Shown: piece by piece, positions 1 through 64,000 of the stretch
How the letters are laid out: the number at the start of each line of letters is the position of its first letter
How positions within the stretch are numbered: position 1 is the first letter of the stretch
Origin: Hymenobacter chitinivorans DSM 11115
GTDB lineage: Bacteria > Bacteroidota > Bacteroidia > Cytophagales > Hymenobacteraceae
Assembly (NCBI RefSeq): GCF_002797555.1
Contig: NZ_PGFA01000001.1
Coordinates: 2,604,001-2,668,000 of the forward strand
DNA: 64,000 nt
Direction: 5' to 3'
Program-made: the position numbers and the translations under genes
The notes under the pieces: generated by a model
Databases searched by the model: none
What the model saw: the letters and a program-made list of their open reading frames with translations, nothing else
Told to the model about the DNA's origin: nothing

Positions 1-242
1 GTACGCCCAGACCGTGGAGGAGTTTGCCTACTGGGAAGCCCTGCGCAAGAACACGGAAAACATCGGCACCCTCTTCGACCCCTTGCCCAGTCAGCTCACG
101 GGCAACGTGCACTGCCTGACCGACCCCAGCGAGCAGGTGCTGGGCTACATCGGGGCCTACTCGGTGCAGGAACAGCGCCTCTTCATCAGCCGCGACCAGC
201 TGCCCGCCAGCTGGAAATCCGACACCGGCTACGAAACCTGTG
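1..242 (+). repeat. Direct repeat copy 1 (tandem DUF4249 paralogues)
   Basis: Bases 1-242 equal bases 1214-1455 with a single mismatch seen by eye (A217 against G1430). The identity stops abruptly after ETC in both proteins, and the genes then differ at most positions. The copy may extend left beyond the window edge. Confidence 0.95.
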
Positions 243-406
243 GGAAACCCGACACGGTGGAATACCGCAACGCGGCCGTCTCCTTCCGCACGACTAATTA
301 CATTCCGCTCGATTCGCTGGAAGCCCGGGGCTACACGGCCCAGTATGCTGACTGCGCCGACTGCCGCCGCCGGGGTACCAACGTGCCGCCCGCCTTCTGG
401 AAATAG
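2..406 (+). CDS. DUF4249 family protein, C-terminal part (cut by window start)
   Basis: This is the C-terminal ~134 residues of a DUF4249-type protein; the reading frame is already open at base 2, so the gene begins outside the window. DUF4249 proteins are Bacteroidota cell-envelope lipoproteins of unknown function, usually next to plug/TonB-type outer-membrane proteins. The end carries the family's Cys-rich tail (ADCADCRRRGTN...PPAFWK). The first ~80 residues match the next gene almost perfectly, while the last ~55 residues have diverged, so the two genes are tandem paralogues with a recently homogenised segment. The gene ends 40 bp before the next one, on the same strand. Confidence 0.8.
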   Translation, partial: YAQTVEEFAYWEALRKNTENIGTLFDPLPSQLTGNVHCLTDPSEQVLGYIGAYSVQEQRLFISRDQLPASWKSDTGYETCGKPDTVEYRNAAVSFRTTNYIPLDSLEARGYTAQYADCADCRRRGTNVPPAFWK

Positions 407-446
407 AGTTCACTAGGTCAGCCCGTATCACCTAAAGAATCCCGTT

Positions 447-1616
447 ATGCGCTCTATCTATTCCCATTCTAGTTTGAATCTGCGGGCAGCTAGTACCAAC
501 GTTGGAGCGAGCCTCCTGTGTTGTGCGCTGCTGAGCATGAGCGGCTGCATCGAGAGTTTTGAGCCTAAAGAAGGCTCAACTACTCCCCCGAGCCTCCTGG
601 TAGTGGATGGGTTTCTGAACAGCCAGGGGGTGACGACTATCAAGCTCACGCGCAGCCTGGGACTAAAAGCCAAAACGGCCCCAGCAGCGGAAGCCAAGGC
701 CAAACTGTTTGTGGAGGAAGAAAACGGCCTGCGCTACACCCTATTCGAAACCACGGCCGGCACTTACAATTCGGCCCGCCTGAGCCTGAACCCGGCTAAG
801 CGCTACCGGCTGCACTTTACCACGGCCAACAACCGCGCGTATGCAACGGATTACACCCGGGCTAAAATCACCCCGGCTGTCGACGAGGTGCATTGGCTCG
901 TGGAAGGTGACCGGGTAGTGGTGCAAGTCAGCGCCCACGACGAGACCAACCAGACCCAGTACTACCGCTGGGATGCGGAAGAAACCTGGGAGTTTACCTC
1001 TGCCTACCGCAGCAAGCTGGAGGCTCTACCTGGGGGTGGACTAATACCCCGTGAAGTAAGTATCTACCGCTGCTGGGGCACCCAGCCCGGCGGCCTAATC
1101 AAGACGTTCACTACCACCAAGCTGAGCCAGGACGTGGTAGCTGATTTTCCGCTGCTGACCTTGGCCTCGAGCTCGGTGAAGCTGCGCTATAAGTACAGCG
1201 TGCTGGTCAAGCAGTACGCCCAGACCGTGGAGGAGTTTGCCTACTGGGAAGCCCTGCGCAAGAACACGGAAAACATCGGCACCCTCTTCGACCCCTTGCC
1301 CAGTCAGCTCACGGGCAACGTGCACTGCCTGACCGACCCCAGCGAGCAGGTGCTGGGCTACATCGGGGCCTACTCGGTGCAGGAACAGCGCCTCTTCATC
1401 AGCCGCGACCAGCTGCCCGCCAGCTGGAAGTCCGACACCGGCTACGAAACCTGTGCCAAGCCGGATACCATACCGAAGGCTTATGTACATGTTTCTTTCC
1501 TGACGCCTGATTATCTGCCTTTGGAAGATGTGGACAAAGGCGTGACGGCCCAGTATGCTAAGTGCGTCGACTGCCGCCTCCGGGGCACCAATATCCAGCC
1601 CTCTTTTTGGAAATAA
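447..1616 (+). CDS. DUF4249 domain-containing lipoprotein
   Basis: A 389-residue envelope protein of the DUF4249 family, whose molecular role is unknown. A signal region (residues ~15-33) ends in a lipobox, LSMSGC, so Cys34 should be lipidated. The body contains β-rich, Ig-like stretches and ends in the Cys-rich tail CVDCRLRGTN...PSFWK. It is a tandem paralogue of the partial gene at the window start, and its stop lies 3 bp before the next ORF, so it is probably co-transcribed with the plug-type protein downstream. By family knowledge, DUF4249 lipoproteins sit beside TonB-receptor-like proteins and may act as their surface partner; that role is inferred. Confidence 0.88.
   Translation: MRSIYSHSSLNLRAASTNVGASLLCCALLSMSGCIESFEPKEGSTTPPSLLVVDGFLNSQGVTTIKLTRSLGLKAKTAPAAEAKAKLFVEEENGLRYTLFETTAGTYNSARLSLNPAKRYRLHFTTANNRAYATDYTRAKITPAVDEVHWLVEGDRVVVQVSAHDETNQTQYYRWDAEETWEFTSAYRSKLEALPGGGLIPREVSIYRCWGTQPGGLIKTFTTTKLSQDVVADFPLLTLASSSVKLRYKYSVLVKQYAQTVEEFAYWEALRKNTENIGTLFDPLPSQLTGNVHCLTDPSEQVLGYIGAYSVQEQRLFISRDQLPASWKSDTGYETCAKPDTIPKAYVHVSFLTPDYLPLEDVDKGVTAQYAKCVDCRLRGTNIQPSFWK
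1214..1455 (+). repeat. Direct repeat copy 2 (tandem DUF4249 paralogues)
   Basis: Second copy of the 242-bp block at 1-242, inside the full-length DUF4249 gene, at an offset of 1213 bp. The sharp boundary at 1455 fits gene conversion or recombination between tandem genes better than uniform conservation. Confidence 0.95.
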
Positions 1617-1619
1617 CCC

Positions 1620-4100
1620 TTGCTCTTAGTCTCTCTGTCCGTGCTGCACCTAGCTATACCTAATTTGCCTGCTTGTCCTTTCGAGTCTCGCCACGTTGCC
1701 CGCCTCGGAGCGGGCCTGCTTACGGGCGGGCTGCTCTGGTCCATGAGCCTGGGTTCCGCTTATGCCCAATCCGACTCACTCCGGACCCTGGACCGGCAGC
1801 TAAGTCGCTACAGCCAGCAGCGCCTGCCGGAAAAACTGTTTCTGCACGTGGACCGACCGTTTTACGTCAGCGGGGAAATCATGTGGTTTAAGGTCTACGC
1901 CGTGGATGGCGTGTTGCACAAGCCCCTAACGACCAGCAAAGTGGCGTACGTAGAGTTGCTGGATAAGGAGCAAAAGCCGGTGTTGCAGGGCAAGATAGCG
2001 CTGCAGAATGCCGCGGGTCAGGGCACGTTCGTGCTGCCCAAATCTCTGGCCTCGGGCACCTACACGGTGCGGGCCTACACCAACTGGATGAAGAACTTCC
2101 CGCCCGAGTACTACTTCCACAGCACTATTACCGTGGTTAACACCTTTGGCAGCGTCACCAAAGCCACGCCGGACCAAACCGCTACCGGTATTGATGCGCA
2201 GTTTTTTCCCGAAGGCGGGCATTTGGTGAAGGGTCTGACCAGCACCGTGGCTTTCAAAATAAACGACCAGCATAACCAGGGCGTAGCCGCGTCCGGCATT
2301 ATCGTAGACCAGCGCGGCCAGAATGTGGCCCAGTTCAGCACCCTCAAATTCGGCTTGGGCTCCTTTTCCTTTACGCCCACCGAGGCTGGGGCTACCTACA
2401 GCGCCATTATTCAGTTGCCCAACCGCCAGACGCTCACCCGCAAGCTGCCAGCCGTGCAGGAACAAGGCTACGTGCTGCACCTGGCTCCCACTGCCGATGG
2501 GCTGACCATCACCGTCCAGACCCCGACGCCGGCCGAGGCAGCCGACGATATTCTGCTCCTGGGCCACGCCCGCCAACAGCCTTTCGTGGCCGTGATGGGG
2601 CGGTTCCGGGACAACAAGGCCGTTTTTACCATCAATAAAAAGGACTTACCCGAGGGCATTGCTCACTTCACCGTCTTCAACGCGGCCCGCAAGCCGCTCT
2701 GCGAACGGCTCTACTTTACCCCACCCGCTCAGCAGCTGGCTATCCAGGCCTCAATTAATAAACAAGAGTACGCGCCCCGGGAAAAAGTGAGTTTGCAGCT
2801 GGCCACGGCCGGCCCGGGCGCTCAGCCTCTGGCCGCCAGCGCCTCGGTAGCCGTGTACCGCCTCGATTCCCTATCCACGGCTTCCGGGGCTTCCATCAAC
2901 AGCTACTTGTGGCTGGCTTCCGACCTGAAAGGCCACCTTGAAAACCCCGATTACTACTTCTCGGCCAATTCCCCGGAAGTAGCGCAGGCGGCCGACAACC
3001 TGATGCTAACCCAGGGTTGGAGCCGCTTCCGCTGGGATGAAGTGCAGACGGCCCCCCGCCCGGCCCCGACTTTCTACCCCGAAACCAGCGGCCATTGGAT
3101 TCAGGGCAAATTAACCCACCGCGGCACCGGGCAGGCCGCGCCGGGCATTCCGGTATATCTGGCCAGCCCGAGCCGGCAGCCCCGTCTCTACAGCAGCATT
3201 AGTCAGCCCGATGGCCGCCTGCAGTTCGACCTGCGCGACTATTACGGTCCCAAGGAAATAGTGGTGCAGACCAACACGCAGGTCGACAGTACCTATCAGG
3301 TTGAGATTTACTCACCATTTTCCACGGCCTTTGCGCCCACCCGGCACACCGCTTTACAGCTGCCCGAGTCGTTGCGGCCCGAGCTGGCGCAGCGTCACCT
3401 GCAGGCCCAGGTTCAAACCGCCTACTTCAAGAAGTTTACCAACCAATATACGCTACCCCAAACCGACAGCCTGCCCTTCTACGGCAAGCCCGACGAGCGG
3501 TATCTGCTCGACGCCTACACCCGGTTCAAGGTGATGGAGGAGGTAATGCGCGAATATGTACCCGGCGTGCTGGTCCGTATCCGCAAAGGCCAGTTTCACT
3601 TCCAGGTAATTGACCACCTGAACAATGTGCCCATGACCGATGACCCATTGGTGGTGCTGGATGGAGTGCCCATTTTTAACACCAACAAGGTAATAGCCCT
3701 CGACCCACTGAAAATTCAGAAGCTGGACGTTATTACCAGCCGCTACTTTCACGGGCGCCAGATTCATCAGGGCCTGGTAAGCTACTCTACTTACAAGGGC
3801 GACCTGGGCAGCTATAAGCTCGACGCCCACGCCCTGCTGCAGGAGTACGAAGGCCTGCAGCTGCAGCGCGAATTCTACGCCCCGCGCTACGACACGCCCC
3901 AGGCTCAGCAAAGCCGGCTGCCCGACTTCCGCAACCTGCTTTACTGGAACCCGCAGGTGACAACCTCCGCGGCGGCCACGGACCTCACCTTCTATACCGC
4001 CGACCTGCCGGGCCGCTACGTGGTGGTAGTCCAGGGTATGGCGGCCAACGGCCTGGCCGGTAGCCACCGGATTTTTCTGCAGGTGAAATCCGCGTTATAG
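1620..4100 (+). CDS. MG2/plug-domain outer-membrane-associated protein
   Basis: An 826-residue secreted protein with a signal peptide ending near SAYAQ. The N-terminal part (residues ~55-200) resembles the macroglobulin MG2 domain found in large Bacteroidota surface proteins (LFLHVDRPFYVSGEIMWFK, GTYTVRAYTNWMKN). Near residues 640-720 lies a TonB-receptor plug-like stretch (DDPLVVLDGVPI...ALDPLKIQKLDV), but the ~20-strand barrel of a true receptor is missing, so it is not a complete transporter. The start is uncertain: the longest frame begins at a TTG 3 bp after the DUF4249 stop, and a GTG at 1641 is also in frame. Pairing with DUF4249 is typical of the phylum. Substrate and partner are unknown. 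Confidence 0.75.
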   Translation: MLLVSLSVLHLAIPNLPACPFESRHVARLGAGLLTGGLLWSMSLGSAYAQSDSLRTLDRQLSRYSQQRLPEKLFLHVDRPFYVSGEIMWFKVYAVDGVLHKPLTTSKVAYVELLDKEQKPVLQGKIALQNAAGQGTFVLPKSLASGTYTVRAYTNWMKNFPPEYYFHSTITVVNTFGSVTKATPDQTATGIDAQFFPEGGHLVKGLTSTVAFKINDQHNQGVAASGIIVDQRGQNVAQFSTLKFGLGSFSFTPTEAGATYSAIIQLPNRQTLTRKLPAVQEQGYVLHLAPTADGLTITVQTPTPAEAADDILLLGHARQQPFVAVMGRFRDNKAVFTINKKDLPEGIAHFTVFNAARKPLCERLYFTPPAQQLAIQASINKQEYAPREKVSLQLATAGPGAQPLAASASVAVYRLDSLSTASGASINSYLWLASDLKGHLENPDYYFSANSPEVAQAADNLMLTQGWSRFRWDEVQTAPRPAPTFYPETSGHWIQGKLTHRGTGQAAPGIPVYLASPSRQPRLYSSISQPDGRLQFDLRDYYGPKEIVVQTNTQVDSTYQVEIYSPFSTAFAPTRHTALQLPESLRPELAQRHLQAQVQTAYFKKFTNQYTLPQTDSLPFYGKPDERYLLDAYTRFKVMEEVMREYVPGVLVRIRKGQFHFQVIDHLNNVPMTDDPLVVLDGVPIFNTNKVIALDPLKIQKLDVITSRYFHGRQIHQGLVSYSTYKGDLGSYKLDAHALLQEYEGLQLQREFYAPRYDTPQAQQSRLPDFRNLLYWNPQVTTSAAATDLTFYTADLPGRYVVVVQGMAANGLAGSHRIFLQVKSAL

Positions 4101-4606
4101 TCGAGCTACCAGCTTACTAACCCGACTTCTAGTGTCGGTACTACTTTTTCCCCGAATAATTTCTTAATCAAACTCGACCGGGCAGTATACAATTACCCTG
4201 AAATCCGCTATACTTGTCAGTGAATACCAGTAAGGAGGTGTTCACTATACCGCTACTACTGTCCTTACCCTTCCTATTGTACTACGGGAGCTTCGGCTTC
4301 CGCCCTGTCTTCCCAACGGGCCTTTTCGCCCCGTAGGCAGGTTTTCTATTGTTCTTTCCTTATCCCAACCTAACCGTTTTCTTCTAGCGCCGACTTTTAC
4401 CCTCCCCTCGCTTTTCCTGCTGTTGCCCGGCTGCTTTTCTGCGCAGCCGCGGTGTTCGTCGTGAGCCGATTTTTGGCTTAACGGGTAAGCTACGTTCTTT
4501 CGAACCTGGTTTGCCGGGACTGGCTGGGGTGCCCCAAAAACGGCTGACGCTGGATTGAAACGGCTGGTATTACGCAGCATGCTACCGGCCTAGGGCCGCC
4601 AGCGCC
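4101..4606. other. Non-coding leader upstream of the contractile injection system
   Basis: No convincing gene is present in these ~500 bases. The upper part (4130-4260) is A/T-richer and holds TATACTTG at 4209-4216, one base away from the Bacteroidota -7 consensus TAnnTTTG, but no TTG lies at the usual spacing. A purine-rich AAGGAGGTG (4231-4239) resembles a ribosome-binding site, but no open frame follows it. The region probably carries the promoter and a long 5' leader for the 24-kb cluster that starts at 4607. Confidence 0.4.
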
Positions 4607-5176
4607 ATGATTCATACCGCTTTATCCTTTTTCGTTGAGGAGCTCAACGCCTACCTCCAGAGCATCATCCGCAGCCCGGAGAATAAGGCCGTGCTTTCCA
4701 CCTACGTAAACCACGAAGGGTCGGTTGTCACCACCAACCAGGACAAGCTCTGCGTGACGCTGGTTAACCTGGAGCAGGAAACAACTACGCGCAATGCCCC
4801 GGCCGGCAAAAACGCCGTTGGAACGCCGGGCAGGCTGAATCCGACCATTAAGCTCAACCTGTACGTGCTGTGTGCGGCCAACTTCACGGACTACCTGGAA
4901 GCGCTGAAATTTTTGTCCTACACCCTGGCTTTTTTCCAGGGCAAGAACGTTTTCACGCCCCAGAACTCGCCCCGGCTCGATGCGGGCTTCGACAAGCTGA
5001 TTGTGGAGCTGGAACGCACCGGCTACGACGAGTGGAGCAAGGTCTGGGGCATGCTGGGCGGCAAATACCTGCCCGGGGTGGTCTACAAGCTCCGGATGGT
5101 GCCCGTGCAGAATGAGCGGCCCGGTGCGCCCCTGCCCGTTATTTCCACTATCGGCCAGGCCGGTTCCGAGGCATGA
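4607..5176 (+). CDS. DUF4255 protein, CIS cap/terminator (Afp16/Pvc16-like)
   Basis: A 189-residue first gene of the CIS cluster. It matches the DUF4255 (Pvc16 N-terminal) family: the start MIHTALSFFVEELNAYL, followed by the conserved middle NLYVLCAANFTDYLEALKFLSYTLAFFQ. In Afp/PVC particles this protein caps the tube and sheath at the end distal to the baseplate and sets particle length. It acts in the cytosol during particle assembly. The stop overlaps the next start by 4 bp (ATGA), indicating translational coupling. Family assignment is strong; the capping role is by homology. Confidence 0.85.
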   Translation: MIHTALSFFVEELNAYLQSIIRSPENKAVLSTYVNHEGSVVTTNQDKLCVTLVNLEQETTTRNAPAGKNAVGTPGRLNPTIKLNLYVLCAANFTDYLEALKFLSYTLAFFQGKNVFTPQNSPRLDAGFDKLIVELERTGYDEWSKVWGMLGGKYLPGVVYKLRMVPVQNERPGAPLPVISTIGQAGSEA

Positions 5177-6243
5177 GGCAGACCACCTACTCCGTGCTGC
5201 TGACCATCCGGGTGCAGCACGGCTACTTCCAGGACCCGGCTACCAAATGCCTCACCATCGGGCCCACGGCCGCCACGGCCGACCGGCTGCGGCGGGCCGG
5301 GCTGCTGACCCGCTACGTGGGCTCCGACTTCGTGGTGCTCTCGCCCCGGCCGCTGGCGGAGCACAAGTGGCCGGCGGGCTTTTTCCCGCTCACGTTTCGG
5401 GTGCAGCCCGACAGCCCCTACTTCCACAACTTCACCGATTTGCCCCTGACCAACGGCGCCGGCCACGTGTACTACCTGAGTGCCCCGCGCGCCGGCGCTG
5501 ACCCGCTGCGCCTGACGGCCCAGGCCCAGCTGGGCGCCGCGGACCGGGTGGTCTTCCGCCCGCTCACCTTCGACTTTGTCCCAGCAAAGCCGCCGGGGCA
5601 GAAGCTGATTCTGGAGCTGCTCGACGTGGCTGGCAACGAGGTGGTAGACCAGACCGAGCTGGCCGCCGATGCCACTGCCTGGGCCGTGGACCTGCGCCGC
5701 CGCGGCAGTGGGCGCTACCAGCTCCGTACTCCCACCGCTACTCTGCTGGACTTCTACGCCGCCGATTCCCGGGACATTTTTCCGGGCTGGGGCGTGCTCG
5801 AAATTCTGGCCTTGCCCGCCACCGCGGCGCCCACCTTTACGCTGGAGTGCGGGCCGCGGGCCACGTTCTGGCAGTATTGGCTGAGCAGCAAAACCCCGCC
5901 CCTGCCGCCGGCCCTGCGCATTGAGGCCATACCCCGCAAAAAGCCCCGGACGGAAAAGCCTGCGGCGGCCAAGGCCGAGGTGCTGCCCCCGAAACTAGTA
6001 GCCTTCATCCCAACCTCGCAGACACTCCCGGCGGGCGTCAGCGCGGGCTTCGTGTCGGTGGAAGCTATTGCGCTGACGGAGCGCCCCACGGTGGCCTACC
6101 AGCTGCTGAGCACGCTGCCGGCCGTGCCCAATATTCCCCAGGTACTCCTGCCCGACCTGCCCCAGGCCGACACGGCCTCGTTCCGGGTGGAGCAGCACGC
6201 CGGGCAGGCCGCGGGGTTTTCCGACGTTTTCATCCAACTCTAA
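5173..6243 (+). CDS. Unknown protein between CIS cap and sheath genes
   Basis: A 356-residue protein not recognised as a known family. It starts inside the stop of the DUF4255 gene (4-bp overlap) and ends 36 bp before the sheath gene, so it belongs to the CIS operon. There is no signal peptide or membrane segment. It looks β-rich, with a Pro/Lys-rich linker near residues 245-275 (RKKPRTEKPAAAKAEV). Its position suggests a structural or cap-adaptor protein specific to Bacteroidota CIS loci; a cargo role cannot be excluded. No catalytic motif is visible. Confidence 0.6.
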   Translation: MRQTTYSVLLTIRVQHGYFQDPATKCLTIGPTAATADRLRRAGLLTRYVGSDFVVLSPRPLAEHKWPAGFFPLTFRVQPDSPYFHNFTDLPLTNGAGHVYYLSAPRAGADPLRLTAQAQLGAADRVVFRPLTFDFVPAKPPGQKLILELLDVAGNEVVDQTELAADATAWAVDLRRRGSGRYQLRTPTATLLDFYAADSRDIFPGWGVLEILALPATAAPTFTLECGPRATFWQYWLSSKTPPLPPALRIEAIPRKKPRTEKPAAAKAEVLPPKLVAFIPTSQTLPAGVSAGFVSVEAIALTERPTVAYQLLSTLPAVPNIPQVLLPDLPQADTASFRVEQHAGQAAGFSDVFIQL

Positions 6244-6279
6244 TTCTCATATCCCCAACCCTTTACCTAATCAGCGAAC

Positions 6280-8676
6280 ATGGAATACCAAACCCCGGGT
6301 GTCTACACCGTCGAGAAAAACGCCTTTCCCAATTCCGTGGTGGAGGTGGCCACGGCCATTCCGGCCTTTATTGGCTACACGGCCAAGGCCGACTTCAATG
6401 GCCTGAACATGAGCAACAAGCCCGTGCGGGTCAATTCGCTGAAAGAGTTTGAGGACTATTTCGGGCAGGGCGCCACCGTCAAGTTCAGCCTGCTCGACAA
6501 AGCCGGCGGAGCCGTGCCCGAGGTGCGGGAAACCCGGCACGTGGCCACCCCCGACGTGCAGCTCAGCGACGGCAGCACCTTTTTGCTGGTGCCCGACTCC
6601 GACCCATTTTACCTCTACAATAGCGTCCGCCTTTTTTACCTGAACGGAGGAGCCACCTGCTACGTCACGTCCATTGGGCTCTACCAAACGCCCGTCAGCA
6701 GCGCAGCAGCCCCCGGCGGCGGCAACCAGGCGGCGCTGGACAAGGCCCAGGACCGCCTGAAAGCGGCTCAGGATCGGCAAAAAGCCCTGGACCCGGCCCT
6801 GAAACCCGACGACCCGACCGTGGTAGCCGCCCAGGCCGACGTAGACACGGCGCAGGCAGAACTGTCGGTTCAGCAGTCGGGGCAGGCGCTGATGCTGGCC
6901 CAGGGCACGGCCGCCGCGGCCGTGGCCACGGTAGAGCGCAAGCAAAAGCAAGCCGCCGCTAAAGCCGCCCTGGCTACGGTGCAAGACGAACTGAAGGCAG
7001 TGCAGAAGGAGGTGGATGATGCCAAGACGGCCGTCGACGCCGACGCGGCTGCCACTGCGCCCGCCATCGATGCTCAACTGGAAACAGATATTGACACGGC
7101 CCAGGACGCGCTGGACCAAGAAGCCGACGCCGCCCAGCGCGAGCCGCTGCTTAAGGCCCTGCAGAAAGCTCAGCAGGACTATAAGGAAGCGGCCAACGCC
7201 GTGCTGGAGTTCAACCTGCAAGTGCAGGAGCACGCCCAGACCCTGCTGGACGCCCGCCAGCGGCTGGCCCTGGTAACGGCCAAGGTAGACAAGGCCCAGC
7301 AGCTGGTTGATGACCTGGGCGCCCCGGCCGGCGGCGCGGCGCCAGCCCTGGCCCCGACGGTGACCTACGAGCGGGTGACGGTGAAAAAAGAGGACTTCCT
7401 GACCGCCATTGACTCCCTGGAGTACGAGCAGGACCCGACCATGCTGGTGTGCCCCGACGCGCTGCTGCTCTCCAAGCAGGACTACTATACCGTGGCCCAG
7501 TACATGCTGATGCACTGCAAGGACAACCAGAACCGGGTGGCCCTGCTGGATGTGTACAACGGCGCCGTGACCATGCCCCAGTCACCCATTATTGACCCGG
7601 TTATCAAGGACTTCCGCGAAGGTGTGGGCCAGAACTACCTCAACTACGGAGCGGCCTACTTTCCGTGGGTGAAGTCGGCGGTGCTCTCGGAAGCCAACGT
7701 GTCGTTTGCCAACTTCTCCGATTCGCTCATGGACACCATCCGGACCAAGACCCTGAGCCAGTTTCAGCGGGCCCGGGTAGAGCCCGGCAAGCAGCTGGAT
7801 ATTTCGGTGATTGAGGCCGAAACCAACACCACCGGGGAGCTGCTGAACCTGAAGAAAGAGCCCCTCAAGGATGCTGAATACAACTCCCTGACAGCCTACC
7901 GGGACGTGACCGACAAGAGCAACCTGCTCACCAAGGTTACCCAGACCAACATCTTCGACCTGGCCAAGGACATGAACCTGCCCGTGTCGGCCAACCCGCA
8001 GCGGGAAGCCCTGGACAACACGGTGGTGCACAACGCCATGAAAACCCTGAGCAAGGACTACATGGTGCTGGTAAAGGCCATTATGACCTACCTCAACACC
8101 CTGCCCCCGGCCGCGGCCATGGCTGGCGTGTACACGGCCGTGGATACCAACCGCGGCGTGTGGAAAGCCCCGGCCAACGTGAGCCTGAACGGCGTGGTGG
8201 CCCCCACCGTGTCCTTGAGCGACAAAGACCAGGGCCGCCTGAACATCGACGCCGTGTCGGGCAAGTCCATCAACGCCATCCGGCCCTTCCCCGGCCTGGG
8301 CACCCTGGTATGGGGCGCCCGCACCCTGGACGGCAACAGCCAGGACTGGCGCTACATCAACGTGCGCCGCACCATGATTATGATTGAGCAGTCCATCAAG
8401 CTGGCCGCCCGGGCCTACGTGTTTGAGCCTAACGACGCCAACACCTGGACCACGGTGCGCAGCATGATCAACAACTTCCTCTTCAACCTCTGGAAGCAGG
8501 GCGCCCTGGCCGGCGGCTCCCCCGACGACGCCTACAGCGTGCAGATCGGGCTGGGCTCCACGATGACGGCCGACGACATTCTCAACGGCTATATGAACGT
8601 GACGGTGCTGCTGGCCATCGTGCGGCCCGCCGAATTCATCGTGCTGACCTTCCAGCAGCAGATGCAGAAATCCTAG
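6280..8676 (+). CDS. Contractile sheath protein with helical insertion
   Basis: A 798-residue tail sheath protein, the only sheath gene in the cluster. The N-terminus has the classic start (YQTPGVYTVEKNAFPNSVVE, AIPAFIGYTAKA), and the C-terminal ~130 residues hold the conserved polymerisation domain (INVRRTMIMIEQSIK, FEPNDANTWTTVR, LFNLWKQGALAGG, VTVLLAIVRPAEFIVL). The usual fold is interrupted by an Ala/Gln/Asp/Lys-rich, strongly helical, coiled-coil-like segment at residues ~147-345, flanked by small-residue linkers (AAAPGGGN and GAPAGGAAPALAP). Sheath subunits of simple CIS are generally far shorter. The insert probably projects from the particle surface. The sheath contracts to drive the inner tube through the target envelope. 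Confidence 0.93.
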   Translation: MEYQTPGVYTVEKNAFPNSVVEVATAIPAFIGYTAKADFNGLNMSNKPVRVNSLKEFEDYFGQGATVKFSLLDKAGGAVPEVRETRHVATPDVQLSDGSTFLLVPDSDPFYLYNSVRLFYLNGGATCYVTSIGLYQTPVSSAAAPGGGNQAALDKAQDRLKAAQDRQKALDPALKPDDPTVVAAQADVDTAQAELSVQQSGQALMLAQGTAAAAVATVERKQKQAAAKAALATVQDELKAVQKEVDDAKTAVDADAAATAPAIDAQLETDIDTAQDALDQEADAAQREPLLKALQKAQQDYKEAANAVLEFNLQVQEHAQTLLDARQRLALVTAKVDKAQQLVDDLGAPAGGAAPALAPTVTYERVTVKKEDFLTAIDSLEYEQDPTMLVCPDALLLSKQDYYTVAQYMLMHCKDNQNRVALLDVYNGAVTMPQSPIIDPVIKDFREGVGQNYLNYGAAYFPWVKSAVLSEANVSFANFSDSLMDTIRTKTLSQFQRARVEPGKQLDISVIEAETNTTGELLNLKKEPLKDAEYNSLTAYRDVTDKSNLLTKVTQTNIFDLAKDMNLPVSANPQREALDNTVVHNAMKTLSKDYMVLVKAIMTYLNTLPPAAAMAGVYTAVDTNRGVWKAPANVSLNGVVAPTVSLSDKDQGRLNIDAVSGKSINAIRPFPGLGTLVWGARTLDGNSQDWRYINVRRTMIMIEQSIKLAARAYVFEPNDANTWTTVRSMINNFLFNLWKQGALAGGSPDDAYSVQIGLGSTMTADDILNGYMNVTVLLAIVRPAEFIVLTFQQQMQKS

Positions 8677-8738
8677 TCCGCGCTATTCGCTTAAAACTCT
8701 CACTCAATCAAGCTTTTACCTTTTAACTCTTTTCACTG

Positions 8739-9191
8739 ATGGCTGGCGAAGCTCAAGATAATAATTGGCCCCTACCTAAATTTTACTTCAAAGTAGACCT
8801 GGGCGACCAAACCGATGTGCCCTTCCAGGAAGTAAGCGGCCTGGAAGTTGAAACCCAGGTGGTGGAATACCGCGCCGGCAACAGCCCGGTGTTTTCGGTC
8901 ATCAAGATGCCCGGCATTGCCAAAGTGGGCAACGTGACCCTGAAAAAGGGCATTTTCGCCAAGGACAACAAGTTCTGGGACTGGTACTCGACCATCAAGC
9001 TCAACACCATCAAACGCTCGACGGTGGTCATCAAGCTCCTCGACGAAGGCGGCAACCCAACGATGGTCTGGACGCTGAACAACGCCTGGCCGGTCAAGAT
9101 TCAGGGCACCGACCTCAAGTCGGAAGGCAACGAGGTGGCCGTCGAAACCCTGGAAATTGCCTGCGAAACCCTGACCGTGGCCAACGCTTAA
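8739..9191 (+). CDS. CIS inner tube protein 1 (gp19/Hcp-like)
   Basis: A 150-residue member of the T4 gp19-like tube family: FYFKVDLGDQ, PFQEVSGLEVETQVVEYR, LKKGIFAKDNKFWDWY and AWPVKIQGTDLKSEGNEVAVETLEIA. It probably forms the stacked hexameric rings of the inner tube (Afp1-like). It lies 62 bp after the sheath gene and 18 bp before a second tube gene. Confidence 0.93.
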   Translation: MAGEAQDNNWPLPKFYFKVDLGDQTDVPFQEVSGLEVETQVVEYRAGNSPVFSVIKMPGIAKVGNVTLKKGIFAKDNKFWDWYSTIKLNTIKRSTVVIKLLDEGGNPTMVWTLNNAWPVKIQGTDLKSEGNEVAVETLEIACETLTVANA

Positions 9192-9209
9192 CGGTCTAAC
9201 CCTCACGCT

Positions 9210-9731
9210 ATGCCAGACGACGGCTACCCGCTGCTCAGTTTCTACTTCACCCTCGACATCGTGGGCCTGACCAGGGCCAGCGTCGACAATGCCTTTCAGG
9301 AGGTGTCGGGGCTGACGGCCGAAATGGAAACCATGGAAATCCGGGAGGGCGGCCAGAACCAGTACAAGTACCGGGTACCGACCGTGGCCAAATACCCGAA
9401 TCTGGTCCTGAAACGCGGGTTGATGAATGCCGACTCGCCCCTGACGGAGTGGTGCATGAGTACCGTGGGCGCGGATCTTTCCGCGCCCATCGTGCTGCAC
9501 AACGTGCTGCTGACGCTGCTCGGCGAAAAAAACCAGCCCCTGCAAAAGTGGACGTTTATCGACGCCTGGCCCGTGAAGTGCAGCATTTCCGACTTCCGGG
9601 CCATGAAGGAAGCCGAGCTGGCCATCGAAACGCTGGAGCTCAGCTACACCCGGTTTGAGAAAGTGCAGACCGTGGTGGCCGCGCGGGATTACGACGCGGA
9701 AGAAGCCGAGAAAAAACTCAAGAAGAAGTAA
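9210..9731 (+). CDS. CIS inner tube protein 2 (tube-initiator-like)
   Basis: A 173-residue second gp19-family protein: FYFTLDIVG, AFQEVSGLTAEMETMEIREGG, LKRGLMNADSPLTEW and FIDAWPVKCSISDFRAMKEAELAIETLEL. It keeps the tube fold but differs from the first tube protein and ends in a charged Glu/Lys tail (AEEAEKKLKKK). In Afp/PVC systems the extra tube paralogue (Afp5-like) forms the first ring on the spike hub; the same role is inferred here. The next small gene starts 5 bp after the stop. Confidence 0.9.
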   Translation: MPDDGYPLLSFYFTLDIVGLTRASVDNAFQEVSGLTAEMETMEIREGGQNQYKYRVPTVAKYPNLVLKRGLMNADSPLTEWCMSTVGADLSAPIVLHNVLLTLLGEKNQPLQKWTFIDAWPVKCSISDFRAMKEAELAIETLELSYTRFEKVQTVVAARDYDAEEAEKKLKKK

Positions 9732-9736
9732 CGACC

Positions 9737-9916
9737 ATGCCCATCGAAATCCGGGAGTTAGTCATCAAAGTAACCGTGCACGACGATGCCCGGCCGCTGC
9801 CCGAACCGGCCGCGGCCGGACTGGGTGCCGACGCCCTGCGGCGTCTGCGCAAAGAGCTGACCGAGAGCTGCGTGCAGCAAGTCCTGACCGAGCTCAGCAA
9901 ACGCCGGCAGCGGTAG
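9737..9916 (+). CDS. DUF5908 family small CIS protein
   Basis: A 59-residue gene read directly from the DNA: ATG at 9737, TAG at 9914-9916. The N-terminus MPIEIRELVIKVTV matches the DUF5908 signature, a tiny family found next to CIS tube and baseplate genes in Bacteroidota. The rest is a helical, Arg/Leu-rich tail (ALRRLRKELTESCVQQVLTEL). It lies 5 bp after tube protein 2 and 21 bp before the LysM baseplate gene. Its molecular role is unknown; its size and position suggest a small assembly or baseplate factor (Afp6-like position). Confidence 0.8.
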   Translation: MPIEIRELVIKVTVHDDARPLPEPAAAGLGADALRRLRKELTESCVQQVLTELSKRRQR

Positions 9917-9937
9917 AAACTAGAATTCCAGTTCGTT

Positions 9938-10639
9938 ATGACCCTCGTTAAGCTCAAGATTCAGGCCTACAAGGACCCGCTGTTCAGCATGGAGGCCGGC
10001 AGCTACGACGCCCTGATTAACCCCGAGGCGCTGTCGCACTCCCAGTCCATTGCCTACACCAACAACCAGGGCCCGGGCGGCCTGGGCCCCTCGCCCAAGT
10101 TCCGGAACCTGGACAACGGCGAGGTCAGCTTCGACTTGTTTCTGGACAGCACCGGCGCCATCCGGCCCACCGGGCCCGGCACCAGCCCCAACAAGGTGAC
10201 CAAGCCCCGGGAAGTCAAGAACGAGATTAAGAAGCTGCGGGACGTCGTGTTCGACTACCACGGCAAGCTCCACGGCCCCTACTACCTACAGCTGCTCTGG
10301 GGCAGCTTTATCTTCAAGTGCCGCCTGACCAAGTTCAAGGTCGACTACACCCTGTTCCGGCCCGACGGCTCCCCGCTGCGGGCCAAGGTCTCGATGACCT
10401 TTATCAGCTTCACCGACCCCAAAACCCTGGCCCAGCAAGCCGACAAGCAGTCGGCGGATTTGTCGCACCAGTACCTGGTCAAGAGCGGCGACACGCTGCC
10501 CTTGCTCTGCCACCAGGTGTACGGCTCCCCGGAATATTACCTGCAAGTGGCCCGCTTCAACAAGCTGGTGCATTTCCGCCAGCTTGAGCCGGGTACCCAC
10601 CTGGTTTTCCCCCGCCTGATTAGCCGCGCCGATGCCTGA
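9938..10639 (+). CDS. LysM-containing CIS baseplate hub protein (Afp7-like)
   Basis: A 233-residue protein. The N-terminal ~170 residues match the hub/tube adaptor of CIS baseplates (LKIQAYKDPLF, INPEALSHSQSIAY, FDLFLDSTGAI). The C-terminal ~50 residues form a LysM motif (YLVKSGDTLPLLCHQVYGS, LEPGTHLVFPRL). In phage-like particles this domain combination links the spike to the tube. The stop overlaps the VgrG-like start by 8 bp, consistent with fixed stoichiometric translation. Confidence 0.9.
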   Translation: MTLVKLKIQAYKDPLFSMEAGSYDALINPEALSHSQSIAYTNNQGPGGLGPSPKFRNLDNGEVSFDLFLDSTGAIRPTGPGTSPNKVTKPREVKNEIKKLRDVVFDYHGKLHGPYYLQLLWGSFIFKCRLTKFKVDYTLFRPDGSPLRAKVSMTFISFTDPKTLAQQADKQSADLSHQYLVKSGDTLPLLCHQVYGSPEYYLQVARFNKLVHFRQLEPGTHLVFPRLISRADA

Positions 10640-12404
10640 TACCTCTACCGACTTAGTTACCTACCGCATCCTGGCCGACGGCACGGAAATCAGCGACGCC
10701 TTCGTCGTGGAGTCGCTGGAAGTGTACAAGGGCGTGAACCGCATCAGCACGGCCTTCATCCACATTCACGACGGCAGCCCTTCCGACGAGGATTTCCCCA
10801 TCAGCGACTCGGCCACGTTTCTGCCCGGCACGGCCATCACGCTGCAGGCCGGCTACCACACCGAGGACACCACCATTTTCCAGGGCATCATCGTCAAGCA
10901 CGGCATTGAGGTGCGGGAAGGGCAGGCGCCCATGCTCGTGCTCGAATGCCGGGACACGGCCGTGAAAATGACCGTGGGCCGCAAAAGCCAGGTTTTTGCC
11001 GACAGCACCGACAGCGCCGCCATCAGCCAGATTATCGGCACCTACGGCCTGAGCACCGCCGTGGACTCGACCAGCACCACCCACGCCAGCCTGGTGCAGT
11101 ACTACTGCTCCGACTGGGACTTTATCGTGGCCCGGGCCGAAACCAACGGTTTGGTGGTACTCAGTGAGCAGGGCAAGCTGACCGTGACCAAGCCCGACCC
11201 CTCGGCCACGGCCGCCCTGACCCTGACCTACGGCGACGCGCTGTTCAGCTTTGCCCTGCAGCTGGACGCCAGCAGCCAGTATAAGTCGGTGACCAGCCAG
11301 GGCTGGGACTACAAAAATCAGCAGATGCTGGAAGCCACGGCGGCCACGCCCAGCGCCACGGGCCCCGGCAACGTGACCAGTGCCACGCTGGCCGCGGTGG
11401 TGTCGCCGGATGCTTACACGCTGCAAACCAGCGCCGCCCTGGACCAGCCCAGCCTGCAAAGCTGGGCCAACGCGTTGCAGCTCAAATCGGTGCTGGCCAA
11501 GGTGCGGGGCACGGTCAAGTTTCCGGGCACGGCCCTGGTGAAGCCGGGCAGCGTGGTGGAGCTCAAGGGCCTGGGGGCCCGCTTCAACGGGGCCGCCTAC
11601 GTGTCGGAAGTCACCCACCTCATTGCCGACGGCAACTGGACCACCGAAGTGGGCCTGGGCCTGGATGAGCAGTGGTTTACGGAGCGCAACCCGGATTTGA
11701 ACAACACCCCGGCCGGCATTGTACCCGGGGTGCAGGGCCTCTACAACGCCATTGTCACCAAGATTGACTCCGACCCCGACAACCAGTTCCGGGTGCAGGT
11801 CACGGTGCCGATTATGCAGAACAAAACCCTCTGGGCCCGGCTCGGGCTGCCCTACGCCTCCTCCGGCAACGGGCTCTACACCTTCCCCGAGGTGAGCGAC
11901 GAGGTGATACTGGGCTTTTTCAACAACGACCCGCAGTTTCCCGTGATTCTGGGCAGCCTCTACAGCAGCGGCCGGGCCCCGGGCTACACCCCCGACGAGA
12001 AAAACGCCACCAAGGCCTGGACCACACCCAACAAGCTCACCATCGAGTTCGACGACGAAAAAAAGGTGATTACCATAAAGACGCCGGGCAACAACCAGCT
12101 CATTATCAGCGACGACGCCAAGGGCATTACCCTCTCCGACCAGAACAACAACAAGATTGAGCTGTCCTCGTCGGGCATTCTGCTCCAAAGCGCGGGCAGC
12201 ATTCAGCTCAAGGCCCAAACCGACGTGCAGGCCGAGGCCAGCACCGGCAACGTGGCGCTCAAAGCCACCCAGAAACTGTCGTTGCAGGGCCTGGAAGTGG
12301 AAGGCACGGCCCAGACCCAGCTCAAGATGAGCGGGGCCGCCAGCGCCGAGCTTTCCGCCAGCGGCCAGACCACCGTGCGCGGGGCCATGGTCATGATCAA
12401 CTAA
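10632..12404 (+). CDS. VgrG-like central spike protein (Afp8/Pvc8-like)
   Basis: A 590-residue spike protein. Residues ~1-365 resemble the gp27-like hub (TDLVTYRILADGTEISDAF, FQGIIVKHGIEVREGQAPML). An OB-fold gp5-like region follows (GLYNAIVTKIDSDPDNQFRV, WARLGLPYASSGNGLYTFPE, GFFNNDPQFPVILGSLY). The C-terminal ~120 residues are repetitive β-prism-like sequence (IELSSSGILLQSAGSIQLKA). No extra effector domain is attached. The trimer should form the piercing tip, completed by the PAAR protein encoded next. Confidence 0.93.
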   Translation: MPDTSTDLVTYRILADGTEISDAFVVESLEVYKGVNRISTAFIHIHDGSPSDEDFPISDSATFLPGTAITLQAGYHTEDTTIFQGIIVKHGIEVREGQAPMLVLECRDTAVKMTVGRKSQVFADSTDSAAISQIIGTYGLSTAVDSTSTTHASLVQYYCSDWDFIVARAETNGLVVLSEQGKLTVTKPDPSATAALTLTYGDALFSFALQLDASSQYKSVTSQGWDYKNQQMLEATAATPSATGPGNVTSATLAAVVSPDAYTLQTSAALDQPSLQSWANALQLKSVLAKVRGTVKFPGTALVKPGSVVELKGLGARFNGAAYVSEVTHLIADGNWTTEVGLGLDEQWFTERNPDLNNTPAGIVPGVQGLYNAIVTKIDSDPDNQFRVQVTVPIMQNKTLWARLGLPYASSGNGLYTFPEVSDEVILGFFNNDPQFPVILGSLYSSGRAPGYTPDEKNATKAWTTPNKLTIEFDDEKKVITIKTPGNNQLIISDDAKGITLSDQNNNKIELSSSGILLQSAGSIQLKAQTDVQAEASTGNVALKATQKLSLQGLEVEGTAQTQLKMSGAASAELSASGQTTVRGAMVMIN

Positions 12405-12449
12405 GCTTTTTTCCTTATCCACCTCCCTTTCCCTCCGAATTCTCCTGCC

Positions 12450-12749
12450 ATGCCCTTCGCCGCCCGCCTTACCGACATGCATACCTGCCCCATGCAAACC
12501 CCGGCCGTGCCACCCATTCCGCACGTGGGCGGCCCCATCGTGGGGCCGGGCGTGCCCACGGTGCTCATCGGCGGGCTACCCGCGGCCGTCCTCGGCGACT
12601 CGGCCGTGTGCGTCGGTCCGCCCGACTCCATCGTCATGGGCTCCACCACGGTCATGATTGGGGGCAAACCCGCCGCCCGCATGGGCGACCCTACGGCCCA
12701 CGGCGGCAGCATCGTGCTGGGCTTGCCCACGGTTCTGATTGGCGGCTAA
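12450..12749 (+). CDS. PAAR domain spike-tip protein
   Basis: A 99-residue PAAR protein: the start RLTDMHTCPM, then repeated Gly/Pro motifs (VGGPIVGPGVPTVLIGGLPAAVLGD, shown in part as GPIVGPGVPTVLIGG), then KPAARMGDPTAHGGSIV. PAAR proteins cap the VgrG trimer with a sharp metal-stabilised cone. There is no toxin extension. It occupies the Afp10 position between spike and gp25. Confidence 0.95.
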   Translation: MPFAARLTDMHTCPMQTPAVPPIPHVGGPIVGPGVPTVLIGGLPAAVLGDSAVCVGPPDSIVMGSTTVMIGGKPAARMGDPTAHGGSIVLGLPTVLIGG

Positions 12750-12767
12750 GCTCTACTCCTCACTGCT

Positions 12768-13190
12768 ATGGAACACGGCATTGCTTCTTTTCTGGGCCGG
12801 GGCTGGAGCTTTCCGCCCCATTTTGATGAGCGCACCAAGCTGCTGGTGACGGCCGCCGATGAAGACGACATTCGCCAGAGCCTGCACATTCTGTTTCACA
12901 CCGAGCCCGGGGAGCGAATCATGCAGCCCGAGTACGGCTGCGCCCTGCGGCAATTTCTTTTTGAGCACCCTTCGCTCTCGACCATCACCCACATGCAGGA
13001 CGTCATTGCCAAGGCCATTCTGCGGTTTGAGCCCCGCATCGTGGTAGAGGCCGTGCTCGTGGATACCCAGCAGCTCAACGACGCGCTGCTCTTTATTCAC
13101 GTCGACTACACGATTCGGACCGTCAACAGCCGGCACAACGTGGTGTTCCCCTTCCTGCGCGAGGCCACCTTGCTGGGCGGCAAAATTTAA
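12768..13190 (+). CDS. GPW/gp25 baseplate protein (Afp9-like)
   Basis: A 140-residue protein of the gp25-like lysozyme-fold baseplate family, which is structural and not enzymatic. Motifs include FDERTKLLVTAADEDDIRQSL, the central EPGERIMQPEYGCALRQFLFE and the C-terminal YTIRTVNSRHNVVFPF. It connects wedge proteins to the first sheath ring. It lies 18 bp after PAAR and 21 bp before the large wedge gene. Confidence 0.93.
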   Translation: MEHGIASFLGRGWSFPPHFDERTKLLVTAADEDDIRQSLHILFHTEPGERIMQPEYGCALRQFLFEHPSLSTITHMQDVIAKAILRFEPRIVVEAVLVDTQQLNDALLFIHVDYTIRTVNSRHNVVFPFLREATLLGGKI

Positions 13191-13211
13191 CTTCTGCTTA
13201 CGCTTCGCTTA

Positions 13212-16200
13212 ATGTCCACCCCGGCACCTGATTTTCCTTCTTCCAAGCATCACTCGCACTTACAGAGCGGCGGCGTTTCGCAGCACGCCCGCCTGCTGCC
13301 CGACCTGCTGCCCGGCCACCTGGAGCTCGACGCCCGGCAGCCGGAAGATCTGCTGGCCTACATCACCCGGTTTTCGGACGTGGTGCGCTACTACCGCGTG
13401 GCCGAGGACCAACTCATTGCCGACGGTTTCTGGAGCCTGGAGCACCACCGCAGCACCCTGATCCTGGCCGTTATTGCGGTCCAGCCGGTAAAAACCCAGG
13501 CCGAAAACTACGCGGCCCTGATCCGGCAGCTCCGCGACAAAAGCAGCGACACCGACCGGCAGCGCCGGGCCCTGCAGCGCCTGTTTGCCGCCATTGGCAG
13601 CATGGCCACTACTCTCAATAAGTGGTACGAGTACCACCGCATGGCCGGCCTGCACCTCGTGTTTCAGGGTGAGCTGGAGGAGGCCATTGACAAGCTCGCG
13701 CCCGTACTGCGCAGCGCGGCCCTGTACGAGGCGGTGCTGGCCCGGCTGAAAGTGGTGCGCCGCACGACCCTGACCGAGGAGTTTTTGCAGGACTTCAACC
13801 TGCGCAGCTGGCACCACGCCCAGGCGGCCCTGACCTGGCTGGATCCGGCGGAAGTAGAGGCTTTGCACCAGCAGTTGCTGCGCCACGCGCTGCAGCCCGC
13901 CACGGTGGTGGATGAGCTGCTGGACTTGCTGCGCAAATTCCAGAACACCCAGATTCACCTGGCCAATCTGGCCCGCAAAACCCTGCGCCACGGCTCCGAA
14001 AGCAAGGGCGACTACCTGCCCGAAATCGGCTTGCTGCTTACCTTCACCCGCCTGTATACCTACGCCCAGCGGGCCCTGAACCACATTCCGGCCCGGCACC
14101 TGGACTACTACTATCGCCAGGTGCTGCGCACGGAGCCGCGGGGCGCCGTGGTGCCCCACTCCTACGCCAGCTTTGAGCTCATCAAGGGCAGCCGGGCGGT
14201 GCGCGTGCCCGCCGGACTGCTGGTGGAAGGCGCCAAGGACGCGGCCGGGCAGCGCACCTTTTTCCGGACGGCCGAAGAGCAGACCCTCACGCCCTGGCGG
14301 CTCGAAACGTTGTCGACCCTGCACGTGGCCCGGGCTTCGGCCGCGCCCGGGGCCCCGGTAACGGGGATTTACCTGGCTCCGGTGGCCAACTCGGCCGATG
14401 GCCTGGGCCTGCAGCCGGTGAAAAGCCAGGTGGGCTGGCCGCTGTTTGGGGAAGACCAGGCCCTGAAAAGCCGGCAGTACCGCACCATGCCCGATGCCGA
14501 GCTGGGCTTTGCGGTGGCCTCGCCCGTGCTGCTGCTCCAGGAAGGGCACCGCAGCATTCAGCTGCGCCTGCACTGCTCCGCCGCCGACATCAAGACCCTG
14601 GGGCTGTTGCTCTTTGTCGCCAATGCCCACTGGGCCACGACCAATGCGCAACGGGCCGGGCACTGGGTGGCGGCCTTCGAGCGGCTGGGCGTGGCCGCTT
14701 TTCAGGCTTCCATCACCGGGGCCACCGGCTGGCAAGCCCTGACTATCAAGACCCTGACGCTGGATCAGGCTCAGAACACCGTGACCTGGCTTTTCACCCT
14801 GGACGCGGGCCGACCGGCCGTGGTGGGCTACCAGCCCGAGCTGCACACCGGCCGGTACGCCACCACTCAGCCCGTGCTGAAACTGGTGCTCAACCCCGGT
14901 GTGTCGGAGTACGGCTACTCGTTTTTTGCGGCCTTGCGGCCCCGTAAGATTCAGCTGCTGGTAGCGGCCCGCCACGTGCAGGGCCTGCTGCTGGGCAACC
15001 AGCTGGGCCGCCTCGACGCAAGCAAGCCCTTCTACCCGTTTGGCACCTCCGTGCGCCAGGGCTCCTATTTGCAAGTGGGCCTGCCCGAGCTTTACGCCAA
15101 GCGCGTGACCAAGCTGACCCTGCTCATCGACTGGCTGCAGCTGCCCACGGAGCCCGGCGGCTTCGCCGAGTATTACCGCGGCTACACCCCGCCCGTGGCC
15201 AACGACTCGTTCAAAGTCGAAGCCAGCTTCCGCTCGGGCTGGCAGTGGGTGCCCTCGTTGCCGCAGCGCAAGCGTTACGCGCTGTTTCAGCCCGAACCTA
15301 CCGCCACCCGGCAGCTGCGCAACTGCACCCAGCTCGAGCTTACGCCGGTAGGCGCCGGGCACGGGGCCGCTACCGACGCCGGCCCGCTTCACGACCCGGG
15401 CTACGTACGCCTGGAGCTGCGGGAGCCGGCCATGGGCTTCGGCGACGACCAGTATCCGCTGCTGCTGGCCGATACGCTGCAGCACAACGTGCGCAACTCC
15501 CCGAAGCGCCCCCTGCCCCGGGCCCCGTTTGCGCCCCTGGTCAAAACCCTGAAACTTTCCTACCAGGCCGAGGATGAGCTGGATATGGCCCTGCTGGCCC
15601 GGAGCCAGAGCGGTGGGCACCAGCACTTTTTTCACCTCCACCCCCTGGCCGAATACGAGCCGGTGCGCCTGCTGGGCCAGTCGTCGGCCGACAACCACCT
15701 GGTGCCCCTGCTGCCCGAGTTTGCCGGCGAAGGCTGCCTCTACCTGGGATTGAGCAACCTCACGCCGGGCGCCACCATCAACCTGCTGTTTGTGCTCCAC
15801 CCCCAAAGCCGCACGATTACCTCGGCCCAGGATTTTCCGCCCGTCAGCTGGTCGTATTTAGCCGATAACCAGTGGATTTCGTTTGTCCCGGGCCACACCC
15901 TGCGCGACACCAGCCAGGGCTTCACCCACCTGGGCCAGACGTACCTGACGCTGCCCGAAATCCTGGACACCAACCACGCCGTGATGCCCAGCGGGCTGTT
16001 TTGGGTGCGGGCCCAGGTGCCCGGCAATACCAAGCTGTTCAGCCACGTGCAGGCGGTACACCCGCAGCTGGTGCGGGTGGTGCAGGAGCTGCCCGACCCG
16101 CTGCCCTTGCCGCCCAAGTCCCTGCTGGGCGTGGCCACCGTCCGCCTGCCCCTGCCCTGGCTCGGGGGCCGCGACGCGGAAGATGAAGCCGCCTACTACA

Positions 16201-16988
16201 CCCGCGTGAGTGAGCGGCTGCGCCACCGCAACCGCGCCCTCACGCCCTGGGACTACGAGCGTATCGTGCTGGCCCAGTTTCCGGAAGTACACAGCGTGAA
16301 GTGCCTGACGGCCCAACAGGTGCGCCGCCTGGGCTACGCCCCGGGCCGCGTGGTACTGGCCGTGCTGCCCCACCAGCACGCGCTGTCCGAAAGCGGGGAG
16401 CCGGCCACCACCTGGCCTTTTTTCAGCGCGGCCCAGCTGCTGCGCATCCGCAACTGGGTGCAGGCCCTGGCCTCACCCCACCTGGAAGTGGAAGTGCGCA
16501 ACCCGCAGTACGAGGTCCTGACCGTACGCTGCCAGATTCTCTACAAATCCGTCCGGCAGCAGTTCGACCAGTCGCTGCAGCTGCACCGCGACCTGGCCGA
16601 GTTTCTTTCGCCCTGGGGGCTGAACGAGGCCCTGCGCGGGGGCTTCCACGACCATTTCCACACTTCCCTGATTTCCTCCTTCATTAACCAACGCCCCTAC
16701 GTGGACCGCATCTGGGGCTTTTCGCTAATCAAGACGGGCCTGGTAGACGAGCGGTACCGTTACTACGACTCGGCTACTTTTCAGGAGCAGGACGACGTGG
16801 AAATCCGCGCCGACTGGCCCTGGACGGTGTTTGTGCCCGCCCAGCGGCATTACCTGGAAATCAAGACCCAGAAGGAATGGGCCGCCCCGCAGACCACCGG
16901 CATCGGCGACTTGCGCATTGAGGAAGGCTTCACCATTGGCCTGCACTTCGACCACGAACCGGGCCCCGGGGCGGCAGCAGCGTTATGA
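13212..16988 (+). CDS. Baseplate J-like wedge protein (Afp11-like)
   Basis: A 1258-residue baseplate wedge protein. The first ~350 residues are helical (LRDKSSDTDRQRRALQRLFAA, TTLNKWYEYHRMAG). The C-terminal third holds the gpJ/gp6-like signature at residues ~995-1025 (RLRHRNRALTPWDYERIVLA, then QFPEVHSVKCL). It is much larger than phage gpJ, as usual for Bacteroidota CIS. It probably forms the wedge ring that anchors the sheath. The stop overlaps the next start by 4 bp. Confidence 0.87.
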   Translation: MSTPAPDFPSSKHHSHLQSGGVSQHARLLPDLLPGHLELDARQPEDLLAYITRFSDVVRYYRVAEDQLIADGFWSLEHHRSTLILAVIAVQPVKTQAENYAALIRQLRDKSSDTDRQRRALQRLFAAIGSMATTLNKWYEYHRMAGLHLVFQGELEEAIDKLAPVLRSAALYEAVLARLKVVRRTTLTEEFLQDFNLRSWHHAQAALTWLDPAEVEALHQQLLRHALQPATVVDELLDLLRKFQNTQIHLANLARKTLRHGSESKGDYLPEIGLLLTFTRLYTYAQRALNHIPARHLDYYYRQVLRTEPRGAVVPHSYASFELIKGSRAVRVPAGLLVEGAKDAAGQRTFFRTAEEQTLTPWRLETLSTLHVARASAAPGAPVTGIYLAPVANSADGLGLQPVKSQVGWPLFGEDQALKSRQYRTMPDAELGFAVASPVLLLQEGHRSIQLRLHCSAADIKTLGLLLFVANAHWATTNAQRAGHWVAAFERLGVAAFQASITGATGWQALTIKTLTLDQAQNTVTWLFTLDAGRPAVVGYQPELHTGRYATTQPVLKLVLNPGVSEYGYSFFAALRPRKIQLLVAARHVQGLLLGNQLGRLDASKPFYPFGTSVRQGSYLQVGLPELYAKRVTKLTLLIDWLQLPTEPGGFAEYYRGYTPPVANDSFKVEASFRSGWQWVPSLPQRKRYALFQPEPTATRQLRNCTQLELTPVGAGHGAATDAGPLHDPGYVRLELREPAMGFGDDQYPLLLADTLQHNVRNSPKRPLPRAPFAPLVKTLKLSYQAEDELDMALLARSQSGGHQHFFHLHPLAEYEPVRLLGQSSADNHLVPLLPEFAGEGCLYLGLSNLTPGATINLLFVLHPQSRTITSAQDFPPVSWSYLADNQWISFVPGHTLRDTSQGFTHLGQTYLTLPEILDTNHAVMPSGLFWVRAQVPGNTKLFSHVQAVHPQLVRVVQELPDPLPLPPKSLLGVATVRLPLPWLGGRDAEDEAAYYTRVSERLRHRNRALTPWDYERIVLAQFPEVHSVKCLTAQQVRRLGYAPGRVVLAVLPHQHALSESGEPATTWPFFSAAQLLRIRNWVQALASPHLEVEVRNPQYEVLTVRCQILYKSVRQQFDQSLQLHRDLAEFLSPWGLNEALRGGFHDHFHTSLISSFINQRPYVDRIWGFSLIKTGLVDERYRYYDSATFQEQDDVEIRADWPWTVFVPAQRHYLEIKTQKEWAAPQTTGIGDLRIEEGFTIGLHFDHEPGPGAAAAL

Positions 16989-17851
16989 GAAATACCGACG
17001 GGCTCAAAAACCGCAAGGAGCTAAAGGACTACTTCAAACGGGGCGCCATGCCCACCGAGGAGAGCTTCGCCAACCTGATTGAATCGGTGGTGAACCGGCG
17101 CGACGACGGCTTCGAGAAGTCGCCGGAAGCGGGGCTGATGCTGGCCGCCACCGACGAGTTCCGGCGGCTGCTGGCCTTCTATAAGGACATGCGCAAGCTC
17201 CAGGAAGACGCCCCGGCCTGGCTGCTGGAGCTGCTGCAGAACGAGAGTGAGGGCCAGGCGGCGGGCCTGAGCTTCTCCGAATTGCAGACCGGCACCGCCG
17301 CGCTGGAAGACCCGGCCGCCTACGACTGCGGCTGTGACGACGAGGTGGGACCGGGCACCGCTACCGGGCCCAAAACCGTGAGCCGGCTGGTGCTGCAGCC
17401 CGGCGGCAACGTGGGCATTGGCACCACCCGGCCCACCGAGCGCCTCGACGTGAACGGCTTCGTGGCCAGCCGGGGCCGCATTGGCACGTACCCCGGCGCC
17501 CAGCCCGGCAACGCGGCCATTCCGGCCGACCGCCAGTGGTACCCCATCATCAGTGGCCTCGACGGGCTGCACGCGTTTGAGATTGTGGCCGCCGCCTACG
17601 GCCCGCTGGGCAAGGGCCGCTACGCCCTGACCCACGCCACGGCCCTGAGTGCGTTTGGCAAGTCGCGCAGCCGCATTTACCGCCAGAATGCCTGGTTCCG
17701 GGGCTGGTTTCAAAAGATTCAGTTCCGCTGGACCGGCGAGCTGCACAACTACAGCCTGGAAATGCGCTCGGCCAGCAACTACGGCCCGCAGGGGCAAATC
17801 GTGTATTCCATTACTCATCTGTTCGACGACCGTCGGCCCCTCGTGCCATGA
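16985..17851 (+). CDS. Fibre-like CIS protein (candidate receptor binder)
   Basis: A 288-residue protein. The helical N-terminus (LKNRKELKDYFKRGAMPTEE, SFANLIESVVNRRDDGF) looks like a baseplate-attachment region. Residues ~140-160 carry NVGIGTTRPTERLDVNGF, a motif typical of trimeric fibre proteins with S74-like or adhesive ends in Bacteroidota. The C-terminal ~125 residues (DRQWYPIISGLDGLHAFEIV to the end) form a compact unknown domain with no S74 protease signature. It overlaps both neighbours by 4 bp. The position between the two wedge genes fits a tail fibre; target binding is inferred. Confidence 0.65.
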   Translation: MRNTDGLKNRKELKDYFKRGAMPTEESFANLIESVVNRRDDGFEKSPEAGLMLAATDEFRRLLAFYKDMRKLQEDAPAWLLELLQNESEGQAAGLSFSELQTGTAALEDPAAYDCGCDDEVGPGTATGPKTVSRLVLQPGGNVGIGTTRPTERLDVNGFVASRGRIGTYPGAQPGNAAIPADRQWYPIISGLDGLHAFEIVAAAYGPLGKGRYALTHATALSAFGKSRSRIYRQNAWFRGWFQKIQFRWTGELHNYSLEMRSASNYGPQGQIVYSITHLFDDRRPLVP

Positions 17852-20361
17852 GCAGCGCTTTGTTTGAGAAGAACCCGGCCATCTTCAAGGACTGGCCCCT
17901 GGAAAAGGGCGAGGACTTTGCCTTTTTGCGCCGGCGCGGGCTGGAAATCCTGCAGCAGCTGAGCGGGGAAACCTGGACCGACTACAACACCCACGACCCC
18001 GGTATTACGATGCTGGAGGCCCTGTGCTACGCCCTGACCGACCTCACGAACCGGGCCAACCAAGCTATTCCGGACCTGCTGGCCCCCGACCCGCACCAAC
18101 CCGCCGCGGCGGCCGGCAGCACCTTTATTCCGCCCCACGAGGCCTTTGCCAATCACCCCGTGACGCTGGCCGACTACAAGGCCTTGCTGCTCGACAACTT
18201 CCGGACCCAGCTGAAAAACGTCTGGATTGAGCCGCTCCGGCCCGAAACCGCCGGGCCGGAAGCGCTGGGCCGGTACCAAGTGGAAGTTATCCTGACCAAG
18301 CCGCCGGTGGACGCGCTGACCCTGGGCCAGCACCGGGAGCTGCGGGCCGCGGCCCAGCTGCGGGAAACCGTGCTGGCCGACGACATCCGGGACTTTCTGA
18401 ACCTGCACCGCAACCTGGGCGAGACCTTCGCCCAGGTAGTGGTGCTGCAGCCCCGGCAGGTCAGCATCAGCGGCACTATCGAGATTGAGAAGGGCTACGC
18501 CCAGGAGGAAGTGCTGGCCGAAATTCTGTGGCTGATTGACCGGTACCTGGACCCCTACGTGTCGCCGCAGCACCTGCAGGACCAGCTCAAAGCCGGGCAG
18601 GCGGTGGAGAATATTTTTGCCGGGCCGATGCTGCACAGCTACCTGCTGCAGGAAACCGCCTTTCGGGACCGGCATACGCAGGTGCACCTGGCCAGTATTC
18701 TCAAGCGCCTGCTGCAGCTGCCCGGCGTACGGGGTACCAGCGGCCTGACGCTGCGCCTGGAACAGGGCCCGCCCTCGCCCATGGTGCTGCTGGCCCCGGA
18801 TGAGTTTCCGGTGCTCGACGCCCGCGCCAGCCTCCGCGACCTGGTGGTAAACATTCAGGGCATCGGGCTGGAATTTGACCTGGACCGGGTGTTCCGCCTT
18901 TTCAAGGAGCGGGAACGGCTGGCCGACAACCGCCTGCGCAGCCGCCTGCCCAAGGAGCAGCTCCACTTCGCCCCGGAGGCGGGCAATTATCTGAACCTGA
19001 GCCGGTACGAATCCATCCAAACCGCTTTTCCGGCCATTTACGGACTGGGCGAAGAAGGCCTGCCCAGCAACGCTTCCTTGCTGGCCCAGGCCCAAACCCT
19101 GCAGCTCAAGGGCTATTTGCTGCTGTTCGAGCAGATTATGGCCAATTTCTGCGCCCAGGTCGACCACGCCAAGGATTTGCTGTCGGCCGGTACCCAGCGC
19201 GCCACCTACTTCAGCCAGCCCCTGCACACAGTGCCGCGCTGGGACCTGCTGCTGGGCGACGTGCCGGCCTCGTCCCACGAAATTCTGCACGACCACACCA
19301 GCTACCAGCGCCGCCGGGCCCAGCACCGCGCCCCCACGGCCGACACCCGCTACCAACGCACCCTGCAGCGTACCCTGCGCGAGCAGCCCGACGAATTCTT
19401 GGAGCGCCGCAACACGTTTCTGATGCACCTATTGGCCCGGTTTGGCTACAGCGTCAACCCCTACCAGCCGTTACTGAGCCAGTCGCGGGCCATCAGCCGG
19501 CACGCCATCGACACGCGGGAGCGGCTGCTGTGCTACCTCTCGGCGGCCACCTACCACCGCGGCGCGGCCCGCTTCGAGGTGCAGCTGCCCGACCTGCCGG
19601 AAGCCCACGAAACCTCGGGGCTGGAGTTTTTCCTCTACCTGCTCACCGGCATCGAGTATTTCGAGCTCAAAGCGGCCCGCCACCAAACCCTGGCCGAGCT
19701 GGCAGCCCGCGTGCACCTGGCCGGGCGTGGCACCGAGCCCGAGCCCCAGGCCCAGCTGCTGGTGCGGGGTGACGTACCCGATTTTGCGGCCTTTCTGCGC
19801 CTGATGCAACAGGCCCGCACGACCCCGCCCCGCCGGCTCACGCCCACGGCCGTGCAGCTAACGGTGGGCGGCAAACCCGTGGAGCTGGAGCTGCGCCGCA
19901 AGCTGCCCCGGGTGGCACAGGTGGGCGTGGTCCAGTGGGTGCAGCGCTATTTCCAAACCCTGGACGAGCAGCTGGAGCGCTTCTACCTGCTGGACCACGT
20001 GCTGCTATGGCCCACCGATGGCTCCGCCGGACCGGGCGGGCCCGAGGCCAGCTTTTTCCAGTACCAGGCCACGCTGGTGCTGCCCTCCTTTACCCGGCGC
20101 TTCAGCCTGCGGACCGAAGCCAAGGACCACCGCTCGACGTACTCCTACCGGGAATATTTCCAGTATTTGGTGGAGCAGAACGCCCCGGCTCATTTGCTGG
20201 TAAACGTGCTGTGGCTTAGCTACGAGGAGCTACAAGCCTGGGAGACGCTCTACCTGGCGTTTCGGGCGGCCCGGCGGCGGCTCAACCCGGCGGACCTGGA
20301 GCAGCCCCGGCAGCAGCTGACGGCCTTTTTACGGCGCCACCTGGCCGCCCAGACCTACTAG
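17848..20361 (+). CDS. Second large baseplate wedge protein (Afp12-like)
   Basis: An 837-residue protein. Near residues 43-66 it has the wedge motif WTDYNTHDPGITMLEALCYA followed by LTDLTNRA, which recurs in gp6/gp7-like CIS baseplate proteins. No signal peptide or membrane segment is visible. It starts within the stop of the fibre-like gene and ends 12 bp before the tape measure gene. It should pair with the Afp11-like protein to build the baseplate wedges. Confidence 0.8.
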   Translation: MSSALFEKNPAIFKDWPLEKGEDFAFLRRRGLEILQQLSGETWTDYNTHDPGITMLEALCYALTDLTNRANQAIPDLLAPDPHQPAAAAGSTFIPPHEAFANHPVTLADYKALLLDNFRTQLKNVWIEPLRPETAGPEALGRYQVEVILTKPPVDALTLGQHRELRAAAQLRETVLADDIRDFLNLHRNLGETFAQVVVLQPRQVSISGTIEIEKGYAQEEVLAEILWLIDRYLDPYVSPQHLQDQLKAGQAVENIFAGPMLHSYLLQETAFRDRHTQVHLASILKRLLQLPGVRGTSGLTLRLEQGPPSPMVLLAPDEFPVLDARASLRDLVVNIQGIGLEFDLDRVFRLFKERERLADNRLRSRLPKEQLHFAPEAGNYLNLSRYESIQTAFPAIYGLGEEGLPSNASLLAQAQTLQLKGYLLLFEQIMANFCAQVDHAKDLLSAGTQRATYFSQPLHTVPRWDLLLGDVPASSHEILHDHTSYQRRRAQHRAPTADTRYQRTLQRTLREQPDEFLERRNTFLMHLLARFGYSVNPYQPLLSQSRAISRHAIDTRERLLCYLSAATYHRGAARFEVQLPDLPEAHETSGLEFFLYLLTGIEYFELKAARHQTLAELAARVHLAGRGTEPEPQAQLLVRGDVPDFAAFLRLMQQARTTPPRRLTPTAVQLTVGGKPVELELRRKLPRVAQVGVVQWVQRYFQTLDEQLERFYLLDHVLLWPTDGSAGPGGPEASFFQYQATLVLPSFTRRFSLRTEAKDHRSTYSYREYFQYLVEQNAPAHLLVNVLWLSYEELQAWETLYLAFRAARRRLNPADLEQPRQQLTAFLRRHLAAQTY

Positions 20362-20373
20362 CCCTTTCCCAGT

Positions 20374-23300
20374 ATGTCCTCCCGGCAGCCCCACGCTATT
20401 CAGCAACTGCGCTTCGAGCTTGCCTCGGACAGCGCCGCGCTGGCGCCCCGGCTGCAGGACCGCGTCAGCAGCCTCTACCGGCACGAGCTGGAAAACCTGC
20501 TGGCCGAGGAGCTGGGCCGCCACTGCCCGCCGGATGTGCTGCTGACCCTGCCCGAGCTGAAACTGGACCTGGGCGCCATTGCCGACAGCCAACTGGAAGC
20601 CGAGCTGCCCCGGCGGCTGCGGCAGGCCCTGTATGCGGCTCTGGGCACCGAGCTGCAACGCCAGGCCTCACCCACTGCCGCTGGTGGCGAACAGGCCGCC
20701 GGACCGCTGAGCGTGGTAGCCTTCTTTCTGGCCCACGGCTACCTGCCCTGGCAAACCGACGCCAGCGCTTTTTCCCTGACCGACGCCGTTTTGCTGGCCC
20801 TGAACCAGACTCCGGTCGAGTTTCGCGGCCTGCTCCGCCGGCTGGGGCAACAGCAGGCCGTGCGGCAGCGGCTGGTGCGGCAGCTGAGTCCCGCCCTGCT
20901 GCAGCGCATTATCGGCCTGCTCGAGCCCACCCACGCCCTACTGATTGAGGCCTACATCCAGGAAACCACCCGGGCCCAGCAGCAGCAGCGCCTGGCCCCG
21001 GTGCGCGACGCCGACCTGCAGCAGATAGTCTACGAGCTGGTACTAACCGACTTGCTCATCAGCCGCAGCACCCAGTTCAACCGCCGCACGTTTATCGAAA
21101 GTCAGGTGCGGCGCCTGGCGGCCCATTTCAACCTGAGCTTCGAGGCGCTGCTGCACCGTTTGGTGGTTTTGTCGCAGAAGCCGCTGCCCTTTTCGGCCCA
21201 ATCGTCCTTGCCCGGCATTCTGCGCGGCATTTACCAGGACGTTGCGGCCAAAACGCGCCGTGGCGCCACCCCACCGCGCCAGGAGCTACCCACGGGGCCG
21301 ACGCCCGGGCCACCAATACAAGAACCAGCAGCGGAGCCCCCGGCAACAGCTTCGCCGCTGGAGCTGCTGGTGTATTTTCTGCGGCACCAGTCGCTGCCCT
21401 ACTCGGCGGGGGCCCACTACTCGGCCACCGACTTGCAGGCCAGCTTCAGGGCCGTGCTGCAGCAGGGCTGGGCGGCCGTAGTAAACGTGGTGCAGCAGGC
21501 TGGAATTCAGCCGGCCGCTGCCACGTTGGCCCGCCGCTTTCCGGCCAGCTTACTGGAACAGCTGGTGCGCCAAGCGGTGCCGGGGCAGGTGCGCCCATTT
21601 CTGGCCGTGCTGGCCGAGCACCGGACCACCCCAATTACGTGGCAGTGGCCGGCCCGGGCCCGGCACGAGTTGCTGTGGGAGAAGTCGTTGCCCTACCTGC
21701 TCCCGCGCCGGCCAGTACCATTCAACAGCCAGCATTTCAGCCGCTGGCTAACCCAGCAGTTAGCGGGAGACGGATTTGCAAATGAATTCGGGGCGGATGA
21801 GCAGTCCGCCACGTTTGGGGTAAATGGGGTTTCCTCAGAATCACTAGAATCAGTGGGCAGGGTATCGGCAGGAGCTTCTGCGCCTGGGCGGGCCGCAAGC
21901 CCACGCGCGGGCGTTGCCGCTGGACCAGGCGATACCCGGCCGCACCAGCGGGCAACTGAGCCCCGGTTGCCGGCTCCCGCTCAGTTGGTGTTGGCCGCCG
22001 ACCAGCTTGCCAGCAAACCGTTTTCTGCCAGCAAATTATCCGGCAACCAAGAGCATTACAATCAGCTACCCGCGCCGCTGGCAGCTACCGCCGAAAACCA
22101 GTCCTCAGCGGCCGTGCCCTTCACCGCGCAGCCTCAATCCGCGGCGGCCCAATCCAGCGTTGACCACTCGGCCGCCGCCGCCGAAGCCGAGCAGCCTGCT
22201 ACGCATTCGAGCGAGCCGCTGAGCAGCGGCAGCGCCCCGGCGGCCGTAACTGCGCCGGGAAATTCTGCCGCCGACTTACCGCGGGGGCAACAGTTGGCAG
22301 CGGGAGCTGAAGTCGACTTACGCACTGCTATTTCTTGGCCAGCAACTGCAACCACTCTCCCGACCACAACTACTGTCCGCCCGGACCCAGTTACGGCGGC
22401 TGTATCATCAAGCGCCGCTGCTGGCTTATCTACCGTCCCAAACGCCGCTCCAGCCGCCGAAACAGCTTCAGCAGCACCGGTATCTGCCGTTTCGGTGGCG
22501 GCCGGCCGGGCCACATTGGGCAGCATGCCCCGCAGCTTGGCAACCGCACCCGGCTCGTGCCCAGATGCGGCGCTACCCAACCTGGCGGCTTGGCTTAACG
22601 CCTCGGCCCACCACGCCCCCGCCCAGCCGCCGCTACGTGAGTGGCCGGCTCCGGCGGGCCGCGAAATGGTGCGGCACTACCTGCGGGTGGGCAGCCCGGC
22701 GCTGACGGCCGCCCGGCTTTCCGTACCGCAGGTCCAGCAGCTGTTAGCGCAGTTAATTGCGCAGCGCGACGCCGAAACCTTGCGGCTGCTACAGACTTAC
22801 CCCACCCAAGCCTTGAGGCAGCGCCGCCTGTCGGCCCTGCTCGACTTTGACCTGCTCCGCCGCCTGCACCACGCCTTGCCCGCCCCAACCAGCCAGCCGC
22901 GGCAGCAGTGGGAGTCCGTGGCTAAGGTTTTCGGGACGCGCAACCCAAACACGGCGGGCCCGGTGACGCCCCGACTGCGGCAGCTGGTGCTGGCCGCGTA
23001 CTACCGCTTTACGTTCACCAACCACCGGCTATCAGTTCGGGGTCAGCAGCGGGAGGTTCGGCAGATGGCGGCCGCCCTCAACCTTGCCTGGCCCACTGTG
23101 CTGCGCACCATGCGGCAGCTGGCCGGCCCCCACTCTGGTTTGCACCGGGAGCCACTTTTCGCCCAACTTTTCCTACCCGCCGCCCCTGTTACCGAACCAG
23201 TTGGGGTGGCCCGCCGAACAGGTTACCGCTCCGTATTTAAGGACTCCCGGCCCGGGTCGGGAACGGGCGCCAGCCGGCCTCGGGTAGTAGCACCGGCGGC

Positions 23301-25158
23301 CGTGGGGTCTACCTCAGCGGCGGCCCTCAGCTCGGGTGCGAGCTATGAGCCGCGGGCCGCCGCTACTACGGCGGCCCCGCGGCTGCCCAATGCCGTGCAG
23401 GATCTGGTGCTGCATTTTTTGCGGCATGGCCAGCTGCCGTGGTGGCAAACTTCGCCCGTCACGTTGCAGGAGCTGCGTCAGCACCTGGCCCAGCTCCTGC
23501 GGCGCCAGGGAGCCCAGGTACGCAGTTTCCTGACCAGTCACGCGGCCGAGGCGGCCGTGCGGCAGCGCCTGGTCCAGGTAGCCGACTTTGCCTCGCTCAC
23601 TCAGCTCACGACGGCCACCGCGGCTAGTGCGGGCCGCGGGGCGGGTATCCGGCGGGCATTGCTGGCTCTGGAGCGGGCCACACCCCACCCCTCGCAGTAC
23701 GCGGCCGGGCAGTTCCGACTTTTTCTGAAGGAAGCCTACCTACTATTTCACTTCTCCCTGGCCCAGTCGGCGGCTACGCCGGCGCTGGGCGCGGTGCGGC
23801 AGTTGGCTACCAGCTACGGCCTGCCCTGGCAAAGCCTGCTGCGCCAGGTCAATGCTCTAAGTCAGCACCAGCCGACCCTGGCCACGGAGCCCTTCTTTGC
23901 CTGGCTGCTCGGGGCCCACGAAGCCGAGGAGCAGCGCCGCCACAACCGCCGCCCGCGGCTCCCCAACCGCCGAGTTACGGCCGCTCGGCCAGCCAGCGCG
24001 CCAACCCGGCCAACTCCCTATTCCCCGCTGTACGAGGCCCTGGAGCACTACCTGCAAACCGGCAAGCTGCCAGCGGCGGGAACAGGGCCGGGAGCGGCGC
24101 TAAGCTTGCCGGCCATCTGGACGGAACTGCTCCAACCCACCAATCGGGTCTTGCTGGCGCGGGTGCGGCCCTACCTGGGCCTGGCTGTGAGCCGTAGTCG
24201 AATAGCCAGCAGCGTGAGTGCGGAGCAGTTTTTCACTTTGCTGGGCCGCCTTTATCCCGTGCATGCCCGCCTCCTGGCGCCCGTGCTGCGCGACTGGCAA
24301 CAGCTGGCCGCCCGCGGCCTTGTCGAGCTGGGGAATTCGCCGACGGCCCTATGGGAGCTGGTATTAACAGCCATAGAAGCCACGGCGGCAGCTAGTTTCC
24401 AGACCGCGCAGCTGCTCAGCCGCCTGCTGACGGCTGAAGCCAAGCTGAGCTCACGCCACGCGGCGGCCTTGGCCCGGGGTGCCTCAATAGCCGGCGTACT
24501 GCTACGCCAGGCGGGCCGGGCGGGCCTCAGCTTTCAGAGCCGGCTGCCCGCCCTGCTTCAGCACCTGGACACCACGACCCGCCTGGCGGCCCGGCAACAG
24601 GCCAGTGCAGCGGCGGCAGCGGCGCCGGCCGAAGTGGCAGCTGAGGTGCCGGCTCTGGCCACGGCTTACATTACCAACGCCGGACTGGTGCTGCTCTGGC
24701 CGTTTCTGACCATGCTCTTCGACCGTCTAGGCTACCTCGAAAACCGCCAATTCAAATCGGCGACGGAGGCGTACCGGGCCGTGCACCTGCTGCAGTTTCT
24801 GGCCACCGGCGCCGAAGGTTTTCCCGAGTACGTGCTGGTACTCAACAAGCTGCTCTGCGGCGTGCAGCAAACCTCGCCCGTGGTGCGGGAGCTGGCCCTG
24901 ACTGCCGAGGAAAAAGAAACCGGCCTGGGTTTGCTGCAGGCCGTCATCAGCCGCTGGGAAATTCTGAAGAAAACCAGCGTGGCGGGTTTGCAGGAGACTT
25001 TTCTGAACCGCAACGGCCGCCTCGACTGGCAGGACGACAAAATACTACTCACCGTGGAAACCAAGGCCTTTGACATGCTGCTCGACCAGCGACCCTGGTC
25101 CATTGCCGTTATCCGCCTGCCCTGGATGCTGCTTCCCCTTTACGTAACATGGCGCTAA
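20374..25158 (+). CDS. CIS tape measure protein
   Basis: A 1594-residue protein of the CIS tape-measure type. The start is diagnostic (HAIQQLRFELASDSAALAPR), as is the C-terminal domain (ITNAGLVLLWPFLTMLFDRL, GLQETFLNRNGRLDW, IAVIRLPWMLLPLYVTWR). Five related segments of the form FLxHGxLPW occur at residues ~111, 329, 763, 1008 and 1220, each followed by a helical stretch. A Pro/Ala/Thr/Ser-rich low-complexity stretch spans ~475-735. In phage and CIS, tape measure length sets tube length. The stop overlaps the ATPase start by 10 bp. Confidence 0.9.
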   Translation: MSSRQPHAIQQLRFELASDSAALAPRLQDRVSSLYRHELENLLAEELGRHCPPDVLLTLPELKLDLGAIADSQLEAELPRRLRQALYAALGTELQRQASPTAAGGEQAAGPLSVVAFFLAHGYLPWQTDASAFSLTDAVLLALNQTPVEFRGLLRRLGQQQAVRQRLVRQLSPALLQRIIGLLEPTHALLIEAYIQETTRAQQQQRLAPVRDADLQQIVYELVLTDLLISRSTQFNRRTFIESQVRRLAAHFNLSFEALLHRLVVLSQKPLPFSAQSSLPGILRGIYQDVAAKTRRGATPPRQELPTGPTPGPPIQEPAAEPPATASPLELLVYFLRHQSLPYSAGAHYSATDLQASFRAVLQQGWAAVVNVVQQAGIQPAAATLARRFPASLLEQLVRQAVPGQVRPFLAVLAEHRTTPITWQWPARARHELLWEKSLPYLLPRRPVPFNSQHFSRWLTQQLAGDGFANEFGADEQSATFGVNGVSSESLESVGRVSAGASAPGRAASPRAGVAAGPGDTRPHQRATEPRLPAPAQLVLAADQLASKPFSASKLSGNQEHYNQLPAPLAATAENQSSAAVPFTAQPQSAAAQSSVDHSAAAAEAEQPATHSSEPLSSGSAPAAVTAPGNSAADLPRGQQLAAGAEVDLRTAISWPATATTLPTTTTVRPDPVTAAVSSSAAAGLSTVPNAAPAAETASAAPVSAVSVAAGRATLGSMPRSLATAPGSCPDAALPNLAAWLNASAHHAPAQPPLREWPAPAGREMVRHYLRVGSPALTAARLSVPQVQQLLAQLIAQRDAETLRLLQTYPTQALRQRRLSALLDFDLLRRLHHALPAPTSQPRQQWESVAKVFGTRNPNTAGPVTPRLRQLVLAAYYRFTFTNHRLSVRGQQREVRQMAAALNLAWPTVLRTMRQLAGPHSGLHREPLFAQLFLPAAPVTEPVGVARRTGYRSVFKDSRPGSGTGASRPRVVAPAAVGSTSAAALSSGASYEPRAAATTAAPRLPNAVQDLVLHFLRHGQLPWWQTSPVTLQELRQHLAQLLRRQGAQVRSFLTSHAAEAAVRQRLVQVADFASLTQLTTATAASAGRGAGIRRALLALERATPHPSQYAAGQFRLFLKEAYLLFHFSLAQSAATPALGAVRQLATSYGLPWQSLLRQVNALSQHQPTLATEPFFAWLLGAHEAEEQRRHNRRPRLPNRRVTAARPASAPTRPTPYSPLYEALEHYLQTGKLPAAGTGPGAALSLPAIWTELLQPTNRVLLARVRPYLGLAVSRSRIASSVSAEQFFTLLGRLYPVHARLLAPVLRDWQQLAARGLVELGNSPTALWELVLTAIEATAAASFQTAQLLSRLLTAEAKLSSRHAAALARGASIAGVLLRQAGRAGLSFQSRLPALLQHLDTTTRLAARQQASAAAAAAPAEVAAEVPALATAYITNAGLVLLWPFLTMLFDRLGYLENRQFKSATEAYRAVHLLQFLATGAEGFPEYVLVLNKLLCGVQQTSPVVRELALTAEEKETGLGLLQAVISRWEILKKTSVAGLQETFLNRNGRLDWQDDKILLTVETKAFDMLLDQRPWSIAVIRLPWMLLPLYVTWR

Positions 25159-26522
25159 CTCCTACCCTTTCTACTCTTTCCCCGCCGGCCGCCGTGGCCG
25201 CCACCGGGGCCGCCCTGGCCCGGGAGCTCGACTGGCTCGTGCGCGTGCTCGAAGCACGCCTGCAGCACTTCTTTGAGAACAACCCGGACCCGCTGCCCGA
25301 GCTCCAGGCCCCGGAACTGGACCCGCCCGACGATTTCTACGCCCAACTGGTGCGGCGGCACGAGCTGGATTGGGCGAGCCGGCTGGTGCTGGCCCTGGCC
25401 CTGGCGCCCCACCTGCGGCCCCAGGCCCTGGATGCGCTGTTTATCCGCAACAGCGCCTACGACCGGGGCTTTACCGAATTTGGGGGCCTGAAGGGCAAAA
25501 ACCACAGCGGCTTCTTGCCCACCGGCGAAACGGCCCTGTTTCTGCTGGCCGGCCCCAACCTGGCCCAGCGCCTGACCTACCACAGCACCCTGTGGCACCA
25601 CTCGCCGCTGGGCCGGGCCCAGCTGGTGCAGCTGGGGGCCACCGAAGCCGGGGAGCCCGCCCTGAGCGGGGCCCTCACGGTGCCGGCCGATACGCTGGCC
25701 CTGCTCACCACCGGCCAGCCGCCCCGGCCCGACTACAGCCCCGACTTTCCGGCCAAACGCGTGAGCACCACCCTGGAGTGGGCCGACCTGGTGCTGGACC
25801 ATCACGTGCAGGAACAGCTGCTGGAAATGCGGGTCTGGCTCGAAAATCAGGACGCGCTGCTGGGCCAGCCCCACCTGCGCCGCCACCTCAAGCCGGGCTA
25901 CCGGGCCCTGTTTTACGGTCCGCCCGGCACGGGCAAAACCCTCACGGCCTGCCTTTTGGGCAACATCACCGGCCACGAAGTGTACCGCATCGATTTGTCG
26001 ATGGTGGTGTCCAAGTTTATCGGCGAAACCGAGAAAAACCTGGGCCGGGTGTTTGATTTGGCCGAGCACCGCCGCTGGATTCTGTTCTTCGACGAAGCCG
26101 ACGCCCTGTTTGGCAAGCGCACGGCCACGGCCTCGTCTAACGACCGGTACGCCAACCAGGAAGTGGCCTACCTACTGCAGCGCATCGAGGATTTTCCCGG
26201 CGTTATCGTCTTGTCGTCGAACCTGAAGGCCAACCTGGACGAGGCCTTTGCCCGCCGCTTTCAGGCCATGATTCACTTTCTGGCCCCCAAGCCCCCCGAG
26301 CGGGAACTACTCTGGCGCCAGGCCTTTGCCGCCCCGCTCGTACTGGCCGACGACGTGGACTTTGGCGACCTGGCCGAAGAGTATAGCCTGACCGGCGGGG
26401 CCATTATCAACGTGCTGCGCTACTGCGTGCTCCACACCCTGCAGCCGCCCCGCCCCATCACCCGGGCCGACATTGTGAAGGGCGTGCAGCGCGAAGTGGC
26501 CAAAGACGGCAAAACCCTGTGA
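25149..26522 (+). CDS. AAA+ ATPase of the CIS (Afp15/Pvc15-like)
   Basis: A 457-residue ATPase. Walker A is GPPGTGKT at residues 257-264, Walker B is ILFFDEAD with the acidic pair at 315-316, and sensor-like VIVLSSNLKANLD and arginine-finger-like EAFARRFQ follow. The N-terminal ~240 residues are a CIS-specific region. In PVC and Afp clusters this ATPase is needed for assembly or cargo loading of particles. It overlaps the tape measure gene by 10 bp, so it is part of the operon. Confidence 0.95.
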   Translation: MALTPTLSTLSPPAAVAATGAALARELDWLVRVLEARLQHFFENNPDPLPELQAPELDPPDDFYAQLVRRHELDWASRLVLALALAPHLRPQALDALFIRNSAYDRGFTEFGGLKGKNHSGFLPTGETALFLLAGPNLAQRLTYHSTLWHHSPLGRAQLVQLGATEAGEPALSGALTVPADTLALLTTGQPPRPDYSPDFPAKRVSTTLEWADLVLDHHVQEQLLEMRVWLENQDALLGQPHLRRHLKPGYRALFYGPPGTGKTLTACLLGNITGHEVYRIDLSMVVSKFIGETEKNLGRVFDLAEHRRWILFFDEADALFGKRTATASSNDRYANQEVAYLLQRIEDFPGVIVLSSNLKANLDEAFARRFQAMIHFLAPKPPERELLWRQAFAAPLVLADDVDFGDLAEEYSLTGGAIINVLRYCVLHTLQPPRPITRADIVKGVQREVAKDGKTL

Positions 26523-26600
26523 CGATGCCCCTGATGCCTGAGCTATTCTATTCCCAACGGGCCCGTAGCGCGGCCCGGTTACCTTTAGCGGCTTAACCTG

Positions 26601-28988
26601 GTGAAGAAGTTTTATTCAAAAGTCAATTCCTACTTCAGCGCCCGGTTTGTGGCCCTGCTGCTGGCTGTTATCGTTGGGCTCAACGGCCTGGCGCTGTATC
26701 TCAGTCTGCGGCCGGCCCGGGCCCAGCAGCCCGCCGCGGCCCCGGTCCCGCAGTCGGCAGCCTTCACCGCCACAGCCCCGGGCAGCGTGTTCGACTTTCA
26801 GCAGTACGACCCGCTCGACCGGCAGCGCCTGAGTCGCGACACGACGTACCAGGCCCGGCCCCGGCCCCACAGCCCGGTGCGCTACCAGCTGCGCAGGGGC
26901 GCCACCGTGTTTGGCTGGCACCCCTACTGGATGGATAATGCCTACGTCAACTACGATTTTAACCTGCTTTCCTACGTGGCGTTTCACGGCTACGAGGCCA
27001 CCCGGACCGGTGAACTGACCGAGCCTTCGCGCAGCGACTTCGACGGACTGCTACAGGCCGCCCACCGCACCAACCCACACTGCAAGGTGCTGCTGAGCGT
27101 GGCCTACCGCGAAACCGAGGCCGATACGCTGCTCTTCAGCGCCGACAGCGTGGCCACGGCGGCCCGCAACCAGCTCGTGGAAAACGTGGTGGACGAGGTG
27201 CTGGCCCAGAATGCCGACGGCGTAAATCTGAACCTGGACTTCGGGCTGCCCACTCCCACCTGGACGCCCCAAACCCGCCAGCAGCTGGTAGCGGAAAGCC
27301 AGCAGCTAGCCAAGCGCCAGCAGGCCTGGCAGCAGAAGCGCGACTCCCTGGCCCCGGCCCTGGCCGCCCTGAACCACGCCCAGGTGATGGTGCTGCTGGC
27401 CCAGGGTTCGTTGGACGTGGCCCGCAAATATCTCAATCAGCGCACCGAGCAGCTCACCGCCCAAACCCGGGACCTGCAGCAGGAAATGCAGCGGCTGTCG
27501 GCCGAGCTAAGCCAGCAGGCCCAGCAGTACGTGGAGCTGGGCCTGCGCAAACAGCCCCTGGCGGCTAAGAACCAGCAGTTGCCCGCCCAGAAGAAGCTGC
27601 TGGAACGCCGCAAAAAATGGCCGGCCCCGGTGCGGCTCAACTACCAGAAAAAGCTACTCAAATACCGCCAGGATTCGACCCTGCTGGTACAATACGGCCT
27701 GCAGCTGCAGCAGCACCGCCGGGACGTGGCCGCCTACCGCCAGCAAGCCGCCGTCTACAAGCAAAGCCTGGCCGACCGCCGCACCCTGGCCGGGCAGCGC
27801 CAGGCGGCCGAAGCCGCCCTCAACCGGGCCTCGCTCGACTCGGCTTTCAAAGAGCAGCAGGTCGAGCAGTTGGCCGCCGGCTTCGCCCAGCGCAAAGCCG
27901 CCTACAAGGCCGACTCTGCCGTGGTAGCCCAGGACCAGGTGGCGCTGGGGCAGCTGCTGGCCCAGGCCGCGGCTGACTCGGCCCTCTACGCCCAGCAGCT
28001 ACCCCAGCGCCTGCAAAACCAGCAGGCCCGGGCCGGGCGGCTGCGCTCCTTCGTAGCCGATCTGGCCATGAACCTGCGTCAGGAAGACTCCTCGTTTGTG
28101 CTGACCTTGAGCGTGCCCGCCGTGGACCCCACCGAAACCTATTCCCACCTGCAGGTATTGACCAAAGTCGTCGACCTATTCGTCATCAAGCCCTACGACT
28201 ATACCGCCGGTCAGCTGCCGCCCGGGCCCATCATGCCGCTCAAGCCCACGGCGCAGTCGGGGGGGCAGGCGGTGAGTACCTCCGTGAAATACTACCTTAC
28301 CCAGGGCGTGCCGCCCGGCCAGCTGCTGGTTACGTTTGCCCACCTCAACAAGCTCTGGCCCCAGGCCAACCAGCTGCCGCCCCGCGGGTTGGCCGCCGAA
28401 AAGCCCGACCCCGCCCCGTTCCGCTACCTAACCAACAGCGTGTTCTGGCCCCAGAAAACCCTGCTGGCCCAGTCCGACAGCACCACGCTCGTCACCCTGA
28501 CGGATTTGCGCAAAATGCAGGCCTGGGTGGAAGACTCGGCTACGCTGGGGCCCAAATATTACTGGGTTGCCAAGCAGCACCTGGCCGGCGTGGGCATCTG
28601 GGCCCTGGGCTACGACAATAGCGACGACCAAACCTGGAACCTGCTGCGGGAGCGGTTTGGCGTGCCCATTGCCGAGCCCCTGCTCGACCAGATCCTGCAC
28701 GTGCTGCTGCTCTCAGTGGCGGTGCTGGTGGCGTTTTTCCTGTTTGGCCTGGCCCTGGCCCTGGCCTTGCGGGCCTACGCCATTGTCCCCAACCCGCCGC
28801 TGTTTGCCACCATCTGCGTGCTCATCGTGCTCTGCGTGGCCATTCTGGGGCTGTACCTGTGGTTTATCGACGAGCTGGACTTTTCCTCCACCCAGCTCCC
28901 CTGGATTCTGGCCTTGGCCGGCCTGTGGCTGCTGGGGTTTATTGGCTTCGTGTACAGCCGCTACTGGCGCCAGCAGGTGCTGCCGTAA
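26601..28988 (+). CDS. Membrane-anchored GH18-like protein with coiled-coil insertion
   Basis: A 795-residue protein with a GTG start, 78 bp after the CIS ATPase on the same strand. Residues 16-36 form one membrane segment. A GH18-type TIM barrel begins with FGWHPYWMDN and is split: after strand β4 a Gln/Ala/Arg-rich coiled coil of ~260 residues (~224-484) intervenes, then the barrel resumes (LTLSVPAVDP, VIKPYDYT, GVGIWALGYDN). The motif that should read DGxDxDxE is DGVNLNLD (206-213), with Asp213 in place of the catalytic Glu, so chitinase activity is doubtful. Three membrane helices follow (~699-725, 735-755, 765-785). The predicted topology places the barrel and coil in the periplasm and both ends in the cytoplasm. 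Possible roles are glycan binding or anchoring and gating of the CIS; both are inferred. Confidence 0.75.
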   Translation: MKKFYSKVNSYFSARFVALLLAVIVGLNGLALYLSLRPARAQQPAAAPVPQSAAFTATAPGSVFDFQQYDPLDRQRLSRDTTYQARPRPHSPVRYQLRRGATVFGWHPYWMDNAYVNYDFNLLSYVAFHGYEATRTGELTEPSRSDFDGLLQAAHRTNPHCKVLLSVAYRETEADTLLFSADSVATAARNQLVENVVDEVLAQNADGVNLNLDFGLPTPTWTPQTRQQLVAESQQLAKRQQAWQQKRDSLAPALAALNHAQVMVLLAQGSLDVARKYLNQRTEQLTAQTRDLQQEMQRLSAELSQQAQQYVELGLRKQPLAAKNQQLPAQKKLLERRKKWPAPVRLNYQKKLLKYRQDSTLLVQYGLQLQQHRRDVAAYRQQAAVYKQSLADRRTLAGQRQAAEAALNRASLDSAFKEQQVEQLAAGFAQRKAAYKADSAVVAQDQVALGQLLAQAAADSALYAQQLPQRLQNQQARAGRLRSFVADLAMNLRQEDSSFVLTLSVPAVDPTETYSHLQVLTKVVDLFVIKPYDYTAGQLPPGPIMPLKPTAQSGGQAVSTSVKYYLTQGVPPGQLLVTFAHLNKLWPQANQLPPRGLAAEKPDPAPFRYLTNSVFWPQKTLLAQSDSTTLVTLTDLRKMQAWVEDSATLGPKYYWVAKQHLAGVGIWALGYDNSDDQTWNLLRERFGVPIAEPLLDQILHVLLLSVAVLVAFFLFGLALALALRAYAIVPNPPLFATICVLIVLCVAILGLYLWFIDELDFSSTQLPWILALAGLWLLGFIGFVYSRYWRQQVLP

Positions 28989-28999
28989 CGCCTGCGGCT

Positions 29000-29272
29000 T
29001 TATTCCACCGGGGCCGTATCGGCCAGCATGCTCACGGCTGCCACCACCAGCCGGGTCAGGTAGATGCCCACCAGGCAGAGCACGAAGAGCAGCACTTCGA
29101 GGGTCGTTTCGTTGTGGTGCAGCTCCTGCACCACCATTTCGTAGTGAGCCGTGGATACTTCCAGCAACTGGTGCAGGCCCATGGAGAGCAGCAAGGCTAC
29201 GATAAGGGCCCCAAAGAGCCACAGGAACTCGCGCAGAAAGGACTGCTTCAAGCCGGCTAGAAAGTCTTTCAT
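29000..29272 (-). CDS. Small two-helix membrane protein
   Basis: A 90-residue protein with two hydrophobic helices (FLWLFGALIVALLLSMGL and LEVLLFVLCLVGIYLTRLVV) separated by a polar, Glu/His-rich loop. No family is recognised. It converges with the GH18-like gene, whose stop lies 11 bp away. The hydrophobic pattern and clean ATG start support a real gene. Confidence 0.55.
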   Translation of the reverse strand: MKDFLAGLKQSFLREFLWLFGALIVALLLSMGLHQLLEVSTAHYEMVVQELHHNETTLEVLLFVLCLVGIYLTRLVVAAVSMLADTAPVE

Positions 29273-29416
29273 AATGCTGATAAAGCTATTGGTTCGCCCG
29301 GGGGCCGGCTATGCGCTAACGCTCAATACTACACAGTTATAATCAGCCGCTTCGCCCTCGTGGTTAAACTTACGCTGAATAACGGCGCGGCGCAATACAG
29401 CTGCCCCGGAAAGCCG

Positions 29417-29462
29417 AAAAGCGTGGTTTACCTGGGCAGCTGCCCAGGTAAACCACGCTTTT
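29417..29462. terminator. Perfect 46-bp palindrome, bidirectional terminator
   Basis: The two 23-nt halves (29417-29439 and 29440-29462) are exact reverse complements, with a GC-rich stem, an AGCT centre, an A tract on the left and a T tract on the right. It lies 22 bp after the stop of the aldehyde dehydrogenase gene on the minus strand and can terminate transcription in both directions. Confidence 0.85.
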
Positions 29463-29484
29463 GAGAACAGGATAAAACCCGAAC

Positions 29485-31029
29485 TTAAATTTTCTCGGGC
29501 AGCAGCGTCGCCTCGGGGTAGTTGCCGAGCACGGGCTGGGCCGGGGCGCCTTCCGTCACGGCTTCCACCAGCAGCTTACCCCCCACGAAAGCCCCTTTCC
29601 AGGACTCGCCCAGGCCGCCAAATACCTCTTCCCGGTCACCGCGGGAGCGGAGCTTGTTGACGCCCATCTTAAAGGCCCGCACTTCCTTGGCCGTGCGCTG
29701 GGCCCACTTCTCGTCGTCCGAAGCCAGGGCCCCGACCAGGGCGCCGTTGCTGATGTTCATCTCGCCCACGAGTTCCTCCACCCGGTCGACGAGCACGATG
29801 GAGTCAATCGGGCCGAAGGGTTCCTTGAAGTACAGCTCGCTCTGCCGGGGCAGGTTGACCAAGGCCCGCGGGGCGCGGTAGGCGCTCATATCCTGGCCGG
29901 GCAGAAATAGGCTTTCGTCGAGCTTGCCCTGGAAAATGGGCGTGGCGCCGGTTTTGAGGGCGTTGTCGTAGAGCCGGTCGAGGTCTTCGGCCTGGGCTTT
30001 GTTGATTACCGGACCAAAGGCCAGCTCGGGCAGTTTGTCGCCGGGGTTGTCGACGAGCGTGGGGTTGCCTACTTTCAGGCTCTTGACGGCCTCCCAGTAG
30101 GTTTCCAGGAACTGCGGAAACAGGCTGCGCTGCACCACGAAGCGCACGTAGGCCGTGCAGCGCTGCTTGCCGTAGTCGTAGCCCTTCTTGAGCTGGTCGG
30201 CCAGGGAGTTCCAGTCGGAATAATCCCAGATGCCGTAGGTGTTCACGCCTTCCATTTCCAGCATGTAGCGCTTGTGCTCCTGGCTCAGGGCGTCGGCAAT
30301 GTTGCGGCCGTTGTAGCGGCCACCCACGAAGCTGAGACAATCCACGGCTTCGTTTTTGACCAGCACCTCGCTCAGCTCGCCGCCACCACCGCTCACCAGC
30401 GTCACGGGCAAACCGCAGCGGCGGGCAATGGCGAAGGCGAAGCTCAGGGAAATAAAGCCGCCGTCGGTGGGGGTTTTGGCAATAACCGAGTTGCCGCACA
30501 AAGCCTGCACCAGCACCGCGTGCAAGAGCACCGAGTGCGGGTAGTTCCAGGAAGCAATGTTGGAAACCAAACCCAGCGGCTTGCGGGAGCCCAGCATTTC
30601 CTCGATGTTGTCGACGTACCACTGCACGCCCTCGATGGCGCGGTCAATGTCGGTGAAGCCCAGCTTGTAGGTTTTGCCAATTTCCCACATCAGCAGCTTG
30701 CCCACCAGTTCTACGTGGGGCCGCAGCTGGTTGAGGCATTCCTGCACTTTGCTGCGGCGCTCATCCAGGTCGGTGCCCGCCCAGGCGGCGGCTTCGCCTT
30801 TGGCAAACTGCACGGCTTTCAGGGCCGTTTCGCGGTTGAGCATGGGCATCCAGCCCAGCTGGGTGCCGTCGATGGGCGAGGTGAATTCGCGGGGCGTGCC
30901 GGGCTCCTGCCACCGGCCTTCCATCAGGTTTTGAAACTTACCGTCCGGGGTGAAAATTTCGGGCGTAATCTGCTTAACCTGATTCAGCAACGAGCCGAAT
31001 TCTACCGCGGGCGAAATGATTTTGGGCAT
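29485..31029 (-). CDS. Aldehyde dehydrogenase family protein
   Basis: A 514-residue NAD(P)-dependent aldehyde dehydrogenase. The cofactor-binding part includes SNIASWNYPHS and GNSVIAKTPTDGG. The active site has the Glu in EMEGVN and the nucleophile Cys in GKQRCTA; FKEPFGPIDSIVLV follows near the C-terminus. The ATG at 31029 (MPKIISPAVEF) is chosen because the upstream extension is Pro-rich, unlike the family, and would overlap the fbp gene. The substrate cannot be read from the sequence; the flanking fructose-bisphosphatase and uronate genes suggest central carbon or sugar-acid metabolism. Confidence 0.85.
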   Translation of the reverse strand: MPKIISPAVEFGSLLNQVKQITPEIFTPDGKFQNLMEGRWQEPGTPREFTSPIDGTQLGWMPMLNRETALKAVQFAKGEAAAWAGTDLDERRSKVQECLNQLRPHVELVGKLLMWEIGKTYKLGFTDIDRAIEGVQWYVDNIEEMLGSRKPLGLVSNIASWNYPHSVLLHAVLVQALCGNSVIAKTPTDGGFISLSFAFAIARRCGLPVTLVSGGGGELSEVLVKNEAVDCLSFVGGRYNGRNIADALSQEHKRYMLEMEGVNTYGIWDYSDWNSLADQLKKGYDYGKQRCTAYVRFVVQRSLFPQFLETYWEAVKSLKVGNPTLVDNPGDKLPELAFGPVINKAQAEDLDRLYDNALKTGATPIFQGKLDESLFLPGQDMSAYRAPRALVNLPRQSELYFKEPFGPIDSIVLVDRVEELVGEMNISNGALVGALASDDEKWAQRTAKEVRAFKMGVNKLRSRGDREEVFGGLGESWKGAFVGGKLLVEAVTEGAPAQPVLGNYPEATLLPEKI

Positions 31030-31132
31030 GAAGGAAAGTGTGAGGGTGTTGGATGAAACCGGGCGGGTGGGAGCAGATAGAGCGGGCGGGGCCGGGTAAA
31101 AGCCGCGGACGAAGAAAGGTGTTTGCGCTAAC

Positions 31133-32164
31133 TTAGGCAACCTTGGCCGTAGCGGCCCCTTCCTGGGTCATGCAGGCCACCAAGTCGTCGACCATGTCGG
31201 AGGAGCCGATGAAGAGCGGGGCGCGCTGGTGGTAGTCGGTGGGCACAATGTCGAGCACGGCCTCGGCCCCGGCCAGGGCTTTGCCGCCGGCCTGCTCGAT
31301 AAGGAAAGCCAGTGGGTAGCCTTCGTAGAGCAGACGCAGCTTGCCGTTGAGGTTTTTGGCCGTGGGCGGGTACAAATAAATGCCGCCTTTGAACAGGTTG
31401 CGGTGGTAGTCGGCCACCAAGGACCCGATGTAGCGGCCACTGTAGCGCCGCTGCTTGCACTCGGTCAGGTAGCAGCGCACCCACTCGGGATAGTCGAGCC
31501 AGTTGCCCTCGTTGCAGGAAAAGGTGGTGCCCTGCTCCGGGATTTTTACCCCGTCGTGGGACAAGAAAAACTCGCCCAGGGAGTGCTCATACGTGAAGCA
31601 GGCTACCCCGTGCCCGGTGCTATACACGAGCATGGTGCTGGAGCCGTACAGGATATAGCCGGCGGCCACCTGCTTGCGCCCGCCCTGCAAAAAGTCTTCG
31701 CGGGTGGCCTTGGTCCCCATCGGCGACACCCGGCGGTAGATGCTGAAAATGGTACCGATGCTGACGTTGACGTCGATGTTGGAGGAACCGTCCAGGGGGT
31801 CCATGGCCACTACGTAGCGGCCCTGGTCGTTGCCGGTGTGGATAATTTCGTCGTCTTCCTCCGACAGGATGGCGCAGGCCTCGCCACCATTCTTCAGGGC
31901 CCGGATAAAGCGAATGTTGGCCACTACGTCGAGCTTCTGCTGCTGCTCGCCCTGCACGTTCTGGGCGCCGTAGTTGCCGGTAATGTCCATCAGGCCGGCC
32001 CGGTTGATTTCCCGGTTCACGATTTTGGCGGCCAAAGCAATGTCGCGCAGCAACTGACTCAGCTCCCCGGTAGCGAAGGGAAACTCAGACTGCTTGCGCA
32101 TGATATAGCGGTCCAGCGTAGTCCCGACGGGGCTGGCAAGGGTGTTTTCGTTAGGAGCACTCAT
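31133..32164 (-). CDS. fbp: Fructose-1,6-bisphosphatase class 1
   Basis: A 343-residue enzyme that hydrolyses fructose-1,6-bisphosphate to fructose-6-phosphate, the committed gluconeogenic step. Signatures are [28 protein letters not shown] and the C-terminal [20 protein letters not shown]. The ATG at 32164 (MSAPNENTL) gives the usual family length; the 45-residue upstream extension is not family-like. It makes sense beside the uronate operon, because growth on uronic acids yields pyruvate and triose phosphate and needs gluconeogenesis. Confidence 0.96.
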
Positions 32165-32455
32165 GGGTGAGGTCAGAAAGTGGCGGGTAAGATTGGGGCA
32201 ATAGGCTAGCGTACCGCCCGGTTTCCGGCGGTATTTGAGGAGAATTCGAAGGCAGAATTGGAGAGCAGGCCGCGAATCCCGGACACGAAGCCCGGCCAAA
32301 GCTAGACAATGGAAGCGGCTTGCTGTGGAAACGTTTGCGCAGACCCGGTGTTACCGGGCCCAGAGCGGCGCACTGCGCAGGTACTTAAGTTAAGAGGTGC
32401 GGCCAACCCCGGGTTTGCCACCACTACAGCAACAAGCCCGGGGCATTCGGTGGCC
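32165..32455. other. Intergenic region upstream of fbp
   Basis: About 290 bp without a gene. It contains a perfect 8-bp palindrome AAACGTTT (32329-32336) followed by GC, which resembles half of the LacI-type box found elsewhere in the window but lacks the second AACGTT. A GC-rich inverted repeat (32407-32417 with 32433-32443, one wobble pair) lies just past the stop of the DUF4440-like gene and may be a weak terminator without a clear T tract. Confidence 0.35.
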
Positions 32456-32932
32456 TTAGCTTTTGGCTTCGGGCTGTTTCTGGCTTTGCCAGAGCACCAC
32501 CTGCCAACCTTTTTTGGCGTCCTTCACCTGCACCACCACGTACTTGAGGTGGGCCACGTTGGGCGTGCCGTCGGGCTTGTTGGGCTGGTAAATGGTGATG
32601 GTCCCGTTGACGACGGCCGCCTTGCCGTCGTTGTAGGCCCGCACGTTCAGGGCTTCCACGTCAATCTTGTCGTAGACGCTCTTGCCCTCCCGAATCGACT
32701 GGATGTAATCCGCTTTGCCGTTCTGCTTGCCGTTGGAGTGGGTGTACACCAGGTCGTCGGCAAAGACTTTTTCCAGGAAGGCGTAGTCTTTTTTGACCTG
32801 AGCCTCGAAGCGCTGCCGCTCCAGGGCTTCTACTTCTTTGGCAGCGGCCATATCTTTCTTGTTGGTTGAGGTTTGGGCCACAGCGGCCAGGCCGAGCACG
32901 AGCAGCAGGGCAAACGCGAGGAGTCGTTTCAT
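32456..32932 (-). CDS. DUF4440/SnoaL-like secreted protein
   Basis: A 158-residue protein with a signal peptide (MKRLLAFALLLVLGLAAVAQ) followed by an NTF2-like/DUF4440 domain: EALERQRFEAQVKKDYAFLE, FADDLVYTHSNGK, SIREGKSVYDKIDVE and HLKYVVVQVKDAKKGWQVVL. The start at 32932 is chosen because it places the signal peptide at the N-terminus. Such domains are small binding or hydrolytic folds with very varied roles. It lies 25 bp after the hexuronate transporter gene and may be the last gene of the uronate operon. Confidence 0.8.
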   Translation of the reverse strand: MKRLLAFALLLVLGLAAVAQTSTNKKDMAAAKEVEALERQRFEAQVKKDYAFLEKVFADDLVYTHSNGKQNGKADYIQSIREGKSVYDKIDVEALNVRAYNDGKAAVVNGTITIYQPNKPDGTPNVAHLKYVVVQVKDAKKGWQVVLWQSQKQPEAKS

Positions 32933-32957
32933 AGAGGTGGTGGGAGTTGCTAACGGA

Positions 32958-34319
32958 TTAGGCTTCGAGGTCAATTTTCTTCATGCGGGGCGCCAAAAAG
33001 TGCATCAGCACCCAGGCCAGCAGGTAGGCCGCGCCGCAAATCCAGAACATGATGAAGTAGGCCTTGTCGAGCTGACCGATGCTTTCGTAGTACACGAACA
33101 TGCGCTTCTGCACCAGGGCCGTGAGGGCAATGCCGCCCAGGCCGCCGGCCATGCCGCCAATGCCGGTTACCGAAGCCACGGCCCGCTTGGGGAACATGTC
33201 CGACACGGTGGTGAAGATATTCGCGCTCCAGGCCTGGTGAGCCGCGGCGGCAATACCGATTACCAATACGGCCAGCCACATGTCCACTTGCCCCAGGCGT
33301 TGGGCAAACACAATTGGGAACACGCAGAGGGCAATGAGCAGCATCGAGGTTTTGCGGGCCTTGAAGGGAGCCCAGCCGCTCTTGATGAAGTTGAGCGGAA
33401 TCCAGCCGCCGCCGATGCTGCCCACGCTCGAGAGGATATACACCACCGCCACGGGCAACGATACGGCCGTGCCTTTCAGGCCGTACTGCTTATTGAGGAA
33501 GTCGGGCAACCAGAACAGGTAGAACCACCAGATGGGGTCGGTCAGGAACTTGCCCAGCACGAAGGCCCAGGTCTGGCGGAAGGTGAGCAGCTTAAACCAG
33601 GATACTTTGGGCTCGGTCTCGATGGAAGCGGCGGCCATATCGTCTACGTCGGAGTGGATGTAGTCGAACTCGGCTTTGGTCAGCTTAGCATGGCGGGCAG
33701 GCACTTCATAGAGCGCAAACCACAGCACCAGCCAGACGAAGCCAAAGGCGCCGGTGATGATAAAGGCCCACTTCCAACCGATGGTTTCGGCAATGAGCGG
33801 TACGGTTATCGGGGCAATAATGGCGCCCACGTTGGAGCCGGAATTGAAAATACCGGTGGCCAGGGCCCGCTCCTTCTGCGGAAACCACTCGGCCGTGGTT
33901 TTGATGGCAGCCGGGAAGTTGCCGGCCTCGGTTACGCCCAGAAATGCCCGGGCCACCGAAAAACCGAAGGTGCTGCTCACGAAGGCGTGGCCAATGGCGG
34001 CCAGGCTCCACAGGAAGGTCGACAGCGCGTAGCCCATCTTGGTCCCGAGCTTGTCGATAACCCGGCCCACGCCCAGCATCCCGAGCGAGTAGGCCAGCTT
34101 AAAGGCAATTTCGATGTTAGCGTAGTCGCCCGAGTTCCAGTGAAACTCAACTTCCAAATAGGGCTTGAGCAGGGAAATTACCGCCCGGTCGAGGTAGTTG
34201 ACCGTGGTGGCAAAAAAGACCAGCGAGCAGATGGTCCAGCGGTATTTACCCATGGGGGAGTTTTCCAGCAAGGGTGAGTTGGGCGCGGCTGGGGGGATAA
34301 CCGGGGCTGTTTGCATCAC
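32958..34319 (-). CDS. exuT: Hexuronate MFS transporter (ExuT-like)
   Basis: A 453-residue MFS transporter of the anion:cation symporter type. The N-terminal helix pair includes FFATTVNYLDRAVISLLKPY, the signature region is FLGVTEAGNFPAAIKTTAEW, and the next helices follow FNSGSNVGAIIAPITVPL. This pattern is typical of glucuronate/galacturonate importers. It overlaps the KDPG aldolase stop by 4 bp and belongs to the uronate operon. It should bring D-galacturonate or D-glucuronate across the inner membrane by proton symport. Confidence 0.88.
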   Translation of the reverse strand: MMQTAPVIPPAAPNSPLLENSPMGKYRWTICSLVFFATTVNYLDRAVISLLKPYLEVEFHWNSGDYANIEIAFKLAYSLGMLGVGRVIDKLGTKMGYALSTFLWSLAAIGHAFVSSTFGFSVARAFLGVTEAGNFPAAIKTTAEWFPQKERALATGIFNSGSNVGAIIAPITVPLIAETIGWKWAFIITGAFGFVWLVLWFALYEVPARHAKLTKAEFDYIHSDVDDMAAASIETEPKVSWFKLLTFRQTWAFVLGKFLTDPIWWFYLFWLPDFLNKQYGLKGTAVSLPVAVVYILSSVGSIGGGWIPLNFIKSGWAPFKARKTSMLLIALCVFPIVFAQRLGQVDMWLAVLVIGIAAAAHQAWSANIFTTVSDMFPKRAVASVTGIGGMAGGLGGIALTALVQKRMFVYYESIGQLDKAYFIMFWICGAAYLLAWVLMHFLAPRMKKIDLEA

Positions 34320-34972
34320 GAGGCGCGAGAGGTGAGAAATTGCATGAGCGGCGCAATACGCGGCGCGATGACGGCCACGTCATCGGCACCTTTAAAGAGT
34401 TGGGAGCCAATCCCAACCACGTTCACGCCGGCCCCAAACCACTCGGTGAGGCTGGCTTCGGTGGGCTCTACGCCGCCGGTTACCATCAGCTTCACCGTAG
34501 GCATCGGCCCGCGCAGACTCTTAATAAAATCGGGCCCCAGCACGTTGCCGGGGAAGATTTTCACCAGGCCCGCGCCCAGCTGCTGGGCGTTGTAGACTTC
34601 GGTGAGGGTCATGGCGCCGGGCACCCAGGCCACGTCGTGGCGGTGGCAGGCCTCGGCCACGTCGGTGGTCATGATGGGCTGCACCACGAAGTCGGCGCCG
34701 GCACTAATGAACTGTTCGGCCTGGGCGGCGGTGTAGATGGTGCCGATGCCCAGGAGCATTTCGGGCAGGTGCTCCCGCACGTAGCGCTGCAGCTGGCCAA
34801 AGACCTCGAAAGCGTTGGCGCCGCGGTTCGTGAATTCAAATACGCGGATACCACCCTCGTAGCAAGCCTGCACCACGCGCCGGGCGTAGGCCGCATCAGC
34901 GTGAAAGAAGACCGGCACCAGCGGCGCCGCAAGCACGCGCTCCAGAACTTCGGCGGAAGAGTATTGGGACAT
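34316..34972 (-). CDS. kdgA: 2-dehydro-3-deoxy-6-phosphogluconate aldolase
   Basis: A 218-residue class I aldolase that cleaves KDPG to pyruvate and glyceraldehyde-3-phosphate. Visible are the catalytic Glu in FEFTNRGAN, GIGTIYTAAQAEQFISAGAD, the Schiff-base Lys in VKIFPGN and the phosphate-binding VTGGVEPTE. It is coupled to exuT by a 4-bp overlap and follows kdgK, so it completes the uronate pathway. A paralogue lies at 62247-62906. Confidence 0.95.
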   Translation of the reverse strand: MSQYSSAEVLERVLAAPLVPVFFHADAAYARRVVQACYEGGIRVFEFTNRGANAFEVFGQLQRYVREHLPEMLLGIGTIYTAAQAEQFISAGADFVVQPIMTTDVAEACHRHDVAWVPGAMTLTEVYNAQQLGAGLVKIFPGNVLGPDFIKSLRGPMPTVKLMVTGGVEPTEASLTEWFGAGVNVVGIGSQLFKGADDVAVIAPRIAPLMQFLTSRAS

Positions 34973-34994
34973 TTTCTTGGTTGTTGATTGTTGG

Positions 34995-35080
34995 GAGTTG
35001 ATTGTTTGTTGCTGATTGCTGGGAGTTGATTGTTATCGTTGAACGGCAACAATCAACTCCCAGCAATCAGCAATCAACTC
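34995..35080. repeat. Intercistronic hairpin between kdgK and kdgA
   Basis: Inverted repeat with 25-nt arms at 35010-35034 and 35048-35072 and a 13-nt loop; it extends outward with GAGTTGATTG (34995-35004) matching CAATCAACTC (35071-35080). It begins within or a few bases after the kdgK stop codon on the minus strand. It shares words (TTGATTGTT, GTTGAAC in the loop) with the hairpin after uxaA. It may be an attenuating terminator or an mRNA-stabilising element in the operon. Confidence 0.85.
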
Positions 35081-36090
35081 TATCGGAGCAGGCGCCCCGA
35101 GGTGTTGCCTTTCACGACTTCATCGACTTCGGCTTTGGTGGCCAGGTTGAAGTCGCCGTGAATGGTGTGCTTAAGGGCGGAAGAAGCTACCCCGAAGGTC
35201 AGGGCCTGCTGCTGGTCGTTGGTCGTGAGCGAGCCGTAGATGAAGCCCGCAATGAAGGCGTCGCCGCCCCCGATACGGTCCACGATGGGCACGATGTCGT
35301 AGCTGGGGCTTTCCACGAAGTTCTGGCCGTCGTAGAGGATACCTTTGAGCTGGTTGTGGGACGCACTCAGGGTTTCGCGCCGGGTAGTAATGACCTGCTT
35401 CACGTTCGGGAAGCGGGCAATCAGCTGTTCGGCCATCGAAGTAAAGCTATGCGCGGCACCTTCTTGCGGTACAATGCCGAATAAATCTTCGGAATCGTTT
35501 TCGGAAGCAACGATGACGTCGCAGCCTTCGACCAGCCCGGGCATTACATCCTGGGCTTTTTGGCCGTACTGCCACAGGTTGCGGCGGTAGTTCACGTCGC
35601 CCGACACGGTGATGCCCAAACGGCGGGCCGTGGCAATGGCGTCTTTACAGGCCTGGGCCGCCGCCGCCGAAATAGCCGGCGTGATACCCGTCCAGTGAAA
35701 CCAGCTGGCATCTTTGAGAATTTCTTCCCAGTTGAAGTCTTCGGGCCGCAGGTTGGCAAAGGCCGAGTCGAACCGGTCGTAGACCACTTTGCTGGGCCGC
35801 ATCGAAGCCCCAACTTCGAGGAAGTACAAGCCCAGCCGCTCCCCGCGAAACACGGTGTGCGCCATATTCACGCCGTAGCGCTGAAAATGCTGGGTAGCGG
35901 CCTGGCCTAGCTCGTTGGCCGGAAAGCAGGTGACGTGGGCCGCGGGCATGCCCAGCTGGGTCAAAGACGCGGCTACGTTGGCTTCGCCGCCGCCGTAGGT
36001 GGCTTCGAAGGTGGCGGTTTGGGTTAAGCGGTAGTTCAGCGGCGGCGAGAGCCGCAACATGATTTCGCCGAACGTTACTACCTGCTTCAT
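35080..36090 (-). CDS. kdgK: 2-dehydro-3-deoxygluconokinase
   Basis: A 336-residue PfkB-family sugar kinase. It starts MKQVVTFGEIMLRLSPP, has the N-terminal GGGEANVAASLTQLG and the C-terminal PfkB signature DRIGGGDAFIAGFIYG with the catalytic Asp. It phosphorylates 2-keto-3-deoxygluconate to KDPG. The position between uxaC and kdgA makes the KDG specificity likely. Confidence 0.93.
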   Translation of the reverse strand: MKQVVTFGEIMLRLSPPLNYRLTQTATFEATYGGGEANVAASLTQLGMPAAHVTCFPANELGQAATQHFQRYGVNMAHTVFRGERLGLYFLEVGASMRPSKVVYDRFDSAFANLRPEDFNWEEILKDASWFHWTGITPAISAAAAQACKDAIATARRLGITVSGDVNYRRNLWQYGQKAQDVMPGLVEGCDVIVASENDSEDLFGIVPQEGAAHSFTSMAEQLIARFPNVKQVITTRRETLSASHNQLKGILYDGQNFVESPSYDIVPIVDRIGGGDAFIAGFIYGSLTTNDQQQALTFGVASSALKHTIHGDFNLATKAEVDEVVKGNTSGRLLR

Positions 36091-36156
36091 CTAAGGGTCG
36101 TTGTGAGTAAAGGAATGGGAAAGAGCGGGCCCGCTGGTTAGCCGGCCCGCCGCAAG

Positions 36157-37608
36157 CTAGGCTTTCTCGGCTACACCGGCGGTTTCCACGGCGGCAGCCT
36201 GCTTTTCGAAGCCGAAATAGCCCTTGGCGTTGTGGTAGCAGATGTTTTCTACCATGGTGCCAATCAGTTGCATATCGTCGGGCAGCTCACCGTTTTCCAC
36301 GTCGTTGCCGAGGATATTGCACAGAATCCGGCGGAAGTACTCGTGCCGCGGGTACGAGAGGAAGCTGCGCGAGTCGGTGAGCATGCCCACGAAGCGGCTC
36401 AAGAGGCCCAGGTTCGACAGGGCGTTGATCTGGCGCTCCATGCCGTCTTTCTGGTCGAGGAACCACCAGCCCGAGCCGAACTGCAGCTTGCCGGGAATGG
36501 TGCCGTCCTGGAAGTTGCCAATCATGGTGGCAAACAGCTCGTTATCAGCCGGGTTCAGGTTGTAGAGAATCGTCTTGGCCAGCTTGTCCTGGGTGTCGAG
36601 GCGGTCCAGGAACTTGCTCATGGCCTGGCCCTGGGCGAAGTCGCCGATGGAGTCCCAGCCCGTATCGGGGCCGAGCTGCCGCAGTTGCCGGGCGTTGTTG
36701 TTGCGCAGGGCGCCCACGTGATACTGCTGGGTCCAGCCCTTTTCCCAGTCGAGCTCGGCCAGGAACACCAGCATGGCCGACTTAAACTGCAGGATTTCGC
36801 TGCGCTCCAGCGTCTCGCCGCCGCGCACTTTGGCGAAGATGGCACTGACTTCGGCGTCGGTATAGTCGGCGGCGTAGATCTGCTCCAGGCCGTGGTCCGA
36901 CAAGCGGCAGCCCAGGGCGGCGAAGTAGTCGTGGCGCACGCGCAGGGCGGTCTGCAAATCGTGGTAGCTCACGATGTCGACGGCGGCTGAAGCGCCCAGC
37001 TTGTCGAGGTAGGCGTTGTAGCCGGCCGCGTCCTCGGGCGTCATGGCTTTGTCGGCCCGGAAGGTGGGCAGCACCTGCACCTCGAAGTCACTGTCGGCCA
37101 GAGCGCGGTGGTGTTCCAGCGAGTCGGCCGGGTCGTCGGTGGTGCAGAGCGTGCGCACGTTCATCTTGCGCAGCAGGCCGCGCACCGAGTACTCGGGCGT
37201 TTGGAGCAGGGCGTTGCAGTGCTCCCAGATGCGGCGGGCCGACTCCTTGTTGAGCACTTCAGTCACGCCGAAGTAGCGCTGCAACTCCAGGTGAGTCCAG
37301 TGGTAGAGCGGGTTGCGCAGGGTGTAGGGCACGGTTTCGGCCCACTTCTCAAACTTCTCCCAGTCCGACGCGTCGCCGGTGATGTAGCGCTCATCGATGC
37401 CGTTGGTGCGCATGGCCCGCCACTTATAATGGTCGCCGTAGAGCCAGAGCTGAGCCAGGTTTTCAAACTGCTTATCCTCGGCAATCTGGTCGGGCAGCAG
37501 GTGGTTGTGGTAGTCGATGATGGGCTGCGGGGCCGCGTGCTGGTGGTACAGCGTGCGGGCCGTTTCGGTCTGCAGCAGGAAATCCGCGTCGAGGAAAGGC
37601 TTTTTCAT
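36157..37608 (-). CDS. uxaC: Glucuronate (uronate) isomerase
   Basis: A 483-residue enzyme that isomerises D-glucuronate to D-fructuronate and D-galacturonate to D-tagaturonate. It is recognised by MKKPFLDADFLLQTETARTL, IIDYHNHLLPDQIAED with the metal-binding His pair, WRAMRTNGIDERYITGDASD, RNPLYHWTHLELQRYFG, WWFLDQKDGMERQINALSN and the C-terminal ENICYHNAKGYFGF. The ATG at 37608 begins the family core; the frame extends 10 residues further upstream. It is followed by kdgK 66 bp downstream. Confidence 0.96.
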   Translation of the reverse strand: MKKPFLDADFLLQTETARTLYHQHAAPQPIIDYHNHLLPDQIAEDKQFENLAQLWLYGDHYKWRAMRTNGIDERYITGDASDWEKFEKWAETVPYTLRNPLYHWTHLELQRYFGVTEVLNKESARRIWEHCNALLQTPEYSVRGLLRKMNVRTLCTTDDPADSLEHHRALADSDFEVQVLPTFRADKAMTPEDAAGYNAYLDKLGASAAVDIVSYHDLQTALRVRHDYFAALGCRLSDHGLEQIYAADYTDAEVSAIFAKVRGGETLERSEILQFKSAMLVFLAELDWEKGWTQQYHVGALRNNNARQLRQLGPDTGWDSIGDFAQGQAMSKFLDRLDTQDKLAKTILYNLNPADNELFATMIGNFQDGTIPGKLQFGSGWWFLDQKDGMERQINALSNLGLLSRFVGMLTDSRSFLSYPRHEYFRRILCNILGNDVENGELPDDMQLIGTMVENICYHNAKGYFGFEKQAAAVETAGVAEKA

Positions 37609-37717
37609 AATCGGAAGGCCGGGTGGGAAGTCGGCCATAAGAGTGTGGTCGGGTTACAAAGGCAAGGTAAAGCTCTGGCGTAAGAGGTGCGTCCTGAACT
37701 CTCCTGAGTTTGGGTTT

Positions 37718-37783
37718 TGGTTGATTGTTGAGAATTGATTGTTATTGTTGAACGACTAACAATCAACTCTCAACAATCAACCA
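37718..37783. repeat. Intercistronic hairpin between uxaA and uxaC
   Basis: Inverted repeat with 26-nt arms (37718-37743 and 37758-37783), one mismatch, and a 14-nt loop. The arm on the uxaA side ends one base from its stop codon. Arm words (TTGATTGTT) and loop (ATTGTTGAACG) resemble those of the hairpin after kdgK (ATCGTTGAACG), so the two are members of one repeat family. Confidence 0.88.
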
Positions 37784-37784
37784 A

Positions 37785-39440
37785 TTACAGCGAAACACCC
37801 CGTTTCCAGGGAATGAAGTCGGTTTGACCGTGGCGGACGGCGGCTACTTCCTCCCCGCTGGCGACGCGGATGACGTAGTCTAGAATCCGCTCCCCGGCCT
37901 GCTCGATGGTTTCTTCGCCGTCGATAACAGTGCCGGTGTTGATGTCGATGATGTCGGGCATGCGCTTGGCCAGGGCCGTGTTGCTCGAAATCTTCACCAC
38001 GGGCGCAATCGGGTTGCCGGTGGGCGTGCCCAGACCGGTAGTGAAGAGCACGATGTTGGCCCCCGACCCGACTTCGGCCGTCGTCGATTCCACGTCGTTG
38101 CCGGGCGTGCAGAGCAGATTCAGGCCGGGCTTGGTCACCAGCTCGGGGTAATCCAGCACGGCTACTACCGGCGAAGACCCGCCTTTGCGCGCGGCACCGG
38201 CCGATTTCATGGCGTCGGTAATCAGACCGTCGCGAATGTTGCCCGGCGAAGGGTTCATGTCGAAGCCCGAGCCCACGGCCACCGCCGATTCGCCGTAGGC
38301 CTTCATCAGGGAGCTGAACCGCTCGGCCGTCGGCTGGTCTACCGAGCGGTCCACGAGTTCCTGCTCTACCCCGCAGAGCTCGGGGAATTCGGCCAGAATA
38401 ACCGAGCCACCGAGGGCGACGAGCATATCCGACACGTGGCCCACGGCGGGGTTAGCCGAAATGCCGGAGAAGCCGTCCGAGCCGCCGCACTCCAGACCGA
38501 TGGTCAGCTTGCTCAACGGCGCGGGCTGGCGGTGCTGGGCGTTGGCCTGCATCAGGCCGGCAAAGGTCTGGCGCAGCGCGGTGCTGATCAGCGCCTCTTC
38601 CGTGCCGATTTTCTGCTGCTCCAGAATGTAGAGCGGCTTGTAGAACTGGGGGCTGCGCTTGTTGATTTCGTCCTGGAGCATGCTCACCTGGGCGTTCTGG
38701 CAACCCAGGCTCAGCACCGTGGCGCCGGCCACGTTGGGGTGGGTGATATAGCCGGCCAGCAGGCCGCAGAGCGTCTGGGCATCCTGGCGGATACCGCCGC
38801 AGCCGCCTTCGTGCTGCAAAAACCGCACGCCGTCCACGTTGGGGAACAGGCGGGGCTTCTGGCGGCTGTTTTCGGCCGAGTGCAGGTCGGTAGCCAGGAT
38901 TTCCTCCACCGTTTTACCGGCCTGCATCAACGAAATCAGCTCCTGGGTCTGGGGCTGGTACGACTTCTTGCGGCCGTAGCCCAGGTCGTCTACCAAAGCC
39001 GCTTCGAGCACCTGGATGTTGCGGTTTTCGCAGAATACCAGCGGAATCACCAGCCAGTAGTTGGCCGTGCCCACGCGGCCGTCGGCGCGGTGGAAGCCCA
39101 TGAAGGTGCGCTCCTGCCACTTCGACACGTCGGGCACGGGCCAGTTGAGGCGGTGCATACCGGAGGTCTGGTCAAACGAATCGGTGGCGTGCTGAATGTT
39201 GGACGTCGTAAGCAGGCCGCCGAGCGGAATACGCTCCCGGACTTTACCTACCAGCACGCCGTACATGTGCACCAAATCACCGGGCTCGAAGGCCTGGGGC
39301 GCTACTTTGTGTTTGGCCGGAATGGCCTGGGTGGTCGTAATCATGCCGTCCTTCCACGGCACGGGCGTACCGATGGGCAGATCCGTGAGGGCTACCAGGA
39401 CGTTGTCGTGCGGGTGAATCTGGGCTACTAAATGCTTCAT
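37785..39440 (-). CDS. uxaA: Altronate dehydratase
   Basis: A 551-residue enzyme that dehydrates D-altronate to 2-keto-3-deoxygluconate. The N-terminal SAF domain (AQIHPHDNVLVALTDLPIGT, QAFEPGDLVHMYGVLVGKV) is followed by the catalytic domain (GFHRADGRVGTANYWLVIPL, HEGGCGGIRQDAQTLCGLLA, LECGGSDGFSGISANPAVGH, TTGLGTPTGNPIAPVVKIS). The start overlaps the uxaB stop by 4 bp. It joins the galacturonate branch to KdgK. Confidence 0.95.
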   Translation of the reverse strand: MKHLVAQIHPHDNVLVALTDLPIGTPVPWKDGMITTTQAIPAKHKVAPQAFEPGDLVHMYGVLVGKVRERIPLGGLLTTSNIQHATDSFDQTSGMHRLNWPVPDVSKWQERTFMGFHRADGRVGTANYWLVIPLVFCENRNIQVLEAALVDDLGYGRKKSYQPQTQELISLMQAGKTVEEILATDLHSAENSRQKPRLFPNVDGVRFLQHEGGCGGIRQDAQTLCGLLAGYITHPNVAGATVLSLGCQNAQVSMLQDEINKRSPQFYKPLYILEQQKIGTEEALISTALRQTFAGLMQANAQHRQPAPLSKLTIGLECGGSDGFSGISANPAVGHVSDMLVALGGSVILAEFPELCGVEQELVDRSVDQPTAERFSSLMKAYGESAVAVGSGFDMNPSPGNIRDGLITDAMKSAGAARKGGSSPVVAVLDYPELVTKPGLNLLCTPGNDVESTTAEVGSGANIVLFTTGLGTPTGNPIAPVVKISSNTALAKRMPDIIDINTGTVIDGEETIEQAGERILDYVIRVASGEEVAAVRHGQTDFIPWKRGVSL

Positions 39441-40963
39441 GAGGCAAGGGAAACCTTTTGGGTGAAATAGCTGGCCAGCGTGGCCGCCGCGCCGTCCTGC
39501 AGCAGCTTGTGCAGGTACTTTTCGACGCGGGCCGCGAAGCCAGGTAGTTGGGCCAGATCATGACCCCAGAGGGTTTTATTACGCAGTACGGTTCCGATTA
39601 ATTCCGCCGGCTGCTGGCGCTGCCAGAGGTCGGCGAAGTAGCCGGCCTTCTCGTCCTGAATCGGGTAGGTCTGGCCGTTGGCTTCGCCGTACCATACCTC
39701 GTCGTGCTGCCGGGTGCCGCGCATAAAGAGCAGGTAGGCGGCAAAACCCAGGGCCATGTAGTCGGGCACCACGGCCAGCTTCTTGTAGTAATGCAGCAGC
39801 GTGGGCACGTTGCGCATCTGGATTTTCATGGTGTAGTTGAGCGTGATGCCCAGCCAGCGGTGCTCGATGTAGGGGTTACGGAACCGGTCCAAAACCTGCA
39901 TGCCGAAGCGCTGTCCCACTTTCTCGTCTACGTTGTAGGGAATACCGGGCAGCAAATCAGCCAGCATCAGGTTCTGAATAAAGCCGGCCATAGCCGCGTC
40001 GTCCATGGCGCCCCGTACGGTATCGAAACCCGCCAAATGGGCCAGCCCGCAGCTGAGCGTATGGGTGCCGTTGAGCAGGCGCAGCTTCAATTCGCGGAAC
40101 AAGTCGATGTTGGGCTGCACGATAACACCGGCGTCGGCCTGCTCGAAAGTCAGCACCGATTTCACGTGCGCGTCGCCCTCAATGGCCCACAGTAGGTAGG
40201 CTTCCGACATTGTAAGCAAGTCGTCGGAGTAGCCCAGCTCGGCTTCCAGGGCGGCCTGGGTGGCGGCGTCGGGGCGGCCGGGCACGATACGGTCCACGAG
40301 GGAGTTGCAGAAGGAGTTGGCCGATTCGAGCCACTCGATGAACTCCGCGTCGAGGCCGTTGAGGTGGGCCAGCTCCAGCACAATGCTTTCCAGCTTCGAG
40401 CCGTTGTTGGGAATCAGCTCAGTGGGCACAATGACCAGGCCTTTATCAGCAGCACCCTCAAACGCCTGGTAGCGGGCATAGAGCACGGCCAGCAGCTTGC
40501 CGGGAAACGACTGGGGCGGACTTTGCTTGATAGACTCCGACACCAGCTGAATGCCGACCTCGGTGGTGTTGGAAATAACAACCGTCAGCTCGGGGCTTTT
40601 AGCTACTTCCAGCACCTGCTCCCACTGGCTTTTGGCCGACAATACCCGGCTGATGGCCGAGCACACCACGTTTTCCTCAATGGTGCGGCCATCTTCCACC
40701 CCGCGGATGCTGAGCGTGTAGAGCCCGTCCTGCCGGTCGAAAGCCGTGGCGTCGCCGCCGTCGGTGGACTTGACCACCACGATGCGGCCGTTGAAGAGGC
40801 CCTGGCGGTTGGCTTTGTCGATGAGGTAGTCGGGCAGGCCGCGCAGCAGCACGCCGGTACCGAACTGCAGCACTTTTTCGGGCAGCTCGAAGTGGGCCGC
40901 CTCGGGCATTGCGACGACCGATGACGAGAGGGCTACTGCCGCTTGCTTGGATAAATTGGCCAT
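39437..40963 (-). CDS. uxaB: Tagaturonate reductase (altronate oxidoreductase)
   Basis: A 508-residue mannitol-dehydrogenase-family enzyme that reduces D-tagaturonate to D-altronate with NADH. Features are VLQFGTGVLLRGLPDYLIDK (N-terminal nucleotide binding), VVISNTTEVGIQLV, ALNGTHTLS-type NGTHTLSCGLAHLAGFDTV and EHRWLGITLNYTMKIQMRNV. It is translationally coupled to uxaA and follows the pectinesterase gene by 10 bp. Fructuronate reductase (UxuB) is a related alternative, but pairing with UxaA supports UxaB. Confidence 0.93.
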   Translation of the reverse strand: MANLSKQAAVALSSSVVAMPEAAHFELPEKVLQFGTGVLLRGLPDYLIDKANRQGLFNGRIVVVKSTDGGDATAFDRQDGLYTLSIRGVEDGRTIEENVVCSAISRVLSAKSQWEQVLEVAKSPELTVVISNTTEVGIQLVSESIKQSPPQSFPGKLLAVLYARYQAFEGAADKGLVIVPTELIPNNGSKLESIVLELAHLNGLDAEFIEWLESANSFCNSLVDRIVPGRPDAATQAALEAELGYSDDLLTMSEAYLLWAIEGDAHVKSVLTFEQADAGVIVQPNIDLFRELKLRLLNGTHTLSCGLAHLAGFDTVRGAMDDAAMAGFIQNLMLADLLPGIPYNVDEKVGQRFGMQVLDRFRNPYIEHRWLGITLNYTMKIQMRNVPTLLHYYKKLAVVPDYMALGFAAYLLFMRGTRQHDEVWYGEANGQTYPIQDEKAGYFADLWQRQQPAELIGTVLRNKTLWGHDLAQLPGFAARVEKYLHKLLQDGAAATLASYFTQKVSLAS

Positions 40964-40973
40964 AATCAGAGCC

Positions 40974-43061
40974 TTAAATTTTGCTTCCTTCTTTCTTCTC
41001 CCACTTCTGCTGCCACTTCGGATAGTCCTTGGTCAGCAATTTTTGCGGCCAGGTGCTGGCGTACACGTAGCCCGCCCGGCGCTCATTCTCAATCTCACTT
41101 AAAGCAGCGCGTTTCACTCCGTCGCGGCCCACGTAAATCGGCTTGTTGGTTTCCAGGTCGTAGAACCGGGCCCAGATGACGCTGCCGGCTTCGGGCACAA
41201 TCACCCGGTCGCGCCCCGAGGGCTGGGTGGCGTCGGTGATATCCTTGGCGGCAAAGCCTTCGAGCTTCACTTCCTGAAACCAGACAATAGCCGCCGCAAT
41301 CGACTTTCTCACTTCCGGCGAGGGGTTGTCCAGCGTCAGCAAGAACTCGACGATGCCCACGCTTTCCATACCGCTGAGCGAGGCCAGCTCGAAGGCCCGG
41401 GCCTTGCAGGGCAGCAGGGTTTTGCGGTCGTGCTGGGCGCACCAGGCCGTAAGCTTGCCGCGCTGCACGTACTGGGTTTTCAGAATGCAACTCACGCCTT
41501 TGTCCACGGCCAGCTTGGCGGCCGGCACTAGGCTCGGGTCCAGCGCGGCGTAGTCGGCCTGCTTTTCGGCCACGGCCTTGAGCAGGTTCAGGACCCGTAC
41601 CATGGCGTTGTCGTTGTAGGTAATCTGGGCCCGGTAGCTGCTGCTGTCGGGGTAAAACTGGGGGAAGCCGCCGTTTTTGTGCTGCATTTTCAGCAAGTAG
41701 CGGATGCCTTTTTCGGCCCCGGCGCGGTAGGCCGCGTTGCCGGTAGCTTTGTAGGCTTTGGCCAAATACTCGATTTCCCGGGTCGTGGCGTTGTTGTCGA
41801 TGGTGGCGTCCGGGCGGCCCGCGTCGGCCAGGGTAGCGGCCTTCACGGCGGCCGTCAGCGGCAGCTTGTAGTCCACCTTTTTCTCCTTTACCGCCTTGGG
41901 CCAGCCGCCGATGCTGCGCTGGTAAACCAGCATTTTCTCGGCCGTGGTGTCAATGACTTCGGCCATCAGCCCACCCATTTTCAGGTTGTGCGAAGCCGAA
42001 ACCGAGGCCGTACCAAACTGCTTCCACCGCTCGCCAAACGTCCAGGCAGCGTTGATCTGCTTGGCTTTGGGCGCGTTTTCGGCCGTATTCAGGTTGTCGC
42101 GGTGCCAGGCGTAGTCGCCGCCCTGGCGGTGGCAGCCGGCGTAGTACACCCGGCGGCCCCACTGCGGCGCGCCCTTGCCCGACTGCGCGGCGTAGATATC
42201 CGCGTCGGCCATGTTCCTGGGGAACTGGCAGTCGATGAGGTAGAACTGCGACTCGGTGTGGTAGCGGCCCAGCTTGAAGTTGTCGTCGCCCTCGAAGGTG
42301 CAGTTCTTGAGCACCGTTTTGGCGTCTTTGCTGCCCGAGCCGTCGTGCCAGATGGCGGCATTCATATTGTGGCAGATAAAGCGGCAATTCTCGGCGTAGG
42401 CCCAGCCGCGCGGACAGTAAAAATCCACGCTGCCTTCCATCGTGCAGTCCTTGAAGTAGTACACGCCGGCCTCGGCGTCCCAGGGGCTCACCGTGTCGTT
42501 GCCGAGGGTGCGGAAGGTGCAGTTTTTCACCGTCAGCCGGGTTGTGCCCTTGCCGGTGTAGAGTGCCATCTGGTGGTCCGACTTCTTGATAACCTTCTTG
42601 CCCGTGGGGTCCGAGGGGCAGTCGATGGTAACCGGGCCGGTAGCTTCGGCCCCGTAGGTATTCATCACCGTCAGCTTTTCGAGCGTGACGTCCGGACTGT
42701 TGCGCAGGCTGAGCGTGGCAATGGTCCAGTCGTTAGCGGTGGCCGGGTCGCAGCGGAAGATGGCGTTGGCCTGGGAAAAGGTCAAAATAACGCCCTTTTC
42801 CGATTCGCCCTGCAGGGTAATGTGGTCCTTACCGTCGATAAAGACCTTTTCTTTATACGTACCTTTTTTGATGCGAATCACCCGTTGCTGAGTGGCGCTG
42901 GCGGGCAGGCTGTTGACGGCGGCCTGAATGGTCGGGAAGTCGCCCGAGCCATCCAAAGCCACCGTCAAATGCTGTGCGTAGGCCGAGGAAACCTCTCCCA
43001 AAATTGCCCCTGCCAGCACAAGCATTGCCTTCAAATACCCTTTCATCTTTTCTTCTTTCAA
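40974..43061 (-). CDS. Pectin methylesterase (CE8) - pectate lyase (PL10) fusion
   Basis: A 695-residue secreted protein with a signal peptide ending SSAYA. Residues ~28-350 are a CE8 pectin methylesterase β-helix: DGSGDFPTIQAAVNSLPA, YFKDCTMEGSVDFYCPRGWA with the catalytic Asp of the GxVDF motif, and KLGRYHTESQFYLIDCQF. Residues ~365-690 are a PL10 pectate lyase: YQRSIGGWPKAVKEKKVDY, TIDNNATTREIEYLAKAY, YLLKMQHKNGGFPQFYPDSS and CKARAFELASLSGMESVGI. One protein can thus remove methyl esters and cleave the product. Start is 43061, or the internal ATG at 43046. Confidence 0.92.
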   Translation of the reverse strand: MKEEKMKGYLKAMLVLAGAILGEVSSAYAQHLTVALDGSGDFPTIQAAVNSLPASATQQRVIRIKKGTYKEKVFIDGKDHITLQGESEKGVILTFSQANAIFRCDPATANDWTIATLSLRNSPDVTLEKLTVMNTYGAEATGPVTIDCPSDPTGKKVIKKSDHQMALYTGKGTTRLTVKNCTFRTLGNDTVSPWDAEAGVYYFKDCTMEGSVDFYCPRGWAYAENCRFICHNMNAAIWHDGSGSKDAKTVLKNCTFEGDDNFKLGRYHTESQFYLIDCQFPRNMADADIYAAQSGKGAPQWGRRVYYAGCHRQGGDYAWHRDNLNTAENAPKAKQINAAWTFGERWKQFGTASVSASHNLKMGGLMAEVIDTTAEKMLVYQRSIGGWPKAVKEKKVDYKLPLTAAVKAATLADAGRPDATIDNNATTREIEYLAKAYKATGNAAYRAGAEKGIRYLLKMQHKNGGFPQFYPDSSSYRAQITYNDNAMVRVLNLLKAVAEKQADYAALDPSLVPAAKLAVDKGVSCILKTQYVQRGKLTAWCAQHDRKTLLPCKARAFELASLSGMESVGIVEFLLTLDNPSPEVRKSIAAAIVWFQEVKLEGFAAKDITDATQPSGRDRVIVPEAGSVIWARFYDLETNKPIYVGRDGVKRAALSEIENERRAGYVYASTWPQKLLTKDYPKWQQKWEKKEGSKI

Positions 43062-43076
43062 TTTGCCTTTGCAGGT

Positions 43077-43427
43077 CTACACAAAATCTTCCCGCATCGG
43101 CGAAAACGCGTCAATCAGCACGCCGGCTTCGAGGCACACCACGCCGTGCCACACGTCGGAGGGCACGTAAAACGCGTCACCGGCCCGCAGCACCTGCTTG
43201 TTCTCGCCCAGGGTCACTTCGAACACCCCGCTCTGGATGTAGCTCTGCTGCACGTGCACGTGGTGGTGCAGGGCCCCTACCCCGCCGGTTTCGAAGGTTA
43301 CCTTCACCAGCATCATCTGCGCGTCGTAGCTGATGATGCGGCGGCGCATGCCGGGCCCAACGTCGGTCCAGACGGCGTCCTGCTCACTAATAAAGCTGGC
43401 CGGAATATCCTTGGTGGCAGTGCTCAT
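43077..43427 (-). CDS. kdgF: Cupin, KdgF-like unsaturated-uronate linearising enzyme
   Basis: A 116-residue single cupin. The metal ligands are in VGALHHHVHVQQSYIQSGVFE and DAFYVPSDVWHGV. KdgF proteins convert the cyclic 4,5-unsaturated monouronate released from pectin to the linear 5-keto-4-deoxyuronate, the substrate of KduI. The ATG at 43427 is chosen because the longer frame upstream only shadows kduI. It lies 15 bp upstream of the CE8-PL10 gene and 29 bp after kduI, which supports the assignment. Confidence 0.85.
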   Translation of the reverse strand: MSTATKDIPASFISEQDAVWTDVGPGMRRRIISYDAQMMLVKVTFETGGVGALHHHVHVQQSYIQSGVFEVTLGENKQVLRAGDAFYVPSDVWHGVVCLEAGVLIDAFSPMREDFV

Positions 43428-43456
43428 GGGCGGGGAAAATTGGCGGTTAAAACGAG

Positions 43457-44287
43457 TTAGCGGAGCTGGTCCAGGGCCACGGCGTCCATGTCGGTGTACT
43501 CGCGGTTTTCGCCGGCCATACCCCAGATGAAAGCGTAGTTGCTGGAGCCGCAGCCGGTGTGAATCGACCACGGCGGCGAGAGAATGGCCTGCTCGTTGCT
43601 CACCCACAGCGGGCGGGTTTCGTTGGGCTCCCCCATCATGTGCAGCACCCGCTGCCCGGCGGGCATATTGAAGTACAGATACGCCTCCATGCGCCGGTCG
43701 TGGGTGTGCGAGGGCATCGTGTTCCACACCGAGCCGGTTTTGAGCTGGGTCAGGCCCATTACCAGCTGGCAGCTCTGAATGCCTTCGGAGTAGATGTACT
43801 TGTAAATCGTGCGCTGATTGGCCGTTTCCACGGCGCCCATTTCCACCGGCGTCGCGTCGGCCTGGGTTTTGAGCGTGGTCGGGTGCTGGGCGTGGGCCGG
43901 GGCCGAGAGTAGGTAGTACCGGGCCGGGGTATCGGCCGAAGTGCTCAAAAACTGCACGTCCTGGGCGCCTTTGCCCACGTAGAGGCAATCCTGGTTGCCC
44001 AGCTCGTAGGTCGTGCCATCGACCAAGACCTGGCCGGCCCCGCCCACGTTGAGAATACCCAGTTCCCGACGCTCTAGGAAGTAGTCGGCCTTCAAATTGG
44101 GCGGGCAGGGCAGCACGAGCGGCTTGTCAGTCGGCACGGCGCCGCCCACAATCATCCGGTCGTAATGGGTGTATACCAGGGTAATATCATCAGCCACAAA
44201 CAGGCGTTCGATCAAAAAATGCTCGCGCAGTTCGGTCGTGTTCATGCCCGCAGTTTCGCGGGGGCTGACAGCATATCGTTGGGTCAT
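43457..44287 (-). CDS. kduI: 5-dehydro-4-deoxy-D-glucuronate isomerase
   Basis: A 276-residue enzyme that isomerises 5-keto-4-deoxyuronate to 2,5-diketo-3-deoxygluconate. The family pattern is clear: MTQRYAVSPRETAGMNTTEL, REHFLIERLFVADDITLVYTHYD (in part), FLERRELGILNVGGAGQVLV, MPSHTHDRRMEAYLYFNMP with metal-binding His, and SPPWSIHTGCGSSNYAFIWG. It stands between kduD and kdgF in the operon. Confidence 0.97.
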   Translation of the reverse strand: MTQRYAVSPRETAGMNTTELREHFLIERLFVADDITLVYTHYDRMIVGGAVPTDKPLVLPCPPNLKADYFLERRELGILNVGGAGQVLVDGTTYELGNQDCLYVGKGAQDVQFLSTSADTPARYYLLSAPAHAQHPTTLKTQADATPVEMGAVETANQRTIYKYIYSEGIQSCQLVMGLTQLKTGSVWNTMPSHTHDRRMEAYLYFNMPAGQRVLHMMGEPNETRPLWVSNEQAILSPPWSIHTGCGSSNYAFIWGMAGENREYTDMDAVALDQLR

Positions 44288-44297
44288 CGGGAGGAAT

Positions 44298-44388
44298 GGT
44301 GAAATTGTGAGATGGTGAAATTGTAAGTTGATTGAAGTGGTGCTGCGAGAACAAAAAACTCACAATTTCACCACTTCACAATTTCACC
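44298..44388. repeat. Intercistronic hairpin between kduD and kduI
   Basis: Inverted repeat with 32-nt arms (44298-44329 and 44357-44388), three mismatches and a 27-nt loop. Each arm itself holds a tandem word (TGAAATTGTGAG / TGAAATTGTAAG). The arm on the kduD side ends one base from the kduD stop codon, the same placement as the hairpin after uxaA, although the arm sequence belongs to a different word family. Confidence 0.8.
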
Positions 44389-44389
44389 T

Positions 44390-45160
44390 TTATCGGCCCA
44401 TCCAGCCGCCGTCGACGGTGAGGATGGTGCCGTGGATGTAGTCGGCGGCTTGGGAGGCCAGGAAGACGGTGGGGCCTTTGAAGTCGGCCGGGGTGCCCCA
44501 GCGGCCGGCCGGGATGCGGGCCAGAATGCTCTGGCTGCGGTCCGGGTCGTTGCGCAGGGCTTCGGTGTTGTCGGTAGCAACGTAGCCGGGGGCAATGGCG
44601 TTGACGTTGACGCCGCGGCCCGCCCACTCGTTGGCCAGGGCCTTTACCAGGCTGCCGATGGCGCCCTTGCTGGCCGCGTAGCCCGGCACGTTGATGCCGC
44701 CCTGAAACGTGAGCAGCGAGGCCGTGAAGATGATTTTGCCACTCCCCTGCTCCAGCATGCGCCCCCCAATGGCACGGGCCAGGCGGAAGGGTGCATCCAG
44801 ATTAATATGGAGCACCTCGTCCCAGAGCTCATCGGAGTGCTCGGCGGCCGGAGCGCGCTTGATGGTGCCGGCGTTGTTGATCAGAATGTCGATGCGGGGG
44901 AAGTCCTGCTGCACCTGCTCGATAAAGGCATCCACGGCGCCGCGGTTGCTGAAGTCGGCCTGGTAGGCGTGAAACTCGCGGCCCAGGGCCCGCACCTGCT
45001 GCTCGGTCTCGGAGCCGCTCAGAGCCAGCGTGGCCGAAACGCCGATGATATCGGCGCCGGCTTCGGCCAGGCCCAGGGCCATGGCTTGCCCGATGCCGCG
45101 GTTGCAGCCCGTAACGAGGGCGAGTTTACCGGCGAGGCTAAAGCTGGAAGAGGTGGGCAT
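44390..45160 (-). CDS. kduD: 2-dehydro-3-deoxy-D-gluconate 5-dehydrogenase
   Basis: A 256-residue short-chain dehydrogenase. It has the nucleotide motif TGCNRGIGQAMA, NNAG in LINNAGTIKRAPA, and the active-site YAASKGAIGSLVKALANEWA (Tyr-x-x-x-Lys). It reduces 2,5-diketo-3-deoxygluconate to 2-keto-3-deoxygluconate. It is the first gene of the leftward uronate operon, and a LacI-type box lies 129 bp upstream of its start. Confidence 0.95.
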   Translation of the reverse strand: MPTSSSFSLAGKLALVTGCNRGIGQAMALGLAEAGADIIGVSATLALSGSETEQQVRALGREFHAYQADFSNRGAVDAFIEQVQQDFPRIDILINNAGTIKRAPAAEHSDELWDEVLHINLDAPFRLARAIGGRMLEQGSGKIIFTASLLTFQGGINVPGYAASKGAIGSLVKALANEWAGRGVNVNAIAPGYVATDNTEALRNDPDRSQSILARIPAGRWGTPADFKGPTVFLASQAADYIHGTILTVDGGWMGR

Positions 45161-45437
45161 GGGTGGGGCGGGTTTCGTAACTTTTTAGAGAATGGGAACT
45201 GGATTCGGGCACTATCTGCCCAAAAACCGGTTTGATAAGTTTACACCATGGCCCAGGCAAAAGGAAGAATAGCACAATGTTTATTTGTGCAAACGTTATC
45301 GGGAACGTTGCCGATACGCCTTTTTGCCGGGTACCAAAACCGGGATGAGGAGAAATTCGGAATAGAACTCTACTTTAGGCCCCGAAACGGCTTCCTTCCC
45401 GGCCTTTTCTACAATTGCACTTTAACAAGCCCACCTC
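45161..45437. other. Divergent control region between kduD and the LacI-type regulator
   Basis: About 277 bp without a convincing gene. It contains the 21-bp box at 45289-45309. TACTTTAG (45371-45378) is one base off the Bacteroidota -7 element and could serve the regulator gene, but no well-placed TTG accompanies it. Confidence 0.5.
45289..45309 (-). promoter_or_regulatory. LacI-type operator box 1 (kduD / regulator)
   Basis: Sequence GCAAACGTTATCGGGAACGTT: two palindromic AACGTT words separated by 6 bp. Near-identical boxes occur at 49038-49058 and 54295-54315. Read on the minus strand, the box contains TAACGTTTG, close to the -7 consensus TAnnTTTG but with three spacer bases, so the operator may cover the promoter of the leftward operon. 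Confidence 0.75.
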
Positions 45438-46460
45438 TTGGATAACGTTACCATAAAGGATATTGCCAAGGCCCTGAACCTGTCCACCTCCACGGTGTCG
45501 CGGGCCCTGCGCGGGAGCTATGAGATTAACGCTGAGACCAAACGGCTGGTCATGGAATACGCCGAGCGGCTCAACTACCGGCCCAACCCGATTGCGCTTA
45601 GCCTGAAGGAAAACCGCAGCCGCGCCATCGGCGTCATCGTTCCGCAGATTGCCAACTACTTCTTTTCCCAAGCCATCAACGGCATCGAGGCCATTGCCTA
45701 CAACCGCGGCTACCACGTCATTATTTTCCAGACCCACGAGTCGTACGAGCGGGAAGTGGTGAACATGCAGCAGGCCGTGTCACGAAGGGTAGACGGGCTG
45801 CTAATTTCACTTTCCAGCGAAACTTCCGACGTGACCCACCTGCGGGAGCTCCAGGATCAGGGCATGCCGGTGGTCCTTTTCGACCGGGTTTCCTCCGAGC
45901 TCAACGCTACCCAGGTGGTGGCCGACAACTTTAAGGGCGCTTTTGAGGCCACTGAGCACCTGATTTGGTCGGGCCGGCGGCGCATTGCCCACCTGACCAT
46001 TCCGCCGTTTTTGTCCATCACCCAGGAGCGCCTGGCCGGCTACCGCGCCGCTTTGGAAAAGCACGGCATTCCGTACGACGAAAACCTGATTCGCTACGGC
46101 ACCTTCGGCCCCGATGAAGTAGGCCCGATGGTGGACGAGCTGCTGGCCCTGGACCCCAGGCCCGACGCCTTCTTCACCGCCAGCGACCGACTGGCCGCCG
46201 GCTGCCTGGGCGCGTTGCAGAAGCGCAACCTGCGCATTCCCGAGGACGTGGCCCTGATTGGCTTTACCAACATGACCGTGGCCGAACTGCTCTCGCCCGC
46301 CATGAGCACGGTGGTGCAGCCGGCCCAGGAAATCGGGCAGGTGGCCGTCGAGCGCCTCATCGAGCTCATTGAGCGCAAGCAGAAAGCCGCCCCGCCGAGC
46401 GTGATTAAAATCCCGACGACGCTCATTGCCCGCGAATCGACCCGCACGGTGGTAAGCTAG
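45438..46460 (+). CDS. LacI-family transcriptional regulator of the pectin/uronate genes
   Basis: A 340-residue regulator with a TTG start. The N-terminal helix-turn-helix is VTIKDIAKALNLSTSTVSRA, the hinge is YRPNPIALSLKENRSRAIGV, and the sugar-binding periplasmic-protein-like domain follows (VDGLLISLSSE, AFFTASDRLAAGCLGAL-like DAFFTASDRLAAGCLGALQ). It is divergent from kduD, with an operator box between them. It probably represses the regulon until an unsaturated uronate or KDG-type inducer binds; the effector is inferred. Confidence 0.93.
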   Translation: MDNVTIKDIAKALNLSTSTVSRALRGSYEINAETKRLVMEYAERLNYRPNPIALSLKENRSRAIGVIVPQIANYFFSQAINGIEAIAYNRGYHVIIFQTHESYEREVVNMQQAVSRRVDGLLISLSSETSDVTHLRELQDQGMPVVLFDRVSSELNATQVVADNFKGAFEATEHLIWSGRRRIAHLTIPPFLSITQERLAGYRAALEKHGIPYDENLIRYGTFGPDEVGPMVDELLALDPRPDAFFTASDRLAAGCLGALQKRNLRIPEDVALIGFTNMTVAELLSPAMSTVVQPAQEIGQVAVERLIELIERKQKAAPPSVIKIPTTLIARESTRTVVS

Positions 46461-46484
46461 CTTCCGACCGAACCTTATCTGACA

Positions 46485-46516
46485 AAAAAGGCCCTGAATC
46501 TGATTCAGGGCCTTTT
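46485..46516. terminator. Bidirectional terminator between regulator and MFS gene
   Basis: Stem GGCCCTGAATC/GATTCAGGGCC with a minimal loop, flanked by an A tract on the left and a T tract on the right. It lies between the convergent stops of the LacI-type gene and the MFS transporter and can work both ways. Confidence 0.9.
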
Positions 46517-46535
46517 TCGTTACAGGCAAGTCGAT

Positions 46536-47732
46536 TTACTCGCTGTCTTTTAGGGTCGATACCAACAGCACGACCACGATTCCCAGCAGGGCCATCAGGG
46601 CAAACGACCAGCGCAGATTGGCCGCCGAAGCAACAAAACCCACCACCGGCGGCACCAGCAGAAAGCCGATATAGCCCACCGTGGACACGCCCGCAATGGC
46701 CGCGCCCGAGCTTAAGTGGCTGGAGCGGCCCACCATGCTGAACACCATTGGCACCACGCACGAGACGCCCAGACCCACCAGCGCAAAGCCCAGTGCGGCC
46801 GGCAGCGGCTGCGGTAGCAGGGCCGCCAAGGCCAGGCCTAGGGTCATGAGCACACCGCTGCCGCGCAGCAGGGGCCGCACGCCGTAGCGGTTCACGAGCC
46901 AGTCGCCGAGGAAGCGGCCGGTGGTCATGGCCACCATGTAGGTAGCAAAGCCGGCAGCCACCCAGTTTGGGGGCGCGTGCACGGCCTTGTTGAAATACAC
47001 CCCGCTCCAGTCGTACATGGTGCCCTCGCAGGCCATGGAGGCAAAGCAGATCAGGCCGAATTTGAGCAGGTGCTTGCCGGGCAGGGCAAACCGGGGCCGG
47101 GCGGGCTGGTCGGCCGCGGATGGTGGCGGGACCAGGTCGAGGCTGCGCGGAAAGAAAGCCAGGGCCAGGCCCGTCAGCACCATTCCTACGGCCACGAAAT
47201 GGTAGCTGGGAGCAATGTGGAGGCTAATCAGGCCAGCGCCTACCGCGGCGGCGGCGAAGCCCGCCACGCTCCACACGCCGTGAAATGTGGCAATAATGGA
47301 GCGGCCGTACAGGGCCTGCACGCCCACCGACTGGGCATTCATGGAAATGTTGAGCAGGTTGCGGGAGCAGCCAAAGCAAAACAGCAGCCCGACCAGCTGC
47401 CAGGTGTACTGGGCAAAGCCCAGCAGGCCCAGGGCCACGTTGTAGAGCACCGCCCCGACCAGCATAATCTGTCGGCTGCTGAAGCGCTGCAGCAGGTAGC
47501 CCGTCACGGGCAGGGTCAGGAGCAAGCCGGTGGGCAGGGCCAGCAGCACCCCACCCAGTTCGGCTTCATCCAGGCTCAGGTGCTGCTGAATGGTGGGAAT
47601 GCGCGAGGCCCAAGTGGCGTAGCCAAAGCCCGAAACCAGGAAAAATACGGCAATGGCCAGGCGGGCCGAAGCTGGGCTTGAGGCCGCTGCCGCAGCTCCG
47701 GCGGACGGCGCCATTTTTTGGGAAACACTCAT
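46536..47732 (-). CDS. MFS transporter, substrate unknown
   Basis: A 398-residue transporter with about 12 hydrophobic helices. The first helix region, FGYATWASRIPTIQQHLSLD, and ALPTGLLLTLPVTGYLLQRF place it in the YbjJ/FucP-like MFS branch. The ATG at 47732 is preferred over the TTG six bases upstream. It converges with the regulator gene and is flanked by pectin genes, so a sugar or oligouronide substrate is possible but not shown. Confidence 0.8.
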   Translation of the reverse strand: MSVSQKMAPSAGAAAAASSPASARLAIAVFFLVSGFGYATWASRIPTIQQHLSLDEAELGGVLLALPTGLLLTLPVTGYLLQRFSSRQIMLVGAVLYNVALGLLGFAQYTWQLVGLLFCFGCSRNLLNISMNAQSVGVQALYGRSIIATFHGVWSVAGFAAAAVGAGLISLHIAPSYHFVAVGMVLTGLALAFFPRSLDLVPPPSAADQPARPRFALPGKHLLKFGLICFASMACEGTMYDWSGVYFNKAVHAPPNWVAAGFATYMVAMTTGRFLGDWLVNRYGVRPLLRGSGVLMTLGLALAALLPQPLPAALGFALVGLGVSCVVPMVFSMVGRSSHLSSGAAIAGVSTVGYIGFLLVPPVVGFVASAANLRWSFALMALLGIVVVLLVSTLKDSE

Positions 47733-47810
47733 ACTCAAAAATTCTGCCCACGGCCTGCTGCCAGCCCCGGTGCACCGCCGGGCCTACTTCCAGGGCTCCA
47801 ACAAACAAAA

Positions 47811-47836
47811 CGACGCCCGGTGTACACCGGGCGTCG
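47811..47836. terminator. Perfect 26-bp palindromic terminator
   Basis: Two exact 13-nt complementary halves (CGACGCCCGGTGT and its reverse complement), 28 bp beyond the stop of the T9SS-sorted protein. On the minus strand it is followed by TTTTGTTTGTT, a T-rich tract fitting rho-independent termination. Confidence 0.85.
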
Positions 47837-47864
47837 CTCATTAAACGGTTAACACCGCGGGCAG

Positions 47865-48899
47865 TTACTGCTTTACCACTTTAGACGTGATGCGCTGCTG
47901 ACCGTCGTTGTACTCAACCAGGTAGATACCGGCCGTCAGCGTCGAGAGGCGCACTTCGGTGGCCGTCGAGTTGGGCTGGGCAGCCAAGGAAGCTACTTTC
48001 TGACCGTTCGAGGAATACACGGCTACCGTAGCACCTTTGGCGGCGGCGGGGTGCGCTACGGCCAAGAAATCCTGGGCGGGGTTGGGATATACGTTCAGGC
48101 TTTGCTTAGCCACGGCCTGCTTGCTGGCCAGGGCGGGCTGGGTGCTCTTCAGCGTTACGTTGCGCAGGAATACGTAGCGGCCCACGCTGCTGCTGCCCAC
48201 GCCGAAGTACAGGCGCACGGTCAGGGTCTGACCCGACGCCAGGGCCAGGCCGGCCCCGTTGGTCAGGGCGAAGCGGAAGGTGCTGGGCACGCCGCCCGTG
48301 GCGTACTGGGGCAGTACCGCGCCGGCATTGGAAGTGCCCGTGCCCGTGCCGAAGGTGCCATTGGCAGTAGCCGGCAGCAAACCGCCGGGCTGGGTTACGG
48401 TGGAGTTGGAAATAGCCGGGCCCTTGGCCGCCGTGATGCTGGCCGAGTCGGACACAAAGTTGCTCAGCGAGTACATCACCGCAATTTTACCAGCGGCCGA
48501 GCTGGCTACCGAGGCGTCCAGAATCAGCGAGTCGAGGCGGGTGGCAGCGGTAGCGGTGGCCTGAAACTGCGTGTAGAACGTGCGGCGGGGTGCGCTGCCG
48601 GGGCCGGGAGGCGTAGCGTTAGAGCTCCAGCCGCCGCCATTCGACAATACGGCAAACGCCTGGCCCAGACCGGCCGTGTAAGGTGCGTAGGCCGTGGCGT
48701 TGGTGGGCACCAGGCCGTCGGAAATTACCAGGCGCTTGAAGGTCGAAGGAGCGCCGGTGAGGCCGGAGCGCACGGCGGCGTTGTCCTGGTTGTTGGCCTC
48801 CAGGTTCCAGCGTACGAAACCGGGCGTTTGGGCCATAGCCTGCCCGGATACAAACAAAGCAGCCGAAAGAGTAAGGCCAGCGAGTAGATTTTTCTTCAT
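47865..48899 (-). CDS. T9SS type A sorting domain protein, function unknown
   Basis: A 344-residue secreted protein. A signal peptide (KKNLLAGLTLSAALFVSGQA) is followed by a Ser/Thr/Gly/Ala-rich β region without a recognised catalytic domain, and a C-terminal type A sorting domain (LNVYPNPAQDFLAVAHPAA, TLTAGIYLVEYNDGQQ). It should be exported by the type IX system to the surface or medium. The ATG at 48899 puts the signal peptide first. An operator box lies 139 bp upstream, so it is probably induced together with the pectinases; a pectin-binding or degrading role is inferred. Confidence 0.85.
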   Translation of the reverse strand: MKKNLLAGLTLSAALFVSGQAMAQTPGFVRWNLEANNQDNAAVRSGLTGAPSTFKRLVISDGLVPTNATAYAPYTAGLGQAFAVLSNGGGWSSNATPPGPGSAPRRTFYTQFQATATAATRLDSLILDASVASSAAGKIAVMYSLSNFVSDSASITAAKGPAISNSTVTQPGGLLPATANGTFGTGTGTSNAGAVLPQYATGGVPSTFRFALTNGAGLALASGQTLTVRLYFGVGSSSVGRYVFLRNVTLKSTQPALASKQAVAKQSLNVYPNPAQDFLAVAHPAAAKGATVAVYSSNGQKVASLAAQPNSTATEVRLSTLTAGIYLVEYNDGQQRITSKVVKQ

Positions 48900-49037
48900 A
48901 ACGAAGGAGAACTTTTTTGTGGGAATTCGATGATAGATGAACCTTCCTGGGCTTCTTGAGCGCGAAAAGGCGACTAATGCTTCTCCAAGAAGCATTATTC
49001 AAGGCGAAATGGGAAACAGATGCGGATTTTAATTTGC

Positions 49038-49058
49038 GCAAACGTTACCGGGAACGTT
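49038..49058 (-). promoter_or_regulatory. LacI-type operator box 2 (T9SS-sorted protein)
   Basis: GCAAACGTTACCGGGAACGTT, differing from box 1 by one base (C for T at position 11) and identical to box 3. It lies 139 bp upstream of the T9SS gene start, in the same orientation relative to the gene as box 1 to kduD. A partial inverted copy, CCGGGAACGTTTGC, follows at 49075-49088, so this site may bind two regulator dimers. Confidence 0.75.
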
Positions 49059-49145
49059 GCCAGCTAGCCGTTTTCCGGGAACGTTTGCGTAAAAGGCCTG
49101 CCAGCGTAACGAAATACCGGTTTCGGTCTTGCCAGGCCCGCCGGC

Positions 49146-50270
49146 CTAGAGTTTGCCCACACCCGCACCCTGCACCACGATTTCTTTCACCTTGGCTGTC
49201 TCATTCAGCACCGCCGCATATTGATAAGGTGGCTGAAAAGAGCAGGTGCTGGTAGTGGGCTGGGCGCCGGTGCAGCCCACGTAGAGGTTGCCGGCCGCGT
49301 CCCAGTTGCCGGGCACGCTGCTGTTCTTGGTCGTGATGGGGTTTTTGGTGTCCTCGAAGTAGTTCTGCTCCACCCGCAGGCAGGCTCCCATCCGGGAGTT
49401 AACGCCGGTGCCGTACACGTGCTTGTAGTAGTTATTGAACACGTGGCCCGTGCCGAAGCGGTACACCGGCACCCGCTCGGTGATGTTGGAGTAGTAGTTG
49501 TGGTGAAAGGTCACTTTCCGGTCGCCGGCGTCCTTGTCGGAGTTGCCGATTAGGTGGCACTTGTGGTGGTCGTGGAAGTAGCACCAGGAGATGGTGATGT
49601 AGGCGCTGGCCCCTTTGGCATCAATCAGGCCGTCGTAGAGGTCCTGGTTGGGCTGGGCCACGGGGTCCAGGTTGAAGAACTCGCAGTGGTCGAACCACAG
49701 GTTCTGGCTCGCGCCCTGAATGGTGATGCAGTCCCCGTCGTTGACGGCCACCTGGGGGCGCTTTTCGTCGTTGATTTTGGTGTTGGTAACGGTCGACATC
49801 GTGAAGCGCAGGTTCTGCACGATGATGTTGCGCTGGTCACTGATGGTGAGGCCCACGCCCTCCAGAAAACCGGTTTTGCCCACGCCCAGCAGGGTTTTGT
49901 TGGAAGCCACCCGCACCGAGGCGCCTTCCGTCCCGCCCGAAATCGTGCCGGCAATGGTGATGATGAGCGGCTCCTTGCTTTTGGCGTATTCGGTCAGCTC
50001 GGCCAGCGTGGTAGCCGCTACCGTGCGCCCCCCGGCCCCGCCCGTAGTGCCACCGTTTTCACCGGCAAAGCCCACCAGCCCGAACGAGGGCGCAGTGCTG
50101 GCGGGAGCAGCGGCCACCGTAGCTCCGGCCGGCTGCGGCACAGCCGCCGATTCGAGGGGTTTCTTGGCGCAAGCGGCCGCCCCAAGCAGCACCGCCAGTA
50201 CGAGGGCCGGGCCGACTTGAGGAAACCGAAAAAAATCTACCAGGGGCAGATTCGAGGGATAATGCTTCAC
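49146..50270 (-). CDS. Pectate lyase, polysaccharide lyase family 1 (lipoprotein)
   Basis: A 374-residue enzyme that cleaves polygalacturonate by β-elimination. The N-terminus has a lipobox-like LLGAAAC, suggesting an outer-membrane lipoprotein. The parallel β-helix motifs are NIIVQNLRFTMSTV, LWFDHCEFFN, ITISWCYFHDHHKCHLIG and the catalytic Arg region ERVPVYRFGTGHVFNNYYKH (RxPxxRxG). It is the last gene of the GH28-GH105-PL1 group. Confidence 0.93.
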   Translation of the reverse strand: MKHYPSNLPLVDFFRFPQVGPALVLAVLLGAAACAKKPLESAAVPQPAGATVAAAPASTAPSFGLVGFAGENGGTTGGAGGRTVAATTLAELTEYAKSKEPLIITIAGTISGGTEGASVRVASNKTLLGVGKTGFLEGVGLTISDQRNIIVQNLRFTMSTVTNTKINDEKRPQVAVNDGDCITIQGASQNLWFDHCEFFNLDPVAQPNQDLYDGLIDAKGASAYITISWCYFHDHHKCHLIGNSDKDAGDRKVTFHHNYYSNITERVPVYRFGTGHVFNNYYKHVYGTGVNSRMGACLRVEQNYFEDTKNPITTKNSSVPGNWDAAGNLYVGCTGAQPTTSTCSFQPPYQYAAVLNETAKVKEIVVQGAGVGKL

Positions 50271-50336
50271 AAACGGTGTGCTTTAGGAAAAAAGAGCGGA
50301 ACAAGCGGGCCAGCCGCTCGGGACTATACACGGGAA

Positions 50337-50429
50337 AGCGCAAATCCTTCGCCGGCAGCCCGGCCCGGTACCCACTTCCTGGTCCGGGTCGGGCGTTCCT
50401 CACCACAAGGCCGACGTTGGATTTGCGCT
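50337..50429. repeat. Inverted repeat upstream of the PL1 gene
   Basis: Eleven-base arms AGCGCAAATCC (50337-50347) and GGATTTGCGCT (50419-50429) flank ~70 bp of GC-rich sequence in the 165-bp gap between the GH105 and PL1 genes. It could form an intercistronic stem; function unknown. Confidence 0.5.
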
Positions 50430-50435
50430 GTATTC

Positions 50436-52373
50436 CTAGCGTTTCGACTGTTGCAGCAGCCAGGTTGCCAGGTCTTTGCCCGCCTGGAAATTCTCGAACT
50501 CAGCCGGAATCTTGCGGCCGTCGACGTATTCGTTGTAAAGCCACGGGTCACCCACGGCCAGTACGGTGCCTTTGCCGAGCTTGGCCACGGCCACAATCTG
50601 GTCCTGGCCCTGGGTAATGACGGGCTTGGCCGGGGCCTGCAGGCTCAGGGGCGAGAGTTCCTTGATGTAGGCGGTGCGGGCCTTGGTAAAGACCGGGTTG
50701 CCGGGCGTCAGGGCCACTTTGCCCTGCTCAAACTGGGTGCCCTTGACCATGTTCACGCTCTTGTCGGTGAACTGAATGCCGAAGGATTTGGCCAGCTCGT
50801 TGAAGTGCTTGATTTCGCAGTTGGCCGTGTCGTTGGCCATCAGCACCAGCACGCCGCCGTCCTTTACCCAGTCGGTCAGCACCTTGGTATCGGCGGCCGT
50901 CACGAAGTTGGGCTTGGCCGTTTCCTTCTTGGTGTCCGGGTCCACGATGATGTAGACGTCCACGCCCTTGAGCGAGGCCTTGGTGGGCGCCGTGGGGACG
51001 GAAACGGTCTTGGCGCCTAAGTCGCGGAAGGTGTTGCCCCAGAGCCAGAAGCCCGAGTGCATCCGGTCTTCCCAAGTGTAGTGAAACCGCTCCTGCTGGC
51101 CCGTAATGGCGCTTTTGCGGTACTCGTTGTTGAAGTAGTAGTCCAGGCCGATGGTCTTGTTCTGGCCCACGTTCTGGGTGGCGGCAATTTCCATTTCCAG
51201 GGCCGCCATAATGAATGGCCCCACCCCTTTCAAGTCGTTTTTGCGCAGGGGCTCACTCAGATAGTACTCAAAGCTCCCGTCGCGGTAGGGGTTGCCGCCC
51301 AGGCCGCCCACGCTCACCGTACCGTTGAAGGCCAGGGCGCCGTTTTCCTCGGCCACGAAGGTTTTCAGCAGGCCGTCGTAGCCCTTCTTGGCCGTGTTGG
51401 CGTACTTTTTATCGAGGTAGCCCATGCGCACGCCCTTTTGCAGGAAGTACACAAACATGCTGCTGCCCGAAGCTTCAGCATAGTTGCCCTTGCGGGAAGC
51501 CTGGTCGACGACCAAGGCCCAGGTGCCGGTTTTCGGGTCCTGATACTTGGCCAGTACCGGGGCCAGGCGCTGCACGTCCTTGATGAGCTGCTGGCGCTGG
51601 GGATGGTTCTGGGGGAAGTAGTCGAGCACGTCGACCAAGGCCATGGCGTACCAGCCCATGCCCCGGTCCCAGAAGTTGGGGCTCTGGCCGGTGGTTTTGT
51701 TGGCCCACTTCTGCTCTTTGCTTTCGTCGTAGCCGTGGTACATCAGGCCCGTTTTGGGGTCCACGAGGTGCTTTTCAATGAGGGCAAACTGCTTGGCCAC
51801 GTCGTCGAAGCCCTGGGGCTGGTTGAATACGGCGCTGTACTCGGCGTAGAAGGGCTCGGCCATGTAGAGGCCGTCGAGCCACATCTGGTTCTGGTACACC
51901 TTCTTGTGCCAGAAGCCGCCTTCCTTGGTGCGGGGCTGCCCATCGAGCTGCTTGCGCAGCAGCTGAGCGGCCTTGATGTACTTTTCCTGCTTGGGCACCG
52001 AGGTCTGGCTCATCGTGAGCAGGGCGTGGCCGGTAGTCAGGTTGTCGAGATTGTAGTCGTCGAGCTTGTAGGTGCGAATCGTGCCGTCTTCGCGCACAAA
52101 CTGGTCGAGGTCCTTCTGCATGTAGGTGAAGTACTTCGCGTCGCCGGTGCGGTTCCAGACCCGTTCCAGGGCTTTGAGCATCAGGCCCTGCTCGTAGTCC
52201 CAGCGGGCCGTTTTACGGGTGCCAATCAGAATGGAGTCGGGGTGCCAGCCAATAAAGGAGTCGGCCATGCGCTGCGACATCGGCTTGGCGGCGGCCGGGG
52301 CGGCGGTTTGGGCCTCAGCCGCGGCGCTGAGCAACGTCAGGCCCAGCAGGGCCAGAGAAAAGGAAGCTTTCAT
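50436..52373 (-). CDS. GH105 unsaturated rhamnogalacturonyl/glucuronyl hydrolase with DUF4350-like C-terminus
   Basis: A 645-residue protein with a signal peptide ending AAAEAQ. Residues ~30-400 are a GH105 (α/α)6 barrel: WDYEQGLMLKALERVW, YQNQMWLDGLYMAEPFYAEY with the catalytic Asp, NFWDRGMGWYAMALVDVLDY and KGNYAEASGSSMFVYFLQKG. It hydrolyses the terminal unsaturated uronate left by lyases. Residues ~415-645 resemble the DUF4350/GATase-like domain (GVDVYIIVDPDT, WVKDGGVLVLMANDTANCEI, GKGTVLAVGDPWLYNEY), probably carbohydrate-related but of unknown role. It lies 60 bp after the GH28 gene. Confidence 0.9.
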   Translation of the reverse strand: MKASFSLALLGLTLLSAAAEAQTAAPAAAKPMSQRMADSFIGWHPDSILIGTRKTARWDYEQGLMLKALERVWNRTGDAKYFTYMQKDLDQFVREDGTIRTYKLDDYNLDNLTTGHALLTMSQTSVPKQEKYIKAAQLLRKQLDGQPRTKEGGFWHKKVYQNQMWLDGLYMAEPFYAEYSAVFNQPQGFDDVAKQFALIEKHLVDPKTGLMYHGYDESKEQKWANKTTGQSPNFWDRGMGWYAMALVDVLDYFPQNHPQRQQLIKDVQRLAPVLAKYQDPKTGTWALVVDQASRKGNYAEASGSSMFVYFLQKGVRMGYLDKKYANTAKKGYDGLLKTFVAEENGALAFNGTVSVGGLGGNPYRDGSFEYYLSEPLRKNDLKGVGPFIMAALEMEIAATQNVGQNKTIGLDYYFNNEYRKSAITGQQERFHYTWEDRMHSGFWLWGNTFRDLGAKTVSVPTAPTKASLKGVDVYIIVDPDTKKETAKPNFVTAADTKVLTDWVKDGGVLVLMANDTANCEIKHFNELAKSFGIQFTDKSVNMVKGTQFEQGKVALTPGNPVFTKARTAYIKELSPLSLQAPAKPVITQGQDQIVAVAKLGKGTVLAVGDPWLYNEYVDGRKIPAEFENFQAGKDLATWLLQQSKR

Positions 52374-52433
52374 GCAGGTGGGAATGTTTAGAGCGTCAGT
52401 TCCCCTTCTTTCTTCAAGGAGGGGAGTTTCGTT

Positions 52434-54095
52434 CTAGCGCTGGGAAATGGTTACCGTTTTCTTCGACACCTTGTCGCCGAACTCCACGTCCTTCTTGGCG
52501 GCTTTGGTATCGGTGTTGGCCAGCTTCACGTTCTTGGCCCGGTCGCCGGTTACGCGCATGAGCAGCGTGGCGCCGGGCGTGTACTTGATACCGTCGAGGC
52601 TGATGTCCTTGCTGTTCTGCACTTCCATCACCGGCATGGTATTCTTGCTCAGCAGCGTCACATTTTTCAGGCGAATATCCTCGGCCTCGATGCACACCAG
52701 GCCTTTGTCGCTCTGCAGCACGGCGTTTTCGATGGTGATGTCGCGCAGGGGCATTTCGGGCAGCCCGCGCATCATGATGCCCACGTCGGCCCCGTCGCAG
52801 GTGATGTTGCGGATGTCGATGTGGCGGAACTGGGGCGTGCCCTCGTTCAGCGGCTCAGCCTTGATAACGGGCGGCGCCGACGACTCGCCCACCAGCGCCA
52901 CCGGGTCTTTGGCCATGTAGTACAGGTCGAAAATCACGGCCTGGGCCACGATGTTCTTCATGTTCACGTTGTTGATGTAGATGTTTTCTACTACCCCACC
53001 CCGGCCGCGGGCGGCCTTGAAGCGCAGCCCCACGTCGGTACCCATAAAGGTCAGGTTGTAGGCGTAGATGTTGCGGGCCCCGCCCGACATTTCCGACCCA
53101 ATCACGAAGCCGCCGTGGGCGTGGTACACCTTCGTGTCGCGGATAATGAAGTTCTCGGTGGGCATGCCGCGCTTGCGGCCCTGCTCGTCCCGGCCCGATT
53201 TGATGCAGATTCCGTCGTCGCCCACGTCGAAGGTGCAGCCTTCCACAATGCCGTTCTTGCAGGATTCCAGGTCGATGGCGTCGGTATTCTGCCCGTACTC
53301 GGGGTTGAGCACCGTCACGTTGCGCACCGTAATATCCTCGCTCATCAGCGGGTGCAGGGACCAGGCCGGCGAGTTCTGGAACGTCACGCCTTCGAGCATC
53401 AGCCGCTTGCAGTGGTCGAGCACCAGCATGTCGGGCCGCAGGAAATCCTTGATTTCCTCGTAGTCCTTCACGTCTTTGCCCGGCTTGAGGTAAAACGCCT
53501 CGGGAATGGTGGAGCCCTTCAGCGACTGCGCCGACGGGTACCAGGTGTCCTTTTTCTCGTTGGTCACCCCGCCGCTTTCCACCAGGCGCTTCCACTGGGT
53601 TTCGGTCAGCTTGCTCTTTTTCACGATGCGCCAGGTGCCCCCGTCGCCGTCAAAGACGCCCTTGCCGGTAATGGCGAAGTTTTCGAGGTCCCGGCCGTAA
53701 ATCTGGGCCTGGTTGCGCACGGCCTCCACGCCTTCCCAGCTGGTTTTAATCAGGTGGTAGTCGGCGCGCTGGCTGCTGAACTGCACGTAGGCCCCGGCGG
53801 CCAGGTGCAGGTTCACGTTGCTGCGCATTTCAATGGGGGCCGTCAGCCAGTGGCCGCGGGGCACCAGCACCACCCCGCCGCCGGCCTTGCTGCTGGCGTC
53901 GATGGCCTGCTGAATGGCGTTGGTCTTGGTCAGCCCGTCGGACACGGCTCCGAACTTGAGGATGGACAGCGTATCGGTCCGGAAGGAGGGCGTTTTGACG
54001 GTCGGCAGATTGGGCTTGGGTTGGTCGGCGGCCGTGGCGCCGAAGCCGGTAAAGAGCAGGCCGAGGGCGGCCGTGGAAGCGAGGGGGAATTTCAT
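52434..54095 (-). CDS. Polygalacturonase, glycoside hydrolase family 28
   Basis: A 553-residue secreted enzyme with a signal peptide ending GFGATAA. The GH28 right-handed β-helix carries the catalytic aspartates in QNTDAIDLESCKNG and DVGDDGICIKSGRD and the HGGFVIGSEMSGG motif. An N-terminal ISVADFGA-like region is present (SILKFGAVSDGLTKTNAIQQ). It hydrolyses galacturonan linkages. It is the first gene of the GH28-GH105-PL1 group, with an operator box 200 bp upstream of its start. Confidence 0.94.
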   Translation of the reverse strand: MKFPLASTAALGLLFTGFGATAADQPKPNLPTVKTPSFRTDTLSILKFGAVSDGLTKTNAIQQAIDASSKAGGGVVLVPRGHWLTAPIEMRSNVNLHLAAGAYVQFSSQRADYHLIKTSWEGVEAVRNQAQIYGRDLENFAITGKGVFDGDGGTWRIVKKSKLTETQWKRLVESGGVTNEKKDTWYPSAQSLKGSTIPEAFYLKPGKDVKDYEEIKDFLRPDMLVLDHCKRLMLEGVTFQNSPAWSLHPLMSEDITVRNVTVLNPEYGQNTDAIDLESCKNGIVEGCTFDVGDDGICIKSGRDEQGRKRGMPTENFIIRDTKVYHAHGGFVIGSEMSGGARNIYAYNLTFMGTDVGLRFKAARGRGGVVENIYINNVNMKNIVAQAVIFDLYYMAKDPVALVGESSAPPVIKAEPLNEGTPQFRHIDIRNITCDGADVGIMMRGLPEMPLRDITIENAVLQSDKGLVCIEAEDIRLKNVTLLSKNTMPVMEVQNSKDISLDGIKYTPGATLLMRVTGDRAKNVKLANTDTKAAKKDVEFGDKVSKKTVTISQR

Positions 54096-54294
54096 ACGGG
54101 GTGGGTTACGTCGGCAGCCGGAAGTGGGGGCAAGCAGACATGGCGAAGCGCGGCAGGAAGAGGTAAGACTGGCCGGGGGAGCAGTGAGCGGGTTACACTA
54201 TTCCAAGAACAAGGCCAGATTCGGCTTCTTCCTATCCTACCGTTAAGATTGAAGGAAAATCAGGATTCTTCGCAGAAAGGCCAGTATTTTCTAT

Positions 54295-54315
54295 GCAAAC
54301 GTTACCGGGAACGTT
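54295..54315 (-). promoter_or_regulatory. LacI-type operator box 3 (GH28 operon)
   Basis: GCAAACGTTACCGGGAACGTT, identical to box 2. It lies 200 bp upstream of the GH28 start, in the same orientation relative to its gene as the other two boxes. It links the GH28-GH105-PL1 genes to the LacI-type regulator at 45438. Confidence 0.75.
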
Positions 54316-54492
54316 CTCAACAACCGGCTGGAGCTTGCACTTTGCTCCCGGGTTGGAGCTACCTCCGCCTGGTTTGCCGGCCTCCCCGACTGATTTAACC
54401 AGAGCGGCGCCGGGTGGTAATTGGCTTTTCAGGGGTCAGCCGGGTAGATGAAACGAGCCCGGTAATTTATTTATACAAATTCTAAATAATAC

Positions 54493-54522
54493 TTGACAAC
54501 TTCATTTTCCTTGCTACTTTTG
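54493..54522 (+). promoter_or_regulatory. Bacteroidota-type promoter for the DUF6686 gene
   Basis: TTG (54493-54495), a 19-bp spacer, then TACTTTTG (54515-54522), an exact match to TAnnTTTG. It is 58 bp upstream of the ATG at 54581 and sits in A/T-rich DNA. Confidence 0.8.
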
Positions 54523-54580
54523 GGTATATTTAGAACTTGTCTAAATAAAAATATATTCTACCCCCGCTAACCAACCCGCT

Positions 54581-54907
54581 ATGCGCCAATACCTGCACCA
54601 CAACGATTTCGGCTGCATCTCCCGCTGCCCCAGCGGCTGCTGCCTGCACCTGTACTTTGGCAACGTGGCCCTGTGCCTGAAAGCCGATGAGCTAACCGAG
54701 TGGCGCCGCATGACGGCCCGCCTCTACCAGCAGCACGCGCCCCGGCTGATGGACCCGGCCGCGCGTTGCATTACCATTCCGAGCCCGGTAAGCTGCCAGG
54801 CTTTCGTGTTTACGCTGGAGGAAGTTTTCCTGCTCCACGACCTGCTGATGAGTGCCAACCTGCTGCTGGAAGCCGAGCTGATTCTGGCCGGTGGGGCCAC
54901 CCAATGA
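54581..54907 (+). CDS. DUF6686 family small protein
   Basis: A 108-residue protein resembling DUF6686, a short Bacteroidota family of unknown function. It has a Cys-rich N-terminus (FGCISRCPSGCCLHLYFGNV) with four Cys in a short space that might bind metal, then a helical C-terminus (FTLEEVFLLHDLLMSANLLL). No signal peptide or membrane helix is visible. The strong promoter upstream supports expression as a single gene. Confidence 0.75.
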   Translation: MRQYLHHNDFGCISRCPSGCCLHLYFGNVALCLKADELTEWRRMTARLYQQHAPRLMDPAARCITIPSPVSCQAFVFTLEEVFLLHDLLMSANLLLEAELILAGGATQ

Positions 54908-55103
54908 AGCTGAGCTATGCATAGGGTTTTTCTAATTTTTAAAGCCTGAAATATCTTGTATTAATTCATTATAATTCAACTACTTGCATTCTAAAAAAAC
55001 AGATTAACCGAACTAAGCGCGCCTAGGCTGGGGCGTTATTTTTTGGGCATAAACCCGGATTCTTCCGTAAGCACAGGCTCAAGGAATCCGAAGTTGAACA
55101 CCT

Positions 55104-57284
55104 ATGCCCCGCACTATTATTGTTTCCAACCGCCTTCCCACGAAGGCACAACGCACCGAAGAAGGACTGCATTTTTCGCCCAGCGAAGGAGGCTTGGCCA
55201 CCGGCCTGGGCTCCATTTACCGGGCCGACGGCAACGTATGGGTAGGCTGGCCCGGCGTCGAAATTGACGACCCCGAGGAGCAGCGCTACGTCACCGAGGA
55301 GCTGCGCAACGACAGTATGGCCCCGGTGTTTCTGACCCAGGACGAAATCCGGGACTTTTACGAGGGCTTCAGCAATGAAACCCTGTGGCCGACTTTTCAT
55401 TACTTCAGTCAGTATGCCGTCTACGACCAGACATATTGGGAGGCGTACGTGGCCGTGAACGAGAAATTCTGCCAAGCCGTACTCGAGCTGGCTGGCCCCG
55501 AGGATACCATCTGGGTGCACGACTACCAGCTGCTGCTGCTACCCCAGCTGCTGCGCCAGGCCCGGCCCGAGTGCAGCATCGGGTTTTTCCTGCACATTCC
55601 GTTTCCCTCGCACGAGCTGATTCGGGTGCTGCCCTGGGCCAAGCCCCTGCTGGAAGGCATGCTGGGCGCCGACTTAATCGGCTTTCACACCTACGGCTAC
55701 ATGCGCCATTTCCTGAGCTCAGTGGCCCAGATTCTGGGCTACCCCAGCCAGAACGGCCTCATCGAGGCCGGGCAGCGCAGCGTGCTGGTCGACGCCTTCC
55801 CAATGGGCATCGACTACGACAAGTACGCCCAGGTGGCCGAGTCGGCCGAGGCCCGGGCCAGTGAGGAGCTCTACCGCGAAGCCACCGGCGACGCCCGGGT
55901 AATTCTGTCCATCGACCGGCTCGACTACACCAAGGGCATTGCCGAGCGCCTGCGGGCCTACGAGCTGATGCTGCAACAGTATCCGGAGTGGAGGGAACGG
56001 GTAACGCTGCTCATGCTGGTGGTGCCCTCGCGCGACCAGGTGGAAAAATACAAGGAGCTCAAGGTGGAAGTCGACGAGCTGGTGGGCCGCATCAACGCCG
56101 AGTACCGCACCGTGGGCTGGACGCCCATTCAGTACTTCTACCGCTCGTTTCCGCTGGAGCACCTCTCGGGGCTATACCGCCTGGCGGAAGTGGCCCTGGT
56201 GACGCCCATGCGCGACGGTATGAATCTGGTAGCCAAAGAGTTTGTAGCCAGCAAGGGCGAGCTGCCGGGCGTACTGATCCTGAGCGAAAGAGCCGGGGCG
56301 GCCCGGGAGTTGTCGGATGCCCTGATTATAAATCCCACCGACACCCGGCAGCTGGCCGAAGCCATGCACGAGGCCCTGGTAATGCCCGAAGACGAGCAAC
56401 GCCTGCGCATGGGCAACATGCAGGCCCTGGTAAGCCATTATACCGTGTATCACTGGGTGCGGCTGTTTATGGATCGGCTGACTTACATCAAAATCAAGCA
56501 GCAGACCCTGGCCACCGAAACCCTGGGCGCAGCCGAGCTGCAGCAGATGCGCACCGACTTCGACCAGGCTCAGCGGCGCCTGCTGTTCCTGGACTACGAC
56601 GGCACGCTGGTGCCCTTCACCAAAAACCCCCAGCACGCCCGGCCCGACGACGAGCTGCGCCACCTGCTGCGGGCTTTGAGCAACGACCCGCGCAACCGGG
56701 TAGTCATCATCAGCGGACGGGACCGGGACACGCTCTTTACCTGGCTCGGCGACCTGCCCGTGGACTTCATCACCGAGCACGGCGTGTGGTTGCGGGCCAG
56801 CGGCGAGGGTGAGGACTGGAACATGCTGCAACCCATGACCAACACCTGGAAGCACGAAATCCGGCCGATAATGGACTTGCTGGTGAGCCGCACGGCCGGG
56901 TCCTTTATTGAGGAGAAGGAATACTCCCTGGTGTGGCACTACCGCCGCGCCGATGCCGAGTTGGGTGCCGTGCGGGCCCGGGAGCTGACCAGCCACCTCA
57001 ACTTCCTGGCTTCCAACACCGATTTGCAGGTACTGGAAGGCAACAAAGTAGTTGAAATCAAGAATGCCGGGGTCAACAAAGGCGCGGCCGCGGCCCGCTG
57101 GCTGGCCACCTACCCCGCCGACTTCATCCTGGCCATCGGCGACGACCGGACCGACGAGGACACCTTCCAGGCCCTGCCCGACGAGGCCTACACGGTGAAA
57201 GTCGGCGACACCGGCCGCTCCTTTGCCCGCTTCCACATTGCCTCGCCCCAGGACGTGCGCCGCACGCTGCGGGCGTTGCTCTAG
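55104..57284 (+). CDS. Bifunctional trehalose-6-phosphate synthase/phosphatase
   Basis: A 726-residue fusion. Residues ~1-470 are a GT20 OtsA domain ([76 protein letters not shown]). Residues ~490-726 are a HAD-type OtsB domain with the nucleophile motif [11 protein letters not shown] at ~495, [10 protein letters not shown] and [10 protein letters not shown]. It makes trehalose-6-phosphate from UDP-glucose and glucose-6-phosphate and then dephosphorylates it. It is followed by a strong terminator and the pentose phosphate genes. Confidence 0.96.
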
Positions 57285-57637
57285 CCGGGTGTGGTCATCC
57301 GCAAAGCCTGAAGTGCGGGCCGCTTGTCAACTACGCGGCCCGCACTTCAGGCTTTAACTTTTAACTTATTAAGCCTAAAGCAGATTCTGACGATGTAGCG
57401 CAAACGCTCCGGCAGCGGGGCGGGCCAGCGGAAAACCCTTTGGCCCTTTTTTGCTTACTACACTGCATCCTACGGCTGAGGCCGGCCGCGCTGCCCGCCG
57501 GCCGCGGGTTGTTCATATATTCTTCATGGCCGGCCCGCCCGAATCCTGCTATACTTGCGCCGGGCCGCCGTGCTTGCGGCAGGATGCCGACCTCCCTAAC
57601 CGGTTTTTTCCCGATACACTTCCGAAACGCACTTCCG
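57285..57637. other. Intergenic region upstream of gnd
   Basis: About 350 bp containing the hairpin terminator and then the gnd leader. TATACTTG (57550-57557) is one base off the TAnnTTTG -7 element, and the same word occurs upstream of the CIS cluster, but a correctly spaced TTG is not seen. No gene is supported here. Confidence 0.4.
57303..57355. terminator. Hairpin terminator after the trehalose gene
   Basis: Exact 21-nt arms (57303-57323 and 57335-57355) with an 11-nt loop, ending in CTTT followed by a T/A-rich tail. It lies 18 bp after the stop of the trehalose synthase/phosphatase gene. Confidence 0.88.
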
Positions 57638-59137
57638 ATGAACGAAACGCCGACCTCCTTTTCCTTTGGCATGATTGGCCTGGGCACGATGGGCCGCAAC
57701 CTGCTGCTAAACTTAGCCGACCACGACTTCGCCGTGGCGGGCTACGACAAAGACGCCAGCAAAGTGAGCCTGCTGGCCGAGGAAGGAGCCGGCCTGCCGG
57801 TTCGGGGATTTTCCAGCTTGCCCGAGTTCATCAGCAGCCTGGGCACGCCACGGGCCATTATGATGCTGGTTCCGGCCGGCCCCATCGTCGACAGCGTGAT
57901 TGAGGAGCTGCGGCCCCTGCTGCAACCCGGCGACATTATTATCGACGGCGGCAACTCCCACTTTACCGATACCAACCGCCGCGACGCGGCCCTGGCGGCG
58001 GCCGGCTTCCACTTTTTCGGCATGGGCATTTCGGGCGGGGAAGAAGGCGCCCGTTTCGGGCCCAGTATGATGCCCGGCGGCGACCGGCAGGCTTATCAGG
58101 TGGTGCAGCTCATGTTTGAGGCCATTGCCGCCCGCGTCGACGATGAGCCCTGCGTGACTTACATCGGCCCCGGCGCCGCGGGCCACTTCGTGAAAATGGT
58201 GCACAACGGCATTGAGTACGGTCTGATGCAGCTCATTGCCGAAACCTACGAGCTGCTCAAGCGCGGCCTGGGCCTGGATAACGCGGCCATCGGGGAAGTA
58301 TTTGCCCAGTGGAACAGCGGCCGGCTGCAGTCCTTTCTGCTTGACATCACCAAGGACATTTTCACCTTCCAGGCCCCGGGCACCGACCACCTGCTGCTCG
58401 ACGACATCAAGGACGAGGCCCGCTCGAAAGGTACCGGCAAGTGGACTTCGCAAGTGGCCCAGGAGCTGGAAATGGCCATTCCCACCATCGATACGGCCGT
58501 GGCCATGCGCGACCTGTCGAAGTACAAAGCCCTGCGTGAAAAGCTGGCCACGCTGTATGGTCCTGAGCCGGCCGCCCTCGATGTTGACCGGGAAGCTTTC
58601 CTCGAAAGCCTGGAGCAGGCGTTTTACTTCAACATGGTTATTACCTACGCCCAGGGCATGCACTTGCTGGCTAAGGCGTCGAAAGACTACGGCTACGGGC
58701 TGCAGCTGGCTGAAATTGCCAAGATCTGGCGGGGTGGCTGCATCATCCGCTCCCGCTTTTTGAGCGACATCTTCAACGCTTTCCAGCACGCCCCCGACCT
58801 AGCGCACCTGCTGCTCGACGAGCCGGTCCGGGCGCTGGTCAGCGCGGCCGTGCCCGGCGCCCGGACGGTGGTAGCGGCGGCCGTAACGGCCGGTATTGCC
58901 GCCCCGGCCTACGCCGCCTCGCTGAGCTACTTCGACACGTTCCGCAGTGCCCGCATGCCCTCCAACCTGATTCAGGCCCAGCGCGACTTTTTCGGGGCCC
59001 ACACCTACGAGCTGATCGGGCACGAGGGCGTGTTTCACACCCAGTGGACGCCCGCCCACGAGGACGCCGCCAACAAGCAGGACACCTTTACGGGCCCGGC
59101 CAACCAGAACGAGCAGCCGGTTATTCCCAACAAGTAA
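57638..59137 (+). CDS. gnd: 6-phosphogluconate dehydrogenase, decarboxylating
   Basis: A 499-residue enzyme converting 6-phosphogluconate to ribulose-5-phosphate with CO2 release and NADPH formation. Motifs are [60 protein letters not shown] and [12 protein letters not shown]. The ATG at 57638 is chosen because the upstream extension is not family-like. It is followed 40 bp later by zwf and then pgl, giving the complete oxidative pentose phosphate branch. Confidence 0.97.
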
Positions 59138-59177
59138 GCGGACCACTTCCCTCCTACTTCCTGCCAGACCCCTTCGC

Positions 59178-60692
59178 ATGAGCTCCAACCAACAAGTGCA
59201 ACCTACCGTCTTCGTCATATTCGGGGGCACCGGTGATTTGAATGCCCGTAAGCTGGCTCCGGCCCTCTACAACCTGTTTCTGGACGGCTGGCTGCCGGCC
59301 GAGTTTGCCATCATCGGCACGGGCCGCACGCCGCTCTCGGACGAGGAATTCCGGGGCCGGCTGCTGGAGGGCATCAACGAGTTTTCGCGCAACGGCAAGG
59401 CGGCCAAAGCCCAGTGGGGCGAGTTCAGCCAGCACGTGGTGTACCAGGCGGCCGATGTGAATGACGCTGCCACGTACCAGCAGTTTGGCAAGCGCATCAA
59501 GGCCTACGAGAAAGAGTGGCAGGGCCCGGTCAACGTGATTTACTACCTGGCCGTAGCGCCCGAGTTCTTCCCCGTCATTGCCACCAATATTGCCAAAGCC
59601 GACCTGGCCACCGACGCTGACCGCACGCGCATCGTCATCGAAAAGCCCTTTGGCCACGACCTGGACTCGGCCCGGGAACTGAACCAGCTGCTGGACCAGA
59701 CATTCCAGGAGCGCCAGATTTACCGCATCGACCACTACCTGGGCAAGGAAACGGTGCAGAACATCATGGCCTTCCGCTTTGCCAATGCCCTGCTCGAGCC
59801 ACTCTGGAACCGCAACTACATCGAGCACGTGCAGATTTCGGTGACCGAGCAGCTGGGCGTGGGCGAGCGGAGCGGCTACTACGACGGGGCCGGGGCCCTG
59901 CGCGACATGATTCAGAACCACCTGCTGCAGCTGCTGTGCCTGGTGGCCATGGAGCCGCCCATCAACTTCACGGCCGACGAGGTGCGCAACCGCAAGGTGG
60001 ACGTGCTGCGGGCCATGCGGCGCTTCGGGCCCGAGGAGGTGCGCGAGTCGGCGGTGCGGGGGCAGTACGGCGAGGGCTGGATGGAAGGCGAGAAAGTGCC
60101 CGGCTACCGCGAAGAAGTGGGCTCGGAAGTGCCGTCCAACACCGAAACCTTTGCCGCCGTGAAGTTTTTCGTGGACAACTGGCGCTGGCAGGGCGTACCG
60201 TTTTACCTGCGCACCGGCAAGCGAATGCACCGCTCGGCCTCCATCATCACCATTCAGTTCAAGGACGCGCCGCACTATATCTTCCCGCCCGAAACGGCCG
60301 AAAGCTGGCAGCAAAACCGCCTCATCATCAGCATTCAGCCCGAAATGAGCATCCGCCTGCAGGTGCAGGCCAAGCGCCCCGGCCTGGATATGATGCTCAA
60401 CACCGTGGACATGGTCTTCGACTACAAGGGCACCTACACCAATGCCGCGCCGGAAGCCTACGAAACCCTGCTGCTCGACACCATGCTCGGCGACCAGACC
60501 CTGTTTATGCGCGGTGACCAGGTGGAGGCGGCCTGGGACCTGATTATGCCCATTCTGCACTCCTGGGAAGGCCGGGCCAGCCAGAGCTTCCCCAACTACT
60601 CGGCCGATTCCTGGGGCCCCGAGCTGGCCGAAGCCCTGATTGCCCGCGACGGATTCCATTGGTTCACGCTGCCGCTCAACGGCAAAAAATAG
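59178..60692 (+). CDS. zwf: Glucose-6-phosphate 1-dehydrogenase
   Basis: A 504-residue NAD(P)-dependent dehydrogenase. The nucleotide motif [20 protein letters not shown] is at the N-terminus and the substrate-site signature [20 protein letters not shown] lies near residue 180, with [10 protein letters not shown] before it. It oxidises glucose-6-phosphate to 6-phosphogluconolactone, the substrate of the enzyme encoded next. Same strand as gnd and pgl. Confidence 0.97.
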
Positions 60693-60696
60693 TCTT

Positions 60697-61428
60697 ATGC
60701 CGCTTCACGTTCACGCTGCGCCCGACGCCGTTCTGCACGGCCTGGCCGAGTATTTCGTCGCTCAGGCCCGGGCCGCCATTGCCGGCCGCGGCCGGTTTTC
60801 GGTGGCGCTTTCGGGCGGCAACTCCCCCAAGAAGCTCTACGAGCTGCTGGCCGCGGCGCCCTACCGCGCGCAGGTAGCCTGGGACAAGGTGTATTTTTTC
60901 TTCGGCGACGAGCGGAACGTGCCACCGACCGACCCGGAGAGCAACTACCGCATGGCCCGGGAAGCCCTGCTCGACCCGCTTGATATTGCCGACGCGCAGG
61001 TTTTCCCCGTCGATACCTCATTGCCACCAGCCGCAGCGGCTGAGGCCTACACCCGCACGATTCAGGCATTTTTTGCTCCCGAAGACGCGGTATTCGACCT
61101 CGTGCTGCTGGGCCTGGGGGATAATTCGCACACGGCTTCGCTGTTTCCCCATACCCCCGTGCTGCACGATACCAGCGTGGGGGCCCGGGAGGTGTTTGTG
61201 GAAGAGAAGCAGGCCTACCGCATAACGCTGACGGCCCCGCTGCTCAACCAGGCCCGGGCCGTAGCTTTCCTGGTGTATGGCGCCGATAAAGCCGCGGCCG
61301 TGCAGCAGGTAATGCAGGGGGCGCGCAACGTCGAGGAGTTTCCGGCCCAGCTGATTGCCCCGGCCGGGGAGCTGCACTGGTTTTTGGATATGGCCGCCGC
61401 GGCGGCCCTGCCACCAGCCGCCTCCTGA
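60697..61428 (+). CDS. pgl: 6-phosphogluconolactonase
   Basis: A 243-residue NagB-like-fold lactonase: FSVALSGGNSPKKLYELLA, VYFFFGDERNVPPTDPESNY and LVLLGLGDNSHTASLFPHTP. It hydrolyses the product of Zwf. The ATG at 60697, 4 bp after the zwf stop, is chosen over a longer frame that only overlaps zwf. It converges with rpiA. Confidence 0.95.
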   Translation: MPLHVHAAPDAVLHGLAEYFVAQARAAIAGRGRFSVALSGGNSPKKLYELLAAAPYRAQVAWDKVYFFFGDERNVPPTDPESNYRMAREALLDPLDIADAQVFPVDTSLPPAAAAEAYTRTIQAFFAPEDAVFDLVLLGLGDNSHTASLFPHTPVLHDTSVGAREVFVEEKQAYRITLTAPLLNQARAVAFLVYGADKAAAVQQVMQGARNVEEFPAQLIAPAGELHWFLDMAAAAALPPAAS

Positions 61429-61446
61429 TGCTTACCGGCCGCTGGT

Positions 61447-62190
61447 TTAGGGCAGGTCGGTAAAATCGGTGGCGGGAGCCGGAGCGACGCCGGGGCGGAG
61501 CACTCGGGCGGTGTCGGCCTGGGCCACGACGGCCGCCCGGGCCAGGTCCAGAAACAGGCCGTGCTCCACGATACCGGGAATCTGCTCCAGCTGCCGGGCT
61601 AGCTCCGGCGGGTTAGGCAGCTCGCCGAAGTGGCAATCGACGAGCAGGTTGCCCTGGTCGGAGCGGGCCGGCTCGGCGGGGTTGGCTGTAGCCAGGCGCA
61701 GCTCGGGCGCGCCGCCCAGCTTGGCTACGGCGTCGAGCACCCAGGGCAGGGCAAACGGCACGACTTCGAGGGGTAGCGGGAAGCGGCCCAGCTGCGCCAC
61801 GTGCTTACTGGAGTCGGCAATGATGAGCAGGTAGTCGGAGGCGGCGGCTACCACTTTCTCCCGCAGCAGGGCCCCGCCCCCTCCTTTGATGAGTTGCAGC
61901 CGGTCATCCAGCTCATCGGCCCCGTCGATGGTCAGGTCAAGGCGCAGACCGCGCCGGGGCGGCAGCAGGGGAATGCCGACTTCGCGGGCCAGGGTTTCAC
62001 TGGCCAGGGAAGTAGCCACGGCTTCTACCCGCAGCTCGCCAGCACGCACGGCCTGACCCAGCAGGGTAATAAAGGCGGCGGCCGTGCTGCCCGTGCCCAG
62101 GCCCAGCCGCATACCGCTGCGCACCCAGCGTAGAGCCGTGGCGGCCGCCAGCTGCTTTTGCAATACCTGCTGTGGGTCGGCGGTACTCAT
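61447..62190 (-). CDS. rpiA: Ribose-5-phosphate isomerase A
   Basis: A 247-residue isomerase interconverting ribose-5-phosphate and ribulose-5-phosphate. Signatures are GLGTGSTAAAFITLLG, LDLTIDGADELDDRLQLIKG and GGGALLREKVVAAASDYLLI. The ATG at 62190 gives the usual length; the longer frame runs into the neighbouring aldolase gene. It is on the opposite strand from gnd-zwf-pgl and shares the pathway. Confidence 0.96.
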   Translation of the reverse strand: MSTADPQQVLQKQLAAATALRWVRSGMRLGLGTGSTAAAFITLLGQAVRAGELRVEAVATSLASETLAREVGIPLLPPRRGLRLDLTIDGADELDDRLQLIKGGGGALLREKVVAAASDYLLIIADSSKHVAQLGRFPLPLEVVPFALPWVLDAVAKLGGAPELRLATANPAEPARSDQGNLLVDCHFGELPNPPELARQLEQIPGIVEHGLFLDLARAAVVAQADTARVLRPGVAPAPATDFTDLP

Positions 62191-62246
62191 CGGGGGTTGG
62201 TTTCTAGGGTTGATAACGGGGCCAGAATACCACTTTTCCGCCACAC

Positions 62247-62906
62247 TTATTCCGCCGCCGCCGGGGGCTGCATGGCGGCCAGCAGCTCCCGCACCTGGGC
62301 CGTGAGGGCCGCCGGGTCGTCGGTTTTCAACAGGCGCGAGTCGACGCCGACGCAAGTGGCGCCGGCCTGCATCCAGGCGGCCACGGTTTCGGCATCGGGA
62401 TGAATGCCGCCGGTGGCCATAAAGCGCACGTTGGGCAGGGGCGCGTGCACGGTTTTCAGGTATTTGGGACCCAGCATGGCGGCCGGAAACAGCTTGGCAA
62501 ACGTGGCCCCGAGCTGGGCGGCCTGATACACCTCGTTGAGCGTCGAGACGCCGGGCAGCCAGGCCAAGTCGTGCCGGTGACACACGGCGGCCACCTCGGC
62601 CCCGATGACGGGCTGCACGATGTAGTCGGCGCCGGCGCTGATAAACCGCTCGGCCTCCTCCACGGTGTAGATGGTACCCGCACCCAGCAGCAAATCGGGA
62701 TATTCGGCCTCCACGAACTGCTGCAAGTCGGTGAAAATCTCGAAGGCATTGGGGCCCCGGTTGGTAAACTCAAACAGGCGCACCCCGCCTTCGTAGCAGG
62801 CTTGAAGCACGCGCCGGGCGTAGGGTTCTTCGGCGTGATAAAACACCGGAATCAGGGGGCTGCGCAGGGCCTGGGCCACGGCATCAGCCTCGGTAAAACG
62901 GGCCAT
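62247..62906 (-). CDS. eda: KDPG aldolase, second copy
   Basis: A 219-residue class I aldolase paralogous to the one at 34316-34972. It keeps FEFTNRGPNAFEIF with the catalytic Glu, GAGTIYTVEEAERFISAGAD, the Schiff-base Lys in AKLFPAA, and ATGGIHPDAET. The ATG at 62906 is chosen because the 16-residue extension is hydrophobic and atypical. Its place next to zwf and pgl suggests Entner-Doudoroff use, but no 6-phosphogluconate dehydratase is visible in the window. Confidence 0.9.
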   Translation of the reverse strand: MARFTEADAVAQALRSPLIPVFYHAEEPYARRVLQACYEGGVRLFEFTNRGPNAFEIFTDLQQFVEAEYPDLLLGAGTIYTVEEAERFISAGADYIVQPVIGAEVAAVCHRHDLAWLPGVSTLNEVYQAAQLGATFAKLFPAAMLGPKYLKTVHAPLPNVRFMATGGIHPDAETVAAWMQAGATCVGVDSRLLKTDDPAALTAQVRELLAAMQPPAAAE

Positions 62907-62993
62907 AGCAAATAGAAAAGAAGTATAAAAGCAGACAATCAGGCCGGCACCCAATACCAGGATGCCGGGCCGGGCCGCCGCGGAGCCTGGGGC

Positions 62994-64000
62994 CTACACG
63001 AAATTGGGCCGGTCGAGCTTTTTGGAAATCCGGTAAGCGGCGTTGACCAGACCCACGTGGCTGTAGGCCTGAGGGAAGTTGCCCCACTGCGAGCCGGTGC
63101 GGGCGTCCACGTCTTCCGAAAGCAGGCCCAGGTGGTTGGTGTAGCCGAGCAGCTTTGCAAACTCCCGGGCGGCATCGTCGAGGCGGCCCACGCAGGCCAG
63201 GGCCTCCACGTACCAGAAGGAGCAGATGAGGAAGGTGGTTTCGGGCGTGCCGAAGTCGTCGGGGTGGCGGTAGCGGTAAAACAGGCCCTCGGGCGTCTTG
63301 AGCTCCTTTTCCAGCTCCCGCAGGTGGGTGCGGGCCCGCTCGGAGTTGGGGTCGAGATAGCCCATCAGAATCAGCTGCAGGCCGCTGGCATCGAGGTGGG
63401 GCGAGCCAATGGCGTTGGTGTATACGCCCCGCTCGGCGTCGTAGCACTCCTCGATTTTCTCGGCCGCGGTGCGGGCCAGCTCCGTGGCCAGCGCCTCGAT
63501 TTCGGTGTTGCCCAGGAAGCGGGCCACCTTACGGGCGGCGTGGGCCCCGGCCCAGTGAAAGAGGTAGGTGTAGCAGTGGTACTGGGCAATGTGGCGGAAC
63601 TCCCAGAGGCCGGCATCGGGCATGTTCATGGTTTCCTTAATGAGCCGCAGGGCCTCGTACATCATCTTTTCCGAGTCGGCCCGCTCGGCGCCCACGAAGC
63701 GGCGGTCCACGTAGAGCGGCAGCAAAGCCACCAGCACCTGCCCGTACACGTCGTTCTGAATGTGGGTGTAGGCATCGTTGCCGATGCGCACGGGCTTATT
63801 GCCCAGGTAGCCCTCCAAATCCAGCTCCTGCTCCACCAGCTTAGCCGCCCCGCTGATGCTGTAGAGCGGCTGGTACTTGTCGCGCACTTTGGTCGAGATA
63901 TTGGCGATGTAGTGGAAGTAGCGCTCCATCTCCTCGAAGTGGCCGATGTTGTTGAAGGCCGTCAGGATGTAGTAGGTGTCGCGCATCCAGCAGAAGCGGT
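62994..64000 (-). CDS. Glycoside hydrolase family 15 protein, C-terminal part (cut by window end)
   Basis: At least 334 residues of a GH15 (α/α)6-barrel enzyme, read leftward and open at the window end. The start seen, WMRDTYYILTAFNNIGHFEE, matches the region preceding the GH15 active site, and PDAGLWEFR carries a likely catalytic Glu. Other pieces are PVRIGNDAYTHIQNDVYGQV and FLICSFWYVEALACVG. GH15 includes glucoamylases, dextranases and trehalases; with the trehalose synthase 6 kb away, trehalase is plausible. The N-terminal domain lies outside the window. Confidence 0.85.
   Translation of the reverse strand, partial: RFCWMRDTYYILTAFNNIGHFEEMERYFHYIANISTKVRDKYQPLYSISGAAKLVEQELDLEGYLGNKPVRIGNDAYTHIQNDVYGQVLVALLPLYVDRRFVGAERADSEKMMYEALRLIKETMNMPDAGLWEFRHIAQYHCYTYLFHWAGAHAARKVARFLGNTEIEALATELARTAAEKIEECYDAERGVYTNAIGSPHLDASGLQLILMGYLDPNSERARTHLRELEKELKTPEGLFYRYRHPDDFGTPETTFLICSFWYVEALACVGRLDDAAREFAKLLGYTNHLGLLSEDVDARTGSQWGNFPQAYSHVGLVNAAYRISKKLDRPNFV

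What the first reader, a model, noticed from the sequence alone, without database searches (positions are those of the whole stretch)
26601..28988. Pseudo-chitinase membrane protein with a TIM barrel split by a long coiled coil, last gene of the CIS locus
The GH18 motif has Asp213 instead of the catalytic Glu, the barrel is interrupted after β4 by ~260 residues of coiled coil, and the protein has one N-terminal and three C-terminal membrane helices. A catalytically doubtful glycan-binding fold anchored in the inner membrane right after the CIS ATPase could dock particles to the envelope or sense peptidoglycan. Both this protein and the sheath carry unusual coiled coils, which raises the possibility of contact.
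Basis: partly seen in the sequence, partly recalled or inferred. Interest (0 to 1): 0.7.

Follow-up and report, generated by a model that had tools for sequence, protein, structure and literature searches.

The report
Candidate membrane dock for contractile syringes
Beside a bacterial spring-loaded injection machine lies a gene for a membrane protein that keeps company with this kind of machine in many relatives, and it is probably the part that holds the machine to the cell's own inner membrane.

Summary
Window 26601-28988 encodes an N-terminal helix, a GH18 TIM barrel split after β4 by about 260 mostly helical residues, and three C-terminal membrane helices. Asp213 stands at the catalytic Glu position. 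Lost Glu and insert are late changes of this genus-level lineage. The conserved core is the three-helix module, nearly always ending in Pro, mostly Leu-Pro. Homologues with the module belong to contractile injection systems (CIS). In the order sample 35 of 36 homologue-bearing genomes carry the CIS tape measure. In the genus sample it is in 11 of 11 long-tape-measure genomes and 0 of 10 short ones. Phylum-wide only 6 of 12 long-tape-measure genomes have it. Small f21 genomes (Amoebophilus/Cardinium-like, inferred) carry the module without GH18, beside baseplate genes. It pairs with a Cis13-like fibre: 33 both, 19 neither, 2 fibre only, 0 module only among loci examined. The fibre's N-terminus matches thylakoid-CIS Cis13. 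Best reading: inner-membrane dock of T6SSiv-type CIS, with GH18 as a periplasmic wall-facing accessory. Docking is inferred, not shown. Contact with the sheath coil is not supported.

The parts
26601..28988 (+). GH18-like membrane protein, 795 aa: candidate inner-membrane dock of the CIS
26640..26705 (+). N-terminal membrane/signal helix (residues 14-35)
26883..27239 (+). first half of GH18 barrel, to end of beta4 (residues 95-213)
27216..27239 (+). degenerate catalytic motif DGVNLNLD (residues 206-213)
27249..28034 (+). lineage-specific helical insert between beta4 and alpha4 (residues 217-478)
28035..28670 (+). second half of GH18 barrel (residues 479-690)
28683..28979 (+). conserved three-helix membrane module (residues 695-793)
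28974..28985 (+). C-terminal tail QVLP; final Leu-Pro conserved in most of the family
4607..5176 (+). Pvc16-like cap protein
   Evidence: PF14065
5173..6243 (+). conserved CIS gene of unknown role (356 aa), often neighbour of the cap gene in relatives
6280..8676 (+). sheath, 798 aa, with its own lineage-specific helical insert
8739..9731 (+). two tube proteins
   Evidence: PF06841
9938..10639 (+). CIS tube protein (PF19266), probable tube initiator
10632..12404 (+). VgrG-like spike
12768..13190 (+). gp25-like baseplate protein
13212..16988 (+). Cis11/Alg11-type baseplate protein (1258 aa)
   Evidence: 9rce 3.5e-91, 7aeb 4.4e-85, 7b5h 2.3e-80
16985..17851 (+). Cis13-like fibre protein (288 aa); pairs with the membrane protein
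17848..20361 (+). Cis12/Alg12-type baseplate protein
20374..25158 (+). long tape measure protein (1594 aa)
   Evidence: PF19268 8.8e-128
25149..26522 (+). AAA ATPase of the CIS

Best explanation
The gene encodes the inner-membrane dock of a T6SSiv-type (clade Ib) contractile injection system of Bacteroidota. The N-terminal signal/anchor helix sends the GH18 barrel into the periplasm. Three C-terminal helices cross the inner membrane and place a short tail ending in Leu-Pro in the cytoplasm. There it receives the baseplate, probably through the Cis13-like fibre (16985-17851) that sits on the Cis11-type baseplate protein (13212-16988). In thylakoid CIS, Cis13 carries its own membrane helix; here Cis13 lacks one and this separate protein supplies it. 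The GH18 barrel faces the cell wall, ancestrally perhaps as an active wall-trimming or wall-gripping domain that clears or marks the firing site. In the window's lineage the catalytic Glu was lost and a long helical arm grew from the active-site loop, leaving an envelope-binding or spacing role. Shown: family, hydropathy and charge pattern, CIS linkage, pairing with the fibre gene, late loss of Glu. Inferred: docking, contact with Cis13, wall binding, any enzyme activity.
For: Order sample, 241 genomes: 35 have a homologue at E <= 1e-10, 34 of these carry CIS_TMP; with the profile hit G188 35 of 36 (Fisher 5e-23). The exception G228 is a GH18-only protein without membrane module. Outside family f21, 33 of 35 genomes with a tape-measure ORF >= 800 aa have it against 2 of 16 below that; of the two, G192's tape measure is split into two ORFs and G011 has one short copy plus two partial ones. 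Genus sample, 120 genomes: 11 of 11 long, 0 of 10 short (the short ORF of G315 may be cut by its contig end). The twelfth bearer, G257, has no tape measure and a copy with only one of the three helices. Named loci (best 80 of 268 kept): of 46 ORFs with >= 2 C-terminal membrane helices 32 have CIS genes in the flank, of 33 GH18-only ORFs none (one fragment of a broken gene, L143, set aside; Fisher 2e-11). All 46 end in Pro. Gene position varies (before the cap gene, after the ATPase, inside the baseplate block). In f21 a GH18-less version with the same tail occurs in 9 of 14 genomes plus G182 and is the divergent neighbour of the Cis11- and Cis13-type genes in 7 of 8 stretches fetched. Positive-inside: loop 1-2 has 3.85 K/R per protein, loop 2-3 0.98 (41 of 56 distinct sequences, those with exactly three helices called). 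Cis13-like gene and membrane protein: 33 both, 12 neither, 1 fibre only; eight further short-tape-measure loci add 7 neither and 1 fibre only. Cis13 N-terminus match to 7b5h All3316, E 1.2e-5; no membrane helix in the window copy. Thylakoid Cis13 precedent: PMC8894136, passages. Best solved match of the family's barrel profile: YdhD 3cz8, 2.6e-33.
Against: No direct evidence of docking, localisation or interaction. In the phylum sample (395 genomes) only 6 of 12 genomes with a tape-measure ORF >= 800 aa have the protein (G000, G425, G429, G611, G403, G493); G119, G508, G537, G645, G618 and G512 do not, nor does G177 of the order sample. They must dock otherwise or not at all. Fibre-only loci exist: G512 (675 aa) and G691 (683 aa), both with an enlarged fibre gene. 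The tail has exceptions: G403 and G493 end in NIVK. Four of 14 f21 genomes lack a clear tail-bearing module; G094 has only a partial match. In 14 of 46 named loci no CIS gene was seen in the flank. Published gut systems (BIS) encode Aasi_0556 homologues; three short-tape-measure f37 loci that I checked show neither the module nor a Cis13-like gene by my profiles, and whether f37 are BIS is unknown. Samples are related by descent, so Fisher values overstate independence.
Confidence: 0.6

Rival explanations
1. Wall-opening factor rather than dock: the protein is a CIS-dedicated GH18 that locally cuts or remodels peptidoglycan so the tube can pass; its membrane helices only tether it. The window copy is a decayed version.
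For: 44 of 62 module-bearing sequences keep the catalytic Glu. Solved relatives by profile include the Bacillus wall enzymes YdhD, YaaH and SleL, though chitotriosidases rank among them too. T6SSi uses MltE and TagL at the wall (PMC10781749, passages).
Against: All 12 copies in the window's genus sample lack Glu, yet 11 of these 12 genomes keep a long-tape-measure CIS. f21 genomes have the membrane module and tail without GH18, although 12 of 14 have murG. The last residues, on the predicted cytoplasmic side, are among the most conserved.
Confidence: 0.2
2. Envelope sensor or trigger: the periplasmic barrel senses wall or envelope damage and the membrane module signals the docked or free CIS to contract, as CisA is needed for contraction in Streptomyces.
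For: CisA is a CIS membrane protein needed for contraction (PMC12237407, passages). The periplasmic part varies (Glu-bearing GH18, Glu-less GH18 with arm, none) while module and tail are kept.
Against: No comparison with the CisA sequence was made; the domains described for CisA differ. No signalling domain was found. It differs from docking only in function, so both may hold.
Confidence: 0.13
3. Effector, immunity or lysis gene that merely travels with CIS loci (for example releasing particles by wall damage).
For: It lies at a locus end in the window, and a predicted chitinase (EAT3) is among CIS-associated toxins (PMC8213781, passages).
Against: One family with a kept membrane module and tail, paired with a baseplate fibre gene, at varied places in the loci; not found in the 10 short-tape-measure genomes of the genus sample.
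Confidence: 0.07

Closest known systems
Cis13 (All3316) of the thylakoid-anchored CIS of Anabaena
   Same: Solves the same problem, holding a CIS baseplate in the cell's own membrane; its N-terminal part matches the Cis13-like gene 16985-17851 of this locus.
   Different: There the membrane helix is part of Cis13 itself (PMC8894136, passages); here it would be supplied by a separate multi-helix protein with a periplasmic GH18 domain.
CisA of Streptomyces coelicolor CIS
   Same: Membrane protein encoded with a CIS, with cytoplasmic and outer parts, proposed adaptor (PMC12237407, passages).
   Different: CisA is described with one membrane helix, a long disordered cytoplasmic N-terminus and a substrate-binding-like outer domain; no GH18 and no three-helix module is described.
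T6SSiv of Candidatus Amoebophilus asiaticus
   Same: Bacteroidota CIS attached to the inner membrane (PMC8894135, passages); G182, a genome of the recalled size of A. asiaticus, carries the GH18-less module beside Cis11- and Cis13-type genes.
   Different: The published anchoring candidate is Aasi_0556, described as tail-fibre-like Cis13 (PMC12210884, section 16). In the passages I saw, no membrane protein of this kind is named.
YdhD / YaaH / SleL GH18 enzymes of Bacillus
   Same: YdhD is the best solved match of the family profile, with YaaH/SleL entries also matched; the DFE end of the motif is shared by most family members.
   Different: Those are spore or sporulation proteins without this module (recalled); here membrane-tethered, CIS-linked, and in the window's lineage without Glu. 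Chitotriosidases and a Desulfitobacterium GH18 match about as well as YaaH/SleL.
TssN-O-P-Q-R membrane complex of Bacteroidota T6SSiii
   Same: Lineage-specific membrane complex that docks a contractile machine (PMC10781749, passages).
   Different: Different machine and different described domains (five-helix TssN, PKD, vWA); none is described there as GH18.

Membership tests
GH18 glycoside hydrolase | TIM-barrel GH18 fold | tested here: met
   Pfam E 1.4e-18; Foldseek GH18 hits, best E 7.1e-13
GH18 glycoside hydrolase | catalytic DxxDxDxE with Glu (recalled) | tested here: not met
   DGVNLNLD in the window; Glu absent in all 12 genus-sample copies
CIS-linked GH18 membrane family (described here) | N-terminal helix, GH18 barrel, three C-terminal membrane helices, C-terminal Pro, CIS in the genome | tested here: met
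T6SSiv / clade Ib CIS | sheath, cap, Alg11/Cis11-type baseplate protein, tape measure and ATPase related to clade Ib systems | tested here: met
   placement by best matches only, no tree built
T6SSiv / clade Ib CIS | attachment of particles to the producer's inner membrane | not testable with these tools
   needs imaging
CisA | single membrane helix with substrate-binding-like C-terminal domain | tested here: not met
   four helices and GH18 in the model; CisA description from PMC12237407 passages; sequences not compared
thylakoid CIS Cis13 | baseplate-binding N-terminus plus own transmembrane helix in one protein | tested here: not met
   gene 16985-17851 has the N-terminus but no membrane helix (max hydropathy 1.15); the finding's protein is GH18 plus module

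The most novel reading that the evidence does not exclude
This is the missing inner-membrane anchor of T6SSiv-type machines in Bacteroidota: a three-helix module whose cytoplasmic C-terminal (E/D)LP peptide is the docking plug for the Cis13/Cis11 baseplate, onto which periplasmic domains are swapped (wall enzyme, dead enzyme with a long helical arm spanning the periplasm, or nothing) to suit each envelope.
Probability: 0.42. Interest if true: 0.85.

Novelty: new variant of a known kind. Interest (0 to 1): 0.73.

Why it matters
How T6SSiv-type machines hold on to the inner membrane has been attributed to a fibre-like protein or to an anchoring complex (PMC12210884). This gives a concrete candidate found in culturable genera such as Flammeovirga, Fulvivirga and Reichenbachiella and in small endosymbiont-like genomes. 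It also gives a testable rule: short Cis13-like gene plus this module predicts a membrane-held machine. And it shows a wall enzyme apparently being turned step by step into a non-catalytic structural part.

Tried and rejected
Rejected.

GH18 lost in f21 genomes because they lack a cell wall: murG is present in 12 of 14, and the Cardinium review says most of the peptidoglycan pathway is kept (PMC12342168, passages). Rejected.

Tail universally Leu-Pro: all 46 named ORFs with >= 2 C-terminal helices end in Pro, but in the 56 distinct sequences (a set I had partly chosen for its Pro tails) 44 are LP, 10 other xP and 2 KE (GH18-only); G403 and G493 end in NIVK. Weakened to 'nearly always Pro, mostly Leu-Pro'.

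G257 as a gene broken by stop codons: my first reading. The stops lie beyond the end of an intact 703-aa frame; the copy has one membrane helix and ends in LLP. Corrected.

Free-standing GH18 relatives (Aquimarina, Tenacibaculum and others) are not CIS-linked in their flanks, so GH18 similarity alone is no marker. The 58 of 395 phylum hits were not used as co-occurrence evidence; four of them in short-tape-measure genomes (G359, G390, G442, G472) proved to be GH18-only, without C-terminal helices. Two order-sample profile hits, G151 and G230 (1130-1162 aa, E 3e-22 and 3e-25; neither genome has CIS_TMP), were dropped from the counts as other GH18 proteins; with them it would be 35 of 38. G225's C-module hit (E 9e-6) showed no Pro-tailed ORF and was taken as chance. 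G611 carries both genes but was left out of the count.

Literature: held-library searches (listings, then passages of seven papers and one section of PMC12210884) showed no description of this family. The two hits (a Pseudoalteromonas study and its preprint) were not opened. The T6SSiv paper (PMC6485382) is not held and was not read. The PDB has entries naming SalCis12 (9rce); no paper using the word SalCIS was found.

Full report
What is there. The ORF 26601-28988 (+) has 795 residues and follows the AAA ATPase of a CIS locus running from 4607. Pfam finds GH18 in two stretches. The catalytic motif reads DGVNLNLD. The AlphaFold2 model shows strands 1-4, then an insert of long helices (217-478), then the rest of the barrel, then three long C-terminal helices. 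Foldseek places it with GH18 enzymes and chitinase-like lectins. The insert is Q/A-rich and its heptad signal is weak. The window's genome has one such gene.

The family. In 241 genomes of the order, 35 carry a homologue at E <= 1e-10. Most are 550-690 aa with an unbroken barrel: 9 residues align to the window's 216-480 in nearly all of them, against 264 in the window. A representative, Fulvivirga L139, models with pLDDT mostly above 90 through the barrel and a direct strand 4-helix 4 connection. Its best structural matches are GH18 chitinases and SleL; by sequence profile the best is YdhD, followed by a Desulfitobacterium GH18, chitotriosidases and YaaH. Of 62 module-bearing distinct sequences with a readable motif, 44 keep the Glu. 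The 18 without it are 11 of the window's genus and 7 others, so loss seems to have happened more than once (no tree was built). In the genus sample all 12 copies lack Glu and carry an insert of 105-264 residues at the same place.

The conserved core. After the barrel come three membrane helices and a short tail. In the 80 ORFs of the named loci, all 46 with two or more C-terminal helices end in Pro. In alignment A2 the Pro is invariant and the Leu before it nearly so (27 sequences). Loop 1-2 is strongly positive and loop 2-3 is not (3.85 against 0.98 K/R per protein, 41 of 56 sequences). This puts the barrel in the periplasm and the tail in the cytoplasm, by the positive-inside rule.

Link to CIS. 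Tape-measure family PF19268 is present in 65 of the 241 genomes; 34 of the 35 homologue-bearing genomes are among them. The exception lacks the membrane module. The protein tracks long tape measures in the order: 33 of 35 with an ORF of 800 aa or more, 2 of 16 below, outside family f21 (of the two, one tape measure is split and one genome has a short copy plus partial ones). In the genus sample of 120, all 11 long-tape-measure genomes have it and none of 10 short ones do, with the caveat that G315's ORF may be cut by its contig end. The only further bearer, G257, has no tape measure; its copy keeps one of three helices and the LLP end. Across the phylum the link is looser: of 12 genomes with a long tape measure 6 have the protein and 6 do not. 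Among the named loci (the best 80 of 268 candidates, 79 distinct), 32 of 46 ORFs with helices have CIS genes in the flank, against none of 33 GH18-only ORFs, one fragment of a broken gene set aside. The gene sits before the cap gene, after the ATPase, or among baseplate genes, so the association is not one inherited gene order.

The GH18-less form. With the C-terminal profile A2, 9 of 14 f21 genomes give matches of E 1e-11 to 1e-32; two of the nine were rows of the profile. These are 189-227 aa reading frames with the same module and a tail ending in LP. G182, whose length of 1,884,364 equals the A. asiaticus genome as I recall it, has one too. In 7 of 8 stretches fetched, the gene is the divergent neighbour of the Cis11-type and Cis13-type genes; the tape measure is not in the same stretch. 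The eighth, G094, shows no CIS gene there.

The partner. The gene 16985-17851 lies between the Cis11 and Cis12 homologues. Its family profile matches Cis13 of the thylakoid CIS over 40 N-terminal residues (E 1.2e-5) and Bdellovibrio fibre proteins in the middle (E 2.2e-10). In thylakoid CIS that N-terminus binds the baseplate and a C-terminal helix of the same protein enters the membrane; removing the helix leaves 9 of 14 particles free-floating (PMC8894136, passages). Of 16 family members here, 15 stay below hydropathy 1.2; the sixteenth peaks in a frame extension upstream of its likely start. Among loci with the relevant stretch in hand, fibre and membrane protein are both present in 33, both missing in 12, and one (G512) has the fibre alone. 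Eight further short-tape-measure loci add seven with neither and one (G691) with the fibre alone. Both fibre-only genes are enlarged (675 and 683 aa). So the anchor helix may have moved from the fibre to a partner protein; this is inference.

Mechanism. Baseplate with Cis13 fibres lands on the cytoplasmic face of this protein, held by its tail and positive loop. The barrel marks or loosens the wall above. On contraction the tube leaves through the envelope. In the window's lineage the barrel has lost its Glu and its active-site loop has become a long arm, whose reach and contacts are not shown.

Limits. No interaction or localisation was tested. Related genomes are not independent. Several long-tape-measure CIS lack both the protein and the fibre, so there are other solutions. 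The tail has exceptions. Gut BIS are reported to encode Aasi_0556 homologues; three f37 short-tape-measure loci showed neither gene by my profiles, so equating the Cis13-like family with Aasi_0556 stays open.

Noticed in passing
6280-8676: The sheath is 798 aa; about 180 residues of helical insert are shared only with G252 among nine close-relative loci, and G169 has different inserts. Most other sheaths seen are about 500-590 aa.
   Followed up: partly
L072 (G257): A genome without the CIS tape measure holds a copy of the GH18 gene whose membrane module is shortened to one helix but still ends in LLP.
   Followed up: partly
5173-6243: A 356-aa gene without Pfam or PHROG match sits beside the cap gene in many of these loci; role unknown.
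   Followed up: no
13212-16988: Closest solved relatives are PDB 9rce (the entry that names SalCis12), AlgoCIS and thylakoid CIS; no paper on SalCIS was found in the held library.
   Followed up: partly
L195, L196, L204: Flavivirga and Aquimarina CIS loci carry a 962-984 aa version of the protein ending in NKP/NRP.
   Followed up: no
G512 (L249/L250), G691 (L285): Enlarged Cis13-like genes (675 and 683 aa) in loci without the membrane protein; perhaps true tail fibres.
   Followed up: partly
L175: A GH18-only relative on a contig labelled Candidatus Muiribacteriota: gene transfer or mis-binning.
   Followed up: no
29000-29272 (-): A 90-aa hydrophobic ORF on the opposite strand just after the gene, before an aldehyde dehydrogenase gene.
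   Followed up: no
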